64,000 nt of DNA from Negativicutes bacterium (GTDB lineage: Bacteria; Bacillota; JAAYKD01): contig JAJFTT010000067.1 of NCBI GenBank assembly GCA_021372785.1, positions 1 through 64,000 of the forward strand. The letters are read 5' to 3'. The position numbers were made by a program, and so were the translations under genes. Each line of letters opens with the position of its first letter. Within the stretch, counting starts at the first letter, position 1. Under the pieces are notes generated by a model, which worked only from the letters and a program-made list of their open reading frames with translations, was not told where the DNA came from and did no database searches. Of this stretch, positions 1 to 64,000 are shown piece after piece.

Positions 1-129
1 GAAACCGCCTGCGGGAAACCGCCTGCGGGAAACCGCCTGCGGGAAACCGCCTGCGGGAAACCGCCTGCGGGAAACCGCCTGCGGGAAACCGCCTGCGGGA
101 AACCGCCTGCGGGAAACCGCCTGCGGGAA
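1..129. repeat. Tandem repeat, 14-bp unit, about nine copies
   Basis: Nine perfect head-to-tail copies of GAAACCGCCTGCGG are followed by a partial copy. The array is cut by the left edge of the window, so its true length is unknown. Each unit contains CCGC-CT-GCGG, a short self-complementary core. The unit length is not a multiple of three and there are no spacers, so this is neither a coding repeat nor a CRISPR array. It abuts a terminator hairpin. Confidence 0.95.
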
Positions 130-130
130 A

Positions 131-172
131 GAATGAAAAAAAAACTGCCTTTCGGCAGCTTTTTTTTCATTC
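131..172. terminator. Bidirectional intrinsic terminator
   Basis: An inverted repeat of about 19 bp with one mismatch surrounds a CTGCC/GGCAG core and a TTTC loop. It is flanked by an A tract on the left and a T tract on the right, so it can terminate from both sides. On the minus strand it overlaps the end of the DtxR-family gene and would terminate it. Confidence 0.85.
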
Positions 173-556
173 TTTTTTTAACATTCCCTGCAAAACCAGG
201 AAGTTCTGTAATTTTTCCAAGGTTTCCAAACTGATCACATGCTCCATTTTACAGGCATCTTCTTCGGCATTTTCAGCGTCAACCTGCAAAGCACTCTGTA
301 AAAAAGTCTTTAAAACGGTATGGCGCTTGCGCACCGCTTTGGCTGCCTTGATACCCTCTTCGGTCAGGATGATATCGGAATAACGCTCCTGCAAGACAAA
401 GCCGCTGTTTTTTAAGACACCGATCGCTTTGTTGACACTGGCGCGGGACACCCCGATCCGGTTAGCCAAATCAATGGAGCGGACGGGATGCATCCCTCCC
501 GACAACTCTAATAAGGCCTCGAGATAATCCTGACCCGACGCGCTGATTTTAGCCAT
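167..556 (-). CDS. DtxR/MntR-family metal-dependent transcriptional regulator
   Basis: The 129-residue product resembles DtxR/MntR/IdeR regulators, which sense Fe(II) or Mn(II) and repress metal-uptake genes. Residues ~1-65 form a winged helix: ISASGQDYLEALLEL, then a recognition-helix segment VSRASVNKAIGVL and a wing. The rest is a dimerisation helix region with metal-ligand-type residues (an ELT-like segment, H-x-V, C-x2-E-H). It is short and lacks the C-terminal SH3 domain, so it is MntR-like in size. The ATG at 556 is preferred because GCAGGGAGAG lies just upstream. Upstream in-frame ATGs fall at or before the predicted transcription start of the promoter at 591-619. It is a single-gene unit, and the metal cannot be told from sequence. 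Confidence 0.85.
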   Translation of the reverse strand: MAKISASGQDYLEALLELSGGMHPVRSIDLANRIGVSRASVNKAIGVLKNSGFVLQERYSDIILTEEGIKAAKAVRKRHTVLKTFLQSALQVDAENAEEDACKMEHVISLETLEKLQNFLVLQGMLKKE

Positions 557-590
557 ACTCTCCCTGCTCTCAAACATTTTAGCTGAATTG

Positions 591-619
591 ATTATAGCAC
601 TTTTCAGAGGGGAGCACAA
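591..619 (-). promoter_or_regulatory. Sigma-A type promoter of the DtxR-family gene
   Basis: On the minus strand, TTGTGC (614-619) and TATAAT (591-596) are separated by 17 bp, and a TGC precedes the -10 box (extended -10). The expected start point near 584 gives a leader of about 28 nt to the ATG at 556. Confidence 0.7.
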
Positions 620-725
620 GAATTTAGTTTGCCGATTGGCTGCAAAGCAGGCTATTTCTCAAATTTATCCCTGAATCCTCTGTCTGTTTGACCGGAGAGC
701 ACCCGTTTTTTTCTGATTTTGTTTG

Positions 726-754
726 TTGTCAATTCAGAATTGATTTGAGATAGT
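726..754 (+). promoter_or_regulatory. Possible relic promoter before the MBOAT pseudogene
   Basis: TTGTCA and GATAGT are separated by 17 bp, 44 nt upstream of the decayed MBOAT reading frame. A 15-bp inverted repeat TCAATTC-A-GAATTGA overlaps the -35 box and spacer and could be an operator. The gene it would serve is broken, so its present activity is doubtful. Confidence 0.35.
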
Positions 755-797
755 AAATGCTGCTGTTTTGAAACAAAGCAGCCAAAAGGAACCCAAT

Positions 798-1560
798 ATG
801 GTTTTCAGCAGCGTCATTTTTCTGTTTTAATTCTTACTTCCCCTTTTTAGTCTATTTTCTGATCCCGGCTCAATGGTTATCCTGGCGTAATTTTGCAATT
901 TTGATCCGGAGCCTCTTCTTTTATGCATTCGGCGAACCAACTCATATTATCGTGATACCGGCTTCCATCGTGATCAATTACTTTCTTGGCTGCGCAATCG
1001 AGCAGGAACGGCAACGCACAGACAAGTATTTATGTTACCTTCATTGCGACAGCCATCAACCTTAGTCTGCTGATCTATGATACCTATGCCGCCTTTTTGG
1101 TCGGCAGCTGGTTTTCTTTGCTGGGGACAAGCGGCACGTTGCCCACTATCGCCTTACCGATCGGTATCTCTTTCTATACCTTTCAGGATTTGAGTTATCT
1201 GTTGGATGTGCGCAGCGGCAAGGCCGACGCGCAGCACAATCTTTTGGACTGGGTGCTTTGGCCGAGGAAATTTTGGGGAAACCCGCCGGTTCTCTGGTCA
1301 CTGCTGCCGCCTGGCTTGGTTTACCGGCTTCCAGTATGCAAATCTACTTCGATTTTTTCGGCTATACCGACATGGCGACCGGTTTCGGCCGCATGTTTGG
1401 TTTCATCTTTCCGGAGAATTTTAATTACCCTTATATTTCTCGTTTCATCACGGAATTCTGGCGGCGCTGGTATTTTTCACTCAGCACCCGGTTCCGCACG
1501 ATTACTTCTATATCCTTCTGGGCGGTAATTAGGTCTCCATTGGACGGAATAGTTTACTGC
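798..1560 (+). pseudogene. Decayed MBOAT O-acyltransferase (AlgI/DltB-like)
   Basis: Recognisable pieces of a membrane-bound O-acyltransferase lie in order but in different frames. The start MVFSSVIFLF follows an AAAGGA ribosome site and ends at an in-frame TAA at codon 11. The next pieces are RNFAILIRSLFFYAFGEP, then LPIGISFYTFQDLSYLLDV. After that come YFDFFGYTDMATGFGRMFGF and PENFNYPYISRFITEFWRRW, with a last fragment DYFYILLGGN in yet another frame. Intact AlgI-type proteins are ~470 residues. Here roughly 80 residues are missing before YFDF, and everything after LGGN is absent. At least three frameshifts, one nonsense codon and two deletions make this a clear pseudogene. Its partners (an SGNH esterase or DltX-like protein) are not nearby. 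Confidence 0.85.
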
Positions 1561-1609
1561 GCAATCTTTTTGGCATCACAACTCCTTTCAGGAATCGATG
1601 CGAACCGTT

Positions 1610-2404
1610 TTATTGTCTGCGTACGGTGACTTCCCCACTGCGCAGCGTCGTTTGTTCTCCATCTTCTTTGGCTACCAGCAAGCCGCCGGCAGCATCAATA
1701 TCCAGTGCTGTCCCTTTGTAAAGGATACCGTTTTCCTGCCAGGTGATCGCCTGCCCCAGCAACCAGGAATGCGCCCGGTACTCCTGCAAAGCAGCCGCCT
1801 GCAGGGCGGGTTGGTCAGCCAGCAGCAGAAGCTGATTGATTATGGCAGCGATCAGTTGATTGCGGCTGACCGGTGCCGCCTCACGATAGAGGGCTGTGAG
1901 CACATTTTGCAGTTCGGGCGGATATGTTTCCTGTTTACCGCAGAAATTCAATCCGATGCCCAGCACCACTGCCGTCAGTTCTCCCGCCGGACCGATCACA
2001 CCTTCTGCCAAAATTCCGGCCAATTTGCGGTCGCGCAGATAGATGTCATTGACCCATTTGATCTGAGTTGCGATGCCGCAGACTTCGGCTACCGCGCGCC
2101 GGACCGCGACAGCCGCTAAGGTCGTCAGCAGCAGGAGCGGCTGCTGTTCCCTTTGGCGGCGTAACAACAGACTGAGATAGATTCCTTGCCGGTCGGGTGA
2201 AAAAAAGCTGCGGCCCAACCGTCCCCGACCGGCTGTCTGACTTTCCGCTAACCAAAGCGAGCCATGCGAAGCGCCGTTTCGTGCCTCTTCCCTGGCTGTC
2301 TGATTGGTGGAGGCAACCTGCTGCGCGATGCTGATCGGTATTTGACGATATTCGGCACGCAGGTGCTCCCGGATGATTGCCGCATTCAGTTGATTGTCCT
2401 GCAT
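1610..2404 (-). CDS. birA: Biotin--[acetyl-CoA-carboxylase] ligase
   Basis: The 264-residue enzyme makes biotinyl-5'-AMP and transfers biotin to the carrier lysine of biotin-dependent carboxylases. It is cytoplasmic. The biotin/ATP loop GRGRLGRSF is at residues ~59-67 and the KWVNDIYL motif at ~116-123, followed by RKLAGIL. The C-terminal SH3-like domain covers about the last 50 residues. The N-terminal DNA-binding winged helix of bifunctional BirA is absent, so this is a class I ligase without an evident repressor role. It starts 11 nt after the stop of the upstream PLP enzyme with GGGGCGAG as ribosome site, so the two are probably co-transcribed. Confidence 0.92.
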   Translation of the reverse strand: MQDNQLNAAIIREHLRAEYRQIPISIAQQVASTNQTAREEARNGASHGSLWLAESQTAGRGRLGRSFFSPDRQGIYLSLLLRRQREQQPLLLLTTLAAVAVRRAVAEVCGIATQIKWVNDIYLRDRKLAGILAEGVIGPAGELTAVVLGIGLNFCGKQETYPPELQNVLTALYREAAPVSRNQLIAAIINQLLLLADQPALQAAALQEYRAHSWLLGQAITWQENGILYKGTALDIDAAGGLLVAKEDGEQTTLRSGEVTVRRQ

Positions 2405-2415
2405 ACTCGCCCCGT

Positions 2416-3480
2416 TTACTGCGCTTTGCCGCGGCTGGTAATCAGGAACCGGTCGACGACTTGATCGCCATGCACCAGATAGATCTTATCGTGCAAATTC
2501 GCTGTCGTACAGCTGTGACCGGGAATATAAAAAATCTTATCGTTGATTTTGCAATTGTTTATTTCTAAGCAAATGGCTCCGTGCTCTTCGCTCATGTTGA
2601 CGGGCGCTGCCGGATCAAAACCGACGAAGACCGGATTGCCCTGGTCAACCCCAACCGATTTGACACCGGCGTCGGTTACCACCCAGTGTTCGCCGCTGCT
2701 GATCACGGTCGTCAGAACAAACAACGCCTGCTCAAAGGGCAGCTGCATCTTGCCGTAGGACGCATCCATGAAAATATAAGTTCCCGCCTGCAGTTCCGTG
2801 TATATCCGCGGCTTCCCTTTCAGCAAGGCCGTACCCGTGCTGCCGCCGCTGATCTGAGCCACCGGAATACCCCTTTCTTCCAGGTATTTTTTTAGTTCCA
2901 CCAGAGTTTGATCGGTCAAGGCAGAGGCGCTTGTCCGTTTTTGCGTATTGTATTCGTGCGACAATTGGCCGGCATAGGCTTGGATCCCGTCAAAGCTCAG
3001 ATGCGGCTGCGCCATGATGCAGCGAGCCAGTTCTTCCACCGCGGCAAAGGTAGTCACACCGCAGCGCTTCATGCCGACATCAAATTCAACATAGCAATGC
3101 ACGGTCGCATTGGCGAAGGTCGCGGCCGCAGCCAGGGCTAAGATATTCTCTTCGCAATCCACGCATAGCGTCAGGCGGCAGCGCCTGGCCAGCCAAGCCA
3201 CTCGGCTCAGTTTGGCAGGCTGCACAATTTGGTTGGCAATCAGAATATCCTGCACGCCGGCCTCCGCCAGGTCCTCCGCTTCGCCTAATTTGGCGCAGGT
3301 AATTCCCTTAGCGCCGTATTCGATCTGTTTTAAGGCAATCGCGGTGCTTTTATGCGATTTATAGTGCGGCCGGAGTGCCATACCGCTGTCCTTGATCAGG
3401 TCCATCATGGTTTGCAGATTCTGTTCAAATTTCTGCTGATCCAAAATCAAAGCCGGGGTTTCAATGCCGTCAATTTGCAT
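2416..3480 (-). CDS. D-threonine aldolase / D-serine dehydratase family PLP enzyme
   Basis: The 354-residue protein has the alanine-racemase-like PLP barrel followed by a C-terminal beta domain, as in D-threonine aldolase and eukaryotic-type D-serine dehydratase. The likely Schiff-base lysine is K41 in RPHYKSHKS. A GGSTGT phosphate-binding segment lies near residue ~220. A metal site H322-x-C324 lies in PGHSCTTANL. In the family as I know it, H-x-C is typical of D-serine dehydratases and H-x-D of D-threonine aldolases. The metal site therefore leans towards D-serine dehydratase or another D-3-hydroxy-amino-acid enzyme. It is the first gene of a unit with birA, and no metabolic link between them is obvious. 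Confidence 0.82.
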   Translation of the reverse strand: MQIDGIETPALILDQQKFEQNLQTMMDLIKDSGMALRPHYKSHKSTAIALKQIEYGAKGITCAKLGEAEDLAEAGVQDILIANQIVQPAKLSRVAWLARRCRLTLCVDCEENILALAAAATFANATVHCYVEFDVGMKRCGVTTFAAVEELARCIMAQPHLSFDGIQAYAGQLSHEYNTQKRTSASALTDQTLVELKKYLEERGIPVAQISGGSTGTALLKGKPRIYTELQAGTYIFMDASYGKMQLPFEQALFVLTTVISSGEHWVVTDAGVKSVGVDQGNPVFVGFDPAAPVNMSEEHGAICLEINNCKINDKIFYIPGHSCTTANLHDKIYLVHGDQVVDRFLITSRGKAQ

Positions 3481-3522
3481 TACGATACACGACCTTTCTT
3501 CTTTCCTTTTGCTTGTCAGGTT

Positions 3523-3550
3523 ATTATAACATAAAACCGGCTGCCTGCAA
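3523..3550 (-). promoter_or_regulatory. Promoter of the PLP enzyme-birA unit
   Basis: On the minus strand, TTGCAG (3545-3550) and TATAAT (3523-3528) are separated by 16 bp, 43 nt upstream of the start at 3480. The region also holds the upstream edge of the divergent udk gene. Confidence 0.6.
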
Positions 3551-3588
3551 TAGAGTCAAAACGAATGCGGCGTTCCTGCAAAAAGCAG

Positions 3589-3617
3589 TTGGTAATTGGC
3601 AAAACCCGTGCTATAAT
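3589..3617 (+). promoter_or_regulatory. Promoter of udk
   Basis: TTGGTA (3589-3594) and TATAAT (3612-3617) are separated by 17 bp, with a TGC extended -10. The leader to the udk start at 3687 is about 63 nt. Confidence 0.7.
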
Positions 3618-3686
3618 TCAGTTCGGAAACGAAAGGAAGCAAGTGTTACCTGCCAAGTATTCAGGAGCCGGAAAGGAATGCATACG

Positions 3687-4319
3687 ATGAAAACATTGAT
3701 GATCGGCGTCGCCGGGGGGACCGGTTCCGGTAAAACGACCTTAACACGGCGCCTGGCCGAACGTTTCGGCGATGATCTCTGTGTTATCTATCATGATAAT
3801 TATTATCGGGCCCATAACGATCTCAACTATGAGGAGCGCTGCCGCTTGAATTATGATCACCCGGAAGCGTTTGAAACCGAACGTTTGGTCAAGGATCTCG
3901 AACAGCTGCGTCTGGGCAATGCCATCCGCTGTCCGGTTTATGATTTTACGATTCACAACCGCTCTGAGACCGCCATTCTGGTACCGCCCACGCCCGTCAT
4001 CGTGATTGATGGCATTCTGATTTTGGAAGATCCCGCTTTGCGCGCGATGCTGGATATCAAAGTCTTTGTCGATACCGATGCCGATGTGCGCATTCTGCGC
4101 CGGATTGAGCGCGATATCAATGAGCGCGGCCGCAGTCTCGTTTCCATTCGCGAGCAGTACCTGAACACCGTGAAACCGATGCATGAGCAATTTGTAGAAC
4201 CCAGCCGCAAATATGCCGATATCATCATTCCGGAGGGCGGACATAATACAGTCGCCCTGGCCATGCTTTTTTTACGCATCCGCGCTTTCATTGAAGAAGC
4301 GGAAGAAATTGTCGAGTAA
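3687..4319 (+). CDS. udk: Uridine kinase
   Basis: The 210-residue enzyme phosphorylates uridine/cytidine to UMP/CMP in pyrimidine salvage. The P-loop GGTGSGKTT is at residues 10-18. YHDNYY follows at ~35, and the lid segment R-R-I-E-R-D-I-N-E-R-G-R lies near ~130. Its length matches bacterial Udk (~210). An ATG nine bases upstream directly abuts GGAAAGGA and is too close to be used; the ATG at 3687 sits at correct spacing. It is followed after 54 nt by glycerate kinase on the same strand. There is no terminator between them, so a two-gene transcript is likely. Confidence 0.95.
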   Translation: MKTLMIGVAGGTGSGKTTLTRRLAERFGDDLCVIYHDNYYRAHNDLNYEERCRLNYDHPEAFETERLVKDLEQLRLGNAIRCPVYDFTIHNRSETAILVPPTPVIVIDGILILEDPALRAMLDIKVFVDTDADVRILRRIERDINERGRSLVSIREQYLNTVKPMHEQFVEPSRKYADIIIPEGGHNTVALAMLFLRIRAFIEEAEEIVE

Positions 4320-4373
4320 CCGCAGCCGGGCCTGAGTCAAGGAAAAGCCGCCGGTCAAGAGGAGGAAAATACT

Positions 4374-5510
4374 TTGCATATCGTTGTAGCCGTTGATTCC
4401 TTCAAAGGCAGCTGCAGCTCGCTGGAAGCAGCCCGCGCCGTGGCGCGGGGCATCGCCAAAGTCGATCCGGCTGCCCGGGTAACAATCATACCAATCGCCG
4501 ACGGCGGCGAAGGCACTTGTCTTGCTTTAAGCGAGGGTTTATCCGGCGTGCTGCATCACCGCAAGGTCTGCGGTCCGCTGGGCGACGCAACCGATGCGAT
4601 TTTTGCCGTCCTGCCCGACGGGACCGGCGTGGTGGAATTGGCGGCAGCCTCCGGTTTGACCTTGCTCAGCCAAGATAATCTCGATCCGCTGCGCGCTTCC
4701 ACCTATGGCACGGGTCAATTGATTGCCGCGGCGCTCGAGCTGGGCTGCCGCCGGTTGATCATCGGACTGGGCGGCAGCGCCACCAATGATGGCGGCATGG
4801 GTCTGGCCAGCGCCCTGGGTGTTCGATTTTACGATCAATCCGGCTGTTTGCTGCCCCAGGGGGGAGCCGCGTTGGCTAACCTGTATCGGATTGATCTGAG
4901 CGGTCTGGACGATCGTTTCGCTGCCGCCGAAATCGTCATCGCCTGCGATGTGAACAATCCGCTCTGCGGCCCACAGGGTGCCAGCGCGGTGTTCGGACCG
5001 CAAAAAGGAGCTTCGCCGCAGCAGGTGCTGCAGCTGGATGCGGCGCTTTTTCATTATGCTTCCCTGCTGCAAACGCAGTTGGGTCTCGATCTTGCCGCTC
5101 TGCCCGGTGCGGGAGCGGCCGGGGGCGCCGCCCTGGCTTTAATGGCTTTCGGCAACGCTAAAATTCAGCGCGGCATTGATGTAATGTTGGATTTAGCCGA
5201 TTTTGACCGGCTGCTGCCAAGCGCCGATCTGGTCATCACCGGCGAAGGCCGCATAGACAGCCAAACGTTGTTCGGTAAAGTGCCGGTTGGCGTGGCTGCC
5301 AGGGCCAAGCAAAGGCAGGTGCCGGTCATCGCCATCACCGGCTGTATTGCCGACGGCGCCGAAGCAGTCTATGAGCAGGGAATCGACGCCATGCTCAGTA
5401 TCGCCAACGGCCCGATCTCCCTGCAGGATTCCATGCGACAGGCCGAAACCTTGATTGAAGCCGCGGCGGAACGCATCCTGCGTCTGCTGCGAATCGGCCA
5501 ATCACTTTGA
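4374..5510 (+). CDS. Glycerate kinase (type 1, GlxK/GarK family)
   Basis: The 378-residue enzyme phosphorylates D-glycerate (2- or 3-phosphoglycerate product, not decidable here). Family landmarks are VVAVDSFKGSCSS at the N-terminus, PIADGGEGT at ~40, ASTYGTGQLI and GLGGSATNDGGMG in the centre, and VITGEGRIDSQT near residue 290. Translation starts at a TTG. No ATG fits the conserved N-terminus, and GAGGAGG lies at ideal spacing before the TTG. It lies downstream of udk and is followed by a bidirectional terminator. Confidence 0.93.
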   Translation: MHIVVAVDSFKGSCSSLEAARAVARGIAKVDPAARVTIIPIADGGEGTCLALSEGLSGVLHHRKVCGPLGDATDAIFAVLPDGTGVVELAAASGLTLLSQDNLDPLRASTYGTGQLIAAALELGCRRLIIGLGGSATNDGGMGLASALGVRFYDQSGCLLPQGGAALANLYRIDLSGLDDRFAAAEIVIACDVNNPLCGPQGASAVFGPQKGASPQQVLQLDAALFHYASLLQTQLGLDLAALPGAGAAGGAALALMAFGNAKIQRGIDVMLDLADFDRLLPSADLVITGEGRIDSQTLFGKVPVGVAARAKQRQVPVIAITGCIADGAEAVYEQGIDAMLSIANGPISLQDSMRQAETLIEAAAERILRLLRIGQSL

Positions 5511-5537
5511 CCTTCTATTGATTTCGGCAAGCTGCCG

Positions 5538-5577
5538 AAAAAGGCAGTTGACGGTTTTCACCGCCGGCTGCCTTTTT
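5538..5577. terminator. Bidirectional terminator between glycerate kinase and the TPM gene
   Basis: AAAAAGGCAG...CTGCCTTTTT forms the outer stem with a CGG/CCG inner part and the loop TTTTCA. A tracts and T tracts on both sides serve the two convergent genes. Confidence 0.8.
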
Positions 5578-5612
5578 CTGTTGCGGGTCATTGGCCACGC
5601 TTCTCTTTTGGC

Positions 5613-6503
5613 CTAAAAACGCCGGCCGCCGCCGCCGCCGTGCGTCACCCCGCCGCCGGAGACATGCGTACCGCTGCGATTGCCGCCAAAGCCACCGCCG
5701 CCGCCACCGCGATTGACCGGCGGGCGCGGTCTGGGAATGCGTCTGATCGAGGTGCGCAGATAATCATCTCTGCTGCCGGTGATCTGCACAGAAGCATGCT
5801 CGCCCGGATCATAGTGATAGGTGCTGCCCTGCAATCGATAGGAAGCGCGCACGGCAAAGTAAAGGATCGCCGCCGCCACGGCGCCAACTCCGGCGGCAAT
5901 ACCGGCTTCCGCAACAGTCAGCGCCTTATGAGGTGTGGTGGTGGGTAATCCGGTTTCTGTATCGTATTGATACGACCCCTCCGGAATACCGCTCTCAACG
6001 TATTTTTTGGTGTTCTGCAGAACACTGCTGACCGAAGCGGCAAAATCACCGTCAGCCAAAGGCTGCCAGGCTGCATCCAGCATGGTTTCCAGCCGGGCAT
6101 CGGTGATATAGTGAATCATCGCACCGCAGGTCGTAATAATCGGCATCCGGTTTGACATATCAATAAAATAGATCAGGCCGCTCTTCGCTTCGCCGCTGCC
6201 AAAGCCATTTTGATCGTAAAAATCATCGGCGAATGCCATGCCATTTTTTTCAGCCTGGCTGTCATTCGCACTGTATTCGGCGGCTGTGCTGGTCAAGACG
6301 ACGATATCCATCTTGATCGCCGTGCGCAGTTTGCTGATCTCCTGTTCAAGGGTTTGTTCTTCGGCAGCAGTGAATAAATCGGCATCATCGAAGACCCGGG
6401 CGCCGGCGGAGGCGAGATCGGCAGCCAGCACCGTATGACCTAAAAGCAGCAGAAAAACCAGACCAAGCGTCCGGCAGAGTCCGCGCCGTAAATGCTTCAC
6501 CAT
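5613..6503 (-). CDS. Secreted, membrane-anchored TPM-domain protein
   Basis: The 296-residue protein starts with a signal peptide (K/R-rich, then LGLVFLLLLGHTVLA). A TPM domain (residues ~35-190, containing VFDDADLFTAAEEQTLEQEI and GLIYFIDMSNR) follows. Then come one hydrophobic segment (AGIAAGVGAVAAAILYFAV) and a basic, glycine-rich tail. TPM proteins of the YgcG type are surface-exposed and of uncertain activity; some are phosphatases. The start at 6503 has GGGAGGG at good spacing. It overlaps the 3' end of the zinc-ribbon gene by 7 nt, so the two are translationally coupled and probably act together. Confidence 0.85.
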   Translation of the reverse strand: MVKHLRRGLCRTLGLVFLLLLGHTVLAADLASAGARVFDDADLFTAAEEQTLEQEISKLRTAIKMDIVVLTSTAAEYSANDSQAEKNGMAFADDFYDQNGFGSGEAKSGLIYFIDMSNRMPIITTCGAMIHYITDARLETMLDAAWQPLADGDFAASVSSVLQNTKKYVESGIPEGSYQYDTETGLPTTTPHKALTVAEAGIAAGVGAVAAAILYFAVRASYRLQGSTYHYDPGEHASVQITGSRDDYLRTSIRRIPRPRPPVNRGGGGGGFGGNRSGTHVSGGGVTHGGGGGRRF

Positions 6504-7513
6504 AAGAAATACCCTCCCGCGCAAAGCAGCGCTGCGACAGCAAATGCCAACAGGACGCAGTCCCGCAGCAATTTTCCGCTGTCCAAGGGCAGGATGCCGC
6601 ATGCGGCCTGTGTTTGACCGTTCATGCTGTAGTAGAAAAGCCGCCCCGCCTGATCGTGATAGGTGATGATCCAGGCCGGCAGCAAGGCATACTTAAACTC
6701 CGCCTTGCGGACCGCGGTGCTGACATTGCCATTCAGCGAACTGTAATTGAGATCCTGGGTCAGCAGCGGCCGCACATATTGTTTCAGTTCGGTTTCCACC
6801 GATTCATGCAGTTCGGCATTGTCAATGTCACGTTTTTCCGCCTGAAAACCGGAAAGATACGTTTCAGAAAATGCTTTCATTTCCGCCAGATTGTAGGGAT
6901 GCACTCCGTCCGCCAATTTACGATCCGCTTTTTGCAGGGCGCTGCGTTCGATCTCGTTAAACTCCAGCGTCGCTTGCCGACCGACAGCGTAATGTTTGGT
7001 ACTGACAATCGTTTCCATCGGAGTGACCACATTGCTCACCTGGGTGCCTTCCCCCTCAAAAGAACCCGCCAATTGATAATTCGCCAGCCAATAGGGATAG
7101 TAGACCCCGGTGATTTTTTCAAGATTTTCATCATCGTAAAAGTGCCTGGGTACATAGCGTTTTTTGCCAATCCAGTTCAGAAAAGCTGCCTTCGCCGCTT
7201 CTTTACTGACGCTGAAAGGCAAAATAAAATCGGGCTGAAATTCGCCGGTTAAACGTCCCGACAAGACCACCGGGTTGTGGCAATAATAGCAGAAAGTCGC
7301 TGCCGTGGTTTCATCGGTCACAATTTCAGCGCCGCAGCTGGGACAGGAATAGACCACACTGTGCTCCAGCTCAGCGGACTGATCCTGCAGCTTATCGGTC
7401 AATTGCTTTTCTTCAAAAGTACTACCGCAATAATCGCAGCTGAACTTTAAAATTTCGGGATTATAAAGCAAACCTCCGCCGCAGGCAGGGCATTTATAGG
7501 TTGTGGCAGGCAT
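6497..7513 (-). CDS. Zinc-ribbon membrane protein
   Basis: The 338-residue protein has two N-terminal zinc ribbons. The cysteine pairs are C-P-A-C/C-D-Y-C at residues ~8-35 and C-P-S-C/C-Y-Y-C at ~60-90. A ~200-residue middle follows with repeated aromatic strands (VYYPYWLANYQL). One C-terminal transmembrane helix (LLAFAVAALLCAGGYFL) leaves the protein facing the cytoplasm. I do not recognise a specific function. Such ribbon/TM proteins are often found beside TPM or LemA genes. The start at 7513 follows GAGGTGAGA; an upstream in-frame extension would read through a 38-bp palindrome and is rejected. The downstream TPM gene overlaps by 7 nt. Confidence 0.8.
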   Translation of the reverse strand: MPATTYKCPACGGGLLYNPEILKFSCDYCGSTFEEKQLTDKLQDQSAELEHSVVYSCPSCGAEIVTDETTAATFCYYCHNPVVLSGRLTGEFQPDFILPFSVSKEAAKAAFLNWIGKKRYVPRHFYDDENLEKITGVYYPYWLANYQLAGSFEGEGTQVSNVVTPMETIVSTKHYAVGRQATLEFNEIERSALQKADRKLADGVHPYNLAEMKAFSETYLSGFQAEKRDIDNAELHESVETELKQYVRPLLTQDLNYSSLNGNVSTAVRKAEFKYALLPAWIITYHDQAGRLFYYSMNGQTQAACGILPLDSGKLLRDCVLLAFAVAALLCAGGYFLW

Positions 7514-7576
7514 ATCGGCTCTCACCTCTTTTCCCATTGATACTTTATTGATTCGCGAAATTAAGCGCAATCTCCT

Positions 7577-7614
7577 TTTGCCTGAACCGCTGCCGCGGCA
7601 GCGGTTCAGGCAAA
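7577..7614. repeat. Perfect 38-bp palindrome
   Basis: Nineteen bases are followed immediately by their exact reverse complement, with no loop. The centre is GCCGCGGC. Neither side carries a T tract, so it is not a standard terminator. It lies 64 nt upstream of the zinc-ribbon gene start. It also lies upstream of a weak promoter-like pair (TTGCGC-17-TAAAGT) on the minus strand, so an operator role is possible. Confidence 0.9.
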
Positions 7615-7622
7615 TATCCAAA

Positions 7623-7660
7623 CAAAAAGGCTCTTCACATCGTTGTAAAGAGTCTTTTTC
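7623..7660 (-). terminator. Terminator of the flavodoxin-fold gene
   Basis: On the minus strand a stem AAAAAGACTCTT/AAGAGCCTTTTT ends in a T run, 23 nt past the stop of the gene at 7683. Confidence 0.75.
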
Positions 7661-7682
7661 AGTCGTTCCGCCCGACTTGTTT

Positions 7683-8222
7683 CTAATTATCCTTTAACAT
7701 GGCTTCCACGGCTTTGGCCAGCGCTTGCCGCTTGTAATCGGCATTCCAACGATTGACACTGAAATAGTCAAACACTTTGCCGCCCATCTGCGTTACGGCC
7801 CGCTGTAATTCTTCCAGGCAGCTCAGCGTTCCGTTGCCGGAACCGCCGGCGCTGGCGACGAGCAGACATTTTTTATCTTTCAGGATACTTTCTTCCCGGT
7901 GAGACGCTTCACAGCGTCTGAGGCGGTCAAGAAAGAGCTTCATCGGTTCGCTGACTTCTCCCCAATAGACCGGTGTGACAAAGAGAAAACCGTCGTAATT
8001 TGCCATGGATGCTTTCAGCTCATTGAAACCATCGTTGATGATACAGGTGTGCGCCGTGCGGCATTGACCCCAGCCCTCATTGCAGACGCGGCAGCTTTCC
8101 AGTTTCAAATCGCTCACTGAAACCAGATCACAGCTATTTTTACCGGCTGCCTGGGCAGCCTGAAGCAATGAAACGCAAAGACCTTCTTTTTTGGGTGTGC
8201 CGGAAATGATCAGTAATTTCAC
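7683..8222 (-). CDS. Flavodoxin-fold NAD(P)H-dependent oxidoreductase
   Basis: The 179-residue protein has the FMN-binding fold of NADPH-dependent FMN reductases/iron-sulfur flavoproteins. It shows LLIISGTPKKEG at the N-terminus, TPVYWGEVSEPMKLFLDR at ~85-102, and ASAGGSGNG in the last third. A cysteine cluster (C-x2-C-x6-C-x5-C, residues ~43-60) precedes the ITPV-type strand. It could hold an Fe-S cluster or be a redox site; the spacing differs from the compact cluster of classic Isf proteins. The GTG start at 8222 follows AAAGGAGTGG; the upstream ATG overlaps the promoter. The substrate is unknown. Confidence 0.85.
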   Translation of the reverse strand: MKLLIISGTPKKEGLCVSLLQAAQAAGKNSCDLVSVSDLKLESCRVCNEGWGQCRTAHTCIINDGFNELKASMANYDGFLFVTPVYWGEVSEPMKLFLDRLRRCEASHREESILKDKKCLLVASAGGSGNGTLSCLEELQRAVTQMGGKVFDYFSVNRWNADYKRQALAKAVEAMLKDN

Positions 8223-8247
8223 ATCAACCACTCCTTTTTTGTATTTC

Positions 8248-8276
8248 ATTATAGCATAGTATGGCTCGTCTGTCAG
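8248..8276 (-). promoter_or_regulatory. Promoter of the flavodoxin-fold gene
   Basis: On the minus strand, CTGACA (8271-8276) and TATAAT (8248-8253) are separated by 17 bp, with a TGC extended -10. They sit just before the GTG start at 8222. Confidence 0.7.
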
Positions 8277-8287
8277 CCAAGCAAATA

Positions 8288-8322
8288 AAACGCTCAAGGC
8301 TTTTTTAAAAACCCTGAGCGCT
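8288..8322 (-). terminator. Terminator of tRNA-Asp
   Basis: On the minus strand GCGCTCAGGG...CCTTGAGCG forms a stem followed by TTTTATTT, directly after the tRNA 3' end. Confidence 0.65.
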
Positions 8323-8325
8323 TTT

Positions 8326-8402
8326 TGGCGGAACTGAACGGATTTGAACCGTCGATCTCCTGCGTGACAGGCAGGCATGTTAGGCCGCTACACCACAGTT
8401 CC
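8326..8402 (-). tRNA. tRNA-Asp (GUC)
   Basis: The 77-nt gene includes an encoded CCA. The acceptor stem GGAACTG pairs with CAGTTCC. The anticodon stem CCTGC/GCAGG encloses the loop CTGTCAC, giving anticodon GTC. The T arm GACGG-TTCAAAT-CCGTT is intact, and the discriminator is G, as expected for tRNA-Asp. It has its own promoter and terminator. Confidence 0.95.
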
Positions 8403-8422
8403 ATATTGTTTGAACAGACAAT

Positions 8423-8451
8423 ATTATACCTTATTTTTGCTTTTTTGGCAA
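8423..8451 (-). promoter_or_regulatory. Promoter of tRNA-Asp
   Basis: On the minus strand, TTGCCA (8446-8451) and TATAAT (8423-8428) are separated by exactly 17 bp, 20 nt upstream of the mature tRNA 5' end. Confidence 0.8.
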
Positions 8452-8686
8452 GTGAATAGCCCGGTATTTTCCTATAAATTACGGTAGCACTGAGAAGGCT
8501 GACGTTGGATATTGAATTTGTCCGCTGCAGAAAAGGTTTTTCGTTTCGTGTAGCGAACTAAATAATCAGCTTAACGCGGCTTCGTTTCCCGTTCTGTTTT
8601 TTTTTTCGAACAACCGCTTATTTGATTTCTTTTTGACTGATCCGAGGTGATTCCTGCGATCGGCTTATGGTATAGGAGGTTTTTTC

Positions 8687-9967
8687 ATGTCAGTCAGTCG
8701 CTCAGAGCAGGCACAATTTGACAGCGGCAGCAGTTATTTTGATAAAATCCGCTCTTTCAGCCGCAATGCCAAGCTGTTCCTGCTCAGTCACGCTTCCACG
8801 CAAATTTGCCTGGGTGTTGGTTCCACGATTCTGAATGTCTATTTTTTAAAGCTCGGTTTCAGTAAGTCCTACATCGGCACTTACATGGCCATGAATACCT
8901 TAGCCGCGGCGATCGCCGCGATTCCCATTGGGGTGATTGCCGATCGGGTCGGACGCAAAAAATCAGTCATGTGGTCGATTGGCCTGAACACCGTCGCAAC
9001 GCTGGCTGAAGTCACTTTTTTAAACCCGGCCATCCTGCTCTTCGTCAGCTTTTCCAAGGGCATCGGGTCTACTTTCAAAGCCGTGGTGCAGAATCCCTTT
9101 CTGATGGAAAACAGTAAGCCGGAAGAACGTATCCATCTTTTCTCCGTCAACCAGGCTTTGCAAACCGTCGCTTCCGTGGGCGGCTCCGCTTTAGCCGGTG
9201 TGTTCCCCATGCTTCTGGCCTTTTTCGCACAGGCAATGGGTTGGACTGACTTTTTGGAAGTTTCACAGCTCCGCCTGGCCCTGGCCTTTTCGACGATTTT
9301 CTTAGTCTTGTCCGCCATCCCGATGGCCATGGTGAAGGAAGATAACTTCCAGCCCTCCAAGCGTCACAACGTTTTTTCCGATCTGTCAACCATCGTCAAA
9401 GATCAAAATCTGCGCAATCTGACGATCTATCGCTTTATGATCGGCGCCGGTGCCGGGATGACGGTTTCCTTTTTCAATGTCTTCTTAAGCGATTCCCTGG
9501 GCGCTTCCGCCGGAGAAATCAGCTTTATTACCATGGGCTCCCGCGTTGCCTTAACCGTAGCGGTTCTCTGCAGCCCCTGGCTGGTGCGGACGCTGGGCAG
9601 GATCAATTCCGTCCTGATCACGCAGGTGCTTTCCATCCCGGCTTTGCTGACCATTTCTCTGGCACCCAACATCTTCGTTGTAACCATTCTCTATTGGGTG
9701 CGAACGGCTTTAATGAATATGTCCTCTCCGATTTCCACCTCTTTTGCCATGGAAATTGTACCGAGCGATATGCGCGCCACGGCCAGTTCCACCATGAACA
9801 TGGGAGATTCGCTGGCACGCAGCGCCAGTCAGATTCTGGGTGGTATCATGATGGATACCTGGGGTAATTCTTCGCCGTATTACTTTACCTGCGCCCTCTA
9901 CTTTGCCGCTTCGGTCTTTTATTGGTGGGCGTTCCGGAAATATGATCAACCCGGCAAATCATCATAA
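8687..9967 (+). CDS. Major facilitator superfamily transporter
   Basis: The 426-residue integral membrane protein has about twelve hydrophobic segments. The MFS loop 2-3 motif reads GVIADRVGRKKS at residues ~82-93. A central cytoplasmic loop (residues ~215-240, VKEDNFQPSKRHN) separates the two six-helix halves, and a helix-8/9 type loop follows. The start at 8687 follows TAGGAGG. The substrate cannot be read from the sequence; the arrangement resembles drug/metabolite exporters. It is a single gene in a ~280-nt clearing downstream of the divergent tRNA promoter, and it ends at a terminator shared with the DUF1846 gene. Confidence 0.88.
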   Translation: MSVSRSEQAQFDSGSSYFDKIRSFSRNAKLFLLSHASTQICLGVGSTILNVYFLKLGFSKSYIGTYMAMNTLAAAIAAIPIGVIADRVGRKKSVMWSIGLNTVATLAEVTFLNPAILLFVSFSKGIGSTFKAVVQNPFLMENSKPEERIHLFSVNQALQTVASVGGSALAGVFPMLLAFFAQAMGWTDFLEVSQLRLALAFSTIFLVLSAIPMAMVKEDNFQPSKRHNVFSDLSTIVKDQNLRNLTIYRFMIGAGAGMTVSFFNVFLSDSLGASAGEISFITMGSRVALTVAVLCSPWLVRTLGRINSVLITQVLSIPALLTISLAPNIFVVTILYWVRTALMNMSSPISTSFAMEIVPSDMRATASSTMNMGDSLARSASQILGGIMMDTWGNSSPYYFTCALYFAASVFYWWAFRKYDQPGKSS

Positions 9968-9968
9968 C

Positions 9969-10014
9969 AAAAACGGAGCCATGACAAATCTGAAATTGCC
10001 GCGGCTCCGTTTTA
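9969..10014. terminator. Bidirectional terminator between MFS and DUF1846 genes
   Basis: AAAACGGAGCC (9970-9980) pairs with GGCTCCGTTTT (10003-10013). The convergent genes end on either side. Confidence 0.85.
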
Positions 10015-10015
10015 T

Positions 10016-11503
10016 TTATTTATGATAGAGTTTGTTGCTGCTGTAAACCGGCTCACAGGTCAGATTCAAACCTAATTTCCGATAGACCGTCTCGTCAATC
10101 TGGGAAAGCAGCACCGTAGAATGCGCTTCGCAGCCATGCAGTTCCGGCAGTTTAGCGACAGCGGTTGCGGCCGCTTCGCTGCTGACCGCACTGATCGATA
10201 AGGCAATCAGTACTTCATCGCTGTGCAGACGGGGGTTCTGATCTCCCATACTACCCGTTTTCAGCGTTTGGATGGGACGAATGACCTCCGGTTCAATCAA
10301 TTTGATCTCTTTCCTGACATTGCTCAGCGCTTTGATGGCATTGAGCAAAGCGGCTGAGGAAGCACCCAGCAGATCGGAAGTTTTACCGGTCACAATCTGT
10401 CCGTCCGGCAGTTCAATCGCCATAGCCGGTTGATTCTGCGTTTCTTTCGAGCGTTTCAACGCAGCAGCGACCACAGGCCGATCATGCAACGAAACGTTCG
10501 CCTGATTCATCAGCAGTTCTATCTTATGTACTGCCTCTTCCGGCAGGACGCCTTTGCGGCGCAAAGCGGCTGTTTCATAATAACGGCGGATGATTTCATC
10601 CCCTGCTGCGGCGCTGACCGCCCGGTCATCAAAAATACAAAATCCCGCCATATTGACACCCATATCGGTGGGGGATTGATATGGGCACTCGCCGCTGATC
10701 CTCTCAAACATGGTGCGCAGGACCGGAAAAACTTCCACATCGCGATTATAGTTGACGCTCGTTATACCATAAGCATCCAGATGATACGGGTCGATCATAT
10801 TGACATCGTTCAGATTGACGGTAGCCGCTTCGTATGCCAAATTAATCGGATGTTTTAATGGCAGGTTCCAGATCGGAAATGTTTCGAATTTCGCATAGCC
10901 GGCGATACAACCGCGCTTATGTTCGTGATAGAGCTGCGATAAGCAGGTTGCCATTTTGCCGCTGCCCGGTCCGGGTGCGGTAACAACCACCAAAGGCCGA
11001 CTGGTTTCAATATATTCATTGCGGCCGAAGCCATTGTCGCTGACGATAAGCGCAACGTTCAGCGGATACCCTTCGATGCTGTAGTGCAAAAACACCGGCA
11101 CTCCCAAGCGGTTCAGCTGACGCTTAAACAATTTTGCCGCAGCTTGCCCATTGAACTGCGTGATGACGACACTGCCCACATACAAACCAATGCCGCGGAA
11201 CGCGTCGATCAGACGCAGCACATCCGCATCATAGGTGATGCCCAAATCACCTCTGATTTTATTGCTCTCGATATCACCGGCTTTGATCACAACGATGATT
11301 TCGACTTGATCATTGATCGATTTGAGCATTTGCAATTTGCTATCCGGTTTGAAACCGGGCAGTACTCTGGCTGCATGGTAATCGTCAAACAGTTTGCCGC
11401 CAAATTCCAGGTAAAGTTTGCCGCCGAATTTCTCAATTCGATTGCGGATTTCCCGTGACTGCCGCTCAATATACAGATCATTATCAAAACCCTTGCGGAT
11501 CAA
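10016..11503 (-). CDS. DUF1846 (UPF0371) family protein
   Basis: The 495-residue protein matches the conserved DUF1846 family, whose members begin with a K-G-F-D-N motif (here IRKGFDNDLYIERQ). Other landmarks are VVVTAPGPGSGKMATCLSQL (residues ~170-190, a P-loop-like glycine-rich segment) and a PTDMGVNMAGF segment near ~290. The biochemical role is not established to my knowledge. A TTG at 11503 with AAGGGGGTG upstream fits the family N-terminus better than the ATGs 9 or 13 codons earlier. A good promoter lies 52 nt upstream. Confidence 0.85.
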   Translation of the reverse strand: MIRKGFDNDLYIERQSREIRNRIEKFGGKLYLEFGGKLFDDYHAARVLPGFKPDSKLQMLKSINDQVEIIVVIKAGDIESNKIRGDLGITYDADVLRLIDAFRGIGLYVGSVVITQFNGQAAAKLFKRQLNRLGVPVFLHYSIEGYPLNVALIVSDNGFGRNEYIETSRPLVVVTAPGPGSGKMATCLSQLYHEHKRGCIAGYAKFETFPIWNLPLKHPINLAYEAATVNLNDVNMIDPYHLDAYGITSVNYNRDVEVFPVLRTMFERISGECPYQSPTDMGVNMAGFCIFDDRAVSAAAGDEIIRRYYETAALRRKGVLPEEAVHKIELLMNQANVSLHDRPVVAAALKRSKETQNQPAMAIELPDGQIVTGKTSDLLGASSAALLNAIKALSNVRKEIKLIEPEVIRPIQTLKTGSMGDQNPRLHSDEVLIALSISAVSSEAAATAVAKLPELHGCEAHSTVLLSQIDETVYRKLGLNLTCEPVYSSNKLYHK

Positions 11504-11554
11504 ATCCGGCACCCCCTTCATCGTCAATCGTTTCAAACCCATTTCATAAACCGT

Positions 11555-11583
11555 AATATATCACACCTGCGGAGCACTTACAA
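11555..11583 (-). promoter_or_regulatory. Promoter of the DUF1846 gene
   Basis: On the minus strand, TTGTAA (11578-11583) and TATATT (11555-11560) are separated by 17 bp, with a TGA extended -10. Confidence 0.65.
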
Positions 11584-11717
11584 GCAGAAAAATTCAACGC
11601 CGCCAAATCCCGCAAACCTCGACAAGGGATCCCTGCAACTCTTGTGGAAATAAACATAAAATGATCAATCAACCAATGGTCAGAGCAGAAAAGAATGGAT
11701 TGATGAGGTGTTTTGAG

Positions 11718-14558
11718 ATGATCTGTCACTTTCCATGGATTCCTTTAGCCGACACCGGCTTCCTGCTGCCGACGACGGATCTGATTTTACAAATTCAAAA
11801 TCACCTGGCTGCCGATGGCTTGGGTCATCCGCAACCGGGAACTCCCCGTTTCATTTTCACCCTGGCGCAATTGACCACCCGTCTGCTGCAGGATGCCAGG
11901 CAAACCGAGCGGCTGCTCTTACCGCGCGAGCAGGAGCTGATCCTGCTTGATTTGCTGAAAGCACTGCGCAGTCAAAATCAACTGCGCTCTTTTCGCTTTG
12001 GTGATCAGCAAAAGGGGCTTGCCCAGTCCTTGCTGCGCAGCATCACCACCTGTAAGGAAAACGGCATAGACTGCCGACAGCTGACACTTGCGGCAGCCGC
12101 TGTAAATTCCGCGCGCTTAACCGATCTGGCGACGGTCTATACCGCTTATGAAAATAGAAAAAAAGACATCGGCTGTATCGATGCTGCCGACCAGCCTCTT
12201 TTGCTGCTCAATTTGCTGCAGAATGGCGAAATACCAGCTTTATTTCACAATTTACAGGCTTTAGAGGGCAGTTACCTCTATCATCTCAACCAGGCAGAAC
12301 AAGCGCTTCTGCAGAAGCTGCAGGAGCTGGCAGCCAACAGCGCCGTCGATTGCAGCGAGCCACCCGCCTTAGCCGGATGGGAACAGCCGCCATGCCTGCA
12401 TTTCTTGGCGGCGCCGGATCTGCGCCGGGAAACCAGAGAGATAGTCCGCCGTGTCAAACAATCTCTGACCGGGGGTATCGCTCCGCAGGAGTGGTGTTTG
12501 GCAGTGCGCGATGAAACGATTTATTTCCCTTTGCTGATGGAAGCGCTGCAGGATGCTGCGGTGCCCTTTAGCTGTGTTGCCCGGGAAGCGATCGGCCGTC
12601 AGCCTTTCTGTCAGGCCATGCTGACGCTGTTGGATACCGCCTCGTCTTTGCGTCAATTCAATCTGGCGCTTCTGTTGCGGCAGCCGCTGCTCAACCCCAA
12701 AGCCGATTTGGCGCAGAGCTTAGCCGGTCTTTGGCGTGCCGAAGGGCTTTCCGGTGATTGGGACGCCTGGTTCGCGCGGCTGGCAGCCGCCGAGCGCCGC
12801 AACAGCCGCCTGGCTGCCCTGCAAAAAAGCAAGGAAGAGGATGCGCTCAATTTTCTGATTCTGCCGCCGGATTTTTTTGCGGAGGGGCGCCAATATTTAG
12901 AGCAATGGCAGCAGGATTTGGCACAGCTGCCCTCTGCTGCCACACCGGAGCAATTCCGCACGGCAATTCTGCACCTGATGCAATGCCGGCAGATTGATCA
13001 AAACCTGCGGCGCTTGGCAAAGATCAATCTGTCGGAAGCGGATTTTCTGCTGCAGGAAAAACGGCAGCGGGCTGCCTGGCAGGGTTTTTTGCAGGCCATG
13101 GAGCAGCTTTCCGCAACCGCGCCGCTGCTGCTCGAAAATGGCAGCTGGACTTTAACCGAATATCTCAGCGAGCTGAAAACCATCTTAAAAGGAATTCAGC
13201 TGACGATACCGTTCGGCCATCCGGCCGGCGTGCGTTTGGGCAGCCCTTCCTCCCTGAGAGGGCAGCATTTTTACGGAGTGGCTCTGCTCGGTCTCAATGA
13301 CGCCGTCTTCCCCCGCTACCCGGTTGCCGATTGGATTCTGGAGGAGGAAAGCAAACGAGAACTGAGATCCTGCGGTTTTGTGATACCGGAAATCAGCAGC
13401 CTGATCGCCAAAGAAGAAGCCTTATTCCGCGGCTGTCTGCAGATGGCAGGAGAACAGCTGCTGCTCTCCTACAGCCTGCGTTCCAATAGCGGGGAAGCCT
13501 TATCGCCATCGCCTTATTTACTGTATTTACAGCTTGCGTTTCCGGAAGCCTATCGGATTCAAAGCGTACCGGCTTCTCCCTATGAAGTCGCCCTGGCAGA
13601 TACTGTCTCAATGACAGAAGCAGCACAGGCGGTACGTGCCGGGCAGCCGCGTCAGGCGGAAACAACAGCCGCGCTGCAATGTGATCCCGCTTGGCTCCCG
13701 CTCGATTTAATCAATTCTCCTTCCTCCTATCTGCGTTATCAGGACTGTCCTTACGCCTATTTTCTTAATTATCTGCTGCAGCTGCAGCAACCTCAGGCTA
13801 CTGAGACCGCTTTGTCCGCCCTGGATCGGGGAATTCTGATGCATCGCATCCTGGAGGAACTGACCAAGGCCTGGCAACAGCCGCTTTATACCGCATCCCC
13901 TCCCGATTTGGCAGCCTGCCGTCAATTGATTGCGCCGATTGTGGAAAAGCTCTGGCAGAAGCCGGAACTATTGGAAAGCACACCGCTGCTTTGGCAGGCG
14001 GAAGGACAACGTTTCCTGCGGCTGATGACCACTTGGCTAACCGAAGAAGCCGCTCTTTTTCAAGAAAAACAAGCCAGACCTTTCTTGCAGGAATGGAAAT
14101 TCGGTGATGATCCCGCCGCTTTGCTGCGGCTGCCCGGCTGCCGCTACCCGTTGCATGGTAAAATTGACCGGGTTGATTTCCGTCAAAACAGCAGCGGTCA
14201 GGCGGAGGTTTTGCTTTATGATTATAAAAGCGGTCGGGCCGAGAATTATCAGATCCTGAAAACGCAGCCGCTGGAAGATGTGCAGCTGCTCTGCTATATG
14301 CTGGTCTGGCAGGCACTCAGACCGGAAAAAGCGCTGTCGGCTGCCTATTATTTCCCCGGCAGAGGCAGTGACGGACAACCAAAATTAATTGAGGCTGCCA
14401 ATCAAGAAAACTGGCAGACCTTACAGGCGGACACGCTCGCTCTCTTGGCGGAGATTGACCGGCAGATCAGTTCCGGCAATTTCACGGCAAAACCCAGAAA
14501 AAAAGAAACCTGCGGCAATTGCAGCTACCTGGCCATCTGCCGAAGGGAGGCGATCTGA
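11718..14558 (+). CDS. addB: ATP-dependent nuclease subunit B (AddB/RexB type)
   Basis: The 946-residue protein is the partner of the helicase-nuclease encoded next, for double-strand-break end resection. The N-terminal half is helicase-like but without a Walker A GxGxGKT, as in RexB rather than Bacillus AddB. The C-terminal third holds a PD-(D/E)XK nuclease: LPGCRYPLHGKIDRVDF and LLYDYKSGRAE. The four-cysteine iron-sulfur staple is complete, with one Cys in RYQDCPYAYFLNY and three in C-x2-C-x5-C (CGNCSYLAIC) at the end. It is shorter than Bacillus AddB (~1160). The start at 11718 follows GATGAGGTG. Its TGA overlaps the addA ATG by one base. Confidence 0.88.
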   Translation: MICHFPWIPLADTGFLLPTTDLILQIQNHLAADGLGHPQPGTPRFIFTLAQLTTRLLQDARQTERLLLPREQELILLDLLKALRSQNQLRSFRFGDQQKGLAQSLLRSITTCKENGIDCRQLTLAAAAVNSARLTDLATVYTAYENRKKDIGCIDAADQPLLLLNLLQNGEIPALFHNLQALEGSYLYHLNQAEQALLQKLQELAANSAVDCSEPPALAGWEQPPCLHFLAAPDLRRETREIVRRVKQSLTGGIAPQEWCLAVRDETIYFPLLMEALQDAAVPFSCVAREAIGRQPFCQAMLTLLDTASSLRQFNLALLLRQPLLNPKADLAQSLAGLWRAEGLSGDWDAWFARLAAAERRNSRLAALQKSKEEDALNFLILPPDFFAEGRQYLEQWQQDLAQLPSAATPEQFRTAILHLMQCRQIDQNLRRLAKINLSEADFLLQEKRQRAAWQGFLQAMEQLSATAPLLLENGSWTLTEYLSELKTILKGIQLTIPFGHPAGVRLGSPSSLRGQHFYGVALLGLNDAVFPRYPVADWILEEESKRELRSCGFVIPEISSLIAKEEALFRGCLQMAGEQLLLSYSLRSNSGEALSPSPYLLYLQLAFPEAYRIQSVPASPYEVALADTVSMTEAAQAVRAGQPRQAETTAALQCDPAWLPLDLINSPSSYLRYQDCPYAYFLNYLLQLQQPQATETALSALDRGILMHRILEELTKAWQQPLYTASPPDLAACRQLIAPIVEKLWQKPELLESTPLLWQAEGQRFLRLMTTWLTEEAALFQEKQARPFLQEWKFGDDPAALLRLPGCRYPLHGKIDRVDFRQNSSGQAEVLLYDYKSGRAENYQILKTQPLEDVQLLCYMLVWQALRPEKALSAAYYFPGRGSDGQPKLIEAANQENWQTLQADTLALLAEIDRQISSGNFTAKPRKKETCGNCSYLAICRREAI

Positions 14559-17500
14559 TGAGCGTTTTATCGGAAGATCAGCAGTACGCCGCCGAACAGG
14601 TGGCGCAGTCGCTTGTGCTCACCGCCGGCGCCGGCGCCGGCAAAACACGGGTGTTGGTCGACCGCTACCTTAATCTTCTGCAAGCCGGTTTGGCCATCGA
14701 TCAGATCGTTGCCATTACTTTTACCCGTAAGGCTGCGGCAGAAATGCGGGAACGGGTTGGTCAGGAGCTGCGCCGCAGCCTGACGGAGACAAGCGACCCC
14801 GCCGTAAAGCAGCAGCTTTCGCGATGGCTGCTGCTGCTGCCCACTGCCAATATCACCACCATCCATGGTTTTTGCAGCGGCCTGCTGCGCGCCAATCCCC
14901 TGGAAGCCGGTCTGGACCCCAATTTCAGTGTGATGGAAGAATGGCAGAGCAGCCGCCTGCTGCAGGAAGCCATGCGCAGCGCTTGTGAGCAGATACTGCA
15001 AAGCAAAGATTCCGGGCTGGAATTGCTGCTCTTAGAGCATTCTCCTTATCAGCTGATACCAAAGCTTTGCAGCTTTTATCAACAGTTGCGCAATAAGGGA
15101 GTCACTTTGCAGCAATTGGCGCAAGTCTCTGCGGCAGCGCCGGCGGATCGGCAGGTAATTTTAGCGGATCTCGCAGCCGCCATCCGTCTGCTTCGCGCCG
15201 CTCAGCCTAGATTTGATCAGCGCGGTACCGCCGTTTTAAAATCGTGGACCAAATTGCTGGAGCGCCTGGAGGACTTTAGGCAGATCGACTTTGCCGCAGC
15301 CGGCTTTGAGGAAATCGCTGCTTTGCTGCAGGACAGCATTGATCTCTGTAATGACTTGACGATCACCGGCAAAGCCAAACCCAGCAAGAACCTGCTGCTC
15401 AGTGACGAACTGATCCGGCAAAGCAAGCTGAGCGTCAGCCTCAATCAGCTTTACGAAAGCTGGCTGCAGCCATATTACAACTCCCTGCTCCAACTCTTTC
15501 AAACGGCGGAGCAGCTCTTCAGCCAGGCCAAAAGCAAGGCGGTAGCTTTGGATTTCGCTGATTTGGAAGCAAAATCGCTGCAGTTGCTGCAGGAAAATCC
15601 GCAGATTCTTACCCGCCTGCAGCAGCGGTATCAGGCTTTTTTAATTGATGAATTTCAGGATACCAATTATGGCCAGTATGCTTTCCTGTCCCTGCTGAAC
15701 AACAGCAGCCTGGCACGCAGTCTCTTCATTGCCGGCGATGCACAGCAATCTATCTATGGCTTCCGCGGCGCGGTTGTGGAGCTGTTTTCCCGCCTTTCCG
15801 GCGAAATCGCCGTCGCTTTGCAGCCGTCTCGGCTGCCCGGCCGCAAACATTTGCGCAGCAATTACCGCAGCGGTGAAAAGATCATCGCCCTGATCAATGC
15901 CTTCTTTACGCCTTTGATGCCGGATTATGAAGCGATGATCGCTGCCCGTCAGCTGCCGTCAGAAACTGTTCAATTGGAACTGCTGCTGTCCTCCGGCGGC
16001 AGCGCCGAAGAATTCCGCCGCCTGGAAGCCGAAACCCTGGCAGACCGGCTGCAGCAGATGGTAGCGGCAAAGGAACAGCTGGTCTGGCAGCGCGAGAGCG
16101 ATGGTACGGAAGCCGCCCGGGCGGTCACTTACGCGGATATCGCCTTGCTTTTTCGCAGCCGCAGCTCAATGACTTATTATGAAGCCGCCTTACGGCGCCG
16201 CAATCTCCCCTATCTGGTCCTGGGCAGCCGCTCTTTCTATCAAAGACGCGAAATCGAAGATATCCTTCTTTGTTTAACCGCCATCGCGCATCCGGATGAT
16301 GAATTTACGCTTTGGGGTTGGCTGAATGTTCCCGTCAACAATCTGCCTGTCAATGCGCTGGCGGAGCATGTACTGCAATGCCGCAGGCGGCAGCAAAGCT
16401 GGCTGCAAAGCATTTGGTTCGGTAACCCCCAGTTTGCTGACGACTGGCAAGTAGCCTGGCGCCGCCTGACGAACTGGCGTTACCTGCAAGGCCATGTTGA
16501 TCCGGCCGCCCTTTTGCAGCGCATCCACCGTGATCTGCAATGGGAAACGTATTTTGCCGGCTTGCCGGACGGCGAGCAAGCAATGACCAATCTTTGGAAA
16601 TTTGAGAATCTGGTCATTGATGCCAGCGGTTTGGAATTCAACGGTTTGGAGGAATGCCTGCATTATTTCCGTCAGCTGGCAGAAGAAGAAAACGAAGGTG
16701 AACTGACCCTCTTTGAAGAGGGGCAAAATGCCATTCGGCTGATGACGATTCATGCCGCCAAGGGCTTGGAATTTCCCGTCCTGGTCCTGCCCGATTTGAT
16801 TCGCAGACAGGAACTGCCGAACCGCGATCTGCTCTTATGGCATCCCGAGCTTGGTTTGTCTTTCGCCAACGGCAGCCTGCGCAGTCAGACGATCCGAACG
16901 CGCTTACTGCAGGAAGACAAAGCAGAATCGCTGCGGGTACTCTATGTGGCCATGACACGGGCCAGAGATTATCTGCTCTTGTGCGGCGGTGAGCTAAAAC
17001 GGCCGGAGGCTTCCAGCTGGTGGCAGCTGCTGAGCGACTGGCTGGGACGCGAACCGCTACGCGCTGCCGCCTGCAGTGACGCGGACAGCCTGACGCTAGG
17101 GGAGCATGCTTTTCGTATCACCAGAGCGGCGCTGCCAAAAGAAGGTGTGTCAGCCGAATCTCAGCAAACCCTCGCTGCTGCCGCTGTGCCGGATGAACCT
17201 GCTGAACCTGCGGCAGGGCAGATGATTTTCCCGGTTACAACCGCTTTCACTCCAAGCGCGATGCAGCGTGAGATTGCCCTTGTGCCGCGCCCGTTGCTGA
17301 AGTTTTCCGCCACCACCCTGCTAGTCTACCGGCGCTGTCCCCGCAGCTATTATTTGCGTTATCGTTTGTGGCTGAAAGAAGCGCAGCCGGGGTTTGCCGG
17401 GACCGATCCCGATTTTTGGCAGATTGGCGGGCTCGATCGCAGAGAAGAAGAAGGTTACGATTCTGCCGATGTGGAATCCAATCAGCAGAAGCTGCCCGAT

Positions 17501-18130
17501 GATCCGCTGCGTTTCGGTTCTCTGATTCATCGCCTCTGTGAATTGCTGACTCCGGAAACCGACCTGCAGCAGCTGTTGAACCAGGTCTTCGCTGAACCCG
17601 ACTTTATTTTGCAAAGCAGCCGGCGCGAATCGGCGCAAACCCTGCTGCGGCAGCTGCAAAATCAGCCCAGCTATCGGGAAATCTTCCGTCAGCCACAGGC
17701 AACCCGCTTACGGGAGTGGCCGTTCACGGTTCTAGTGGCACCCGGTTTTCTGCTGCAGGGTGTCGTCGATTTCCTGGCGGAACAGGAAGACGGCAGTTGG
17801 CTGTTGCTCGATTATAAAACCAATCGCATCGGGGCGGCGCAAGCAGAGTCCGTTGCGGAAGGCTATGCTCTGCAGCTGCAGCTCTATTGTCTGGCGGTGG
17901 AAAAACTGACCGGCAAACCGGTTTCTCGCGCGCAGCTGGTCTTTGTGCAGCCGGGAATCTGGTGGGACGTTCCTTGCGATGCGGTCACGCTGACCAAAGC
18001 AAGACAAGAAGCGATTGCTTTGGCTGCCGCCATTGAGCGCAGTCTGGATGCGGCTGATTTTAAAAAATGCAGCCGGGAAAACTGTTATCATTGCGAATAT
18101 ACTTCGCTTTGCCATGACAAAAGTGAATGA
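14558..18130 (+). CDS. addA: ATP-dependent helicase/nuclease subunit A (AddA/RexA type)
   Basis: The 1190-residue UvrD/PcrA-type superfamily 1 helicase is fused to a nuclease for RecBCD-like recombination repair. Walker A TAGAGAGKT is at residues 22-30, and FLIDEFQDTN gives motif II. GDAQQSIYGFRGA is motif III, MTIHAAKGLEFPVL motif V and VLYVAMTRARDYLLL motif VI. The C-terminal PD-(D/E)XK nuclease shows GVVDFLAEQ and LLLDYKTNR. The C-terminus also carries C-x2-C-x5-C (CYHCEYTSLC), and VYRRCPRSYYLRY lies before the nuclease. This is the same iron-sulfur pattern as in AddB. AGGGAGG precedes the start, and coupling with addB is by TGATG. Confidence 0.92.
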   Translation: MSVLSEDQQYAAEQVAQSLVLTAGAGAGKTRVLVDRYLNLLQAGLAIDQIVAITFTRKAAAEMRERVGQELRRSLTETSDPAVKQQLSRWLLLLPTANITTIHGFCSGLLRANPLEAGLDPNFSVMEEWQSSRLLQEAMRSACEQILQSKDSGLELLLLEHSPYQLIPKLCSFYQQLRNKGVTLQQLAQVSAAAPADRQVILADLAAAIRLLRAAQPRFDQRGTAVLKSWTKLLERLEDFRQIDFAAAGFEEIAALLQDSIDLCNDLTITGKAKPSKNLLLSDELIRQSKLSVSLNQLYESWLQPYYNSLLQLFQTAEQLFSQAKSKAVALDFADLEAKSLQLLQENPQILTRLQQRYQAFLIDEFQDTNYGQYAFLSLLNNSSLARSLFIAGDAQQSIYGFRGAVVELFSRLSGEIAVALQPSRLPGRKHLRSNYRSGEKIIALINAFFTPLMPDYEAMIAARQLPSETVQLELLLSSGGSAEEFRRLEAETLADRLQQMVAAKEQLVWQRESDGTEAARAVTYADIALLFRSRSSMTYYEAALRRRNLPYLVLGSRSFYQRREIEDILLCLTAIAHPDDEFTLWGWLNVPVNNLPVNALAEHVLQCRRRQQSWLQSIWFGNPQFADDWQVAWRRLTNWRYLQGHVDPAALLQRIHRDLQWETYFAGLPDGEQAMTNLWKFENLVIDASGLEFNGLEECLHYFRQLAEEENEGELTLFEEGQNAIRLMTIHAAKGLEFPVLVLPDLIRRQELPNRDLLLWHPELGLSFANGSLRSQTIRTRLLQEDKAESLRVLYVAMTRARDYLLLCGGELKRPEASSWWQLLSDWLGREPLRAAACSDADSLTLGEHAFRITRAALPKEGVSAESQQTLAAAAVPDEPAEPAAGQMIFPVTTAFTPSAMQREIALVPRPLLKFSATTLLVYRRCPRSYYLRYRLWLKEAQPGFAGTDPDFWQIGGLDRREEEGYDSADVESNQQKLPDDPLRFGSLIHRLCELLTPETDLQQLLNQVFAEPDFILQSSRRESAQTLLRQLQNQPSYREIFRQPQATRLREWPFTVLVAPGFLLQGVVDFLAEQEDGSWLLLDYKTNRIGAAQAESVAEGYALQLQLYCLAVEKLTGKPVSRAQLVFVQPGIWWDVPCDAVTLTKARQEAIALAAAIERSLDAADFKKCSRENCYHCEYTSLCHDKSE

Positions 18131-18145
18131 AAGGAGCAACTCACG

Positions 18146-18862
18146 ATGAAAATTACTTATTTATACAACAGCGGTTTTGCCCTGCAATGGCCGGATCACC
18201 TGGTTATCATTGATTATTGCAAAGATACGCCGGGCAAAGGTCTCTCCGACGGCGTGATCCGCCCCGCAGATTTACAAGGGTTTAAATATGTGACGGTGCT
18301 GGCCAGTCACGGCCATGCCGATCATTTTAACCCCTGCATTCTGGAATGGGCGAAAGAACGCAGGATCCACTATGTGTTTGGCTATGATATCGCGCAAAAA
18401 AACCTGAAAGCGGAAGCAACTTATCTGCGGCCGGGTCAATCGGTCAGCATCGGCGATTTGGATCTCACCGCATATGGCAGCACCGACGAAGGAGTCTCCT
18501 TTCATCTGCGCAAAAAGGATTTTTCCATTTTCCACGCCGGTGATTTAAACAACTGGCATTGGCAGGAAGAATCGACCCCGCAGGAAATCGCCGAAGCAGA
18601 CGCCTGGTTCAAACGGGAACTGGATGTGATTCGCCTGCACACCCTGCCGCTGGACATCGCTTTCTTTCCCATCGATCCCAGGATGAAAACCGATATTTAT
18701 CGCGGCGCTCTGCAATTTGCGGAAGCGACGCATACCACCCGCCTGATTCCGATGCACTTTGGCAATCAGTTGCCCTTGACCAGGAAATTTCTCAATGCCA
18801 TTTCCCCTTACAGCTGGCTGACTTGTATCACCAATCCGGGTGATACCATCGAAGTGAAATAG
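18146..18862 (+). CDS. MBL-fold metal-dependent hydrolase
   Basis: The 238-residue metallo-beta-lactamase-fold protein has the metal motif SHGHADHF (residues ~53-60), HAGDLNNW (~132-139) and MHFG (~203-206). It is UlaG-like in layout and probably cytoplasmic, as there is no signal peptide. The substrate is unknown. It follows addA by 15 nt with AAAGGAG as ribosome site and is probably on the addBA transcript; no functional link to recombination is evident. Confidence 0.85.
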   Translation: MKITYLYNSGFALQWPDHLVIIDYCKDTPGKGLSDGVIRPADLQGFKYVTVLASHGHADHFNPCILEWAKERRIHYVFGYDIAQKNLKAEATYLRPGQSVSIGDLDLTAYGSTDEGVSFHLRKKDFSIFHAGDLNNWHWQEESTPQEIAEADAWFKRELDVIRLHTLPLDIAFFPIDPRMKTDIYRGALQFAEATHTTRLIPMHFGNQLPLTRKFLNAISPYSWLTCITNPGDTIEVK

Positions 18863-18889
18863 CGAAAAACCACGAGGAGGAGAAGAAAA

Positions 18890-19261
18890 ATGCAATTCAA
18901 ATTAAGCCACAGCAACATCAACGTGACCGACATGCAGCGCAGTTTGGACTTCTATGAAAAAGCGCTGGGGTTAAAAATTCTACGGGACAGCAGCGCCAAA
19001 GACGGACGTTACCGCATCTGCCACCTCACCGACGGCTCCGGTATTTACAGTTTTGAAATCACCTGGCTGCGGGATAAGCAGGGGCCTTATGAACTGGGTG
19101 ATAATGAATCCCACATCGCCTTTATCGTGGACGATTTTGCCGCCGCCCATCAACTGCACCAGGAGATGGGTATCATCTGCTATGAAAATCCGGGTATGGG
19201 CATCTATTTTATCGAAGATCCGGATGGTTACTGGCTGGAGATTTTGCCGGCCAAACGCTGA
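18890..19261 (+). CDS. VOC-family protein, lactoylglutathione lyase-like
   Basis: The 123-residue protein has the two beta-alpha-beta-beta-beta units of glyoxalase I. It keeps all four metal ligands of that fold: H in LSHSNINV, E in SFEITWL, H in SHIAFIVDD and E in YWLEILP. This suggests a glyoxalase or related isomerase. It follows the MBL gene by 27 nt after a GAGGAGGAG site, and is last in the addB-addA-MBL-VOC run. A terminator lies downstream. Confidence 0.85.
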   Translation: MQFKLSHSNINVTDMQRSLDFYEKALGLKILRDSSAKDGRYRICHLTDGSGIYSFEITWLRDKQGPYELGDNESHIAFIVDDFAAAHQLHQEMGIICYENPGMGIYFIEDPDGYWLEILPAKR

Positions 19262-19298
19262 TCTCTGCCTCTGCTCAGCCATATTTTGCTGATTTGGC

Positions 19299-19370
19299 AA
19301 GCCGGTGCTTTTCTGCTACTGTTTCATCAATCAATGAAATGGCCGAAGAAAAAGCATCGGCTTATTTTTT
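19299..19370 (+). terminator. Terminator after the addBA-MBL-VOC run
   Basis: AAGCCGGTGCTTTT pairs with AAAAAGCATCGGCTT across a long apical loop that contains a second small hairpin (TTTCAT/ATGAAA). A run of six T follows. Confidence 0.8.
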
Positions 19371-19375
19371 ACCGC

Positions 19376-19405
19376 TTGACAGCCTATCCTAACATATGTT
19401 ATTAT
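19376..19405 (+). promoter_or_regulatory. Promoter and palindromic operator of the PadR-tsf-like unit
   Basis: TTGACA (19376-19381) and TATTAT (19400-19405) are separated by 18 bp. The perfect palindrome AACATATGTT (19391-19400) lies in the spacer and touches the -10 box, and CTATGTT repeats half of it at 19410-19416. This is a likely site for autoregulation by the PadR protein. Confidence 0.6.
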
Positions 19406-19435
19406 TAACCTATGTTAAAGAAAGAAGGTGCTATT

Positions 19436-19984
19436 TTGATTCAAACTGCAATTTTAGGTTTGCTGAATAAAAAAGCCATGTCGGGTTATGATTTAAAAAA
19501 AGCCATGCAGGATTCATTGATTATGTATTGGTCCGGCAATAATAATCAGATTTATAAAGTCTTATTGGAATTGAAAAATCAGGGTCTCGTCAGCTGCCAG
19601 ACCGAACATCAGGAGAGCGCTCCCTCCAAAAAAGTCTACACCATCACCGCTCAGGGCCGCATCACCCTGCAGGAACAACTCTGCAGCCTGCCGATTGAGC
19701 TGCCGGAATTTAAAAAGCCGTTTCTGATTCAATTTGCCAACGCCGACGTGCTGAGCAAAAGACAGTGGCAGGAACTGATGCTGAATTATCAAACCGAGCT
19801 GCGCAATCAGTTGCTCTTACAAAAACGAAAACAGCAGCAGGAATTGGAACAGACAAACTGCTCCGCAGAGGAGCATTGGCTTGCTGCCATGCTTTATGAA
19901 AATATTATTGGCTTTTATCAGACAGAATTGAACTGGACTGAGCGAGTCCTCTGGGGACAGTCAAATTTACGACAGGAGGAATGA
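19436..19984 (+). CDS. PadR-family transcriptional regulator
   Basis: The 182-residue protein has the PadR winged helix in residues ~1-80: LGLLNKKAMSGYDLKKAM, then NNNQIYKVLLELKNQGLV and a wing reading KKVYTITAQGR. A C-terminal helical dimerisation domain follows (PadR subfamily 2 size). PadR proteins usually repress a neighbouring gene and are released by small phenolics, drugs or stress signals. The TTG at 19436 fits the family N-terminus (IQTAILGLL) and follows AGAAGGTG; the ATG at 19412 is about where transcription would begin. Its stop overlaps an ATG of the EF-Ts-like gene. Confidence 0.88.
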   Translation: MIQTAILGLLNKKAMSGYDLKKAMQDSLIMYWSGNNNQIYKVLLELKNQGLVSCQTEHQESAPSKKVYTITAQGRITLQEQLCSLPIELPEFKKPFLIQFANADVLSKRQWQELMLNYQTELRNQLLLQKRKQQQELEQTNCSAEEHWLAAMLYENIIGFYQTELNWTERVLWGQSNLRQEE

Positions 19985-19989
19985 ACAAG

Positions 19990-20862
19990 ATGAATTTGGA
20001 AAATATCAAAATTTTACGGCAGGAAACCGGCGCCGGTGTGCTGGACTGCCGGCAAGCGCTGCATACAGCCAATGATGACCTGAAAATCGCCATGTCGATT
20101 TTAATTGAAAAAGGATTCCATTTAGCGCAAAAAAAGGAGAATCGCATAGCGGCAGACGGCATTGCTTTTGCCGGTGTCTATGGCCCACGCGCTGTCTTGC
20201 TGGAAGTCAGCTCGGAATCCGATTTTGTAGCCGGCAACGCCTTATTTATTGCCAATGCCGAGCAGATCGCGCGGGCAATTGCGAAATATCGCCCAGCCGA
20301 CCCGGAACAGCTGCTGCAGTGCCCCAGCGATGACCCGGACCTGACAGTGCGTCAGCTGATGCAGAAAATGGTCCTGATGTTTAATGAAAAAATCGTCATC
20401 CGCCGTTTTCAGATACTGAACGGTGACTTTCCGATTGCCTTTATGCATCAGAACGGTAAATACGGTGTTATTCTCAATCTAAGCGTTGACCACCCCATCG
20501 AGGCGTCGGCTCTTCAATTGATTGGCAAGGAAATTGCCATGCAAATCGCCGCGATGCAGCCCAAGTATCTGACCCGCGAGCAGATCCCACCGGCAGCTTT
20601 GGCGGCAGTCCAAGCGCAACTGCAGACAGAGCTGGAATTGGAACAAGCCATGCATAAAAAACCGCCTGCTGTCCTGGCAAAAATCCTGCAGGGGCGCCTG
20701 GAGAAATTCTACCGGGAGAACTGCTTATTGGAACAGCAAACCATCAGAGATGACAGCATTACAGTCGCTCAGTATCTGGCGGCAGCCGGCAATGCGCTGC
20801 ATAGTAGGATCCAAGTCACCGAGTTTTACCGCTATCAAAAAGCGGAAGAACCCGGCAGCTGA
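19990..20862 (+). CDS. tsf: Elongation factor Ts homologue (probable paralogue)
   Basis: The 290-residue protein is a full-length EF-Ts, the nucleotide exchange factor of EF-Tu. The N-terminal UBA-like segment reads LRQETGAGVLDCRQAL, and the core contact reads ESDFVAGN (canonical TDFVAKN), keeping the Asp-Phe pair. EKIVIRRFQ and IAMQIAAMQPKYL follow, with EGRL-like QGRLEKFY and LLEQQTIRDD near the C-terminus. Many usually conserved positions differ. It is not next to rpsB, as the housekeeping tsf nearly always is, but forms a two-gene unit with a PadR regulator. I therefore infer a second, regulated copy. The ATG at 19990 is preferred: AGGAGG is ten bases upstream, whereas it abuts the ATG at 19981. 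Confidence 0.88.
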   Translation: MNLENIKILRQETGAGVLDCRQALHTANDDLKIAMSILIEKGFHLAQKKENRIAADGIAFAGVYGPRAVLLEVSSESDFVAGNALFIANAEQIARAIAKYRPADPEQLLQCPSDDPDLTVRQLMQKMVLMFNEKIVIRRFQILNGDFPIAFMHQNGKYGVILNLSVDHPIEASALQLIGKEIAMQIAAMQPKYLTREQIPPAALAAVQAQLQTELELEQAMHKKPPAVLAKILQGRLEKFYRENCLLEQQTIRDDSITVAQYLAAAGNALHSRIQVTEFYRYQKAEEPGS

Positions 20863-20884
20863 TAGATTTTTGCTTTGCTTGCCT

Positions 20885-21195
20885 TTATAGTAAAGGCTCC
20901 ATCACAATTGGGTAACCGGCTTCCGGAACCAACCGGATGCAGGCATCCACATCCGGGGTCGCTAAGGCAAAATGCCGAATACTGCCTGAGGTGCTGCCTC
21001 CTTGCAGTTTGCAGTGATTTCTATCTTACGATTACCGGTTGACAGCATCATACCGCAGTTATTGTCGTTTCGCCAGGATCTGATTTCCCGCAAGCTAAGC
21101 AGACGCGCAAAAAAATCAACTGTCTGCCGGTATTCAGCCTCACCCAGGGTTTTTATGGCGATGTGATGCGTTCCGCTGACTTATTTACTTTTCAT
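20885..21195 (-). pseudogene. Decayed VOC (glyoxalase-like) gene
   Basis: An intact AGGAGGAG site and ATG are followed by a TAA at codon 5. The same frame then reads GTHHIAIKTLGEAEYRQTVD and NCGMMLSTGNRKIEITAN. A frameshift moves the rest (SGSIRHFALATPDVDACIRL, then AGYPIVMEPLL and a stop) to another frame. With two lesions in ~100 codons the gene is dead. It is a different VOC subfamily from the intact gene at 18890. Confidence 0.85.
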
Positions 21196-21223
21196 ATTGA
21201 TCTCCTCCTTGATCGGTTATTGA

Positions 21224-21261
21224 AAAAGGCGTACTGGTAAATTCATACCAATACGCCTTTT
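21224..21261. terminator. Bidirectional terminator after the S9 peptidase gene
   Basis: AAAAGGCGTACTGGTA pairs with TACCAATACGCCTTTT (one mismatch) around the loop AATTCA. On the minus strand a T run follows, serving the S9 peptidase gene. Confidence 0.8.
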
Positions 21262-21314
21262 GATTTTGCTTTCCGAAGAGACATTCCTCCTCGAAGACAG
21301 ATATTTTGTTTTGC

Positions 21315-23333
21315 CTATTTCATCAGATAAGTATCGAACCAACGCATAATCTGACGTAAGCGGTCCTGGCGGTTCATCGGTTTACCGCTGCGGGAAAGCT
21401 CATGGTTTTCACCGGCAAAACGGACAAATTCGCACTTATTGCCCAAACGCATCAAAGCGACATAGAACTGTTCGGCTTGTTCCATGGGGCAGCGATAATC
21501 TTCTTCGGACTGCATAAACAAGACAGGGGTTCTGACATTGGGAGCATAGCGGATCGGACTGCGTGACATGATAAATTCCTCGCCGCCTTTATCCCAAAGA
21601 TCAACACCGCCCATACCGGACTTGTTGCCGACCCAGCCAATATCGGACACGCCATATTTCGTGTACATATTGGAAATGGAACGCAGAGAAACCGCTGCTT
21701 TGAAACGGTTGGTCTGGGTGATCATCCAGTTGGTCATATAACCGCCGTAAGAACCGCCAATCACACCGCAGCGACTGGCATCAAGCCAAGTATTGTCTTT
21801 CAGGGCCTGGTCGGTGATATTCATTAAGTCGGCATAGTCACCGCCGCCCCAGTCACCGATCACACCCAGCGCATGTTTCTCGCCATAGGTAGCAGACCCG
21901 CGCGGATTGCTGATTAAAACAGCATAACCGTTGGCCGCCAGTAATTGATATTCAAAGAAATAGGCATAGCCGGAAGCGCCGTAAGGGCCGCCGTGAATAT
22001 TCAGAACCAAGGGGTATTTCTGCTCGGGGTCATAATTGATCGGTTTCAGCAGCCAGCCATGAACTTCGACCTGATCGCGGCTGATCGTTGAAATCGGTTC
22101 CATCCCGGCGACATAAACTTCATTCAGCAAAGCCTGATTGAGTTCGGTCAGGCGAATACCTTCTGTCATTTCCGGTGCTTTATAATAGATATTGCTGGCA
22201 CAAACCGAGCCGTCCAGAACATAGGCGACCGGCATATTGCCGTCTTTCGTTAAAGCCGGTGCCGCGCTGAAACTGGTGATCGCATGTTTTCCGGTTGTGA
22301 CCATCGTCTGGCTGCCGTCGTTTAAATCGAAACGATAAAGATTGGTTTCACCATGAACCGTGATCAGGGCATAAAGAGCGGAGCTGTCGCCAACCCAGGC
22401 ATAAGTACCGTTGCCGCCATCGGCTCTGGCATCGCCGCCGCAGTTGTTGCCAACCGTATAGTCAAACGGTTCCGTCAGATTTTTTGCTGCGCCGCCTTCA
22501 ACGGGACGGACCAGAATGCTGGTATTGACACCGTTTTTACCCTGGCCTTTTTCATGACCAAGGTAAGCAATCCATTTGCCGTCCGGAGAGAAGAGCGGAT
22601 CATGGGCGGTGCCTTCGCTGTTGCTGACCGCTTTGATCTCGCCGCTGGCGATGTCTACGGTCCAGACGTTGTTGATTTCATTGATCTCATCGTCTTCCAA
22701 ACGGGAGCTGACAAAAGCCAGTTTTTTGCCGTCCGGGCTCCAGGCAGGAGACGCTTCGCTGAATTTGCCGTCGGTGATTTGTTTATATTCACCGGTTTTC
22801 AGATTCATCACAAAGAGATGTTTGTTGCGGGGATCGAGAAAACCCATGCCATTGAATTTGTAACGCAGCTTGGTGATCACGCGCATATCTTTGTTTTTTT
22901 GTTCCGGTTTGGTGCCGGGAACAAAAGAGGAGAAGGCAACTTCGTTGCCATTGGAAGGATTCCAAACGAGGCCGCCTAACCCTTCTTCCCAGGTGGTCAC
23001 TTGTTTGGCTTCACCGCCATCCAGAGCGATGATCCAAAGCTGGTTCTTGCCGCTGCGATTGGACATAAAATAAATGCCTTTGCCGCAGGCAGTCCAGCGG
23101 GGAGCGGTATCGCGGATCAATTTATCGCTGCTCTGCGGATAGGTGAATTGATGCGGCGCACTCCAGCCTTCGTCTGTTTTGTCGAGCAGCCAGAGGGTAC
23201 TCTTGTAGCCATTCTTTTCGAGATCCATGACCGTGTGCACATAAACGATATGCTGACCATCCGGGCTGAGTTGGCAGTCACCGGGAAACTTCATCCCCAT
23301 AAAATCGTCTATGGTAATGGGACGTTTGTTCAT
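21315..23333 (-). CDS. S9-family serine peptidase (acylaminoacyl-peptidase-like)
   Basis: The 672-residue protein has an N-terminal beta-propeller (residues ~1-400; repeated blades such as SPDGKKLAFVSSR and SPDGKWIAYLG). A C-terminal alpha/beta-hydrolase domain follows. The catalytic serine is in GGSYGGY, the aspartate in EEDYRCP and the histidine in GENHELSR, as in acyl-peptide hydrolase/dipeptidyl-peptidase relatives. HGGPYGASGY supplies the oxyanion region. There is no signal peptide, so it is probably a cytoplasmic oligopeptidase. The start is preceded by GAAGGGAG, and it is monocistronic. Confidence 0.93.
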   Translation of the reverse strand: MNKRPITIDDFMGMKFPGDCQLSPDGQHIVYVHTVMDLEKNGYKSTLWLLDKTDEGWSAPHQFTYPQSSDKLIRDTAPRWTACGKGIYFMSNRSGKNQLWIIALDGGEAKQVTTWEEGLGGLVWNPSNGNEVAFSSFVPGTKPEQKNKDMRVITKLRYKFNGMGFLDPRNKHLFVMNLKTGEYKQITDGKFSEASPAWSPDGKKLAFVSSRLEDDEINEINNVWTVDIASGEIKAVSNSEGTAHDPLFSPDGKWIAYLGHEKGQGKNGVNTSILVRPVEGGAAKNLTEPFDYTVGNNCGGDARADGGNGTYAWVGDSSALYALITVHGETNLYRFDLNDGSQTMVTTGKHAITSFSAAPALTKDGNMPVAYVLDGSVCASNIYYKAPEMTEGIRLTELNQALLNEVYVAGMEPISTISRDQVEVHGWLLKPINYDPEQKYPLVLNIHGGPYGASGYAYFFEYQLLAANGYAVLISNPRGSATYGEKHALGVIGDWGGGDYADLMNITDQALKDNTWLDASRCGVIGGSYGGYMTNWMITQTNRFKAAVSLRSISNMYTKYGVSDIGWVGNKSGMGGVDLWDKGGEEFIMSRSPIRYAPNVRTPVLFMQSEEDYRCPMEQAEQFYVALMRLGNKCEFVRFAGENHELSRSGKPMNRQDRLRQIMRWFDTYLMK

Positions 23334-23463
23334 CTGAATCGACTCCCTTCAAGATTTGGGTATCCATTTACCCTTCTGTTTGATCTTTCGCCGGATCAGA
23401 CCGAATTTCCTTTCGCTAACCGAAAAAGCTTAGGTCGCTTCTTGCGATTTATGCTTTATCAGC

Positions 23464-23508
23464 AAGCTCTCCCTGCAGCAAGTGTTGACCGGCTGCAGGG
23501 AGAGGCTT
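23464..23508. repeat. Inverted repeat in the gap between the S9 peptidase and giant gene 1
   Basis: A 12-bp perfect stem CTCTCCCTGCAG/CTGCAGGGAGAG has a ~14-nt loop. It lies 92 nt past the stop of the giant gene on the minus strand and could terminate it, but no T tract follows. The rest of 23334-23599 shows nothing else I can support. Confidence 0.6.
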
Positions 23509-23599
23509 GAAAAAGAACCATTCACAAAAGGGTAACTGCAAGCCGCACGATAACGCGGCGAGGCAATGGCAACCGCCTGGCAGGCAGATAATCTTATTG

Positions 23600-26500
23600 C
23601 TAGACCGGAGGGCCAACCAAGGTCCCCTGCTGCTTCTGAATATTGATTGTGTTTGTTGCAGAAATCAGGGCATTGGCTGCATTTTCTACTTCTGTCTGTG
23701 TGGCATTGTCGTTAGTGATCACAGCCATCGCTTCATCAAAAATATCCTGATAAGCTTCATAAGCAGAGAAGCTTACCCAAAAGGAGGAGTCTGGAACATC
23801 CGTTCCGTTTTCGCTGGGTCGCAGCGACGACAGTACTGAATCAGCTGCCCGCAGCGCATTGTCTAAAGCTGACTTATCAACTCTGCCATCCAAATCCGGA
23901 TCATGGGTGATGGTATGACCGTCTGTCACTGTCAAATTGGCTGCATTGACATTTCTGATGATAGTCACATCGGAATCGACTACGCCGCTGACGAGAAAAT
24001 CACTAAGGCAGCGTTCGTTGTCACCACCGATAATCACTAAATAAGGTACCGCAACACCTGGTGTTTCGAAAACCAGGCTGACGTCGGCCGGACAATACCA
24101 CATTTCATAGCGTTGGAAGGCAGCGACAGCAGGGACTGTCAGCGTTTGGACATTGCCAAAAATGGCGAAAGCCACGAACCGGTCTGCTGTCGCACACTCA
24201 CTATGCTCTCCCGTGTAATCCTTAGGATGATCCACACCGCAATTCCAATAGATGTTGCTGCCAAAATGGTAATCCACCTCATTGCCTGTCGGGGGAATGC
24301 TCTGCACTTTCACCAAATTCAAAGTATACCAATCACCGACACAGTAATTTTCAATCATGCAGTTGACTGCGGAAGTCACCGTTGTGCCGTTACATAAACT
24401 ATAGAGTGTAATTGATTTATCGCCATCCAGAGGATTGAGCGAAGTTCCTGCCTGCAGGCTGATACCACCGGGAACGTAAGCGCCGCGCAGATCCACGTCA
24501 AAACTGATGGTATTCAAAATCAGGGTCAGACCGGCGGAGAAAGAGCAGTTGTTGAAGGTAAGGTTGCCACCCCAACTATAATCTGCCGTAGGATCAAACG
24601 GCGTGCTACAAGTAACCGTGACCGGCATGGTGAAGTTCTTATTGTTGATCACCTGGTCAAAATCGGGAGAGACCACAAAACTGTTGATCCCGGATTCAAC
24701 TTGGGAGTACGGTTCAAGTGCGCTGACAAAATTTCTCAGGTATTCGCGCATTAATCCATCAGGAACTCCATTATTTGGCGCAAATACAGTCCCCTCATAA
24801 TCCGTGATGACACCTGTTTCAACCATTTTAATCACAGCAGCGTAATAAGGCTCCGTTCCCACTAGATCGCTGAAATTCGGCACTGTAAAGTTGCCAGTTA
24901 AGTGATGTGCCAGCTTTGCATCAAGCTGATCCAGGATAGCCGCAATTTCCGCCCGCGTCAGCATGTTATAGGGTTTGATTTCATTCGCTGTTCCGCTGAT
25001 CAAGCCGTGCTTTAAAAGGAACGCCATTGCTGCTTGCTTATCGGCTGACATTGCTGTCCAATCGGCGCTGTAACTCAGACTGTAGCTAGCGATTTCTTCC
25101 TGGGTAGGAGCTGCCAGACCATAACCATCTTGGAATGCCGCATAAATCTGGCTCGCCACATCAACGCGGTTGACCGCAGGAGGCAGATAATTCAGCCAGG
25201 CATAGACAACCGTGATCACCTGATTGTTCTTTGTCCAGGTCACCGTCAGGCGGACATTATAAGGGTTCGTAATCGGTGTCGAGACACTGGGATTCAGGTG
25301 AGTCTTGTCTGCAAAATACTCTGGCGTGACCGTGAGCGGCTGCCAATAGCCATCGGGATGGTTCTCATCATAGAGGATCTGCTCCACCGTATAAGCATAT
25401 TCCGTAGCGTTGGCTGTGCCAATATAGACGCCGTAATCACCGGCATTACCAAAGACATGCGGTGCATCGATGGCAAAACCCGTCTCTGTCTCTGTTTGGT
25501 TGATCACAAAGTATTGATCCGGCTGCTCTACAATGATTCTGGCACCGTTCCCAGCGTTGATACCGATGGTTACATTACCGTAATTGACAATGGTAACTTC
25601 CTTTGCGCCGATTGTGGTCAGACTATCGCCCGCCCAGGAAGCGCTGAGCAAGACAGAACCCGTCACATTGACAGCAGAGATATCATAGTTACCGATCACC
25701 ACCAGATCCCCTGTCACAGTTCCGCTGACTGCACAATTGGCTGTTGTGCTGCTGGTTAGGAAAAGGTAACCGATCGCCGGTTCGATGCTTCCCAAAGACA
25801 AGGACGCGCACGTGCAATCCTTTGTCATTTCATAGCGATAAATACCGTTCGTTCCGCTTTGCGTGGCAACAACCTCTGCAGAACCGGTTTTACCCCAGAG
25901 CAGCATTGACAGATAATGCTTGGCCAATTCGGATCTTGGATTGTTGCGGTCCTTCACACAATTGGTATGGTCGCCGATATAGTTTTCGGCATGATCCCCG
26001 TTGCACTCCCACATTATCTGGGCGCCAAAAGGATCATTCGCCGGGGCAGTAGCAGCCTTCGTTATTTTCACCCCATTCAGCGTGAAATAGGTGTTGGCTG
26101 TCTTGCAGGCTGCATTGACATTCACAGTGGAATTGACGGTCATACCATTCTCAATGCCATTGATATCAATCCGCAGCGGTGAATTAAGCTGAACCGGTGC
26201 AGGTTTAATGCTTTCATCCAACACAGCGTTGACTGTTTGACTCAAAATCGTGACTCCATCCAAATTGACTGCAAAGCTGCGATCACCCAATTTCAGCGTC
26301 AAACCACTGTTAAAGTGACAATCGGTGAAGCGAATTTCTCCGCCCCAGTCCCCGCTTTGCCCCGGTTCACAAGTGACGATGACCGGGTTGCTAAAGGTTT
26401 TGCTCTGCACCGTTTGGGATTGATTTTTAGATACTATAAAACTCGCCTGGCTTGAGGGAATCGGACCGATGATTGACTGTAATGAAGTAATGAGGCGCGC

Positions 26501-29500
26501 CAGATCGTCGGCTGAAATTTCTCCCGCGGGGTTGAAATGGCCGTCGCCACCGCCGATTAAACCGGCCTTGGTCAAGGTCATCACCGCGGTATAGAAGGGA
26601 TCAGTAGAAATCACATCATAGAAAGAAATCCCTGGCTCAACATTCTGCGGCCATCCATTTTTTAAAACCTCAACTATTCTCAGCTGTTCGCCTAAATTGT
26701 AAACCAGAATCGCCGCATCGCTTCGGTTGAGGCTGCGGTAAGGATCCACAAAGTGTTTATTCGCATCCTCCCCACTGCCTGCTGTTGCTGTGATGATCTG
26801 ATAGCAGAGCAGAAAAGCCATGGCGGCCTGAGCATCTGCATCCGCTTCCATCAGACACCAATCGGCATATGCTGCATAAGCTGTCAGCTCGTCGCTGTTG
26901 GGTTCCGCCAAACGATAATCCTGCCGGAATGCCTGATGGATCAGTTTCGCTGCTCCGCTGAGCGTCACCGGGGCTTGTTTATACTCTAATTGCCACCAAA
27001 TCACCGAGATGGTGCCGGCAGAAGTCGTCCGTTCAATCGTCAATTCCACTTGATAGGGATTTCTGATCTGACTGGTTGGCAGCAAATACGTACTGAGACC
27101 ATCCGATGCTGTTGCTTGCGTAAAGGTGATTTCTTCCGGAAGAGGTTGCATCGAACTATCATCAAAATAGTATTGCCATAATTCGAAGCGATACTCGGCC
27201 GAAGTATATAATCTGTCGAGGTTAATGCCATATCCGATCTCGGTGTCAAAGACTACCGGCCTACCAAGCAGGAAACCACCATCCGGATCTGAGGCGTTGA
27301 TGCTGACTGTCTGGTTCGGCTGCTCCAGATTGACGATTGCACCCAGCAATGCGGTAAGCGCAACCGGTATGTTATTGTAGCCGATGATCGTGACCATTTG
27401 GCTGCCGATGGCTACCGCGGTATTTTCCTGCCAGGCTCCGATCAGGATCGGACCGTTGGGATGCTGCAGCGCTGTGATATCCACTTTGCCGCAAACCACC
27501 GTCTCCGCCGTCAGAATAGTGCCGCTCACTGTCAATAATCTGCTGGAATTTCCATTCAAATTAAAGAAGGTTTTCGAAGGCTGCAGAGTGCCTAAGGACA
27601 AGGTCACATCCTGAGATTGCTCCGATACCCTAAAACTGCAAATATCCGTCAGGGTAGGAGGTGTCCCTGCCTGGAGCACTGAGACACTCTTGACTTTGCC
27701 GTTGATGGCAAAAGCAAGATAATGATCCGCTGGTTCGGTCTCGGCAGGGGAACTTCCTGGATTTTTGATACACTCCTCATGATTCCCGAAATAACCCGGT
27801 TCATGATAACCATTGCACTCCCAGTTGAGGTTGGCGCCAAACCACTCCGATTCACCGATTTGGTCGGCCCCGAACACCTTGAATCCATTGAGCGTAATGC
27901 TGCCGCCGGCCAAATTGGAAGCAATGCCAGTTGTCACGCTGGACTCCACTGCGATCGACTCTGGCAAACCATTGATTTGGAGATTGACTCTGCCATTGAA
28001 TTGGTAAGCCGCATTCGAAGCTGCTGCGTCTACTTTGATGAGGTTATCTTTGACACTTGTCGTGCCGGCGAAATTGAGATTGTAGCGCACTTCACCTAAA
28101 TATGCCTGTAAGCCGCCATTGAATTGGCAGTTGACAAAGGTAATCTGACCACCACCGGCATCGCTCTCCCAATCAGCGGAGGTAATGACCACCGGAGTAC
28201 CCGAACTGAAGATCTTATTCGTAACTGTTTGTTCTTGATCCGGTCTGACGATAAATGATGTTTGCGTGGAAGTCGCCGGACCCAAGGCATTGACAAACCG
28301 GATGATTAATTCATTCGTTTGATTGGACAGCATTCTTTCATCGGGATAGAAATTGCCTTGATTGTCCCCGCTGACAACGCCGGCTCTGGCTAAGGTCATG
28401 ATCGCCATATCGTTTAACGCTTGCCCATCTGTCACATCGTGGAAACTGATATTGACCGATTGATCTAAGCTGCTTAATCGATTCAACGCGATGATCGACT
28501 GATAGAGAATCACGGCTGTTTCGGAACGTGTCAGATCATTATACGGCAGCAGATTTGTGCCTGCGGCTGGGTTGAGAATGACGTTCTTCAGCAGGAAGGC
28601 CAATGCTTCCGAGCCTTCCCCGTCATTCGCCAATTGCGCACGGTCCTCGAAACCACTCAAGAGCGTTTCTACTTCAGATGGGATAGCAGTTGTATCAACA
28701 GAAGCAAGACCATACCCCTCGCTGAGCGCTGTATAAAGCTGCATCGCCAGATCACGGCGGTTGAGCGCCGGCTGTTTATAATACAAATTCGGCCAAACGA
28801 TGGTGATATCGGTGTTTGCATCCGGCTGCCAGTGCACGGTCAGGCGCACGGCAAACGGATCGGTGATCTGGCTTTCTGGATCCGGAATCAAATGTGTTTT
28901 GTTCTCTGCGGGCTGGTAGTCCGTGATATATTTGATGGCCACCGGTAGTTCTCCATTCATCGTGCGCTGCTCCAGCAGATATGTGCAGGTTTGTAAGGGA
29001 GCGCCCATCAGATAAACCCCATAATTACCAACATCACCAAAGACATGCGGACCACCGAGACTGAATGTGTTGTTCGCTGTGTAACTCACCGCCACATCCT
29101 GCATGGATTGCTCGACAATGACCGTTGCACCGCTCTCCGCTTGAATTAACGTCGGATCAGTGCTCTGTCCGTTGACGGTGACCGTCAGACTGCCAATGGC
29201 AATCTGATTGCCGTTATTCCAGGCAGCCAGATAAATTTGGTGGTTTGGATTAAGCAAAGCAGAAAGATCGACCTTACCACTGATCTCGACATCTGCCGAT
29301 ACCTGCCCGCTCAGCGTTAAAGTTTTACCGAATTTCTGATTGCGATTGTTGATCCGCAGACGATCCATGCTGACGGCTACGCCATCGGCAGGGAAGTTCA
29401 AGCTGATATCGCTCGAGTTATCCCACATTTCATAATTTCCGAAGACGGCACTTGCACTTACCTCTACTGTCTCTACCGCATCATAGAACGCAAGCGCAGT

Positions 29501-32500
29501 AAACTGGCTGCCACTGCAGGCACTATGATCACCCTGATACTGTTCCGGATGGAAAGAGTAGCATTCCCATTTCAGATAGGCACCAAAAGATTTCTTCTCA
29601 CCTAAAACAGCAGAACCTCTGACGGTGATCCCATTGATCACGAAGCTGCCTGCCTCGATACCGCAATTGACTGCGGTAGCAGCATCGGAGCGGATTTCGG
29701 TTCCATTTGCCACATTATTCAGATTCACATTCACATTCTGCTGGAATTTGTTGTTTGCATCGCTTCTGCTGACTTGAATCCCGCCTGTAACAACAGATCT
29801 GCCCAAATCGATGTCATATCTGACCAAGCCCACCTCGGCAGTCAGTCCAGCAGCAAAGGTGCAGTTGCTGAAGCGAATCGAACCACCATAATCGTCGTTC
29901 GGATTGACTGGTGTACCGCAGGTAATGTTGACTGTATTGGTGAACTTTTTGTTTTCTATCACCTGTTCACCATTCCGTAAAACAGTAAAACTTTGCTGAG
30001 TAGAAGTAATCTGACCCAAAGCCATTACAAAACGATGCACCAGATCGCTCAATTGACTGCCCCAATCATACCAGGTGGCATCCATGGCAGCATTCGGGTT
30101 AAAATTGCCGCCCGTGTCGCCTTGGATCACACCGGCTTTGGCCAGCCTCAGCACAGCTTGGTAGTACTCCTCTGTACCGTTCAAATCATTGAAGACAGGA
30201 TTCGGAACTATCGTTTGATCCAAGCCGGTGATCGTTTGCTTCCCAATCAGGACGGTTTCCAGCTTGATCAGCAGCATCGCAGTCTCCGCGCGGCTGAGAG
30301 TCGCAAACGGTTGGATATATTTCTTCAGAACGTCGTCACCCAAACCAGCTACACCTGTGATGATTCCATTCTTCAGTAGGAAGGCTATTGCCATAGTATT
30401 TTCAGTTTGGTCGTTAGGGTTGCTGCTCTTAGGGATGCTGCTCCAATCGGCATAAACTCCTGCATATTCATTGATGTCTGTCTGAACCGGCAGGTCCAGA
30501 CGATACCCCTCTTTCAGCTGCTGATAAATTTGCTGCGCCGCATCGAGCAGGTTGGCATTATGATGATAAGTGATATTGGGTTTGCTGCCATTGATGGCGG
30601 AACCGCTCTCGAAAACCGCACGACCATAAACATCCAGGTTGCTGTTGTTGGTCAAGACGGAACCGTTCATAAAGGATAAGCTGCCGTTGACCGTGACTTG
30701 AATTGATCCATTATTGATCAGCGTTCCCCAGACGGTAGATTGACTGTTATCAATGGTGTAACCAATACTTTCTGCGATCGTCAGCGTAGTTCCGGCAGAA
30801 ATTAATAATTGCTTATTTAAAGTATCATTTGCAGTAATTGCAAAATCACCTGCCGTCACAACCTTCTGAACCAAAGCGTCCGTAAGCGCGATCTGAAATT
30901 GCGCATAAGTCCCTGCTGAGGCAATGACAGACGACAATCCTGCGGTTAAAGCATTGACCGCACTGAGGCACTCACCACTCGCCGCACTGATCAGGCCATT
31001 GGGATTGAGTGTATTCTCTGTTCCCAGTGTGATGACACCGGCATTCGCCAGATGGAGCGCCTTCTGGTAAAGAGGATCACTCGAGTTCAGATCAGTGATT
31101 CCTTCAATCGTCACAGTTTCCCGCAAGTGCACACCCACAGCCTCTTCCAGGTCTGTCAGCAGGTAGACGAGATCGGCTCGGTTGATGGCTGCATTGGGTT
31201 CCATCCGCTGTTGATTGCCGATTTGACCCCTGCCGTTGATCAGGCGATAGTGATACAAGAAGGCAAAGGCAGATCTCTGTTCCGCTGTCATGTTGATTGT
31301 TTCAACAAAATTCGCCATTTCTGCAATTACAGCACTTGAATCCAAAGGCAAGTAACCAAATTTGCCCTGCAGGCTGTTAGCCAGTACCATCGCCAGCGAA
31401 CCTCTGGTTTCGCTGGCTGTGAAGGTTACCGTAATGGTTTTCTCGTTGCTCGTATGGCCTATACCGTCAGCAATTTGCACGGTGTAACCGCCACTGACTG
31501 AATCAGTAATTGTTACACCCCAGAGTGGGTTTCCACCGGCATTGATTATTTGACGGGATACAACCTCTTTCACAAGCTTCATTTTTTCAGCAGCAGTGGC
31601 GCCTGCTTTGACTTCCAAACTGAAATCGCTGACAGCCGCCAACACAGCATCCAGACTGTCATTAGCGCACGGAACCGCATCAATCAATACTTTGGCTTCC
31701 TGTAGCAAACCAAGGTGCTCTCCATCACCGTTGATTTCTGCAACCGTCACCGCTTCACCGAGTGAACGGGACCAGACGGCGCGAATACTCACTATTTTCA
31801 GCAACATGGTGGAGGTATAGTCTGCAACGCCGTATTTTAAGCCTGTTGCTTGATTGACAGGCCAATAGGAACTAATCTCTCCGATGCCGGACTGAATCGC
31901 CAGCCTTAATTCGAATTCCTGTTTATCCGCGTTGGTCCTCAGAGAACGGATTGTTCTTTCCGCCGTTTGCCAAGCTCCGGAAATTTGTTCCGGTGTTACT
32001 GCTGCATTGATAAACGTCTTCATTGCATTCAGCGTACTATGATAGACTGTCCATTCGGAGCCGCTGTAATTCCCCTCATTCAATTCTGCCGCAGCGATAA
32101 AGTTCAGTGCATCCGTGCGATAGTTTTCCAGAGTGGATTTGCCCCCCACCACGACATCCAGATCCACGATCGCTCTTCTGCCAAAGATGAGCTGAACTCT
32201 TTGTGGGGTCGCTAAGTTTGAATTGAACCCGATTGCCACAAGGCCGTCCGTCAAATGACCATCGGTCATCATCGGTACGGTTTGTTCTCTCGCTATCCCC
32301 TGATAGGCGACAGCCAGAATCCCACCGTTTAGATCCAATGGATTGCCGATCTGGTAGGTCAGTTTCGTCGGGTATTGAACGATTCGGATCTTCTCTACTT
32401 CATAGGCATTGACCACATTGATGAGAAATTCTACGCTCTGCTGACTTTCCTGATGCGTTACGCGCAGCGTATAGCTGCTTGCACTATTCAGCAAGGGCAT

Positions 32501-34447
32501 ATCGGTTCGGAAATTTTGATTGCCCTTCACTTCTTCATAACGAGTAATGGGTGTGCGGATTACGCTGCTCGTACCCGGCATATAGACCAATTCAACCATC
32601 ATGCCGCTATAATCCATTGTCTCATTGACTTTATAGGTTGTTTTTCTTGGTAATTCCACAATATTCATACCAACAAAGACCAAATCGTTGCTCGAAGCAG
32701 GCGCAGTAGCATCTCCTTCACCAATTCTCATTTGCAGTCCGGAGGAATTATTGCTGTCAAAAACATTACCAATCAGGCTGTTTTGACTGCTGCCGGTCGG
32801 CAGCAGCAGCTGACTTGGCAGCGGTGAGTTATTGATCAGGGATCCCAGCTGACCGTTTAGATTATCTGTTCCACCCAAAGTGAGTTGACCGGCACTATTG
32901 TTGCCAAATTGCACAAACTGCGCAAAAACTCCCGGTCCAAGATGGATCGGCACAAAGGAACCGGTACCATTCAAAATAGAGATACCACCTAAATTACCGC
33001 TGCCGCTGGTCAGGATACCGCCAACACCGGAACCGCTCATGACCGTAAAAGAAGGTCCGCTCGAAGCCGATAAGGCAAGCAGGTTCAGGCTTAGTGACTG
33101 CATGGCCGGTTCGCTGGTCTGCATTTCGACGCTGCCAATTTCATTCTCGCCGTTTTCAGACGCCGCCAAAATCGCGGTTGCCTCACCGCCCAGTGTTAGT
33201 TTTTTAATCTTACCGCTCAGTGTGGTTATGCCGCTGCCCAACAAGGTTAAATTCGGCGCCGAATCGAGCGCAGCGGCATTGACCTGTGCGCTTTGCAGCC
33301 TTCCGGCAATCACAGCATCAGCATTGGTCGTTAACGCAGTAATGCTGGTTCCCGCATCGGCCTGCAAGGCGGCGGTCATTGTGACAGTGCCGATTTCTGT
33401 TATTCGCTGCAGCTGCAGCGTCTGGCTGCTGTCGATCAGGTTGATTTTATTCTCTGTATTGAGGTAGAGCGTTTCACCCGTGCTGATGCGCGCTGTACGT
33501 AAATCGTCAAATAAAGTTTCCGCCGCAGCAAAAGTGCTGACCTGTTTTCCAAGTGTTGCCGAACCAACCGCCGCTTCGGTCGCTGGAGCGACCGTCAGAT
33601 TCTGCACTTCGCTCTGATACAAGCCTACCTGCAGCGCCTGCAGATCGCCTGCCTGCGCAGTCAGTTGGCCAACCTTGGTATTGATCAGCTGCAGATTTTG
33701 CCCGGCTGTGATATTATTAATCGTATTCTCGCTTTCGGTCAAGCTGACAATCACCGCGCCGGCGCTGCCTAAAACCTCGGCGGATTGAATATGTGCCTGT
33801 TCTTCCAGGATCAATTGCAGCGGCTCTGCGCTGACACCTTGCCGATTCAGCACAACTTTTCCTGCCACTGTCGTGCTGCCGGTCAAAGACACCGCTTGGT
33901 TCGCTACGGTCAACAAACCGAGCGATTGAGGCGCGATACCGCCCGCGATGGTTAGATTGCCGCTGATGTACATATCAAGCAGCGTGACGGGAGCAGTAAG
34001 TGCGCTCTCTAGAATCGTCACGTTGGCATAGCTGCCGTTATAGCTGCCAGCTGTATCAATCGTAAGCAGCATCCCAGAGGTGATCATTTCCTCGGCCGTG
34101 AGCAGAGGTTTACAGCCGTTTGTATTATTATCCAAGAGGAATGCCTTGACACAATTGAGAGTACCGCTGGGGAAATCGAGAGTGATCGACCAGCTGCCGT
34201 CTGCCGCATCCTGAGTAACGTCTTTTACATCCGTCATTTTTCCGTCGGCAGTATAGGCAGCAACCAGCAGTTGCGCTGAGCCGGCTTCGCTCAGAGTTCC
34301 GCTCACTGTGACGCCGCCATTTAAGATATTTGCTTCCGTGATTGCCAGCATTGGTACAGCAGCAAACACTGCCCCTGATAAAGGCAGCGACACCAACAAC
34401 AGGCAGCTGATCCAGATTGCGACGATAACTTGCTTTGACCACTTCAT
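23600..34447 (-). CDS. Giant secreted modular SLH-repeat protein (3615 aa)
   Basis: A signal peptide (MKWSKQ, then VIVAIWISCLLLVSLPLSG and AVFA) targets it outside the cell. Residues ~30-580 are repetitive, beta-strand-rich and low in charge, suggesting a beta-helix. Residues ~586-703 hold two bacterial Ig-like (Big_3-type) domains. A FIVAR-like helical segment follows at ~773-846, then a first SLH pair at ~1053-1173. Four tandem ~600-residue modules fill ~1290-3500, each with an SLH-like pair, a T-S-x-Q-x-S-F beta domain and a C-x3-H-x7-H-x2-C motif. The last ~85 residues form another FIVAR-like helical unit. SLH repeats bind secondary cell-wall polymers. I know of no matching characterised protein. 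The start at 34447 has GAGGGGAG upstream, and the gene stands alone. Confidence 0.85.
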   Translation of the reverse strand: MKWSKQVIVAIWISCLLLVSLPLSGAVFAAVPMLAITEANILNGGVTVSGTLSEAGSAQLLVAAYTADGKMTDVKDVTQDAADGSWSITLDFPSGTLNCVKAFLLDNNTNGCKPLLTAEEMITSGMLLTIDTAGSYNGSYANVTILESALTAPVTLLDMYISGNLTIAGGIAPQSLGLLTVANQAVSLTGSTTVAGKVVLNRQGVSAEPLQLILEEQAHIQSAEVLGSAGAVIVSLTESENTINNITAGQNLQLINTKVGQLTAQAGDLQALQVGLYQSEVQNLTVAPATEAAVGSATLGKQVSTFAAAETLFDDLRTARISTGETLYLNTENKINLIDSSQTLQLQRITEIGTVTMTAALQADAGTSITALTTNADAVIAGRLQSAQVNAAALDSAPNLTLLGSGITTLSGKIKKLTLGGEATAILAASENGENEIGSVEMQTSEPAMQSLSLNLLALSASSGPSFTVMSGSGVGGILTSGSGNLGGISILNGTGSFVPIHLGPGVFAQFVQFGNNSAGQLTLGGTDNLNGQLGSLINNSPLPSQLLLPTGSSQNSLIGNVFDSNNSSGLQMRIGEGDATAPASSNDLVFVGMNIVELPRKTTYKVNETMDYSGMMVELVYMPGTSSVIRTPITRYEEVKGNQNFRTDMPLLNSASSYTLRVTHQESQQSVEFLINVVNAYEVEKIRIVQYPTKLTYQIGNPLDLNGGILAVAYQGIAREQTVPMMTDGHLTDGLVAIGFNSNLATPQRVQLIFGRRAIVDLDVVVGGKSTLENYRTDALNFIAAAELNEGNYSGSEWTVYHSTLNAMKTFINAAVTPEQISGAWQTAERTIRSLRTNADKQEFELRLAIQSGIGEISSYWPVNQATGLKYGVADYTSTMLLKIVSIRAVWSRSLGEAVTVAEINGDGEHLGLLQEAKVLIDAVPCANDSLDAVLAAVSDFSLEVKAGATAAEKMKLVKEVVSRQIINAGGNPLWGVTITDSVSGGYTVQIADGIGHTSNEKTITVTFTASETRGSLAMVLANSLQGKFGYLPLDSSAVIAEMANFVETINMTAEQRSAFAFLYHYRLINGRGQIGNQQRMEPNAAINRADLVYLLTDLEEAVGVHLRETVTIEGITDLNSSDPLYQKALHLANAGVITLGTENTLNPNGLISAASGECLSAVNALTAGLSSVIASAGTYAQFQIALTDALVQKVVTAGDFAITANDTLNKQLLISAGTTLTIAESIGYTIDNSQSTVWGTLINNGSIQVTVNGSLSFMNGSVLTNNSNLDVYGRAVFESGSAINGSKPNITYHHNANLLDAAQQIYQQLKEGYRLDLPVQTDINEYAGVYADWSSIPKSSNPNDQTENTMAIAFLLKNGIITGVAGLGDDVLKKYIQPFATLSRAETAMLLIKLETVLIGKQTITGLDQTIVPNPVFNDLNGTEEYYQAVLRLAKAGVIQGDTGGNFNPNAAMDATWYDWGSQLSDLVHRFVMALGQITSTQQSFTVLRNGEQVIENKKFTNTVNITCGTPVNPNDDYGGSIRFSNCTFAAGLTAEVGLVRYDIDLGRSVVTGGIQVSRSDANNKFQQNVNVNLNNVANGTEIRSDAATAVNCGIEAGSFVINGITVRGSAVLGEKKSFGAYLKWECYSFHPEQYQGDHSACSGSQFTALAFYDAVETVEVSASAVFGNYEMWDNSSDISLNFPADGVAVSMDRLRINNRNQKFGKTLTLSGQVSADVEISGKVDLSALLNPNHQIYLAAWNNGNQIAIGSLTVTVNGQSTDPTLIQAESGATVIVEQSMQDVAVSYTANNTFSLGGPHVFGDVGNYGVYLMGAPLQTCTYLLEQRTMNGELPVAIKYITDYQPAENKTHLIPDPESQITDPFAVRLTVHWQPDANTDITIVWPNLYYKQPALNRRDLAMQLYTALSEGYGLASVDTTAIPSEVETLLSGFEDRAQLANDGEGSEALAFLLKNVILNPAAGTNLLPYNDLTRSETAVILYQSIIALNRLSSLDQSVNISFHDVTDGQALNDMAIMTLARAGVVSGDNQGNFYPDERMLSNQTNELIIRFVNALGPATSTQTSFIVRPDQEQTVTNKIFSSGTPVVITSADWESDAGGGQITFVNCQFNGGLQAYLGEVRYNLNFAGTTSVKDNLIKVDAAASNAAYQFNGRVNLQINGLPESIAVESSVTTGIASNLAGGSITLNGFKVFGADQIGESEWFGANLNWECNGYHEPGYFGNHEECIKNPGSSPAETEPADHYLAFAINGKVKSVSVLQAGTPPTLTDICSFRVSEQSQDVTLSLGTLQPSKTFFNLNGNSSRLLTVSGTILTAETVVCGKVDITALQHPNGPILIGAWQENTAVAIGSQMVTIIGYNNIPVALTALLGAIVNLEQPNQTVSINASDPDGGFLLGRPVVFDTEIGYGINLDRLYTSAEYRFELWQYYFDDSSMQPLPEEITFTQATASDGLSTYLLPTSQIRNPYQVELTIERTTSAGTISVIWWQLEYKQAPVTLSGAAKLIHQAFRQDYRLAEPNSDELTAYAAYADWCLMEADADAQAAMAFLLCYQIITATAGSGEDANKHFVDPYRSLNRSDAAILVYNLGEQLRIVEVLKNGWPQNVEPGISFYDVISTDPFYTAVMTLTKAGLIGGGDGHFNPAGEISADDLARLITSLQSIIGPIPSSQASFIVSKNQSQTVQSKTFSNPVIVTCEPGQSGDWGGEIRFTDCHFNSGLTLKLGDRSFAVNLDGVTILSQTVNAVLDESIKPAPVQLNSPLRIDINGIENGMTVNSTVNVNAACKTANTYFTLNGVKITKAATAPANDPFGAQIMWECNGDHAENYIGDHTNCVKDRNNPRSELAKHYLSMLLWGKTGSAEVVATQSGTNGIYRYEMTKDCTCASLSLGSIEPAIGYLFLTSSTTANCAVSGTVTGDLVVIGNYDISAVNVTGSVLLSASWAGDSLTTIGAKEVTIVNYGNVTIGINAGNGARIIVEQPDQYFVINQTETETGFAIDAPHVFGNAGDYGVYIGTANATEYAYTVEQILYDENHPDGYWQPLTVTPEYFADKTHLNPSVSTPITNPYNVRLTVTWTKNNQVITVVYAWLNYLPPAVNRVDVASQIYAAFQDGYGLAAPTQEEIASYSLSYSADWTAMSADKQAAMAFLLKHGLISGTANEIKPYNMLTRAEIAAILDQLDAKLAHHLTGNFTVPNFSDLVGTEPYYAAVIKMVETGVITDYEGTVFAPNNGVPDGLMREYLRNFVSALEPYSQVESGINSFVVSPDFDQVINNKNFTMPVTVTCSTPFDPTADYSWGGNLTFNNCSFSAGLTLILNTISFDVDLRGAYVPGGISLQAGTSLNPLDGDKSITLYSLCNGTTVTSAVNCMIENYCVGDWYTLNLVKVQSIPPTGNEVDYHFGSNIYWNCGVDHPKDYTGEHSECATADRFVAFAIFGNVQTLTVPAVAAFQRYEMWYCPADVSLVFETPGVAVPYLVIIGGDNERCLSDFLVSGVVDSDVTIIRNVNAANLTVTDGHTITHDPDLDGRVDKSALDNALRAADSVLSSLRPSENGTDVPDSSFWVSFSAYEAYQDIFDEAMAVITNDNATQTEVENAANALISATNTINIQKQQGTLVGPPV
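23900..25180 (-). repeat. Giant protein 1, module 4 (shortened)
   Basis: The module starts at VASQIYAAFQDGYGLA. The SLH pair, paired Cys (TVTC ... FNNC) and CHHC motif (residues 3401-3418, W-N-C in place of W-E-C) are kept. The final aromatic beta segment is replaced by a short linker with D-P-D-L-D-G-R-V-D and the C-terminal FIVAR-like helices. Confidence 0.75.
25181..26972 (-). repeat. Giant protein 1, module 3
   Basis: About 597 residues from AAKLIHQAFRQDYRLAEP. The SLH pair reads AMAFLLCYQIITAT and LIGGGDGHFNPAG. Paired Cys (IVTC ... FTDC) are present and the CHHC motif is at residues 2813-2830. Confidence 0.8.
26973..28775 (-). repeat. Giant protein 1, module 2
   Basis: About 601 residues from LAMQLYTALSEGYGLA. 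It has the same order as module 1, with the CHHC motif at residues 2209-2226. The first Cys of the beta-domain pair is replaced by Ser (VVITS), while the second (FVNC) remains. Confidence 0.8.
28776..30570 (-). repeat. Giant protein 1, module 1
   Basis: About 598 residues, starting at LLDAAQQIYQQLKEGYRL. It contains an SLH pair (AIAFLLKNGIITG; GVIQGDTGGNFNPNA), the Q-Q-S-F-T-V beta domain with paired Cys (NITC ... FSNC) and the CHHC motif at residues 1627-1644. An aromatic beta segment ends in NLYYKQPA. Boundaries are approximate. Confidence 0.8.
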
Positions 34448-34623
34448 TTTCCTTACTCCCCTCGTGTCAGGCTGAATCATCAACCAGCCATTCTTCTTAA
34501 AAAGTGCTTTTGGTTTTCGCTTTTTGATCAGGTGCGTTTACCAATTATTGTTGTAAATATTTCTCCTGTATTGGCAGGTTTCCTTCTTTTATCAGAAGAA
34601 TTTTGATCTTTTTAAAATAAAAA

Positions 34624-34650
34624 GTCCGTGAAAATCACGGACCTAAAACC
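34624..34650 (-). terminator. Terminator of the rnhA-mutT-zincin operon
   Basis: On the minus strand GTCCGTG-ATTTT-CACGGAC is followed by TTTTTATTTT. It lies ~70 nt past the stop of the zincin gene and keeps that operon from running into giant gene 1. The stretch 34448-34623 shows no clear promoter. Confidence 0.8.
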
Positions 34651-34715
34651 CTTTATTAGAATTTTTGATACTTCGTTGCACAAAAGCGGTTCTCGGCTTA
34701 TGAAGCCGACGAAAT

Positions 34716-35615
34716 TCATTTTTTCTCTGAAAGCAAATCGCGATATTGTCTGTAAAATACCTCTGGCCGCAGAAAGAGCGCCTCATTCACCGCGGATGAC
34801 CCATAGGTTTGATTGATCCGGCGGATCAGGGCACAGCCAACGCGATAAGCATAACGGTGTTGACCAAAAATGAAATCGATCCAGTCCTCATCAGATCGAT
34901 TGTCACTGTTTTCAAAACTTTCCAACGTTTGCAGGAAAGACAGAATCGATTGCTCTAGTTGTACCGGGTTCTGCAGCACGAGGTAGTCTTTGATGGTAAA
35001 GCAACTTTCATCCGGTTCGATTCCTGCCAGCAGACGTGCATTTAGGGAACTATAGGTTGCATATCCTTCATTTTGCACTGCCCAAGCAAGCATTTGCAGC
35101 CACTGTGACTTCGTTTTGGCTGCTTTTAAATCCGGCACAGGCTGATACTTCTCATAGGCTGCGTGAAAGCACTCATGCATCATCATATAGAGAAATTCAT
35201 TTTCATATTTCAGATAACCGGCGTAGTTGAGATTCATGGGAACTTGCCCATGCAGTCCAATGCCAACATCATAACCGATCACAGGATAAACGGTAATCTC
35301 CCCGAGATCTTCCGGTGGAAAGAGAACCTGCAGAGCTGCCGCCGTTTGCTTGAGTAAGCTTTCCTGTTGTGATTCCAAACGTTCCAGAGTGGTTTTTATA
35401 GCAGGCAGATTTTCCTGTAGGCCCCGCAAACCAAAAAAAGGGGATGGCTCCTGGCGCACTGCCGTCTTGATATCCTCCGGAGTCAATCCGGCCGCAAATT
35501 GTCGGTTATGTTCAAAAATCGTTTGATAGCCGGGGTGCCGCAGCAATTCATCCAATTCACATCTCCCTTGCAGCCAATCCAGAAAGAGTTTCGCCCCATC
35601 GAAATTCATTTTCAT
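34716..35615 (-). CDS. Putative zinc metallopeptidase (HEXXH, zincin fold)
   Basis: The 299-residue protein contains MMHECFHAAYEKY, an HEXXH zinc motif inside a helix near residue 142. NEGYATY follows 36 residues later and offers a glutamate third ligand, as in gluzincins. No signal peptide or membrane segment is seen, so it is probably cytoplasmic. I do not recognise the exact family, and the substrate is unknown. The start at 35615 is chosen over nearby TTG/ATT options because AGGAGGA is at suitable spacing. It is the third gene of an operon with rnhA and mutT (gaps 3 and 13 nt). Confidence 0.75.
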   Translation of the reverse strand: MKMNFDGAKLFLDWLQGRCELDELLRHPGYQTIFEHNRQFAAGLTPEDIKTAVRQEPSPFFGLRGLQENLPAIKTTLERLESQQESLLKQTAAALQVLFPPEDLGEITVYPVIGYDVGIGLHGQVPMNLNYAGYLKYENEFLYMMMHECFHAAYEKYQPVPDLKAAKTKSQWLQMLAWAVQNEGYATYSSLNARLLAGIEPDESCFTIKDYLVLQNPVQLEQSILSFLQTLESFENSDNRSDEDWIDFIFGQHRYAYRVGCALIRRINQTYGSSAVNEALFLRPEVFYRQYRDLLSEKK

Positions 35616-35628
35616 GATCAAGATCCTC

Positions 35629-36015
35629 CTAGCTTTCTTGCATGAGCAGGGCAAGAATCGCTGCATCCGCCGGGCAAAAATCATATTGCCTTAAATCGCC
35701 CAGCCGCACAAAGCGAATCTCATTGTGTTCTTGCTTTTTCGGCTCACCGCTGAGAATATGGGCACGATAAAAAGTCAGATGCACGGTAAAAGCAGGATAG
35801 GAATAAGTCGTATCCGTGATTTCTTTTTCAATTGCCAATTCAATCGCTAACTCTTCGTGGCATTCCCGCAGCAGGCATTCGCGCAGCGTTTCTCCCGCTT
35901 CCTGTTTGCCGCCCGGAAATTCCCAAAGCAAGGCGCAATTCTTGCCTTCTGGGCGCTGGCAAATCAGAATTTCATTCATTTCATTATAGATCAAAGCGGC
36001 AGCGACTTCTAACAT
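35629..36015 (-). CDS. NUDIX hydrolase, MutT-like
   Basis: The 128-residue protein carries a complete NUDIX box: G-G-K-Q-E-A-G-E-T-L, then R-E-C-L-L-R-E-C-H-E-E-L at residues ~35-56. LLWEFPGGK precedes the box, as in MutT 8-oxo-dGTP diphosphatases. It likely removes oxidised nucleotides, or acts on a related (d)NTP. It lies 3 nt after rnhA. Confidence 0.9.
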   Translation of the reverse strand: MLEVAAALIYNEMNEILICQRPEGKNCALLWEFPGGKQEAGETLRECLLRECHEELAIELAIEKEITDTTYSYPAFTVHLTFYRAHILSGEPKKQEHNEIRFVRLGDLRQYDFCPADAAILALLMQES

Positions 36016-36018
36016 GGC

Positions 36019-36462
36019 TCATTCCTCCAATTTTAAGATTGCTTCCCGCGCCAACTGATCACAGCGGTTATTTTCCGCACTATCTGCATGCCCCTTTACT
36101 TTGTGCCAGCTGATTTGATGCCGCTCGGCTTGCTTGAGCAACCGCTGCCATAAGTCTTGATTTTCTACCGGCTGTTTTTTGCTGGTCAGCCAGCCGTTGC
36201 GCTGCCAGTTCACCAGCCAGCTCTTTTGGAAGGCATTGACCAGATAGGCGGAATCACTGTAGAGCTCTACTTCACATGGTTCCAGCAGCAATTCCAGCGC
36301 CTCAATCGCCGCCATCAGCTCCATACGATTGTTGGTAGTCTCTTTCTCTCCGCCGGAAATTTCTTTCCGTTGGGTATGATAGAGTAATACCGCAGCCCAG
36401 CCTCCCGGTCCCGGATTGCCGGAGCAGGCGCCGTCGGTGTAAATAATGCATTGCTTCATCAT
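36019..36462 (-). CDS. rnhA: Ribonuclease HI
   Basis: The 147-residue enzyme degrades RNA in RNA-DNA hybrids. All catalytic residues are present: D10 in YTDGACSGNPG, E48 in NNRMELMAA, D70 in YSDSAYLV, the KGHADSAEN histidine and the D in RCDQLA. Basic W-x-R-N-G-W-L segments form the handle region. Two adjacent ATGs (36462, 36459) are possible starts. It heads a minus-strand operon, divergent from dppA. Confidence 0.95.
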   Translation of the reverse strand: MMKQCIIYTDGACSGNPGPGGWAAVLLYHTQRKEISGGEKETTNNRMELMAAIEALELLLEPCEVELYSDSAYLVNAFQKSWLVNWQRNGWLTSKKQPVENQDLWQRLLKQAERHQISWHKVKGHADSAENNRCDQLAREAILKLEE

Positions 36463-36566
36463 GGTTCGCCTCGCTTCCTTATCTGCGTTATCTTTTCCGC
36501 ATCGGAAGGATTTTTACCTTCTTTGGCGAAAATCACAACAGAAAACAAAGAAGGAGTGATTGATGA

Positions 36567-37379
36567 ATGCGTATTTACATTTCTGCTGATATCGAAGGAA
36601 TTACCGGCGTCGTGCACGGCGATCAATGCAATATCACCGGTGCCGGGGAATATCAAAGAGCGCGTTTACAGATGACCCGCGAAGTCAGCGCTGCCGCTCA
36701 AGGTTTTTTTAATGCCGGCGCCAGTGAAGTCATCTGCAATGACAGCCATGGTTCCATGCGGAATATACTCATTGAAGAATTGCATCCGGACGTCCGTCTG
36801 ATCAGCGGTTCTCCCAAACACCTTTCTATGATGGAAGGCATCAACGATCAATTCGATGCCGTCGCTTTCATCGGCTATCACGCAAAAAATGGCGACCGCG
36901 GTGTTTTGAGCCATACCATCTCCGGTGGGACCGTATTCGAAATTCGCATCAACGGCAAACCGGCCAGCGAAGCGGTAATCAATGCTGCGATTGCCGGTGA
37001 TTTCAACATCCCTGTCATTCTGCTGACCGGTGATCAGACCATCTGCAATGATGTCAAACTGGATTTAGGCAAAATCGAAACGGTCACCGTCAAAGAAGCC
37101 ATCACCCGCTATTCCGCTTTGAATTTACCGAACGAGGAAGCCTGCCAGCTGATCGAAGCCGCTGCCAAGCGTGCCTACGGACGCATCGGAGAATTGAAAC
37201 CTTTTATTCCCTCCCGTCCGGTCAATCTGGAACTCGTCTGCCTGAACAGCGGTCTTGCCGATAACGCCTCCCGTTGCCCCGGCTCAGAACGGATTGACGG
37301 CCGCACGCTGCGCTGCAGCGGTAAAAACTTCCTGGAAGCCTTCCGTATTCTGCGCACGATGATCGCCTTAGCAAACTAA
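36567..37379 (+). CDS. dppA: D-aminopeptidase, M55 family
   Basis: The 270-residue protein resembles Bacillus DppA, a zinc D-aminopeptidase forming decameric rings. It shows ISADIEGITGV (D8, E10), CNDSHGS (H61) and FIGYHAKNG (H105), and a downstream ISGGTVFEIRING segment, which match the family's metal-ligand pattern. It may process D-amino-acid peptides, for example from cell-wall turnover. AAGGAGTG precedes the start. A GNAT gene follows after 5 nt. Confidence 0.9.
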   Translation: MRIYISADIEGITGVVHGDQCNITGAGEYQRARLQMTREVSAAAQGFFNAGASEVICNDSHGSMRNILIEELHPDVRLISGSPKHLSMMEGINDQFDAVAFIGYHAKNGDRGVLSHTISGGTVFEIRINGKPASEAVINAAIAGDFNIPVILLTGDQTICNDVKLDLGKIETVTVKEAITRYSALNLPNEEACQLIEAAAKRAYGRIGELKPFIPSRPVNLELVCLNSGLADNASRCPGSERIDGRTLRCSGKNFLEAFRILRTMIALAN

Positions 37380-37384
37380 CCAGG

Positions 37385-37927
37385 ATGAGCGAATGGGCTG
37401 TGCTTCCGATCGACCGCTCCAACCAACAGTATCTGCTGCGTCCCAACACAGCCTTTGAGATCATCGGACGTTGTATAGCGCTCTTCGATGGTACGGTCTG
37501 GAGCCATAAAGAAGTGCTGCTGCCGCAAAAGAGCAGCAAGTGTTTTCCTGATGAAAAGCTGGATCCGGCCGAATTCATTGACAGCACGGATAAAACTGTT
37601 TTGTTTTGCTTTACCAAAACAGGCCGCTGTGCCGGCCATCTGCGTCTGCATAAAAATTGGAATCATCTGGTCTATATCGATGATATCGAAGTGGAAGCGG
37701 ATTTGCGGCGTCAAGGCGTTGGTCGGGCACTGATGGACGCTGCGGTGGCATGGGCCAAAACAGAGCGGCTGCCGGGCATCGTCCTGGAAGCCCAGGATTG
37801 CAATTTAGTCGCCTGCCGCTTTTATCTCAAGTACGGCTTTGTCATCGGCGGCGCCGACAGTCTGCTTTATGAAGCAACCGGCGCCCGCGGGGAAAAAGCA
37901 ATCTTTTTCTATTACTTGTTTTGGTAA
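37385..37927 (+). CDS. GNAT acetyltransferase, streptothricin acetyltransferase-like
   Basis: The 180-residue protein has the GNAT acetyl-CoA site R-R-Q-G-V-G-R-A-L-M (residues ~107-116). VLEAQDCNLVACRFYLKYGF is followed by GGADSLLYEA, a pattern typical of SatA/Sat-type streptothricin N-acetyltransferases. An actual resistance role is not shown; chromosomal homologues may act on other amines. It starts 5 nt after dppA with no strong ribosome site of its own, so translational coupling is likely. Confidence 0.82.
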   Translation: MSEWAVLPIDRSNQQYLLRPNTAFEIIGRCIALFDGTVWSHKEVLLPQKSSKCFPDEKLDPAEFIDSTDKTVLFCFTKTGRCAGHLRLHKNWNHLVYIDDIEVEADLRRQGVGRALMDAAVAWAKTERLPGIVLEAQDCNLVACRFYLKYGFVIGGADSLLYEATGARGEKAIFFYYLFW

Positions 37928-38103
37928 AATCAATACGGTTCTGTTTATGTGCCGAAAGCAGCGCAGCGAAAGGACCGTTTTTTCGTCGTCGAATCGCAGG
38001 CGAACGAATGTGAGACAGAGATTGATCAGCACTTGATGTTGACTTTACATTTCCCTTTATGATCCTTGGAAAATAGGAATGGGAGAAAGGTTGCGCCGTT
38101 TAT

Positions 38104-39792
38104 ATGAGTTTTTTTCGTAAAAGTTCAAAAGAAAAAACGCTTCAGGAAACTACAGTCCCAGACGAGCAGTCGGCATCCCGGGAAACCGAAGACAGCTCGG
38201 ATTTTTCGGCGGCAATAAAAGTAAAAAAAGAAAAAAAGAAGTGGCCCGGCTTCTTAATTGCCGTCTTATGTATCGCTCTTGCCGTGGTTGGTATCGTCTA
38301 TTATCAAAAAAATAAGCAATCTGCCGACAACAAAAACAGTGCTTCTTATTCCTACTATACCGTAACAAAACAGGATCTTGTTTCTTCTCTCAGCAGCAGC
38401 GGAATGCTGCTGCCTGCTGATTCTTATAAAGTTACCACTTTGGTCAGCGGAGAGGTTTTGAGTTCGAATATTAACGAGGGCGATATTGTAAAAAAGGATG
38501 CGGTGCTTTATCAAGTGGATAGTTCTGCCATCAGCAATACGATTGCCCGAGCTGAGTTGACGCTGAGTCAGAGTCAGAAAAATTATGACCGCAAATTGGC
38601 GAGCTTAGAGGACCTCAATATTACCGCAAGCGAAGGCGGCACGGTCATTGAATTATTGGTGAAAACAGGTGACAACCTGAAAAGCGGCCAAAAAGTAGCG
38701 ACACTGCGCAACAGTAGCGTTATGCAGTTAACGTTGCCCTTTAACTCGGTCGATAGCAAAAGCTTTTATCTTGGCCAACCTGCCCAGGTTACGCTGGACA
38801 GCAGTTACGAAACCTTGAACGGCACGATTCGTCAGATTTCTGCGGTCGATCAAATCATGAGCGGCAATATGTTGGTCCGTCAAGTAACAATCGATGTTGT
38901 CAACCCGGGTGCTCTTTCTCCCCTGCAAAGCGCTACGGCGATGGTGGGTGATGTTGCCTGCAATGCAAAAGGTAATTTTGCTTACGCCAGTGAAACCACA
39001 ATCACAACTTCCGTCAGCGGGGAAGCCGCAACTTTGCTGGTAAAAGAAGGCGATTTTGTCACTGCCGGTCAATTATTGCTTACACTGACCAGCACAATTC
39101 TGCAGGACGACCTGGAGAATGCGGCCAACTCACTCAAAGATGCTGCTTTGGCTGTACAAAACCAGTACGATAATCTGAATTCCTATACCATAAAATCGCC
39201 GATTGCCGGAACCATCATCCAAAAAACCGCCAAAACGGGTGATAAGCTTTCCCCTAATGCAGCTTTGTGTACCATCTTTGATTTGTCTTATTTAACTTTA
39301 ACTTTGAATATTGATGAATTGGACATCAGCAGGCTTGCTGTGGGTCAAACCGCCACAATCACAGCCGATGCGGTGGAAGGAAAGACCTACACAGGAACCG
39401 TTACAAAAGTCAGTATCGCCGGGACCACCGCCAACGGCGTGACCACTTACCCAATCACCATTCGGATTGATCACACCGAAGGGTTGTTGCCCGGTATGAA
39501 TGTGACTGCCATGATTACCTTTGAAGCGCGCAAGAATGTGCTGGTAATACCGATCGCCGCGATCGTGCGCGGCAATCGTGTCTTGCTGAAGTCGGAGGCT
39601 GCAGTCCAAACTCCGGACCAAACCTCCGATCCAACGATCCCAAAGGGATATCACTATGTTGACGTGAACATCGGTATCAACAATACGGATACCGTTGAAA
39701 TCACCGCCGGCCTCAGTGAAGGAGATGTCATTGCGGTGAAAAACAGTTCTACTGCTCCTCCTGCGGCACAGAATCCTTTCGGGCTGCGCTAA
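38104..39792 (+). CDS. Efflux periplasmic-adaptor (membrane fusion) protein, MacA-like
   Basis: The 562-residue protein has a 47-residue charged cytoplasmic N-terminus and one transmembrane helix at ~48-67 (GFLIAVLCIALAVVGIVYY). HlyD-type adaptor domains follow: two biotinyl-lipoyl-like halves (residues ~100-200 and ~295-370; IKSPIAGTIIQKTAKTGDKL), a short coiled segment and beta-barrel domains. In Gram-positives such adaptors pair with MacB-type ABC transporters to export peptides, lipids or drugs. GGGAGAAAGG lies upstream of the start, and it heads a four-gene operon. Confidence 0.9.
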   Translation: MSFFRKSSKEKTLQETTVPDEQSASRETEDSSDFSAAIKVKKEKKKWPGFLIAVLCIALAVVGIVYYQKNKQSADNKNSASYSYYTVTKQDLVSSLSSSGMLLPADSYKVTTLVSGEVLSSNINEGDIVKKDAVLYQVDSSAISNTIARAELTLSQSQKNYDRKLASLEDLNITASEGGTVIELLVKTGDNLKSGQKVATLRNSSVMQLTLPFNSVDSKSFYLGQPAQVTLDSSYETLNGTIRQISAVDQIMSGNMLVRQVTIDVVNPGALSPLQSATAMVGDVACNAKGNFAYASETTITTSVSGEAATLLVKEGDFVTAGQLLLTLTSTILQDDLENAANSLKDAALAVQNQYDNLNSYTIKSPIAGTIIQKTAKTGDKLSPNAALCTIFDLSYLTLTLNIDELDISRLAVGQTATITADAVEGKTYTGTVTKVSIAGTTANGVTTYPITIRIDHTEGLLPGMNVTAMITFEARKNVLVIPIAAIVRGNRVLLKSEAAVQTPDQTSDPTIPKGYHYVDVNIGINNTDTVEITAGLSEGDVIAVKNSSTAPPAAQNPFGLR

Positions 39793-39793
39793 G

Positions 39794-40555
39794 ATGATGA
39801 ACAATAGCGCTAATACCATAATCCCCGGGTCGGTAGGCTCAGCCAAAATGGTTCCTCTCATCGAATTTCATCGGGTCTATAAAGTCTATACCATGGGTGA
39901 AACTGTCGTGCGAGCCATTGATGGAATTTCCCTGCAGATCTCACAGGGTGAATTTGTCGCAATTGTCGGACCGTCCGGCTCGGGAAAAACCACCTGTATG
40001 AATATTATCGGCTGTTTAGATGTTCCGGATTCCGGACAGTATTTGCTGGGCGGGCAGGATGTCGGACAATTAAGCGACAATGCCCTGGCGGTAATCCGTA
40101 ATAAAATGATCGGCTTTGTTTTCCAGCAGTATAATTTGCTGCCTCGCTTAACCGTAGAAGAAAACGTGGAAGTTTCACTGATTTATGCCGGCGTCGGCAA
40201 ACAGGAACGCATCAAACGTGCCCGTGATGTTTTGAGTCGTGTCGGTCTGTCCGATAAACTAAAAAGCCTGCCCAATCAGTTATCCGGCGGGCAGCAGCAG
40301 CGCGTCTCAATCGCGAGAGCCTTGGTTGGCAATCCTTCTGTGATACTGGCCGATGAACCAACCGGCGCACTGGATTCCAAAACCGGGATGGATGTTTTGC
40401 GTTTATTACAGGAATTGCATCAAGACGGTAATACAGTTGTTTTGATCACGCATGACAATGGAATTGCTGCCCATTCCGAACGCACCATCCGCCTGTCGGA
40501 CGGAAAAATCATCTATGATGGCCCCACGCAAAGAGAAAGCGGGGCAAGTTTATGA
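39794..40555 (+). CDS. ABC transporter ATP-binding protein, MacB/LolD type
   Basis: The 253-residue ATPase has Walker A GPSGSGKTT (residues 59-67), the signature LSGGQQQRV and Walker B VILADEPTGALD with an H-loop ITHD. It belongs to the LolD/MacB/FtsE branch, which energises extraction or export from the membrane. It begins 1 nt after the adaptor stop. An internal ATG (MVPLIEFHRVYKV) 19 codons in also fits the family start, so the first residues are uncertain. It overlaps the permease by 4 nt (ATGA). Confidence 0.93.
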   Translation: MMNNSANTIIPGSVGSAKMVPLIEFHRVYKVYTMGETVVRAIDGISLQISQGEFVAIVGPSGSGKTTCMNIIGCLDVPDSGQYLLGGQDVGQLSDNALAVIRNKMIGFVFQQYNLLPRLTVEENVEVSLIYAGVGKQERIKRARDVLSRVGLSDKLKSLPNQLSGGQQQRVSIARALVGNPSVILADEPTGALDSKTGMDVLRLLQELHQDGNTVVLITHDNGIAAHSERTIRLSDGKIIYDGPTQRESGASL

Positions 40556-41742
40556 GCATTGTACAGTCATTCCAAATGGCGATTAAAAATATCGCTACCA
40601 GCAAGTTCCGCTCTTTACTTACTATGTTGGGTATCATTATCGGCGTGGCAGCGGTCATCATCATTGTGGGTTTAGGCAATGGTGTGGAGATTTATATGAC
40701 CAGCGCTTTTCAAAGTCTGGGAACCAACTTATTGACCGTCAATATCAGCGGGCGCGGTTCTACGCGCAGCATTTCTGTCGATGAAATCTATACGCTCATC
40801 GAGCGCAACCCAGACTTGCTGCAGTCTGTTTCTCCCACAGTCGCGGTCAGCGGAACCGTTAAAATCGGTTCCGAGAGCGTCGGCACCACCAAAGCTACCG
40901 GTGTGAGTGAAGATTATGCACGGATGAAAGATTATTCCCTAAAAGCAGGCCGCTTTCTGGAATATGTGGATATCCTCACCCGACAAAAAGTCTGTGTCAT
41001 CGGCAGCTATTTAGCAAAAGAGTATTTTAATAACAATGCTGTCGGCGAAACATTGCGCATCGGCGAGAACACTTACTCCATCGTCGGTGTTTTATCGGAA
41101 AAGGCCGAAAGTGCAGCGGCCAGCAGCGACGATGCCATCTATCTGCCCTACAGCGTTGCCGCCAAATTATCCAGGACAGGGATTAATACTTACAATATAG
41201 CCGTGACTTCGCAGAACACGGTAACTCAAGCAAAAGAGTTGGTCGAAGACGCACTTTATAAAGTATTCGGCAGTGATACAGCTTACAGAGTAATCAGCAT
41301 GGCGGAAATGCTGAGCACAATGACGAGTATGATCAATATCGTAGTCCTGGTTCTGGGGACTATCGCCGCCATTTCCCTGGTGGTCGGCGGAATTGGCATC
41401 ATGAATATCATGCTGGTTTCCGTGTCGGAACGTACGAAAGAAATCGGCATCCGCAAAGCATTGGGTGCCAAGCAACGCAATATCATGGAACAATTTGTCA
41501 TAGAAGCCGGCACAACCAGCGGTTTGGGCGGTGTGATTGGCATTGTTTTTGGTTATGTTCTTTCGTCGGTGGGATCCCAGGTACTTTCTGCCGTAGTTTC
41601 TACAGAAATCACCATTACTCCCTCCGGCTCTTCGGTACTGACTGCTTTTGCTGTCTCTGTAACAATCGGTATTGTCTTTGGTTACCTTCCCGCCCGAAAA
41701 GCGGCCCGATTGAATCCCATTGAAGCACTGCGCTACGATTGA
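40552..41742 (+). CDS. ABC transporter permease, MacB/FtsX type
   Basis: The 396-residue membrane protein has the MacB layout. An N-terminal helix (SLLTMLGIIIGVAAVIIIVG) is followed by a ~200-residue extracellular domain (MacB_PCD). Three C-terminal helices (FtsX domain) follow, including SERTKEIGIRKALGAKQRNI between helices. The C-terminal PARKAARLNPIEALRYD is typical. It completes the exporter with the two upstream genes. Confidence 0.93.
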   Translation: MSIVQSFQMAIKNIATSKFRSLLTMLGIIIGVAAVIIIVGLGNGVEIYMTSAFQSLGTNLLTVNISGRGSTRSISVDEIYTLIERNPDLLQSVSPTVAVSGTVKIGSESVGTTKATGVSEDYARMKDYSLKAGRFLEYVDILTRQKVCVIGSYLAKEYFNNNAVGETLRIGENTYSIVGVLSEKAESAAASSDDAIYLPYSVAAKLSRTGINTYNIAVTSQNTVTQAKELVEDALYKVFGSDTAYRVISMAEMLSTMTSMINIVVLVLGTIAAISLVVGGIGIMNIMLVSVSERTKEIGIRKALGAKQRNIMEQFVIEAGTTSGLGGVIGIVFGYVLSSVGSQVLSAVVSTEITITPSGSSVLTAFAVSVTIGIVFGYLPARKAARLNPIEALRYD

Positions 41743-41758
41743 TGAAAGGACAAATGGA

Positions 41759-43642
41759 ATGAAGAACCGATGCTTGCTCCTGCTGCTCAGTACTTTCCTG
41801 TTCTGTTTACTGTTTGCGCCACCCGTCTACGCCGGCGAGACAGACAGCAATGTGACGCTCGTCCTGAAAGCGATGAATATTTTGACTTTCGAGCCCTCCG
41901 GCGAAGCGGATCCCCTGCAGCCGGTCACCCGGGCGGAATTTGCCGCGCTGCTGGTCTCTGCTTCGCAATACAAAACCATTCTCAGCTCAAACTCACTTGT
42001 CTCTCCCTTCTGGGATGTCAAATACAATCATCCTTATGCCGCAGCCGTAAAGGCAGCCGCGTCGGCCGGTTGGCTGGTTGGCTATCTTGATGGCAGCTAC
42101 CGGCCGGATCAGGCCATCAAGCCGGAAGAAGCAATGACCGCTGCCCTGCGTCTGTTAGGCTATACCGCGGAAGACCTGTCCGGCATTTATCCTGCTGCGC
42201 AGCTGAGAAAAGCGCAAAGCCTGGGTTTATCGGACGGGCTCAGCCCAATGTCCGCAAAAAATCTGTTACTGACGGATGCCAGACAGCTGATCTATAATCT
42301 ATTAACCGCCAAGACAAAAAGCAATGTTTACTACGCCACTACGCTTGGCTACAGCGTGAATGCCTCAGGAGAACTCGATTATACCGGCTTGATCGCAGCA
42401 AATCTGCAGGGGCCTTTTATCTTGGGATCCAACAGCCTGGACTCTCTGATCCCTTTCGATCTGGCGAACGCTGTTGTTTATCGCAATGGCAAACCTGCAA
42501 ACGTCACGGCGATCGTTGCCAATGATGTAATTTACTACCACTATAATTTGCAAACGATCTGGGCTTACAGCAATCAGATTGTGGGCCTTTACACAGCTGC
42601 CTCACCGAATACTGTGGCTCCCACCAAAGTAACCGTTGCGGGTAATACTTATTCTCTGGGCAGCACGACAGCGACTTATAAACTATCGGCTATGGGTGAA
42701 TTTGTTGTGGGCGATACCATTACTCTGCTGTTGGGGATGAACGGTGAGGTGGTTGATGTATGTTCGCCGCAGGAATCTTCCGGCATCCAATACGGAGTCG
42801 TCACTGCCACCAATGTGGAAACTTTTCTTACCAATACCAGCGGCAGTCAGGTCGTTAAAATTACCACCGTGGCCTGCACCGACGGCACGACCCGTCAGTA
42901 TAACAGCAACACCGCCGTCAGCGTGGGCGACCTTGTTTCAGTCGGTATCGTCAATGGCAGTGTGAATCTCAAGAGACTTCCCATAAAACGCATTGGCGGA
43001 ACCATCGATGCTGCCGCTGCCAAATTGGGTGATTACAGTTTGGCTTCCGATATCAAAATCCTCGATACCGACTCCGGCGGTCATTTCTGCACGCTGACAG
43101 CGGCGCGTCTGGCCAATATCGAACTGAGCTCGGAAGACATTCGCTATTTCGTGCAAAACGAAGCCAAAGAAATCACTGACTTGATTCTATATGATGTTAC
43201 AGGTGATCTGCATACCTATGGTTTCATCACCGACGTAACGGAAACAACGACTTCCGTCAGCGACGGTGCCGGCGGTAAAGTGGATGTTACCCACTACATC
43301 TTCAGCTATCAAAGCAACAATGTAAAGGGCAGCTATTCTTCCCCGATCGACAATTTGCGCGGTGGAGTTATGCTGTTTTATCAAAACAACATCGTCACTA
43401 CGATCGCAACACTCAGTGAATTTGATATCGATACGATCAGCAACTATGCCGCAACTGGCAATCAACAGGAATACCGCTTAGCCGATAACCTGCAGGTCTA
43501 TATCAAAGCAGACGGCAAAACCTATCTAACCAATCTCGCCGCAGTTGCCAATCCGGATGTTTACAAATTGCGGGGTTATTATGATAATTTCTCCTTTGCG
43601 GCAGGCAACCGCATCCGGGTAATTCTAGCCATAGCAAAATAA
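41759..43642 (+). CDS. SLH-domain surface protein, last gene of the MacAB-like operon
   Basis: The 627-residue protein has a signal peptide (KNRCLLLLLSTFLFCLLFAP, then PVYAGE). Three SLH-type repeats (residues ~28-185; PVTRAEFAALLVSA and GWLVGYLDGSYRPDQAI) should anchor it to the wall. A ~440-residue beta-rich region follows that I do not recognise. The start at 41759 follows AAAGGA, 16 nt after the permease stop, so it is co-transcribed with the exporter. It may be the exporter's surface partner or its cargo-handling factor. Confidence 0.85.
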   Translation: MKNRCLLLLLSTFLFCLLFAPPVYAGETDSNVTLVLKAMNILTFEPSGEADPLQPVTRAEFAALLVSASQYKTILSSNSLVSPFWDVKYNHPYAAAVKAAASAGWLVGYLDGSYRPDQAIKPEEAMTAALRLLGYTAEDLSGIYPAAQLRKAQSLGLSDGLSPMSAKNLLLTDARQLIYNLLTAKTKSNVYYATTLGYSVNASGELDYTGLIAANLQGPFILGSNSLDSLIPFDLANAVVYRNGKPANVTAIVANDVIYYHYNLQTIWAYSNQIVGLYTAASPNTVAPTKVTVAGNTYSLGSTTATYKLSAMGEFVVGDTITLLLGMNGEVVDVCSPQESSGIQYGVVTATNVETFLTNTSGSQVVKITTVACTDGTTRQYNSNTAVSVGDLVSVGIVNGSVNLKRLPIKRIGGTIDAAAAKLGDYSLASDIKILDTDSGGHFCTLTAARLANIELSSEDIRYFVQNEAKEITDLILYDVTGDLHTYGFITDVTETTTSVSDGAGGKVDVTHYIFSYQSNNVKGSYSSPIDNLRGGVMLFYQNNIVTTIATLSEFDIDTISNYAATGNQQEYRLADNLQVYIKADGKTYLTNLAAVANPDVYKLRGYYDNFSFAAGNRIRVILAIAK

Positions 43643-43678
43643 CAGTCAAGTCAAAAAATGCGTGATTTGTTATGACAT

Positions 43679-43737
43679 GCTCCCCATTTTGCAGAAACTC
43701 AAAACAGCAAAAAGTTTGAGACTACAGCCTGGGGAGC
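43679..43737. repeat. Inverted repeat, possible end of a vanished insertion sequence
   Basis: GCTCCCCA (43679-43686) and TGGGGAGC (43730-43737) flank an inner pair CTCAAA/TTTGAG. No T tract follows. It lies directly before the transposase-like relic, consistent with an IS terminus or a hairpin around its start. Confidence 0.45.
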
Positions 43738-43744
43738 TATTATT

Positions 43745-43831
43745 ATGTACAAAACGAAAGCAGCATCAGAAGAAAAGATCCAAACTGTCAAAGCGTATCC
43801 AGCCGGAACCGGACCGCCCAAAACAATGTGA
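43745..43831 (+). pseudogene. N-terminal relic of an IS3-type transposase
   Basis: A 28-codon frame after TGGGGAG reads MYKTKAASEEKIQTVKAY and continues to a premature TGA. This resembles the first helix of helix-turn-helix OrfA proteins of IS3-group elements (S-E-x-K-I-x-x-V-x-x-Y). The rest of the element is absent. The remainder of 43643-43999 holds only low-complexity sequence and the ribosome site of the next gene. Confidence 0.5.
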
Positions 43832-43999
43832 TTCTCCTTCACAGCGCCCGGCATCCCAAAGCGGGGAAACAGTCAATTCGGCTTTCTCGCCTTGGCTGCT
43901 CAGTAGTTTTTTCAATTTTTCCCTCTTATCAAGCAGGAAAAAGGACTACCCTTCCGCGAATTTAGAAATACCTTGCGCAAAGAAAGAAGGCAGGTCCTG

Positions 44000-46900
44000 A
44001 TGTATCATCCCTATACCATCAAAATTCTGCTTACCCCCGCTATGTCTGACCTGCAGAAAACACTGACTCTGGAATTGGCGATTTGGCTGGGTTTTCACAG
44101 CCTTTCCCTGGAATTTCCCGTCGCTGTCAGGCAGATGACCAGCAGGGAGGAGAATCTGCTTTATCTGCAGGCCGCCGATCAAACAGACGACGCGTTCAGC
44201 ATCCTGCAGCAGCAAAACAAAGTCATCGTTGCCATTCGGGGCTTACAGGATCTGCCGGCGGCTCTGACCGATTTGAACAGCAAGGCGGACGCGCTGCTGC
44301 ATATTCGTTTGCCGCAGGCGGCCGGGCAGCGGCCGGGCGGTTTGAAAGCAAGTAAAGCACCGGAAGATTACCGTCCTGTCGGCGCGCTGCCGCCGCAGCG
44401 CGGTCTGGCCGATCTATTTTCTCCGGGAGTTTTTTTAAAAGACAGCGATCATAATGGCCTCCCGGACCAGCTGGATTTGCATTTCCTGCTGCCGGCAAAC
44501 TGTGACGACAGCACGCTGATCGCCGCCTGCAACTTTGCTGCCCGTTTCGGCATGGAAACCACCTCCTATACGCTGCCGGTCACAGTCAGCCAAGCGTCAG
44601 CCGGTAATTTGCTTGTTTTCCAAACGCAAGCCAGCTGCAGCATCAAACTGATTTCCGCACCGGAAAGCAGCCGGCTGCTGATCAGCGGCAGCGGAGCCGA
44701 ATTGGAAACTTGCTCGGCAGAATTCTGCAAGCGTTTCCCCGCTCTCTGCGACGACCAAACCTGGCAGGATTTTTTGCAGCAAACGGAAGACGATCTCTGC
44801 CTGCAGACACTGAATGGTCAGACAGCGGCGCTGCAGATGCTGAGCGAAGCGGAGGATCCTCCCTTGCTCTGTTATACCTCTCCTGCCGACCCGAAGGAAT
44901 TGGCCAGTCTACAGCGGGAGTATCCAACCATGCAATTCTTCAATCACAAAGCATCCCGGACGGTTTACAGCAAAGCCTATGATCTGCCCTGGGAAGCGGA
45001 TGTGCTGCGCCGACTGCTGTCGGAGGCGGTTTATCCGTTGCTGCAGGCCGGTGATCACATCGAACTTGAGGCTGCTCTGAGCGAAGATGCCGCCTGCCGT
45101 CAGCAGCTTGCCGCAGAAATTCAGGATCAGCTGCAAAAACAAGGCCTGCAGACCGATCGTTTTCACTTGCTTTGCGCTTATAAACAGGGTTATAGTTGGT
45201 TGGAAGAAGTCATCCTGCCGCAGCTGCAGCGGCTGGATTCGCTCCACCACATTGAAATTGCCTTCAGGGCCTTTTTACCGGAAGGGAAAACGGAATGGCT
45301 GGATCAGGATGGCGCTACCCCCATCCATAACCATCTGACAACGGCCACAACAGAGCAATGGCATGACCTGCCGCTGCGCTATCTGCAGGAACTTTATCCC
45401 GCCGATGATCTGTTGAGCAGTCGGCTCGCGCTGCCGCGCAGTGCGATTCAATTCCTTGCCTACAAAGGCACGGCGAATCTGACCTACGAAGTAACCGCCT
45501 TTGACCAAAACAACACGCTTTTGCTGCGGGAGCATTATCTCGCCGCCTGGCAGAGCCGCCCTTATCTCGACGCTTATCCCGCTCTCGGGCTCGTCCATCC
45601 CGCCTGCGGTTACCTGAAGGTTCGCCGCAATGGAACGCCGGTATTCGAGCAAATGATCGATACCGATCTGACCACGATTTGGAATCTTTATCAGCAGGAA
45701 ATCCTGCCCGACTGCCGCCATTATATCGAAGCAAAGCTGCCGCAGCAGGTCAGCCTAACAGATCAGCCTTTCTTTTCGCAACTGCGTTTGGAGATTGAAG
45801 TCAGCGAACCGGATGAAAAACTGCCCTGGCGGCAGGATCTGCTTTCGTCGCTTGATGCTATGCATGAAGATCTTTACTTTGCCGGCAGCGATTTCTTTAA
45901 AGCTTACGGTTTAAGCCGCTGCCAAGAGCAATTCACCGCCCCCGGATTGATCCTGCCTCTGCTCCATCAGCGGCAAGGCAAGCCGACCTTGCGCGTCACC
46001 CTATTGGAGCAGATAGAGAAAAAGCCTCTGCTGCTCACGCAAAGCGGCCGGCAATATCGCGCTTTGCCCAAAGGTTCTGTGAAAACCATCCTGCGGCAAT
46101 TGGATTGGCAGCAGGATCATTTCCGGGCTCAGATTGCCGTGGAAGATTGGCGCAGTCAAAGCGATGAATTCGATTTCCATCGCTTGCTGCATTTTTACAC
46201 AAAATGGATCGGCAAAAAGGCAGCGCAGGAAGAAATCTCCTACTTCCCCGTCCGGCAAATGATTTTTACCTTGGCCAATGACCCTCAGCCAACCGTCTAT
46301 CCGCTCGATTTGCCGCAAAAACAGTTGCTGCGTCCGCCGCTGTCAATCCGGCAAATTGATTTACAGGAACACAGCGTGATTGGTTATGAGGAATATCTCG
46401 CCATCATGGAGCAGCTGAAATCGGTGCCGGGTTTACGCGTTCTGCCGCTGGCCAGGAGTGTTTTGGGCAAAGTGATTTATGGCGTCGAACTGCTGCCGCA
46501 AGCCGGCGGCTATCTGTCGCGTGTGAAGCGGCTGAGCTTGCTGCCTTCCGAAATTATTCTCTGCCGCCATCATGCCAATGAAGTCTCCAGTACAAATGCC
46601 GCGTTCCTGCTGCTGAAAGAACTCCTGAGCAATCCCCTCTATCAGAACCTGGCGGAGCAAATCAGCCTTGCGATCATTCCCCTGGAAAACCCCGACGGCG
46701 CTGCGCTGCATCACGAACTGCAGCTGGAACATCCCAATTGGAAACTGCATGTCGCCCGTTTCAACGCGCTCGGGCGCGATTTCACTTCCGAATATTTCCA
46801 CCCCGATACGATTCACAGCGAAGCCTTGGCTTTCAGTAAGCTCTGGCTACGCAATCTGCCCGATGTGGTGATTGATAATCATGGCGTACCCAGTCACGAA

Positions 46901-47443
46901 TGGGATCAGCAGTATTCCGGTTATACTTCGCCGGGATTCAAAGGCTTCTGGCTGCCGCGCGCGCTGCTCTACGGTTATTTTTGGACAGTAGATCATGCCG
47001 ACTTTACTTCCAATTTAGCGGTCAATCAAAAGATCGCGGAGGTCATTGCCGAGAGCATCAACCGGGATCCGGAAATTTCCGCCTGGAACAGCGAATGGCG
47101 CGAACGTTTTGAAAAGTATGCGCATGCCTGGCTGCCGCGGCTGTTCCCTGCCGATTATGTGCAGAACATGATCAATTACCGGATCCCTTACACGCTCAAT
47201 TATCAACATCACTATGCCGCAATCCGCTGCCCCTGGATTACCGCCGTCTCCTATACATCGGAAGTGGCCGATGAAACAGCACAGGGGGATTATCTCTATC
47301 TCTGCGCCAGGACCCACCTGCTGCAGGATCTGGCTGTGATCCAAATGCTCTGCCGCAGCCGCAGTGCCTTCACTGATTTCAGCATCGAAAATGATGGGAC
47401 CCTGACGCTGCAGCTGCGCCGGCAGCGACCGCTGCTTTGCTGA
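44000..47443 (+). CDS. Large M14-type zinc carboxypeptidase-like protein
   Basis: The 1147-residue protein has a C-terminal M14-like peptidase region (~800-1147). The zinc motif H858-A-N-E861 (HHANEVSST) has a third ligand H961 in VIDNHGVPSHEW, and YFHPDTIHSEA lies between them. The first ~800 residues are not recognisable to me. They include D148-S-D-H-N-G-L-P-D-Q-L-D, which resembles a calcium-binding loop, and sections with a GG/QL-rich helical character. No signal peptide is seen. The start at 44000 follows GAAGG, and a longer frame to 43973 lacks a better site. The substrate (peptide or cell-wall peptide) is unknown. Confidence 0.8.
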   Translation: MYHPYTIKILLTPAMSDLQKTLTLELAIWLGFHSLSLEFPVAVRQMTSREENLLYLQAADQTDDAFSILQQQNKVIVAIRGLQDLPAALTDLNSKADALLHIRLPQAAGQRPGGLKASKAPEDYRPVGALPPQRGLADLFSPGVFLKDSDHNGLPDQLDLHFLLPANCDDSTLIAACNFAARFGMETTSYTLPVTVSQASAGNLLVFQTQASCSIKLISAPESSRLLISGSGAELETCSAEFCKRFPALCDDQTWQDFLQQTEDDLCLQTLNGQTAALQMLSEAEDPPLLCYTSPADPKELASLQREYPTMQFFNHKASRTVYSKAYDLPWEADVLRRLLSEAVYPLLQAGDHIELEAALSEDAACRQQLAAEIQDQLQKQGLQTDRFHLLCAYKQGYSWLEEVILPQLQRLDSLHHIEIAFRAFLPEGKTEWLDQDGATPIHNHLTTATTEQWHDLPLRYLQELYPADDLLSSRLALPRSAIQFLAYKGTANLTYEVTAFDQNNTLLLREHYLAAWQSRPYLDAYPALGLVHPACGYLKVRRNGTPVFEQMIDTDLTTIWNLYQQEILPDCRHYIEAKLPQQVSLTDQPFFSQLRLEIEVSEPDEKLPWRQDLLSSLDAMHEDLYFAGSDFFKAYGLSRCQEQFTAPGLILPLLHQRQGKPTLRVTLLEQIEKKPLLLTQSGRQYRALPKGSVKTILRQLDWQQDHFRAQIAVEDWRSQSDEFDFHRLLHFYTKWIGKKAAQEEISYFPVRQMIFTLANDPQPTVYPLDLPQKQLLRPPLSIRQIDLQEHSVIGYEEYLAIMEQLKSVPGLRVLPLARSVLGKVIYGVELLPQAGGYLSRVKRLSLLPSEIILCRHHANEVSSTNAAFLLLKELLSNPLYQNLAEQISLAIIPLENPDGAALHHELQLEHPNWKLHVARFNALGRDFTSEYFHPDTIHSEALAFSKLWLRNLPDVVIDNHGVPSHEWDQQYSGYTSPGFKGFWLPRALLYGYFWTVDHADFTSNLAVNQKIAEVIAESINRDPEISAWNSEWRERFEKYAHAWLPRLFPADYVQNMINYRIPYTLNYQHHYAAIRCPWITAVSYTSEVADETAQGDYLYLCARTHLLQDLAVIQMLCRSRSAFTDFSIENDGTLTLQLRRQRPLLC

Positions 47444-47588
47444 TTGCAGAAGACAACCGCTGATTCCGCTCTCCGGCTGCCTTTTGCAGAGCGGCGCCGG
47501 TAAATAACGGGCCGAACAGAAGGAACCTGCGGTCACCGACACGAAATAATAAAAACCGCTTACACCGGAAAAATGAAGGAGAACGATC

Positions 47589-48467
47589 ATGCGCAGCGAG
47601 CAGGAAATGCTGGATTTGCTTCTCAGCACAGCCGAACACGATGAGAGAATCCGTGCGGTTTATCTCAACGGTTCCCGGGCAAATGTCAAGGTCCCGAAAG
47701 ATATCTTTCAGGATTTTGATATCGTTTATGTGGTCACGGAGACCGCTTCCTTTTTAGCCGATCCCCATTGGCTCAAGCGGTTTGGTGAAATCCTGATTAT
47801 GGAAGAACCGGATCGCCTGGATCGGGCCTTGGGACAACCCCGCGATTTCTCAGAGCGCTATGCCTGGCTGATGCAGTTTACCGACGGCAACCGCATCGAT
47901 CTTTCTATCCTGACCAAAGCGGCGATGCGAAAAGAATTCGGTCGCGACAGTCTGAGCGTTGTCCTGCTTGATAAAGAGGCGCTGCTGCCGGAAATCCCGG
48001 CTGCCAATGACGGCGATTATCTCGTACAGCGGCCAAGCCAGGCGATTTTTGATTGCCGCTGTATCGATTTTTACTGGGTGGCGCCGTACATCGCCAAAGG
48101 ACTTTGGCGCAATGAATTGCTCTACGCCCTGGATTATTTTCAATCTCAAAAAGTTAAGCTGATCACTATGCTGAACTGGCAGGTCGGTACGGAAACCGAC
48201 TTCACGGTTTCCACCGGAAAATCCGGAAAATATCTGAAAAATTATTTGTCGCCGCAAACCTGGCAAAAATTGCTGGCAACCTACCCCGGCAGCGAGGAAA
48301 CCGCACTTTGGCAGGCCTTATTTACGATGATGGACTTATTTGAAGAAACCGCCCAAACGGTGGCGGTACGGCTGCAGTTTTCTTATGATCAAAGATTAGC
48401 CCGCAACAGTAAATCTTTCGTCCGCCATATTTACGAACTGCCCCGCAACGCCAAAGAGATTTATTAA
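47589..48467 (+). CDS. Aminoglycoside 6-adenylyltransferase-like nucleotidyltransferase, ANT(6) family
   Basis: The 292-residue protein aligns by eye along its whole length with ANT(6)/AadE. The start MRSEQEMLDLLLSTAEHDER and the nucleotidyltransferase motif YLNGSRANVKVPKD...FDIVYVV (catalytic D-x-D-like) fit. IKGLCR-type AKGLWRNELLYALDYF and LNWQVGTETDF also fit. This family adenylylates streptomycin, but chromosomal homologues are common in Bacillota and may not confer resistance. GAAGGAG precedes the ATG. It is a lone gene, 145 nt after the peptidase. Confidence 0.9.
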   Translation: MRSEQEMLDLLLSTAEHDERIRAVYLNGSRANVKVPKDIFQDFDIVYVVTETASFLADPHWLKRFGEILIMEEPDRLDRALGQPRDFSERYAWLMQFTDGNRIDLSILTKAAMRKEFGRDSLSVVLLDKEALLPEIPAANDGDYLVQRPSQAIFDCRCIDFYWVAPYIAKGLWRNELLYALDYFQSQKVKLITMLNWQVGTETDFTVSTGKSGKYLKNYLSPQTWQKLLATYPGSEETALWQALFTMMDLFEETAQTVAVRLQFSYDQRLARNSKSFVRHIYELPRNAKEIY

Positions 48468-48515
48468 AAACGCAGCGCCGCACTGCAGGCTGCTATTTCT
48501 GAATAAGGAGAAAAG

Positions 48516-49667
48516 GTGAATTCTATGAAAGTTTTATTTTTATACCTTCCCACCGGACAGGGACATTATTCCACCTCCAAAGCCATGGCCGACTATCTGC
48601 AGGAACAAGGCGTCACTTGTGAGCTGCTCGACGTCTATGAGCAAATTGCTCCTTTGTTGAATGAAACTGTTTCCCGGGGTTATTTGCTCAGTGCTTCTTA
48701 TGCGAAGCCGGCTTATCAAAAAATCTATCAAATCATGGATCGGGTGACCAAACCTGCTTCCCCTTATTCGCCGACTCAGCTGATCACCCGCCTGCTGACG
48801 CACGAAATACAGGATTATATTCTCAATTTCCAGGCGGATGTGATCATCAGCTCGCATGTTTTTGCCTCCTGCATGCTCAATCTGATCAAAAAACGGGGAT
48901 TGCTGCCAAATACCCTGACCGTGAATATCATCACAGACTTTACGGTTCACCCGCTCTGGCAGGAATGCACCGACATGGATTACTTTGTGGTTGCCAGCGA
49001 ACTCTTAGCCTACGGTTTGCAGCGCAAAGGGATTTCGCTCAGCAAAATGCTGCCCTTTGGCATTCCGGTTCATCCGAAATTCTCGCAGCGCGTGGAACAA
49101 AAAGAAGCCCGGCGTCAATTGGATTTAGATCCGGAAAAAAAGACGTTATTGATCATGAGCGGCTCCATGGGATTCGGGCATCTGGATGAAACCATTGAAA
49201 AATTGGATTTGCTGCCGCTTGATTATCAGGCTTTGGTGGTTTGCGGCAATAATAAACGCATCTACAATTTATTGAAAAAGATTCGGGTCAAAAAAGATTT
49301 CCGTATTTACGGTTTTGTCGACAATGTGGATTTGATGATGGATGCCGCCGATTGCATCATCACGAAACCAGGCGGTTTAACTTCATCAGAGGCTCTGGCA
49401 AAAGGGTTGCCAATGATTATGATCAATCCGATTCCCGGTCAGGAAATCCGCAATGTTGAATTCATGCTGAACAATGGGTTGGCGCTCCATGTTACTCCCA
49501 CTTTTCCTCTGGAAGAAGCAGTCTACAATTTGTTTTCCAATCAATTGAGAGTCAGAATTCTGCGGGATACCATTCAGCTGTTAGGGAAAAGAACCGCTAC
49601 CCAGGAGCTCTGCGGATTTATCATGCATTGGTATGAGCAGAAAACGGCTCAAACCGGTCAAAATTGA
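48516..49667 (+). CDS. MGDG synthase-like glycosyltransferase (GT28 type)
   Basis: The 383-residue protein resembles monogalactosyldiacylglycerol synthase and processive diacylglycerol glucosyltransferase UgtP. The N-terminal glycine loop is LPTGQGHYSTSKAM. The donor-site motifs are GSMGFGHLDE, YGFVDNVDLMMDAADCIITK and KPGGLTSSEALAKGLPMI. It probably makes glycolipids at the inner face of the membrane. The GTG at 48516 follows AAGGAG; an ATG three codons later is also possible. It ends at two tandem terminators. Confidence 0.88.
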   Translation: MNSMKVLFLYLPTGQGHYSTSKAMADYLQEQGVTCELLDVYEQIAPLLNETVSRGYLLSASYAKPAYQKIYQIMDRVTKPASPYSPTQLITRLLTHEIQDYILNFQADVIISSHVFASCMLNLIKKRGLLPNTLTVNIITDFTVHPLWQECTDMDYFVVASELLAYGLQRKGISLSKMLPFGIPVHPKFSQRVEQKEARRQLDLDPEKKTLLIMSGSMGFGHLDETIEKLDLLPLDYQALVVCGNNKRIYNLLKKIRVKKDFRIYGFVDNVDLMMDAADCIITKPGGLTSSEALAKGLPMIMINPIPGQEIRNVEFMLNNGLALHVTPTFPLEEAVYNLFSNQLRVRILRDTIQLLGKRTATQELCGFIMHWYEQKTAQTGQN

Positions 49668-49763
49668 AATTCGTCCGCCGCCGCCAATGCCTTGCAGCAG
49701 AGATCATTTCCAGAGACCATCCGACCGGATCCCCACAATTTTCTCATCCATAATAAACGATAC

Positions 49764-49817
49764 CAAAAAAACAGAGCCTTGTGTCTGCTTTTGGCAGCCG
49801 CTTGGCTCTGTTTTTGG
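49764..49817. terminator. First of two tandem terminators
   Basis: CAAAAAAACAGAGCC (49764-49778) pairs with GGCTCTGTTTTTG (49804-49816). It has flanking A and T tracts, so it can act both ways between the convergent glycosyltransferase and giant gene 2. Confidence 0.8.
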
Positions 49818-49844
49818 GGGCTGTTTTGTTGCAGCCCCTTTTTT
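49816..49844 (+). terminator. Second of two tandem terminators
   Basis: GGGGGCTG-TTTTGTT-GCAGCCCC is followed by TTTTTT on the plus strand. It overlaps the end of the first hairpin by two bases, so the two structures compete at their boundary. Confidence 0.75.
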
Positions 49845-49865
49845 CTGCTTTTTACCTTCCACTGC

Positions 49866-52800
49866 CTAGGCAATCAAATGAATACTGCTTTCACTGCTGT
49901 CGGCCAGCGGCTGCAAACTGCTGAGCGTATCGATCAGGAAGACCTTGCAGCGTCCGCCCGCAGGCAGCGCTTTGAATGAGATCTCTTTGTCCACTTCAGC
50001 CGTATGCGCAAGACCGATGTCGCTTTCCGTCTTGACTTCCGTCATGCGGCCGTTGGCATCATAGACTGCGACCACCAACATGAGATTCGCGTCTGCTCCG
50101 GAATGGTTGCCGAGTGTGACCCGAGTGGTCAGGGCGGTCGGATCAAGCTCCAGTGCCCGCGTATAAATCGTCTGCGGATAGAGAACCAGCGCAGCGGAGC
50201 TTGTCGGTAAGGATGCATAGGAGGTTTCGCTTGCCTTGATTCGGGCAGCAAAGATATGACTTTCGAAATTGCTGACCGCAAAGAAGACATTCGTATCCTG
50301 CCAGCTGCCCTCGTCGATCTGATATTCCGCGCCATCGATTGGGCTGACCGTTACCGTATGGTCAGCCGTTTGGCTGACCGCCAGATTGCCCGGTGCGCCC
50401 GGCCGCGCCGGCGCCTTGAGAGGAACGATCGCGCCGGTTGCTTCTTGTTTGATATAAAGAACCGATTCCGGTGCAAAGTTCGCTCCGCTGGCTACCGCAA
50501 CTCCGTTGAAATCCGCTGCGGTATTGGCTTGATAACCTGCCTCTAAGCTGAGTGTTTCCGCTGCGTAATTGATCGTCACACCGTCAGGCACTAAAACGAC
50601 TGTTTGGGTTACCGCCGCGCCGGCTACTGTGACCGGCAGGGTGACCGCTTGATAGCCATCCGCGCTGATTGTCAGGTTGTAGTCGCCATTACTGAGTAAT
50701 TGTGCGGTTTGGTTACCGGTCACAACCCACTCCGTTGCTCCCAGCATGACTTTCAGGTGATTGCTGTCTTCCGTTTTTTCTAACCCCGTATTGAGCTGAT
50801 TTTGCAGCTTGATGGTCAGCAGGAAGTTAGCCGTCGTATCATTCGCCAGACTGACTGCCTTTACGGCATCCTGCGTCACCGCAAGCTCAAATGTTTGACT
50901 GAGATAACCCACTTTGCTGATGGTGCAGTCATAGGTTGCCAGCGGCAGCTGCAGCGTCAGTTGACCTGCGGCGTTGGTATCACCCGAGGTCACCAGCACT
51001 GCCGCTTTGGTTTTGATTTCCACTTTGGCATTGGCTACGGCATTCGCAGCACTGCTGACGGTATAGGTAATGTTAGCAGATTTCTGTAAGAGAACTATGA
51101 TGCTGCGGTCATCCGCCTGAATATTTTTCGAATCATTCACGCTGAGATAACCGGTCTTGCTGACTGTATACCTATAATTTCCTGCCGCAAGCTCGGTGGA
51201 AACGGTTCCGTTGAGATCGGTTGTCAAATCTACTCCGTTAATGCTCACGGTAGCTCCTGCGATCGGCGTGGAAGCTTCCATTACAGTGAACACAGCCGTA
51301 ATGACATCGCCCAGGATTACATCATACGTCTCCGTTGCGAGCAAACCTACTTCATTCTCCGCGCTGATGCGCAGATTATTGGTGCCGCCGGTCAGCGGTG
51401 TCGCCAGATTCACTTCGTAGAGTTTCTCCGTGCGGTTCCAGGCAGCGTTCATACCGCTGCCATTGACATCCACTTGAATGCTTTCCTCAACGACTGCGCT
51501 TTCCCCATCGAAAACTTCAAAGCGAATTTGGCTGACTGGGTTGCTCAGTTCCACACCGGCATAGGGGGATAATAGGGTGATCTCGGGAGCGGTGGTATCA
51601 TAATAATCGATATTGACGCTTACCGCTGTACTGGCCTCGCTCAGCACGCCGTTGGCGGCCGCCGCTTTGGCATACAGGGTCAGGCGGCCGCCGGTTGCTG
51701 TTAAGAATTCTTCCGTCATTTCCAGGACCAGATCCATGCTATAGCCGCCCCCGGCATCCGCCGTAAGCACAGCATAAACCTGATCGGCCGCATCCGCCAG
51801 CTCACTGCCCGGCTCTGTTGTGTAAATATAGATTCTTTCTCCCGGCATTGCCGAACCGCTGACCGTAACGGTGTTGGCGGCCGCAGCATTGACTTCGGCC
51901 GCAAAGCCGGGCGCATTCGGCACAGCGGTATCCAGTTTCAAAGCAAGCGGAATGACTAAAGTATAGCTTCCATCCCCGTTTGCAGTCCAGCCAGTGTGTG
52001 TTGCATAACCGGTATTAAACGCTTCCGCCGTCAAATGAATGCTTAGGCTGCCGGTGTAAATGCCGTCGGCACGATCCGGGTTCGGTTTGATCACCAATGC
52101 GAGCTGTTTGCCCGTCCCGGCCGGAATGGCAAACGGCTGATTCTGCACTTCATTCTTCGCATTCCGGATGGTCATCTCGCTGCCGGCGATTTTTATCGTC
52201 GCGTCGCTCTGCAGGCTTAAATCGCTGACCGTGAAGGTGATTCCCGTCAGATCATGCAGTAACCCGGTTTCATACAGGTTGATCGGAATGGTTGCCTGCC
52301 ATTCTCCGCTTGAATTTTGTGCTGCCTGAACGTTGGTATACTGCGTATAGATACCGGCAACTGTGCCGTAATTCGGATGTTCCACCACCTGCAGCGCAAA
52401 GCCCTGTTCGCTTGCCGCACCGTTGCTCACCGTCACCGTATAAGTTCCGGCTGCCGGATCGCTGATTAAAACGAAATCCGCTGGATTGATCAGATCGGCA
52501 AAAGCACTCACAGGCTGCCCTTGGCTGTCGCTGACGCTCAGGCTGACCCCGCTGCCGCTGATAGCGGCGCAGAAGATACGCAGGATCGTGCCGGCTGATT
52601 TACTGATCGTGACTGTTTGACTGTCCACGACCTCAGCAACCTCCACCACTTGACCGTTCATAACCGCCTCAATTTTGCCAGCCAGGTATCCACCCAACGG
52701 CTGAGAGGTCTTAACGGCAGCTGCCGTCTCACTCTTCATCTGGGCTAAAGTTGCCGCCCTGTGGGCATTGAAGGCCGCCGTGTAAGGTCCATAAGTCGGG

Positions 52801-55800
52801 GAAATGGTCATGGTTTCGGCTTCGGAAGCTTCAAAGGTAAAGACCGCAATGTAGCCGCCGGCATCTCTTAAAGCATTGTGCGGCACTGCAACCAAACCGC
52901 TGAATTGACCGGTCTGACCCGGCAGCAGCGTTTGGCTGGCCAAAGCAACGGAATTTACCAGACCATAACTATCGTAAATTTCCACAGTAGGAGCGATGGT
53001 TACCGAACCGGTATGCTCGTTGCGAATGGAAATTGCGACAGTGGCTTGACCTTCGGTGTAACCCTCCTGCAGCGCCACATCCGTGGCTTGCTGCGACAGG
53101 ACAGTCAGCGGTAATTCCGGATCGACTTGACGCCATTTCTCCAGCGTATTGAAGACATCCAGTAAATTGGAGGCAATGGACGTTTCTTTGTTGACCATCA
53201 GGTTTGAGTTAACAGCCAATTCGCCGATTTGTTTCGCGAGTTTGGTTAGGATGGTCGCATCGAGCGCATCCAGCGCTGTGACGTAGGAAGAAGTATTGAT
53301 CATCTGAGCAGCCGTGGCTGCGATGGCGGAAAGGGAACCGGAGGCACCCGAAATGCTGCCCATAAAGGCAAAGGCCGTGCCGGCCAAGGTTAACCGCGTC
53401 TCAATGTCTTTCATCATGTTTACGATGTGACGCTGATAAATGGCATCGAATCCTTCTGCAATGGAAGCGTCGACTTCCTGCTGCAATTGATATATTTCAA
53501 AGAGCGTGATCTGATCCGGCGCCAGATCCATGCCGTCGGCAGTATAAACCCAGAGATTGCGGTAGCGCCCGACCCGCGTAATCGGGATTGGGCTGCCGTT
53601 GGGGTTCGCATACATCGACTTTAACTGCGTATTCAGGGATTTCAGGTAATCCAGGACCTGACCGGAAGGATAGTAAGCGGTAGCGGTCAGGTCATTGTCG
53701 AGATAGCCTTGCACCATCTCCCCAATCAGCTCAATATCAGTCCGTGCCTGTTCCAGCATGTTAAAGACATTGCTCTTGCGGGTCGCCGCTGCCACCGCAG
53801 CATTCATCGCCGCTTGGCTGTTGCTCGTTTGACTGGTCGCCAATTGGTTGATTGCTTTCTCATAAGCATCCAAATCGATGACAGGCGTGCTGCTCAGCTT
53901 AATCGCCTGGGTTAAGGTATAGATGGCATACTCTGCCGTTTTGGAGCCGCCGGCCGGAGCATATCTGTTAAATTCATCATAGAAGTAGGCGTATTTTTCC
54001 TTGGCAACCTCAATGGAATTGGGGAAGATGCATTCGAAGATCAAATCTGCTACTTCGGCATTACTTAATTCTGTTTCAGCAGTTTTGATCTCGACGGCCA
54101 GATTGCCCAGGCTTTTGACCAGCGTCGGTGTGGTCCTGGAAATATTCTGCAGCGCCGCCATATCCACAATCGTCAGTTTACTGGTCAGCCAGCTCTTGGC
54201 AAAATCCAACACCGTACTGGAGCTGCGGAAGTTTTTGACCTGATCCATCACCGACTGGTTCGGCTGATAACCGACATTGTTCAGCATGTTGTTGGTTGCA
54301 TCCAGCACCTGCTGCGCTTCTTTTGTAACTTTGGTCATGTTTTCTGCTGAAGCTTTCATTCCCTCGGCTGCATCTTCGAACGCATTGACCGCAACAATCG
54401 CCTGCATCTGCGCCGCAATGATTTTTAGGGTTTCCTGCACGGCAAATTCAACTTCGTTGACATACGCATTGGCGGACGAGAGATAGTAGCGATCCACTTC
54501 TCCGCCGATCCAGCCGTTGGTGGAGCCGCTGGCGATTGATTCAAAGACCGCCATGTTCTTCGTCTTGATTTCGCTGGCAGCCAGAATTAAGCTTTGAGCT
54601 GCTTCCAGAGCCGCTTTGCCCTGCGTCGTTAAAGCGATCCGCTCGCTCTTGCTCCTGGTATTGACTGCATCCGAAATAAGTTTGGCCGCTTTGCCCAAGG
54701 TATCCAGCGCCTGATTGGCTGTTACTTCATAATCCGCCATCGCTTCCACGCCGGCTTTGCCTTTCCTGGCATCGGCAAAGGTATTCCAGACATCTTTTGC
54801 GGTATTGACATAATCGTCATGCGTGTTGCCGATCCAATTGTTGAACCAGCTGACTCCCGACGTATAAAGATTTAATAGTTTTGTGCCATAGCCCTGGTAG
54901 GCTTGCTGCGTGGCGGCGAAAAGCTTATATTCATCCGGTGTTAAAACTTTGCCCTTGAGCACTTCTTTCAGCTCATCGTCTGCCGAAGTGAAGGCGCCTT
55001 TCAATTTCGCCGGCAGTTCTTCGATTGACTTGATCCAACCGATTAAGTTGGCGACGCCGCTGGTCATTTCGTAAACCTTGGTGATGCCCACAGCGCCGGT
55101 CAGGATTTTGGCATAATCATACTGATCCAGGATCGAACGAGCCAGTTCGGATACCGTTTTATCGACCACTTTTTCCAAATTGACTTGCAAGCTGTCCAAT
55201 TCATCTTGAATGGATAAGAAGTTTTCATGTGCTCTGAGGGTGTTCATGGCTTCCATTTTCATCGGAGCTACAATCAGATTTCCCGCAATCTCGCTCCTGA
55301 CCGGCATCGCCGGCAATTCGGCCAGTTTGCCTAAGGACAGCTTGGTTCCTCTCTGAGCGGCAGTGACTTCGATTCTCCGCAGGTTGAAGCAGACTTTTTC
55401 GGTTTCTCCCGGCCGGATCGTCCCCAGCTGGACTTTGCCATCGACCAGGTTAGTCCCTTTGGTTGAACTGCCGCTGATCACCACAAATTTGTATTCGGTT
55501 TCCGGCATGATCGGTGCGCTGACATAAACACCTTCGGCTGCACCTTCACCCAAATTGGTCACATAGGCCGTCAGCGTAAACAGAGTCGGATCGTTTTGAT
55601 ACGCTTCCAGATCATAGCTGATGTAAACCTTTGGTTTCGCTTTGACTTCAAATTCACGCACGCTGCTCATCACACTTTGTTGCTTGCCGTCCTGCGTATA
55701 TTCATAGAGGAAGCGGGCGTAAATCTTACCCGAAGATTTATTCTGCAGCAATTTGGCAATGGAAGGATCAAATTCTGCAATGGCAGAGTAGATGTCCTGC

Positions 55801-58800
55801 AACTCATCCAGCTTCAATTGATAATTCAGTTTTAAGGTCTCGCCCCGGTTCAATTCACTCAAAGTGATGCCATAACCCTCCACCACCGGTGCGCTTCCGC
55901 TCGTGACAGAGGCTGTCAGATTGACCGCGGGATACACCGGAGAGCCGCCTTTGATTAAATTGCCCTCGGCATCGTAACTGTGATCGGTGAGCAGCAGGCG
56001 GATACTCAAGTCGGTCATCGGCGAGGTTGAGGAAGTGTTGGTTAAATTCAGTTTCAATCCCACGACCTGTTCCGCAAAACCGGCTCCCGAGGTGAAACCA
56101 AAGTCCAGATCCGCATTCTTCGTCGCTTCCTCCGGCACTTCCGGCAACCCATAGCCCATTTCTTTCAGGAAATTCTGACTGTAATTTCCTTTCGCTGTCT
56201 GACCGTTGGCGGAAGGGAAGGCGGCTTCCAACTGAATCTCCTGTTTCAAGCCGGGATTCTCATCATAGGCATCCAAAACCGCGCCTTGGGAACTGCTGTC
56301 CCCTTGATTGGCGTTCTGTTTGCCGGAACCCCAGATTTCATAATCGGGAGCAAGGTAACGAATGCGCACCGGAATCAGGGTTTCAACGGAAACCCCGCTA
56401 TCGCTTCTGCTGCCGCTGGCTTTAATGACGGCATCAAAGAGATGAACCTGATTGCCGAAATAAAGCGGAATCCGGTCCGTCGGTGTGCGGTAGGTTTGAT
56501 CTGCATTGGCTCTGACTTTGACGCTGAAACTGCTGCTGCCTTCCGTATAGCTGCCGGCAATCAGCTGCAGCGAGCCTTCTCCCAGCGGATCATTGGCCTT
56601 AACATACGCATCCACCATGGCTTGGTTGACTTTCGCTGCATCAAAGCTGAGCTTGAATTCGCCTGCACTGCCGGTCTGTTCTACATCGGCAAGTATGAAG
56701 AGTCGGTCAATATCCAAACTCCAAATCAGATCGATCACCTGACCGGCCACCAAATCTCCGATATAGCGAACCGGTGTATAACCGCTTTCCCCCTTCAGCA
56801 GGAAAGCATTGAGCGGCAGGTTTTTACTGGTGGATACCACTTCCAGAGTGACATCTTTCAGCTTAGTATCGCTCGCTGACAGATCAGTTAATGTGATCGG
56901 TGCAGCCGGATTGCGGATGGAGAGCCGATTGAGAATCTTACCGGAGAGATACCAGAATTGCTGTTCGTCCGCGGGGAGATTGGGCTGCAGCTGAGGTTCT
57001 GTGCTGGCAACCAACTGCTCCGCTTTGTAAACGACGCTCTCATAGCCAACACTCCTGGTTGAACTGCTGCGTATACTGTCCTCCAGAGCGGCTTCAAAGC
57101 CAAAGACTATCGGCTGTTTTGATAAGGTTATGATTTGCGGCAGCCGATCGTTCAGCGCCGGGAGATCAACCGCTGCCGAGAGGGTCGAATGCAAATCCGC
57201 CGACGCGGTTAACTGATAAGCGCCTGCCGGGATGTTGCTGAAAGTAATGCGCCCATTCGGATCGGTTTTACCGCTGAAATTGACCGGATCTTTTTGCTGC
57301 ACTACACCGCTGAGCTCTACCGTTGCATCTTGCAGCGGCGTATTGCTATCGTTGCGCACTTCATAGGTTAAGCTGGCCACTTGTTCACTGCCAACGGATA
57401 CCACGATGGGAATCTTTCGAACACCGGCATTCGATGTTAGGGTGATGCTGCCTTCATAGAGACCGGTTTGTGTAAAGTTAGAAGGAGAAACAGCTACGAC
57501 GATGGAAGCGCGGCCTTCCGCGTCACGGATCGTGTAACCTTTGTTGACCGGTTTGATCAGATAGCCGTCCACCGGTGCAGCGGAGAAGCGCACAAAAGGC
57601 AGATCGCAGTCGACCGTCAGTCCGGTTAGATTGGCGGTGCCGCTGTTCGTGACCTGAATCACAGAAGTTTTCATTTCTCCCTGCCGCAGCGACATCGTCA
57701 GCGCTTCTTTGCGCAGGCCGTCACCGTCCGACTCCGCTTCACCAATGATGTTGATGGAGTACTTGGCCTCCGCGGCCACAACCGTCACCGTCAGAACATG
57801 GCTGGCATTCCCTGCTGTTAAGGTGATATTATAATCACCTGCCGGCAGCGTTCCGGCAGCGCTCAGCTTCAACTGAATTTCCCGACTGCTTTCTGCGGCG
57901 ATGGTTGTGTCGTTTAAAGTGAGAAGCGGTTCGATGGTGAAACCTGCGGGCAATCCGCTGACAACAAGACTGATATTGTCTGCCGCTGTCACACCAAGGT
58001 TCGTGACAAACCCGGCCAGCAGCTGATCATACCCTTGCACAACGGTTACTTTGCTGTTCAGGGCAAGATAGAGTCCATCGATAAAGAATACAATCGCAGC
58101 GGTTTGCTTTTTCACGCCGGCGATGCTGGCAGAAGCCCTCATCGTATAGGCTCCGCCGCAGTCTGTTGGGAGGTTTACTGCAATCGAGTAAGCTCCATTC
58201 GCGTCGGTTCTGCCGCCGAATTGCCAGGTTTCTTCGCCGATCACACTGATCGTTACGGCTATATCCTGAATAGCGGCGCCATTCGCATCTGTCACTGTAC
58301 CTGCGGCTGTGATACTCTGACCGATTGTATAACTCCGTTCGGTTGTATTGCTCAAGCTGATTTGGAACGCGTTGGTGTAGACAATATCGGTTTCAGTTGT
58401 GGCAGTCAGCAGATCTTTTGCGGCATTAAAACGTAAGCGGTAACTGCCAGCCGCTGCAGGTGAGAGAACCACTCCCTGATAGGTTCCGGATAGCGGATCA
58501 TAAACCAGATTGACCGGCTCTCCGGCTGCGGTCAATACCGGCACACTGTCTTCACTGACATGGTAAAGTTGTACGCTTGCGGCAGCATCACCGAGAGGCG
58601 ACCAGGAGGCGGCGGAAGAGGCAACGCCTAAACTGACGTTAGCGGCTTCTCCCAGGGAATACGCAGTCGCCTCACTTTTCGCTGTCAGCAGCAAGCCATG
58701 CCCGACGCTCAGAACGGCACTCTTATAGGTTTGGCTGCGATCGGTCAGATTGATCTTGGCTTCACTATCGGTATAGGCCCGCAGCAGATAACTCCCGGTC

Positions 58801-61800
58801 GGCAATTGGTCTGCTTTCCAGGTAAAGGACAGTTCAACCTGACTGCCGATGCCAACTTGACTGCTAATTTCCGGGGTACCCGTTGATACCGTACCAACTT
58901 TACGATTGTTGACATAAAGGGCGGTGGTAAACGGCGTCGTAATTGCCCGATCACCGCTGTTTTTTACTTTGACAACCGTCGTTACCGTATCACCGAACTT
59001 GATTGCTGTGCTGTTGCTCACAAGTGAAACGATTTGCAGCTGCGCCGCTGTCACAGTTAAAGGAGAACTGAAATAATAGCTGCCCGTGTTATTGGCTTCG
59101 TTGCTTTCCAGAACTTTATTTTCCGGGTCGACAATGACTAAAATTTCTTCGGCAGCGATGTCAGGGTTCTTCCAAATGTAACTGATTGTTGTGGAAGCTC
59201 CCGCAGCAAGTGCCTCTGTTTTGCCAAACTCAGCCGCACCAATAAAGCGGTCATTGATGTAGAAATAGGCTTTGCTGGCGGTCTTATTCGCGGCACTGCC
59301 CTGATTGAGAATATTGGCAAAGAGCACGACATTCGTCCCCTGCGGCACGATACTGCCGCTGAGGCTGGTGCGCACATTCTGCACGGTCAAATCGGCATAA
59401 GTGACAGTTAAGTTTTTGATCGTCTGTGTTTGACTGTTATTGTCTTCCACCATTTCTACCACAGTGGATAACGGTCCGTCAGCCAGCAGACGCAGCTGAT
59501 AATCTCCGCGCGTTTCCGGCAGCCACGTGAAACTGATATTTTCTTCTCCGCTTACCGCCAATTCGGCAATCAATGTGGAATCAATCAGCGTATCGTTGGC
59601 GTAAGCGACGATCTTAAATGCTCCTGCCGCTGCGCTGCCGAGGTTCTTTACCTTAGCCTGCACGGTAATTCCGGCATGCCACTGCACCGTGTCCCCGCTG
59701 ATTGCACTGACTTGTAGGTTTTCTACAGCCAAATCAGCAAAATCAGTCTGCGTTCCGTTGATTACCTGATCGAGCCGGTTGTTGTCAAAATCCGCCTCTT
59801 CAATGTATTTGCCGATGTCATTGGCAATGACAGAAACCTTATGAGCCAAGCCGCCGGCCGGCATGGTCAGAGCAAAACTGACTTCCCTGGTGTTGTTGAC
59901 TGCAATCGAATCTTCGACGCGCACATAGCCCCGGTAGACATCATCAAGGTAGAAGCCCACCAGGAAAGGTGCCGCTGTGGCAGTTAAGCCGCCGGCAGTT
60001 CCTTCAGAGGTGCCGTTCTGCAGTGTGGCTGTCACGGTAAAGACGCTGTTCTCGGCCGGTGTTGATTCAGAGAATTCGATGGTTTGCACAAATAAATCCG
60101 GCCGGTTTTCCAAGACCGTGATTTGCATGACGGAGAATTTATTTTGCTCGGTCACTGTCTCAGGATCGGGTTCACCGCCCAATACGCTGCCAACTAAGGT
60201 CGGCGGCCAGGTGGTGGACAGGTTATTGTCCATCACGTAGAGTCTTACTTTGTAAGAACCGGATTTCAGGTAGGTATGCGTCGGAGTCAAACCATAACCG
60301 CTTTCACCGTCACCAAAATCCCAGACGAAAGAAGTGATGTAGCCATCCCGGTCATAAGACCGGCTGGCATCAAAGCGGACCGGCTGCAAAACAACCGCAT
60401 TGGCGATATCGGCGCCGGCATTGCCGTACGGCAGGCTGTTGACGATCGCTTCCGATGTGACAAAACGTCCGGTGGCCTCGCCTCCGCTCAGCAGTTCTGC
60501 TTTGATCTGATAAACGCCGCCTTTGGCCGGTACCCAACTGCTGCAGGAGACATATTGGGTGATATAAGGCTGCAGATTGACAAAAGCAACTTCCGCATTG
60601 AAGATGGTCTGGTTTTCACCCAAGGGGATAGTCGTATCGATCACACTGAAGCGGATGCTGCCGTTTTCTACGTTCTTGGAACGGTTATCCAGCAGAACGC
60701 GCAGGGTGAGATCGTTCTCTCCCTGATCAGGATAAATCCCGGTATCGTAATAAACCGCATCTTTGATATAGCTGCCGGTGCCTTCCACGCCAATTGGGAT
60801 GCCGCCTTCTTCTCCCGGCGCCGCCAGGGTGTAGACAAAACGGGAGTAACCCAGATCGCCGAGGATGACGCCGCTGCCAAATTCAACGGTATACCAAGAA
60901 TCGAGGAAGACCCGGCTGCCGCTGGCATCATAACTGACCGGGATTTGATCGACGATGTAAATATTGCCAAAGTCCTTCCAGTAGTTGGAGAAAGAGAGGC
61001 TGCTTGGATTGCTGCCGTTGGCGCTGAGGCTGCGTTTGACCGCAGAAATATTACCGCAGCCTTCCGGAGCAGGCAGCATGATGATCTGATAACGCACCGA
61101 ATTATAATCGAGCGCTGCCGTTGGCTTGGCGGATTTCAGCTGCAGATAGTTACCGCCGGTCTCATAGCTCACGCTGGTTTCGACCGAATCAGGCACAAAG
61201 ATGGGAATCCTCAAACCGCTAACCAAATTCATCAGGAAATCCGGGAAGCCGGTATTGCCTTCATTGACAACCGCCAAAGCGCCATCCGCATTGAGATCTG
61301 CCAGGACATCTTCTTTGCCGATAATGCTGGTGGTCACACCGACAATCAAGGGGTTCAATTGCACGCCCTTATAGTCTTTGTGGGTCAGGGTGGCTTTAAA
61401 ATCACGGAATTCGCCTTCGTAAGGATTTTCTTCGGCTTCTACCGGCAAATTCCAGCGCACCAGCCAATAACCGGATACTTCGGTCGGTGTCCAGCTGCCG
61501 GTGACTTGGTTCGTGATTGGATCTGTTGTTTCACTGTAAACAGCCGGTCCGATGTTACCGAATTCCAGTCTGAAGTTGCTGCCGGTCGTGCTGCCAAAGG
61601 AACTGCCCAGAATTTCAAAGTCCGTCAGCAAACCGCTTTGATTGGAGCTGATCTCCAGTTTACCGGAGTCGATGATCAGATTCTTCGCTTCACCATAGCC
61701 GCTGTTCGATACCTTGACCGCCAGTTTAAACGGCGTATTGGAAAGCACCGTATGCGGCACATAGTAATTGAGTGTCAGTTTCGGCTGCGGCACAATGGTG

Positions 61801-64000
61801 ATTTCCACACCTTCCGTCTGCGTTTGCACCAGACGGCCGTTAACATAGTAGGAAATCAGTGCCTTGGCGTAATAGAGCTTGCCGGTTACCGATGTACCGC
61901 CTAAATCACTGCCGGGGATGATCTGCCAGGTTGCCGTCATATTCTTACCGGCAGCCAAACTGTCATTGCCATCCAAATCCGTCAGGCCATTGATACCGGT
62001 AGCAATCACAAAGTTCTTGTTCGTTACATCTTTCCCATCCGCATCCGTTACCGTAACATCGACACGCAGATTTTGCAAAGCATATTCCGGGTAACCATTG
62101 GTGATTTTTAAAGTGGCATCAAACGCCTGCCGTTCCAGGGTGGCTTTCTGACTTAAAGTCAGCTGCACGATTTCGTAAGCGGAATCGGCCCCCGGTTTGA
62201 GCAAATCGTCACGGTTGCCGCCGGCAGGAGCGATATAGCGCAGTTCTTCCATCTGCCCTTCCGGCAATTTCACTTCTTCTTCCACAACTTTGGCATTTTC
62301 TTCCGGCAGACGCACCTGCAGTGTAACAGACGTTTCACTCGGATTATAGAGCGGCAGGACACCTGTAATCACCGGTGCCGGATCGATCGGCAGTCCGGTA
62401 TCCGAATCGAAAGAAACATAAGTACCTTCAAATTTGATGTAATTCAGCGGATTGCCGGCTGCGTTCTTGCTGAACAGCAGCTGATACACACCGGGCTGCA
62501 CCTGCAGGCGAATCTTCGCGCTGCTGTGAGCGCCGATTTCTCCGATATAACCGCCGCCAAGGATGCTGATACCGGTTTCCGATTGATTGGCCCGCACGAC
62601 CGAGGCCACCACATCTGTAATGGCGATCAAACCGGTATTGACCACATTCGCTTCGACGACAATCGGTTCATTGACCTCTTTGGGAATATTCAGCCAGGGA
62701 GGATTGAAACCAAAGGCAGGCACCGGAATATGGGCGCCGAAGGTCAATTCCAATTTGATTTCATATTCGTCCACAATGGTGGTGGGGACAACGGTCCACT
62801 CAATGCTGATCGGTTCGTTTTGCAGCTGGATATCCATAAATGGCGCACCGGCTGAGGGCATGACGCTGCATTCGCTGACAAATTTCTTGCGTCCGGCAGC
62901 CAGGACCACCAAATCGTAATCACCCAACGGCTTTTCATAGAACTGCGCTACCCCGTTCGCATCCGTTCTGGTGCTGAAGTTGGGATAATACTGCGTTTCC
63001 ACCCCGCCGGCCATGCTGGTATAGGGTTCTTTGGAGATGATGGTAATATCCGCATTGCCGACCTTGGTGCCGACATCATCGACGACGCGGAAGGAAATGC
63101 CGCCTGTTTTGGCTGAACTGATTTCGGCGCTCAAAGCGACATTGGCATAGAACTTACCGGTCGCATCACTGACCACCAGTTTATCCTGGTATTGCCCGAG
63201 AGCGACTCCGGCTCCCGGTGCAAATTCGACCGTAAAGGTGGTGCTTTCATTGGGTGCCAGACGCGTGTTGCCGATACTGCCTGCCGTCACCCAGGGAATA
63301 CTGCCGGGCAGCGTGATTTTTAGGCCGTCCAGGTAGCCTTTGCCCTTATTGGTCACGGTGACGATGCGGTTGACACTGTCTGCCGGATTGACACCAACCG
63401 AGATGCTCTTGACATCGGTCACCGGAATCGGTGTTGCCGGCCGCAGATTGATGGTGACTCTCGTCCTGCAGGTTGCCCCCTGGGCTGAACTGAAGACAAT
63501 TTCATAGGTGGCCGTGTCATCACAGTTCAATCCGGCGCTGACATTTAAGATCACACCGGTTTCTGCACCGGGCGCCAGGCTGCGGGCCATAGCGGATGTA
63601 TCAATGGTCGCCGAAACCCCGTTATTCACAGCAGTTGCCACTAAAATTGCGCTCACTGAAGTGAGCGGGTCACCTTCTGCGTAATGCGGTGCCGCGTGAC
63701 GGAATTTTATCTCTTTGGAGAACTGGGAGTTTTTCGTCGCAACCAGTGTCAGGCTGGCCGGAGAGGCAGCCATGCCCCATACCTTCACTTCTTTGGGAGG
63801 AGCGCCGCCGCCTAAGGCATTCTGATAGGCAAACGCCAAGATCGTCCAGTCACCTGCTTCGCCGGTAAAGGGGGTAAATTGATACTCGTAATTACCATTC
63901 AGATCGGTCATGGCAAAGACAATTTCTTCCGCCTGCCAGATCATCAAGATTTCATTGCCCTTGGCGTCATAACCCCGCAGCGGATCGGTCAGCCGCGGCT
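49866..64000 (-). CDS. Giant modular surface protein 2, 5' end beyond the window (>=4710 aa)
   Basis: The frame is open to the right edge, so the N-terminus (signal peptide, any anchor) is missing. In protein order: NEW3/Ig-like beta domains (63.6-63.1 kb), a carboxypeptidase-regulatory-like domain (~63.1-62.9 kb), and a long run of beta domains. A PKD domain (60.4-60.2 kb, DFGDGESGYG) and four CARDB domains (60.1-58.7 kb, e.g. DLAVENLQVS) follow. More regulatory-like Ig domains (58.3-57.2 kb) and beta domains precede a ~715-residue alpha-helical section (55.27-53.12 kb). The last part has Ig-like domains and three CnaB-like repeats (51.3-50.6 kb). The C-terminus ends in a V-V-A-V-Y-D-A-N-G-R-M domain. 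There is no catalytic motif and no C-terminal SLH or sortase signal. A role in adhesion or a surface fibre is inference. Confidence 0.85.
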   Translation of the reverse strand, partial: PRLTDPLRGYDAKGNEILMIWQAEEIVFAMTDLNGNYEYQFTPFTGEAGDWTILAFAYQNALGGGAPPKEVKVWGMAASPASLTLVATKNSQFSKEIKFRHAAPHYAEGDPLTSVSAILVATAVNNGVSATIDTSAMARSLAPGAETGVILNVSAGLNCDDTATYEIVFSSAQGATCRTRVTINLRPATPIPVTDVKSISVGVNPADSVNRIVTVTNKGKGYLDGLKITLPGSIPWVTAGSIGNTRLAPNESTTFTVEFAPGAGVALGQYQDKLVVSDATGKFYANVALSAEISSAKTGGISFRVVDDVGTKVGNADITIISKEPYTSMAGGVETQYYPNFSTRTDANGVAQFYEKPLGDYDLVVLAAGRKKFVSECSVMPSAGAPFMDIQLQNEPISIEWTVVPTTIVDEYEIKLELTFGAHIPVPAFGFNPPWLNIPKEVNEPIVVEANVVNTGLIAITDVVASVVRANQSETGISILGGGYIGEIGAHSSAKIRLQVQPGVYQLLFSKNAAGNPLNYIKFEGTYVSFDSDTGLPIDPAPVITGVLPLYNPSETSVTLQVRLPEENAKVVEEEVKLPEGQMEELRYIAPAGGNRDDLLKPGADSAYEIVQLTLSQKATLERQAFDATLKITNGYPEYALQNLRVDVTVTDADGKDVTNKNFVIATGINGLTDLDGNDSLAAGKNMTATWQIIPGSDLGGTSVTGKLYYAKALISYYVNGRLVQTQTEGVEITIVPQPKLTLNYYVPHTVLSNTPFKLAVKVSNSGYGEAKNLIIDSGKLEISSNQSGLLTDFEILGSSFGSTTGSNFRLEFGNIGPAVYSETTDPITNQVTGSWTPTEVSGYWLVRWNLPVEAEENPYEGEFRDFKATLTHKDYKGVQLNPLIVGVTTSIIGKEDVLADLNADGALAVVNEGNTGFPDFLMNLVSGLRIPIFVPDSVETSVSYETGGNYLQLKSAKPTAALDYNSVRYQIIMLPAPEGCGNISAVKRSLSANGSNPSSLSFSNYWKDFGNIYIVDQIPVSYDASGSRVFLDSWYTVEFGSGVILGDLGYSRFVYTLAAPGEEGGIPIGVEGTGSYIKDAVYYDTGIYPDQGENDLTLRVLLDNRSKNVENGSIRFSVIDTTIPLGENQTIFNAEVAFVNLQPYITQYVSCSSWVPAKGGVYQIKAELLSGGEATGRFVTSEAIVNSLPYGNAGADIANAVVLQPVRFDASRSYDRDGYITSFVWDFGDGESGYGLTPTHTYLKSGSYKVRLYVMDNNLSTTWPPTLVGSVLGGEPDPETVTEQNKFSVMQITVLENRPDLFVQTIEFSESTPAENSVFTVTATLQNGTSEGTAGGLTATAAPFLVGFYLDDVYRGYVRVEDSIAVNNTREVSFALTMPAGGLAHKVSVIANDIGKYIEEADFDNNRLDQVINGTQTDFADLAVENLQVSAISGDTVQWHAGITVQAKVKNLGSAAAGAFKIVAYANDTLIDSTLIAELAVSGEENISFTWLPETRGDYQLRLLADGPLSTVVEMVEDNNSQTQTIKNLTVTYADLTVQNVRTSLSGSIVPQGTNVVLFANILNQGSAANKTASKAYFYINDRFIGAAEFGKTEALAAGASTTISYIWKNPDIAAEEILVIVDPENKVLESNEANNTGSYYFSSPLTVTAAQLQIVSLVSNSTAIKFGDTVTTVVKVKNSGDRAITTPFTTALYVNNRKVGTVSTGTPEISSQVGIGSQVELSFTWKADQLPTGSYLLRAYTDSEAKINLTDRSQTYKSAVLSVGHGLLLTAKSEATAYSLGEAANVSLGVASSAASWSPLGDAAASVQLYHVSEDSVPVLTAAGEPVNLVYDPLSGTYQGVVLSPAAAGSYRLRFNAAKDLLTATTETDIVYTNAFQISLSNTTERSYTIGQSITAAGTVTDANGAAIQDIAVTISVIGEETWQFGGRTDANGAYSIAVNLPTDCGGAYTMRASASIAGVKKQTAAIVFFIDGLYLALNSKVTVVQGYDQLLAGFVTNLGVTAADNISLVVSGLPAGFTIEPLLTLNDTTIAAESSREIQLKLSAAGTLPAGDYNITLTAGNASHVLTVTVVAAEAKYSINIIGEAESDGDGLRKEALTMSLRQGEMKTSVIQVTNSGTANLTGLTVDCDLPFVRFSAAPVDGYLIKPVNKGYTIRDAEGRASIVVAVSPSNFTQTGLYEGSITLTSNAGVRKIPIVVSVGSEQVASLTYEVRNDSNTPLQDATVELSGVVQQKDPVNFSGKTDPNGRITFSNIPAGAYQLTASADLHSTLSAAVDLPALNDRLPQIITLSKQPIVFGFEAALEDSIRSSSTRSVGYESVVYKAEQLVASTEPQLQPNLPADEQQFWYLSGKILNRLSIRNPAAPITLTDLSASDTKLKDVTLEVVSTSKNLPLNAFLLKGESGYTPVRYIGDLVAGQVIDLIWSLDIDRLFILADVEQTGSAGEFKLSFDAAKVNQAMVDAYVKANDPLGEGSLQLIAGSYTEGSSSFSVKVRANADQTYRTPTDRIPLYFGNQVHLFDAVIKASGSRSDSGVSVETLIPVRIRYLAPDYEIWGSGKQNANQGDSSSQGAVLDAYDENPGLKQEIQLEAAFPSANGQTAKGNYSQNFLKEMGYGLPEVPEEATKNADLDFGFTSGAGFAEQVVGLKLNLTNTSSTSPMTDLSIRLLLTDHSYDAEGNLIKGGSPVYPAVNLTASVTSGSAPVVEGYGITLSELNRGETLKLNYQLKLDELQDIYSAIAEFDPSIAKLLQNKSSGKIYARFLYEYTQDGKQQSVMSSVREFEVKAKPKVYISYDLEAYQNDPTLFTLTAYVTNLGEGAAEGVYVSAPIMPETEYKFVVISGSSTKGTNLVDGKVQLGTIRPGETEKVCFNLRRIEVTAAQRGTKLSLGKLAELPAMPVRSEIAGNLIVAPMKMEAMNTLRAHENFLSIQDELDSLQVNLEKVVDKTVSELARSILDQYDYAKILTGAVGITKVYEMTSGVANLIGWIKSIEELPAKLKGAFTSADDELKEVLKGKVLTPDEYKLFAATQQAYQGYGTKLLNLYTSGVSWFNNWIGNTHDDYVNTAKDVWNTFADARKGKAGVEAMADYEVTANQALDTLGKAAKLISDAVNTRSKSERIALTTQGKAALEAAQSLILAASEIKTKNMAVFESIASGSTNGWIGGEVDRYYLSSANAYVNEVEFAVQETLKIIAAQMQAIVAVNAFEDAAEGMKASAENMTKVTKEAQQVLDATNNMLNNVGYQPNQSVMDQVKNFRSSSTVLDFAKSWLTSKLTIVDMAALQNISRTTPTLVKSLGNLAVEIKTAETELSNAEVADLIFECIFPNSIEVAKEKYAYFYDEFNRYAPAGGSKTAEYAIYTLTQAIKLSSTPVIDLDAYEKAINQLATSQTSNSQAAMNAAVAAATRKSNVFNMLEQARTDIELIGEMVQGYLDNDLTATAYYPSGQVLDYLKSLNTQLKSMYANPNGSPIPITRVGRYRNLWVYTADGMDLAPDQITLFEIYQLQQEVDASIAEGFDAIYQRHIVNMMKDIETRLTLAGTAFAFMGSISGASGSLSAIAATAAQMINTSSYVTALDALDATILTKLAKQIGELAVNSNLMVNKETSIASNLLDVFNTLEKWRQVDPELPLTVLSQQATDVALQEGYTEGQATVAISIRNEHTGSVTIAPTVEIYDSYGLVNSVALASQTLLPGQTGQFSGLVAVPHNALRDAGGYIAVFTFEASEAETMTISPTYGPYTAAFNAHRAATLAQMKSETAAAVKTSQPLGGYLAGKIEAVMNGQVVEVAEVVDSQTVTISKSAGTILRIFCAAISGSGVSLSVSDSQGQPVSAFADLINPADFVLISDPAAGTYTVTVSNGAASEQGFALQVVEHPNYGTVAGIYTQYTNVQAAQNSSGEWQATIPINLYETGLLHDLTGITFTVSDLSLQSDATIKIAGSEMTIRNAKNEVQNQPFAIPAGTGKQLALVIKPNPDRADGIYTGSLSIHLTAEAFNTGYATHTGWTANGDGSYTLVIPLALKLDTAVPNAPGFAAEVNAAAANTVTVSGSAMPGERIYIYTTEPGSELADAADQVYAVLTADAGGGYSMDLVLEMTEEFLTATGGRLTLYAKAAAANGVLSEASTAVSVNIDYYDTTAPEITLLSPYAGVELSNPVSQIRFEVFDGESAVVEESIQVDVNGSGMNAAWNRTEKLYEVNLATPLTGGTNNLRISAENEVGLLATETYDVILGDVITAVFTVMEASTPIAGATVSINGVDLTTDLNGTVSTELAAGNYRYTVSKTGYLSVNDSKNIQADDRSIIVLLQKSANITYTVSSAANAVANAKVEIKTKAAVLVTSGDTNAAGQLTLQLPLATYDCTISKVGYLSQTFELAVTQDAVKAVSLANDTTANFLLTIKLQNQLNTGLEKTEDSNHLKVMLGATEWVVTGNQTAQLLSNGDYNLTISADGYQAVTLPVTVAGAAVTQTVVLVPDGVTINYAAETLSLEAGYQANTAADFNGVAVASGANFAPESVLYIKQEATGAIVPLKAPARPGAPGNLAVSQTADHTVTVSPIDGAEYQIDEGSWQDTNVFFAVSNFESHIFAARIKASETSYASLPTSSAALVLYPQTIYTRALELDPTALTTRVTLGNHSGADANLMLVVAVYDANGRMTEVKTESDIGLAHTAEVDKEISFKALPAGGRCKVFLIDTLSSLQPLADSSESSIHLIA

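Follow-up and report, generated by a model that had tools for sequence, protein, structure and literature searches.

The window analysed here, a stretch of 64,000 nucleotides, carried on its minus strand a giant gene (23600..34447) coding for an SLH surface protein of 3,615 aa, counted from an ATG at 34447; all features of this protein given below lie on the same strand. The ORF was intact, its frame being open across 3,627 codons from 34483 to 23600, with a TTG at 34483 as the upstream limit. The ATG at 34447, residue 13 of this longest frame, was the likely start codon, and an AAGGA-like, purine-rich ribosome-binding sequence was placed directly upstream of it. The translation and its profile matches revealed, in this order, a hydrophobic signal peptide judged by eye (MKWSKQVIVAIWISCLLLVSLPLSGAVFAA, 34358..34447), a long beta-repeat region, Big_3-like segments, a FIVAR-like helical stretch, SLH-like pairs and four modules. 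At the C-terminus, a FIVAR-like stretch (23642..23758) matched PF07554 with an E-value of 5e-4 and 21.1 bits, the Pfam cut-off being 29.2. An early segment, in the N-terminal part of the protein (31502-34447), resembled a segment at the C-terminus of a subtilase-like ORF found elsewhere in the genome (contig C53, 12098-12385; 35% identity, E 1.1e-4) and, by eye, also the C-terminus of a second giant ORF at 49866. From its sequence, the segment common to these ORFs is perhaps a surface or sorting module.

Several other genes were observed in the window. The second giant surface-type ORF (49866-63998, minus) had an open frame of about 8,740 codons that ran off the contig end (to 76096); by eye, it presented Ig/FN3/CARDB-like repeats and was Cys-poor, with 12 cysteines in the 4,710 residues within the window. 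A gene for a DUF5700 putative zinc-dependent peptidase (34716-35684, minus) lay next to the giant SLH gene, on its upstream side. On the plus strand, a MacA-like adaptor, an ABC ATPase, a MacB-like permease and an SLH protein were encoded in a row (38104-43642), the first three representing a putative export system adjoining the SLH protein. The gene at 47589-48467 (plus) matched the streptomycin adenylyltransferase family (PF04439) strongly, with an E-value of 2.4e-109, and an EF-Ts family gene (19981-20862, plus) did not adjoin rpsB but followed immediately on a PadR-like regulator.

The giant protein was recognized by the SLH profile PF00395 with an E-value of 1.9e-30 over five stretches, above the curated cut-off, the single matches scoring between 21.5 and 36.6 bits. 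These stretches were located before module 1 (30083..30193, 36.6 bits), between modules 1 and 2 (28334..28408, a partial match of 26.6 bits), between modules 2 and 3 (26513..26626, 29.1 bits) and between modules 3 and 4, where a pair spanning 24767..25054 was composed of 24941-25054 (21.5 bits) and 24767-24877 (28.0 bits). The SLH units were recognizable as pairs and not as trimers; by eye, most pairs carried a T-R-x-E-like motif in their first member, and in none did the second member have T-R-A-E. In characterized cases, it is SLH trimers that bind pyruvylated wall polymers (PMC6081394). The dispersed pairs suggest an attachment to the wall at multiple points, with the beta modules looping out between them. 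Moreover, several SLH proteins were encoded in this genome, which is 97.5% complete and gave no Omp85/BamA match in a search whose control was positive in 7 of 14 named genomes. Therefore, judging from gene content, a monoderm organization is most likely, and the giant SLH protein is probably extracellular and exposed on the wall. The absence of Omp85 also led to the rejection of a diderm organization with periplasmic placement. The secreted cell-wall protein of the original prediction is thus supported by the signal peptide recognized by eye, the SLH domains and the lack of Omp85.

The same prediction had described four extracellular modules of about 600 aa each. A repeated module was confirmed, and the fourth copy proved to be truncated at its C-terminus. 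Modules 1 to 3 were each composed of an all-beta domain of about 270 aa carrying the conserved Cys and His residues (the Cys/His domain), an Ig-like beta-sandwich and an SLH pair; the fourth one had neither the Ig-like domain nor the trailing SLH pair and ended in the FIVAR-like stretch. The stretches with the Cys/His domain were delimited by alignment at 29033..29989 in module 1 (row 1 of alignment A1), 27281..28243 in module 2, 25484..26431 in module 3, here with the aid of a structural model as well, and 23801..24667 in the shortened module 4. The AlphaFold2 model obtained from the four-row alignment predicted an all-beta, solenoid-like Cys/His domain (pLDDT 82.7, pTM 0.84), while a second model, comprising 591 aa of module 3, was poorer (pLDDT 66.4), with an SLH part of low confidence. 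Strands E308-E416 of this second model corresponded to the Ig-like beta-sandwich of module 3 (25184..25510), whose homologous region was found in modules 1 and 2; Foldseek returned Ig-domain matches for it with probabilities up to 1.00 and a best E-value of 0.011. For the Cys/His domain itself, a right-handed beta-helix of known type was not retrieved from PDB or BFVD, there being no Foldseek match with E <= 0.001.

The element that had drawn attention to these modules, W-x-C-x3-H-x3-Y-x-G-x-H-x2-C, occurred exactly four times in the giant SLH protein: WECYSFHPEQYQGDHSAC (29516..29569, residue 1639 of the longest ORF, or 1627 from the ATG), WECNGYHEPGYFGNHEEC (27770..27823, residue 2221 or 2209), WECNGDHAENYIGDHTNC (25958..26011, residue 2825 or 2813) and WNCGVDHPKDYTGEHSEC (24194..24247, residue 3413 or 3401). 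A rescan returned the same figures as reported before for the copies counted from the ATG, including their spacings of 582, 604 and 588 residues. A six-frame scan of the whole window revealed no C-x3-H-x7-H-x2-C outside these copies, and the back-translated DNA pattern of the motif gave 4 matches in the window versus 0 in 100 dinucleotide-preserving shuffles. The first model put the motif loop at the solenoid edge, with strands on either side, and the loop was among the weakest interior parts (pLDDT 59-64); over the two models, the block of the loop ranged from about 51 to 64. In both models, built on different modules, a strand ended on the first Cys, and a short helical turn came just before the last.

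The four modules were true homologues with pairwise identities of 24-33% outside the motif, a divergence that indicated that the repeats are old. C, H, H and C were kept with exact spacing in 4/4 copies; the two His were the only His positions common to all four modules, and of the invariant Cys columns, three in the whole domain, the motif held two. Of 254 gap-free columns, 30 were invariant and 7 of them fell in the 18-residue motif, which corresponded to a post hoc hypergeometric p of 0.002 and to p = 0.12 for such a cluster when shuffles were corrected for scanning. A second block, GG-x-[IL]-x-F-x-[ND]-C-x-F-x2-GL, presented, in a window likewise of 18 columns, a density of invariant columns equal to that of the motif; its first Cys was absent in module 2, the adjacent Cys being kept. 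Consequently, the claim that the rest of the module had drifted while the four Cys/His never changed stood for the invariance of these residues and failed for their exclusivity, since the second block resisted drift equally and the scan-corrected p was 0.12. Selection on the motif alone, with another part of the domain equally invariant, was therefore not demonstrated, and the evidence of conservation comprises four paralogous copies, because no homologue is known outside this protein.

In fact, within the collections searched, the domain bearing the motif is known only from this protein. No Pfam or NCBIfam family covered the motif, in line with the earlier remark that no described domain with this spacing was known to its author, and no zinc-finger or metal-binding Pfam profile matched over it. 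Searches of the Cys/His domain retrieved nothing meaningful from PHROGs, no PDB profile match and no significant Foldseek match, the TM-scores being mostly 0.1-0.3. The sets searched by profile comprised 150 and 399 relatives, 399 genomes of the phylum, and the order and class, the class being represented by four genomes in the collection. The three remaining genomes of the class yielded no homologue of the domain, and neither did the samples of about 400 genomes of the same phylum. Weak profile matches (E 0.08-6) were discarded, being short fragments that did not contain the motif; the sequence most similar to the motif lay in a 59-codon frame and had C-x2-H instead of C-x3-H, and a hint of a GH30 C-terminal domain (E 0.015-0.24) was below the cut-off, covering residues after the motif in one module only. 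Degenerate peptide scans of the collections of genome contigs and of viral contigs for the motif, as well as tblastn of the domain against plasmids and phages, returned nothing. At the DNA level, the exact motif had 16 matches in 85,000 GTDB species genomes and 2 in IMG/VR, all 18 in frames of 15-122 codons and several with stops within the motif; these outside matches were attributed to chance because all lay in such short frames. The assembly yielded no 16S rRNA.

The explanation that we favour, with confidence evenly divided between accepting and doubting it, is a new orphan surface domain with a Cys2His2 metal-binding loop, probably holding structural zinc. The SLH-anchored giant protein would display an undescribed all-beta domain of solenoid-like form in four copies, in each of which a loop of 16 residues would leave a beta strand with the first Cys at the strand end (C-x3-H), continue through a Y-x-G turn and finish in H-x2-C on a helical turn. 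The loop would fold around one metal ion, most likely structural Zn2+, with 2 Cys and 2 His as ligands. Outside the cell, under reducing and probably anaerobic conditions in which a disulfide could not be relied upon, this ion would hold the loop together like a staple, and the loop so fixed might offer a contact surface on a beads-on-a-string wall protein. Metal binding, zinc, the stapling role, an anaerobic life and any contact function are thus what we infer for this system. Pairs of ligands spaced as C-x3-H and H-x2-C are well known from zinc sites. Moreover, the Cys/His domains were rich in Cys, with 27 in 1088 residues (2.5%) versus 8 in 2539 (0.31%) in the rest of the protein and 12 in 4710 (0.25%) in the neighbouring giant ORF (Fisher p = 1e-8 for the enrichment). 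The low predicted confidence of the loop, a record of conservation made up of four paralogous copies and the equal invariance of the second block count against this explanation. As to the earlier idea of a metal-binding or redox knuckle, the conservation of the Cys/His is compatible with a putative metal site; its haem variant is unlikely, as no C-x2-C-H was present.

The main rival to this metal loop is a disulfide between the motif cysteines that closes the 16-residue loop, with the His residues taking part in folding, in the sensing of pH or in contact with a ligand and with the binding of any ion incidental, an alternative that we regard as real but rather unlikely. The strict C-x14-C pair, the export of the protein and the presence of further Cys in the domain are in its favour, together with a W-x-C-x14-C spacing that recurs unchanged in LDL-receptor class A (LA) modules, at their calcium loop; there the two cysteines are the fourth and sixth of the module and are disulfide-bonded. 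The only sequence matches to solved structures were, in addition, weak ones of the motif to VLDL-receptor LA modules, although the best E-value of 2.2 was not significant, and the calcium ligands and intervening Cys of LA were absent in the motif loop. The other cysteines of the domain were not conserved in pairs, and the counts per domain were often odd (5, 5, 8, 9). Neither DsbA nor VKOR had a family match in the 97.5% complete genome; the oxidase search covered these two families, so that oxidative folding by SdbA-type (thioredoxin-like) oxidases may still occur, and the absence could be due to the missing 2.5% of the assembly. With no such match, machinery for oxidative folding is not evident from the genome sequence, which disfavours the disulfide. 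Also against it, obligate anaerobes tend to exclude Cys from their exported proteins (PMC12453122), the anaerobic lifestyle of this organism being an assumption.

The absence of any special site, the four residues being kept by structural packing of the loop like those of the GG-F-C block, seems improbable. The equal number of invariant columns in that second window and the scan-corrected p = 0.12 for clustering speak for such packing; the low identity of the modules outside the motif speaks against it, as does the fixation of 2 Cys and 2 His in a single 16-residue loop, unlike what generic packing conserves. A catalytic or haem/redox site, operating by thiol/His chemistry or electron transfer, is very improbable. 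No residues are found more often in catalytic and redox roles than Cys and His, and the position predicted for the loop, at the solenoid edge with strands on either side, might suit such a site; however, no invariant acidic residue was present in the domain except D241 of alignment A1, and neither an enzyme-family match nor a significant fold match was obtained. Inspection showed that C-x2-C-H was missing from all four loops, and a haem site was rejected on this basis.

If the metal-loop explanation is true, an external loop would be stabilized or equipped by a metal instead of a disulfide, and this through deep divergence, in contrast to the cysteine avoidance usual in the exported proteins of anaerobes. 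It would also define a new domain family, whose reach is limited for now, no relatives having come to light beyond a single genome in a class of four. The full combination of an extracellular metal-binding domain with a relative-less beta-solenoid-like fold and a Cys2His2 loop pinned by zinc or another transition metal, repeated fourfold on a monoderm surface, is proposed tentatively and is held to be somewhat doubtful.

Regarding known systems, CHHC zinc fingers of the U11-48K type have ligands ordered Cys-His-His-Cys, the same order as in the motif, but their spacing differs and they are intracellular and eukaryotic. The LDL-receptor class A modules, represented in PDB by VLDLR chains, share the spacing of W and the two cysteines through the non-significant match described above. 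In contrast to them, the motif loop has two cysteines only and not six, is devoid of the DxSDE calcium ligands and carries His where LA has an acidic ligand; the families listed for the Cys/His domain with E <= 10 did not include PF00057. Bacterial beta-solenoid adhesins, such as the binding region of the L. reuteri SRRP, which gave a weak Foldseek match, are alike in their repeated short strands and extracellular location, although none reached the E-value threshold of 0.001. Finally, the SLH-domain surface proteins of Gram-positive bacteria, such as SpaA/SlhA of Paenibacillus alvei (PMC6081394), share with the giant protein a signal peptide and several SLH domains; there the SLH domains form one terminal trimer, whereas here SLH pairs are spread between large beta modules.
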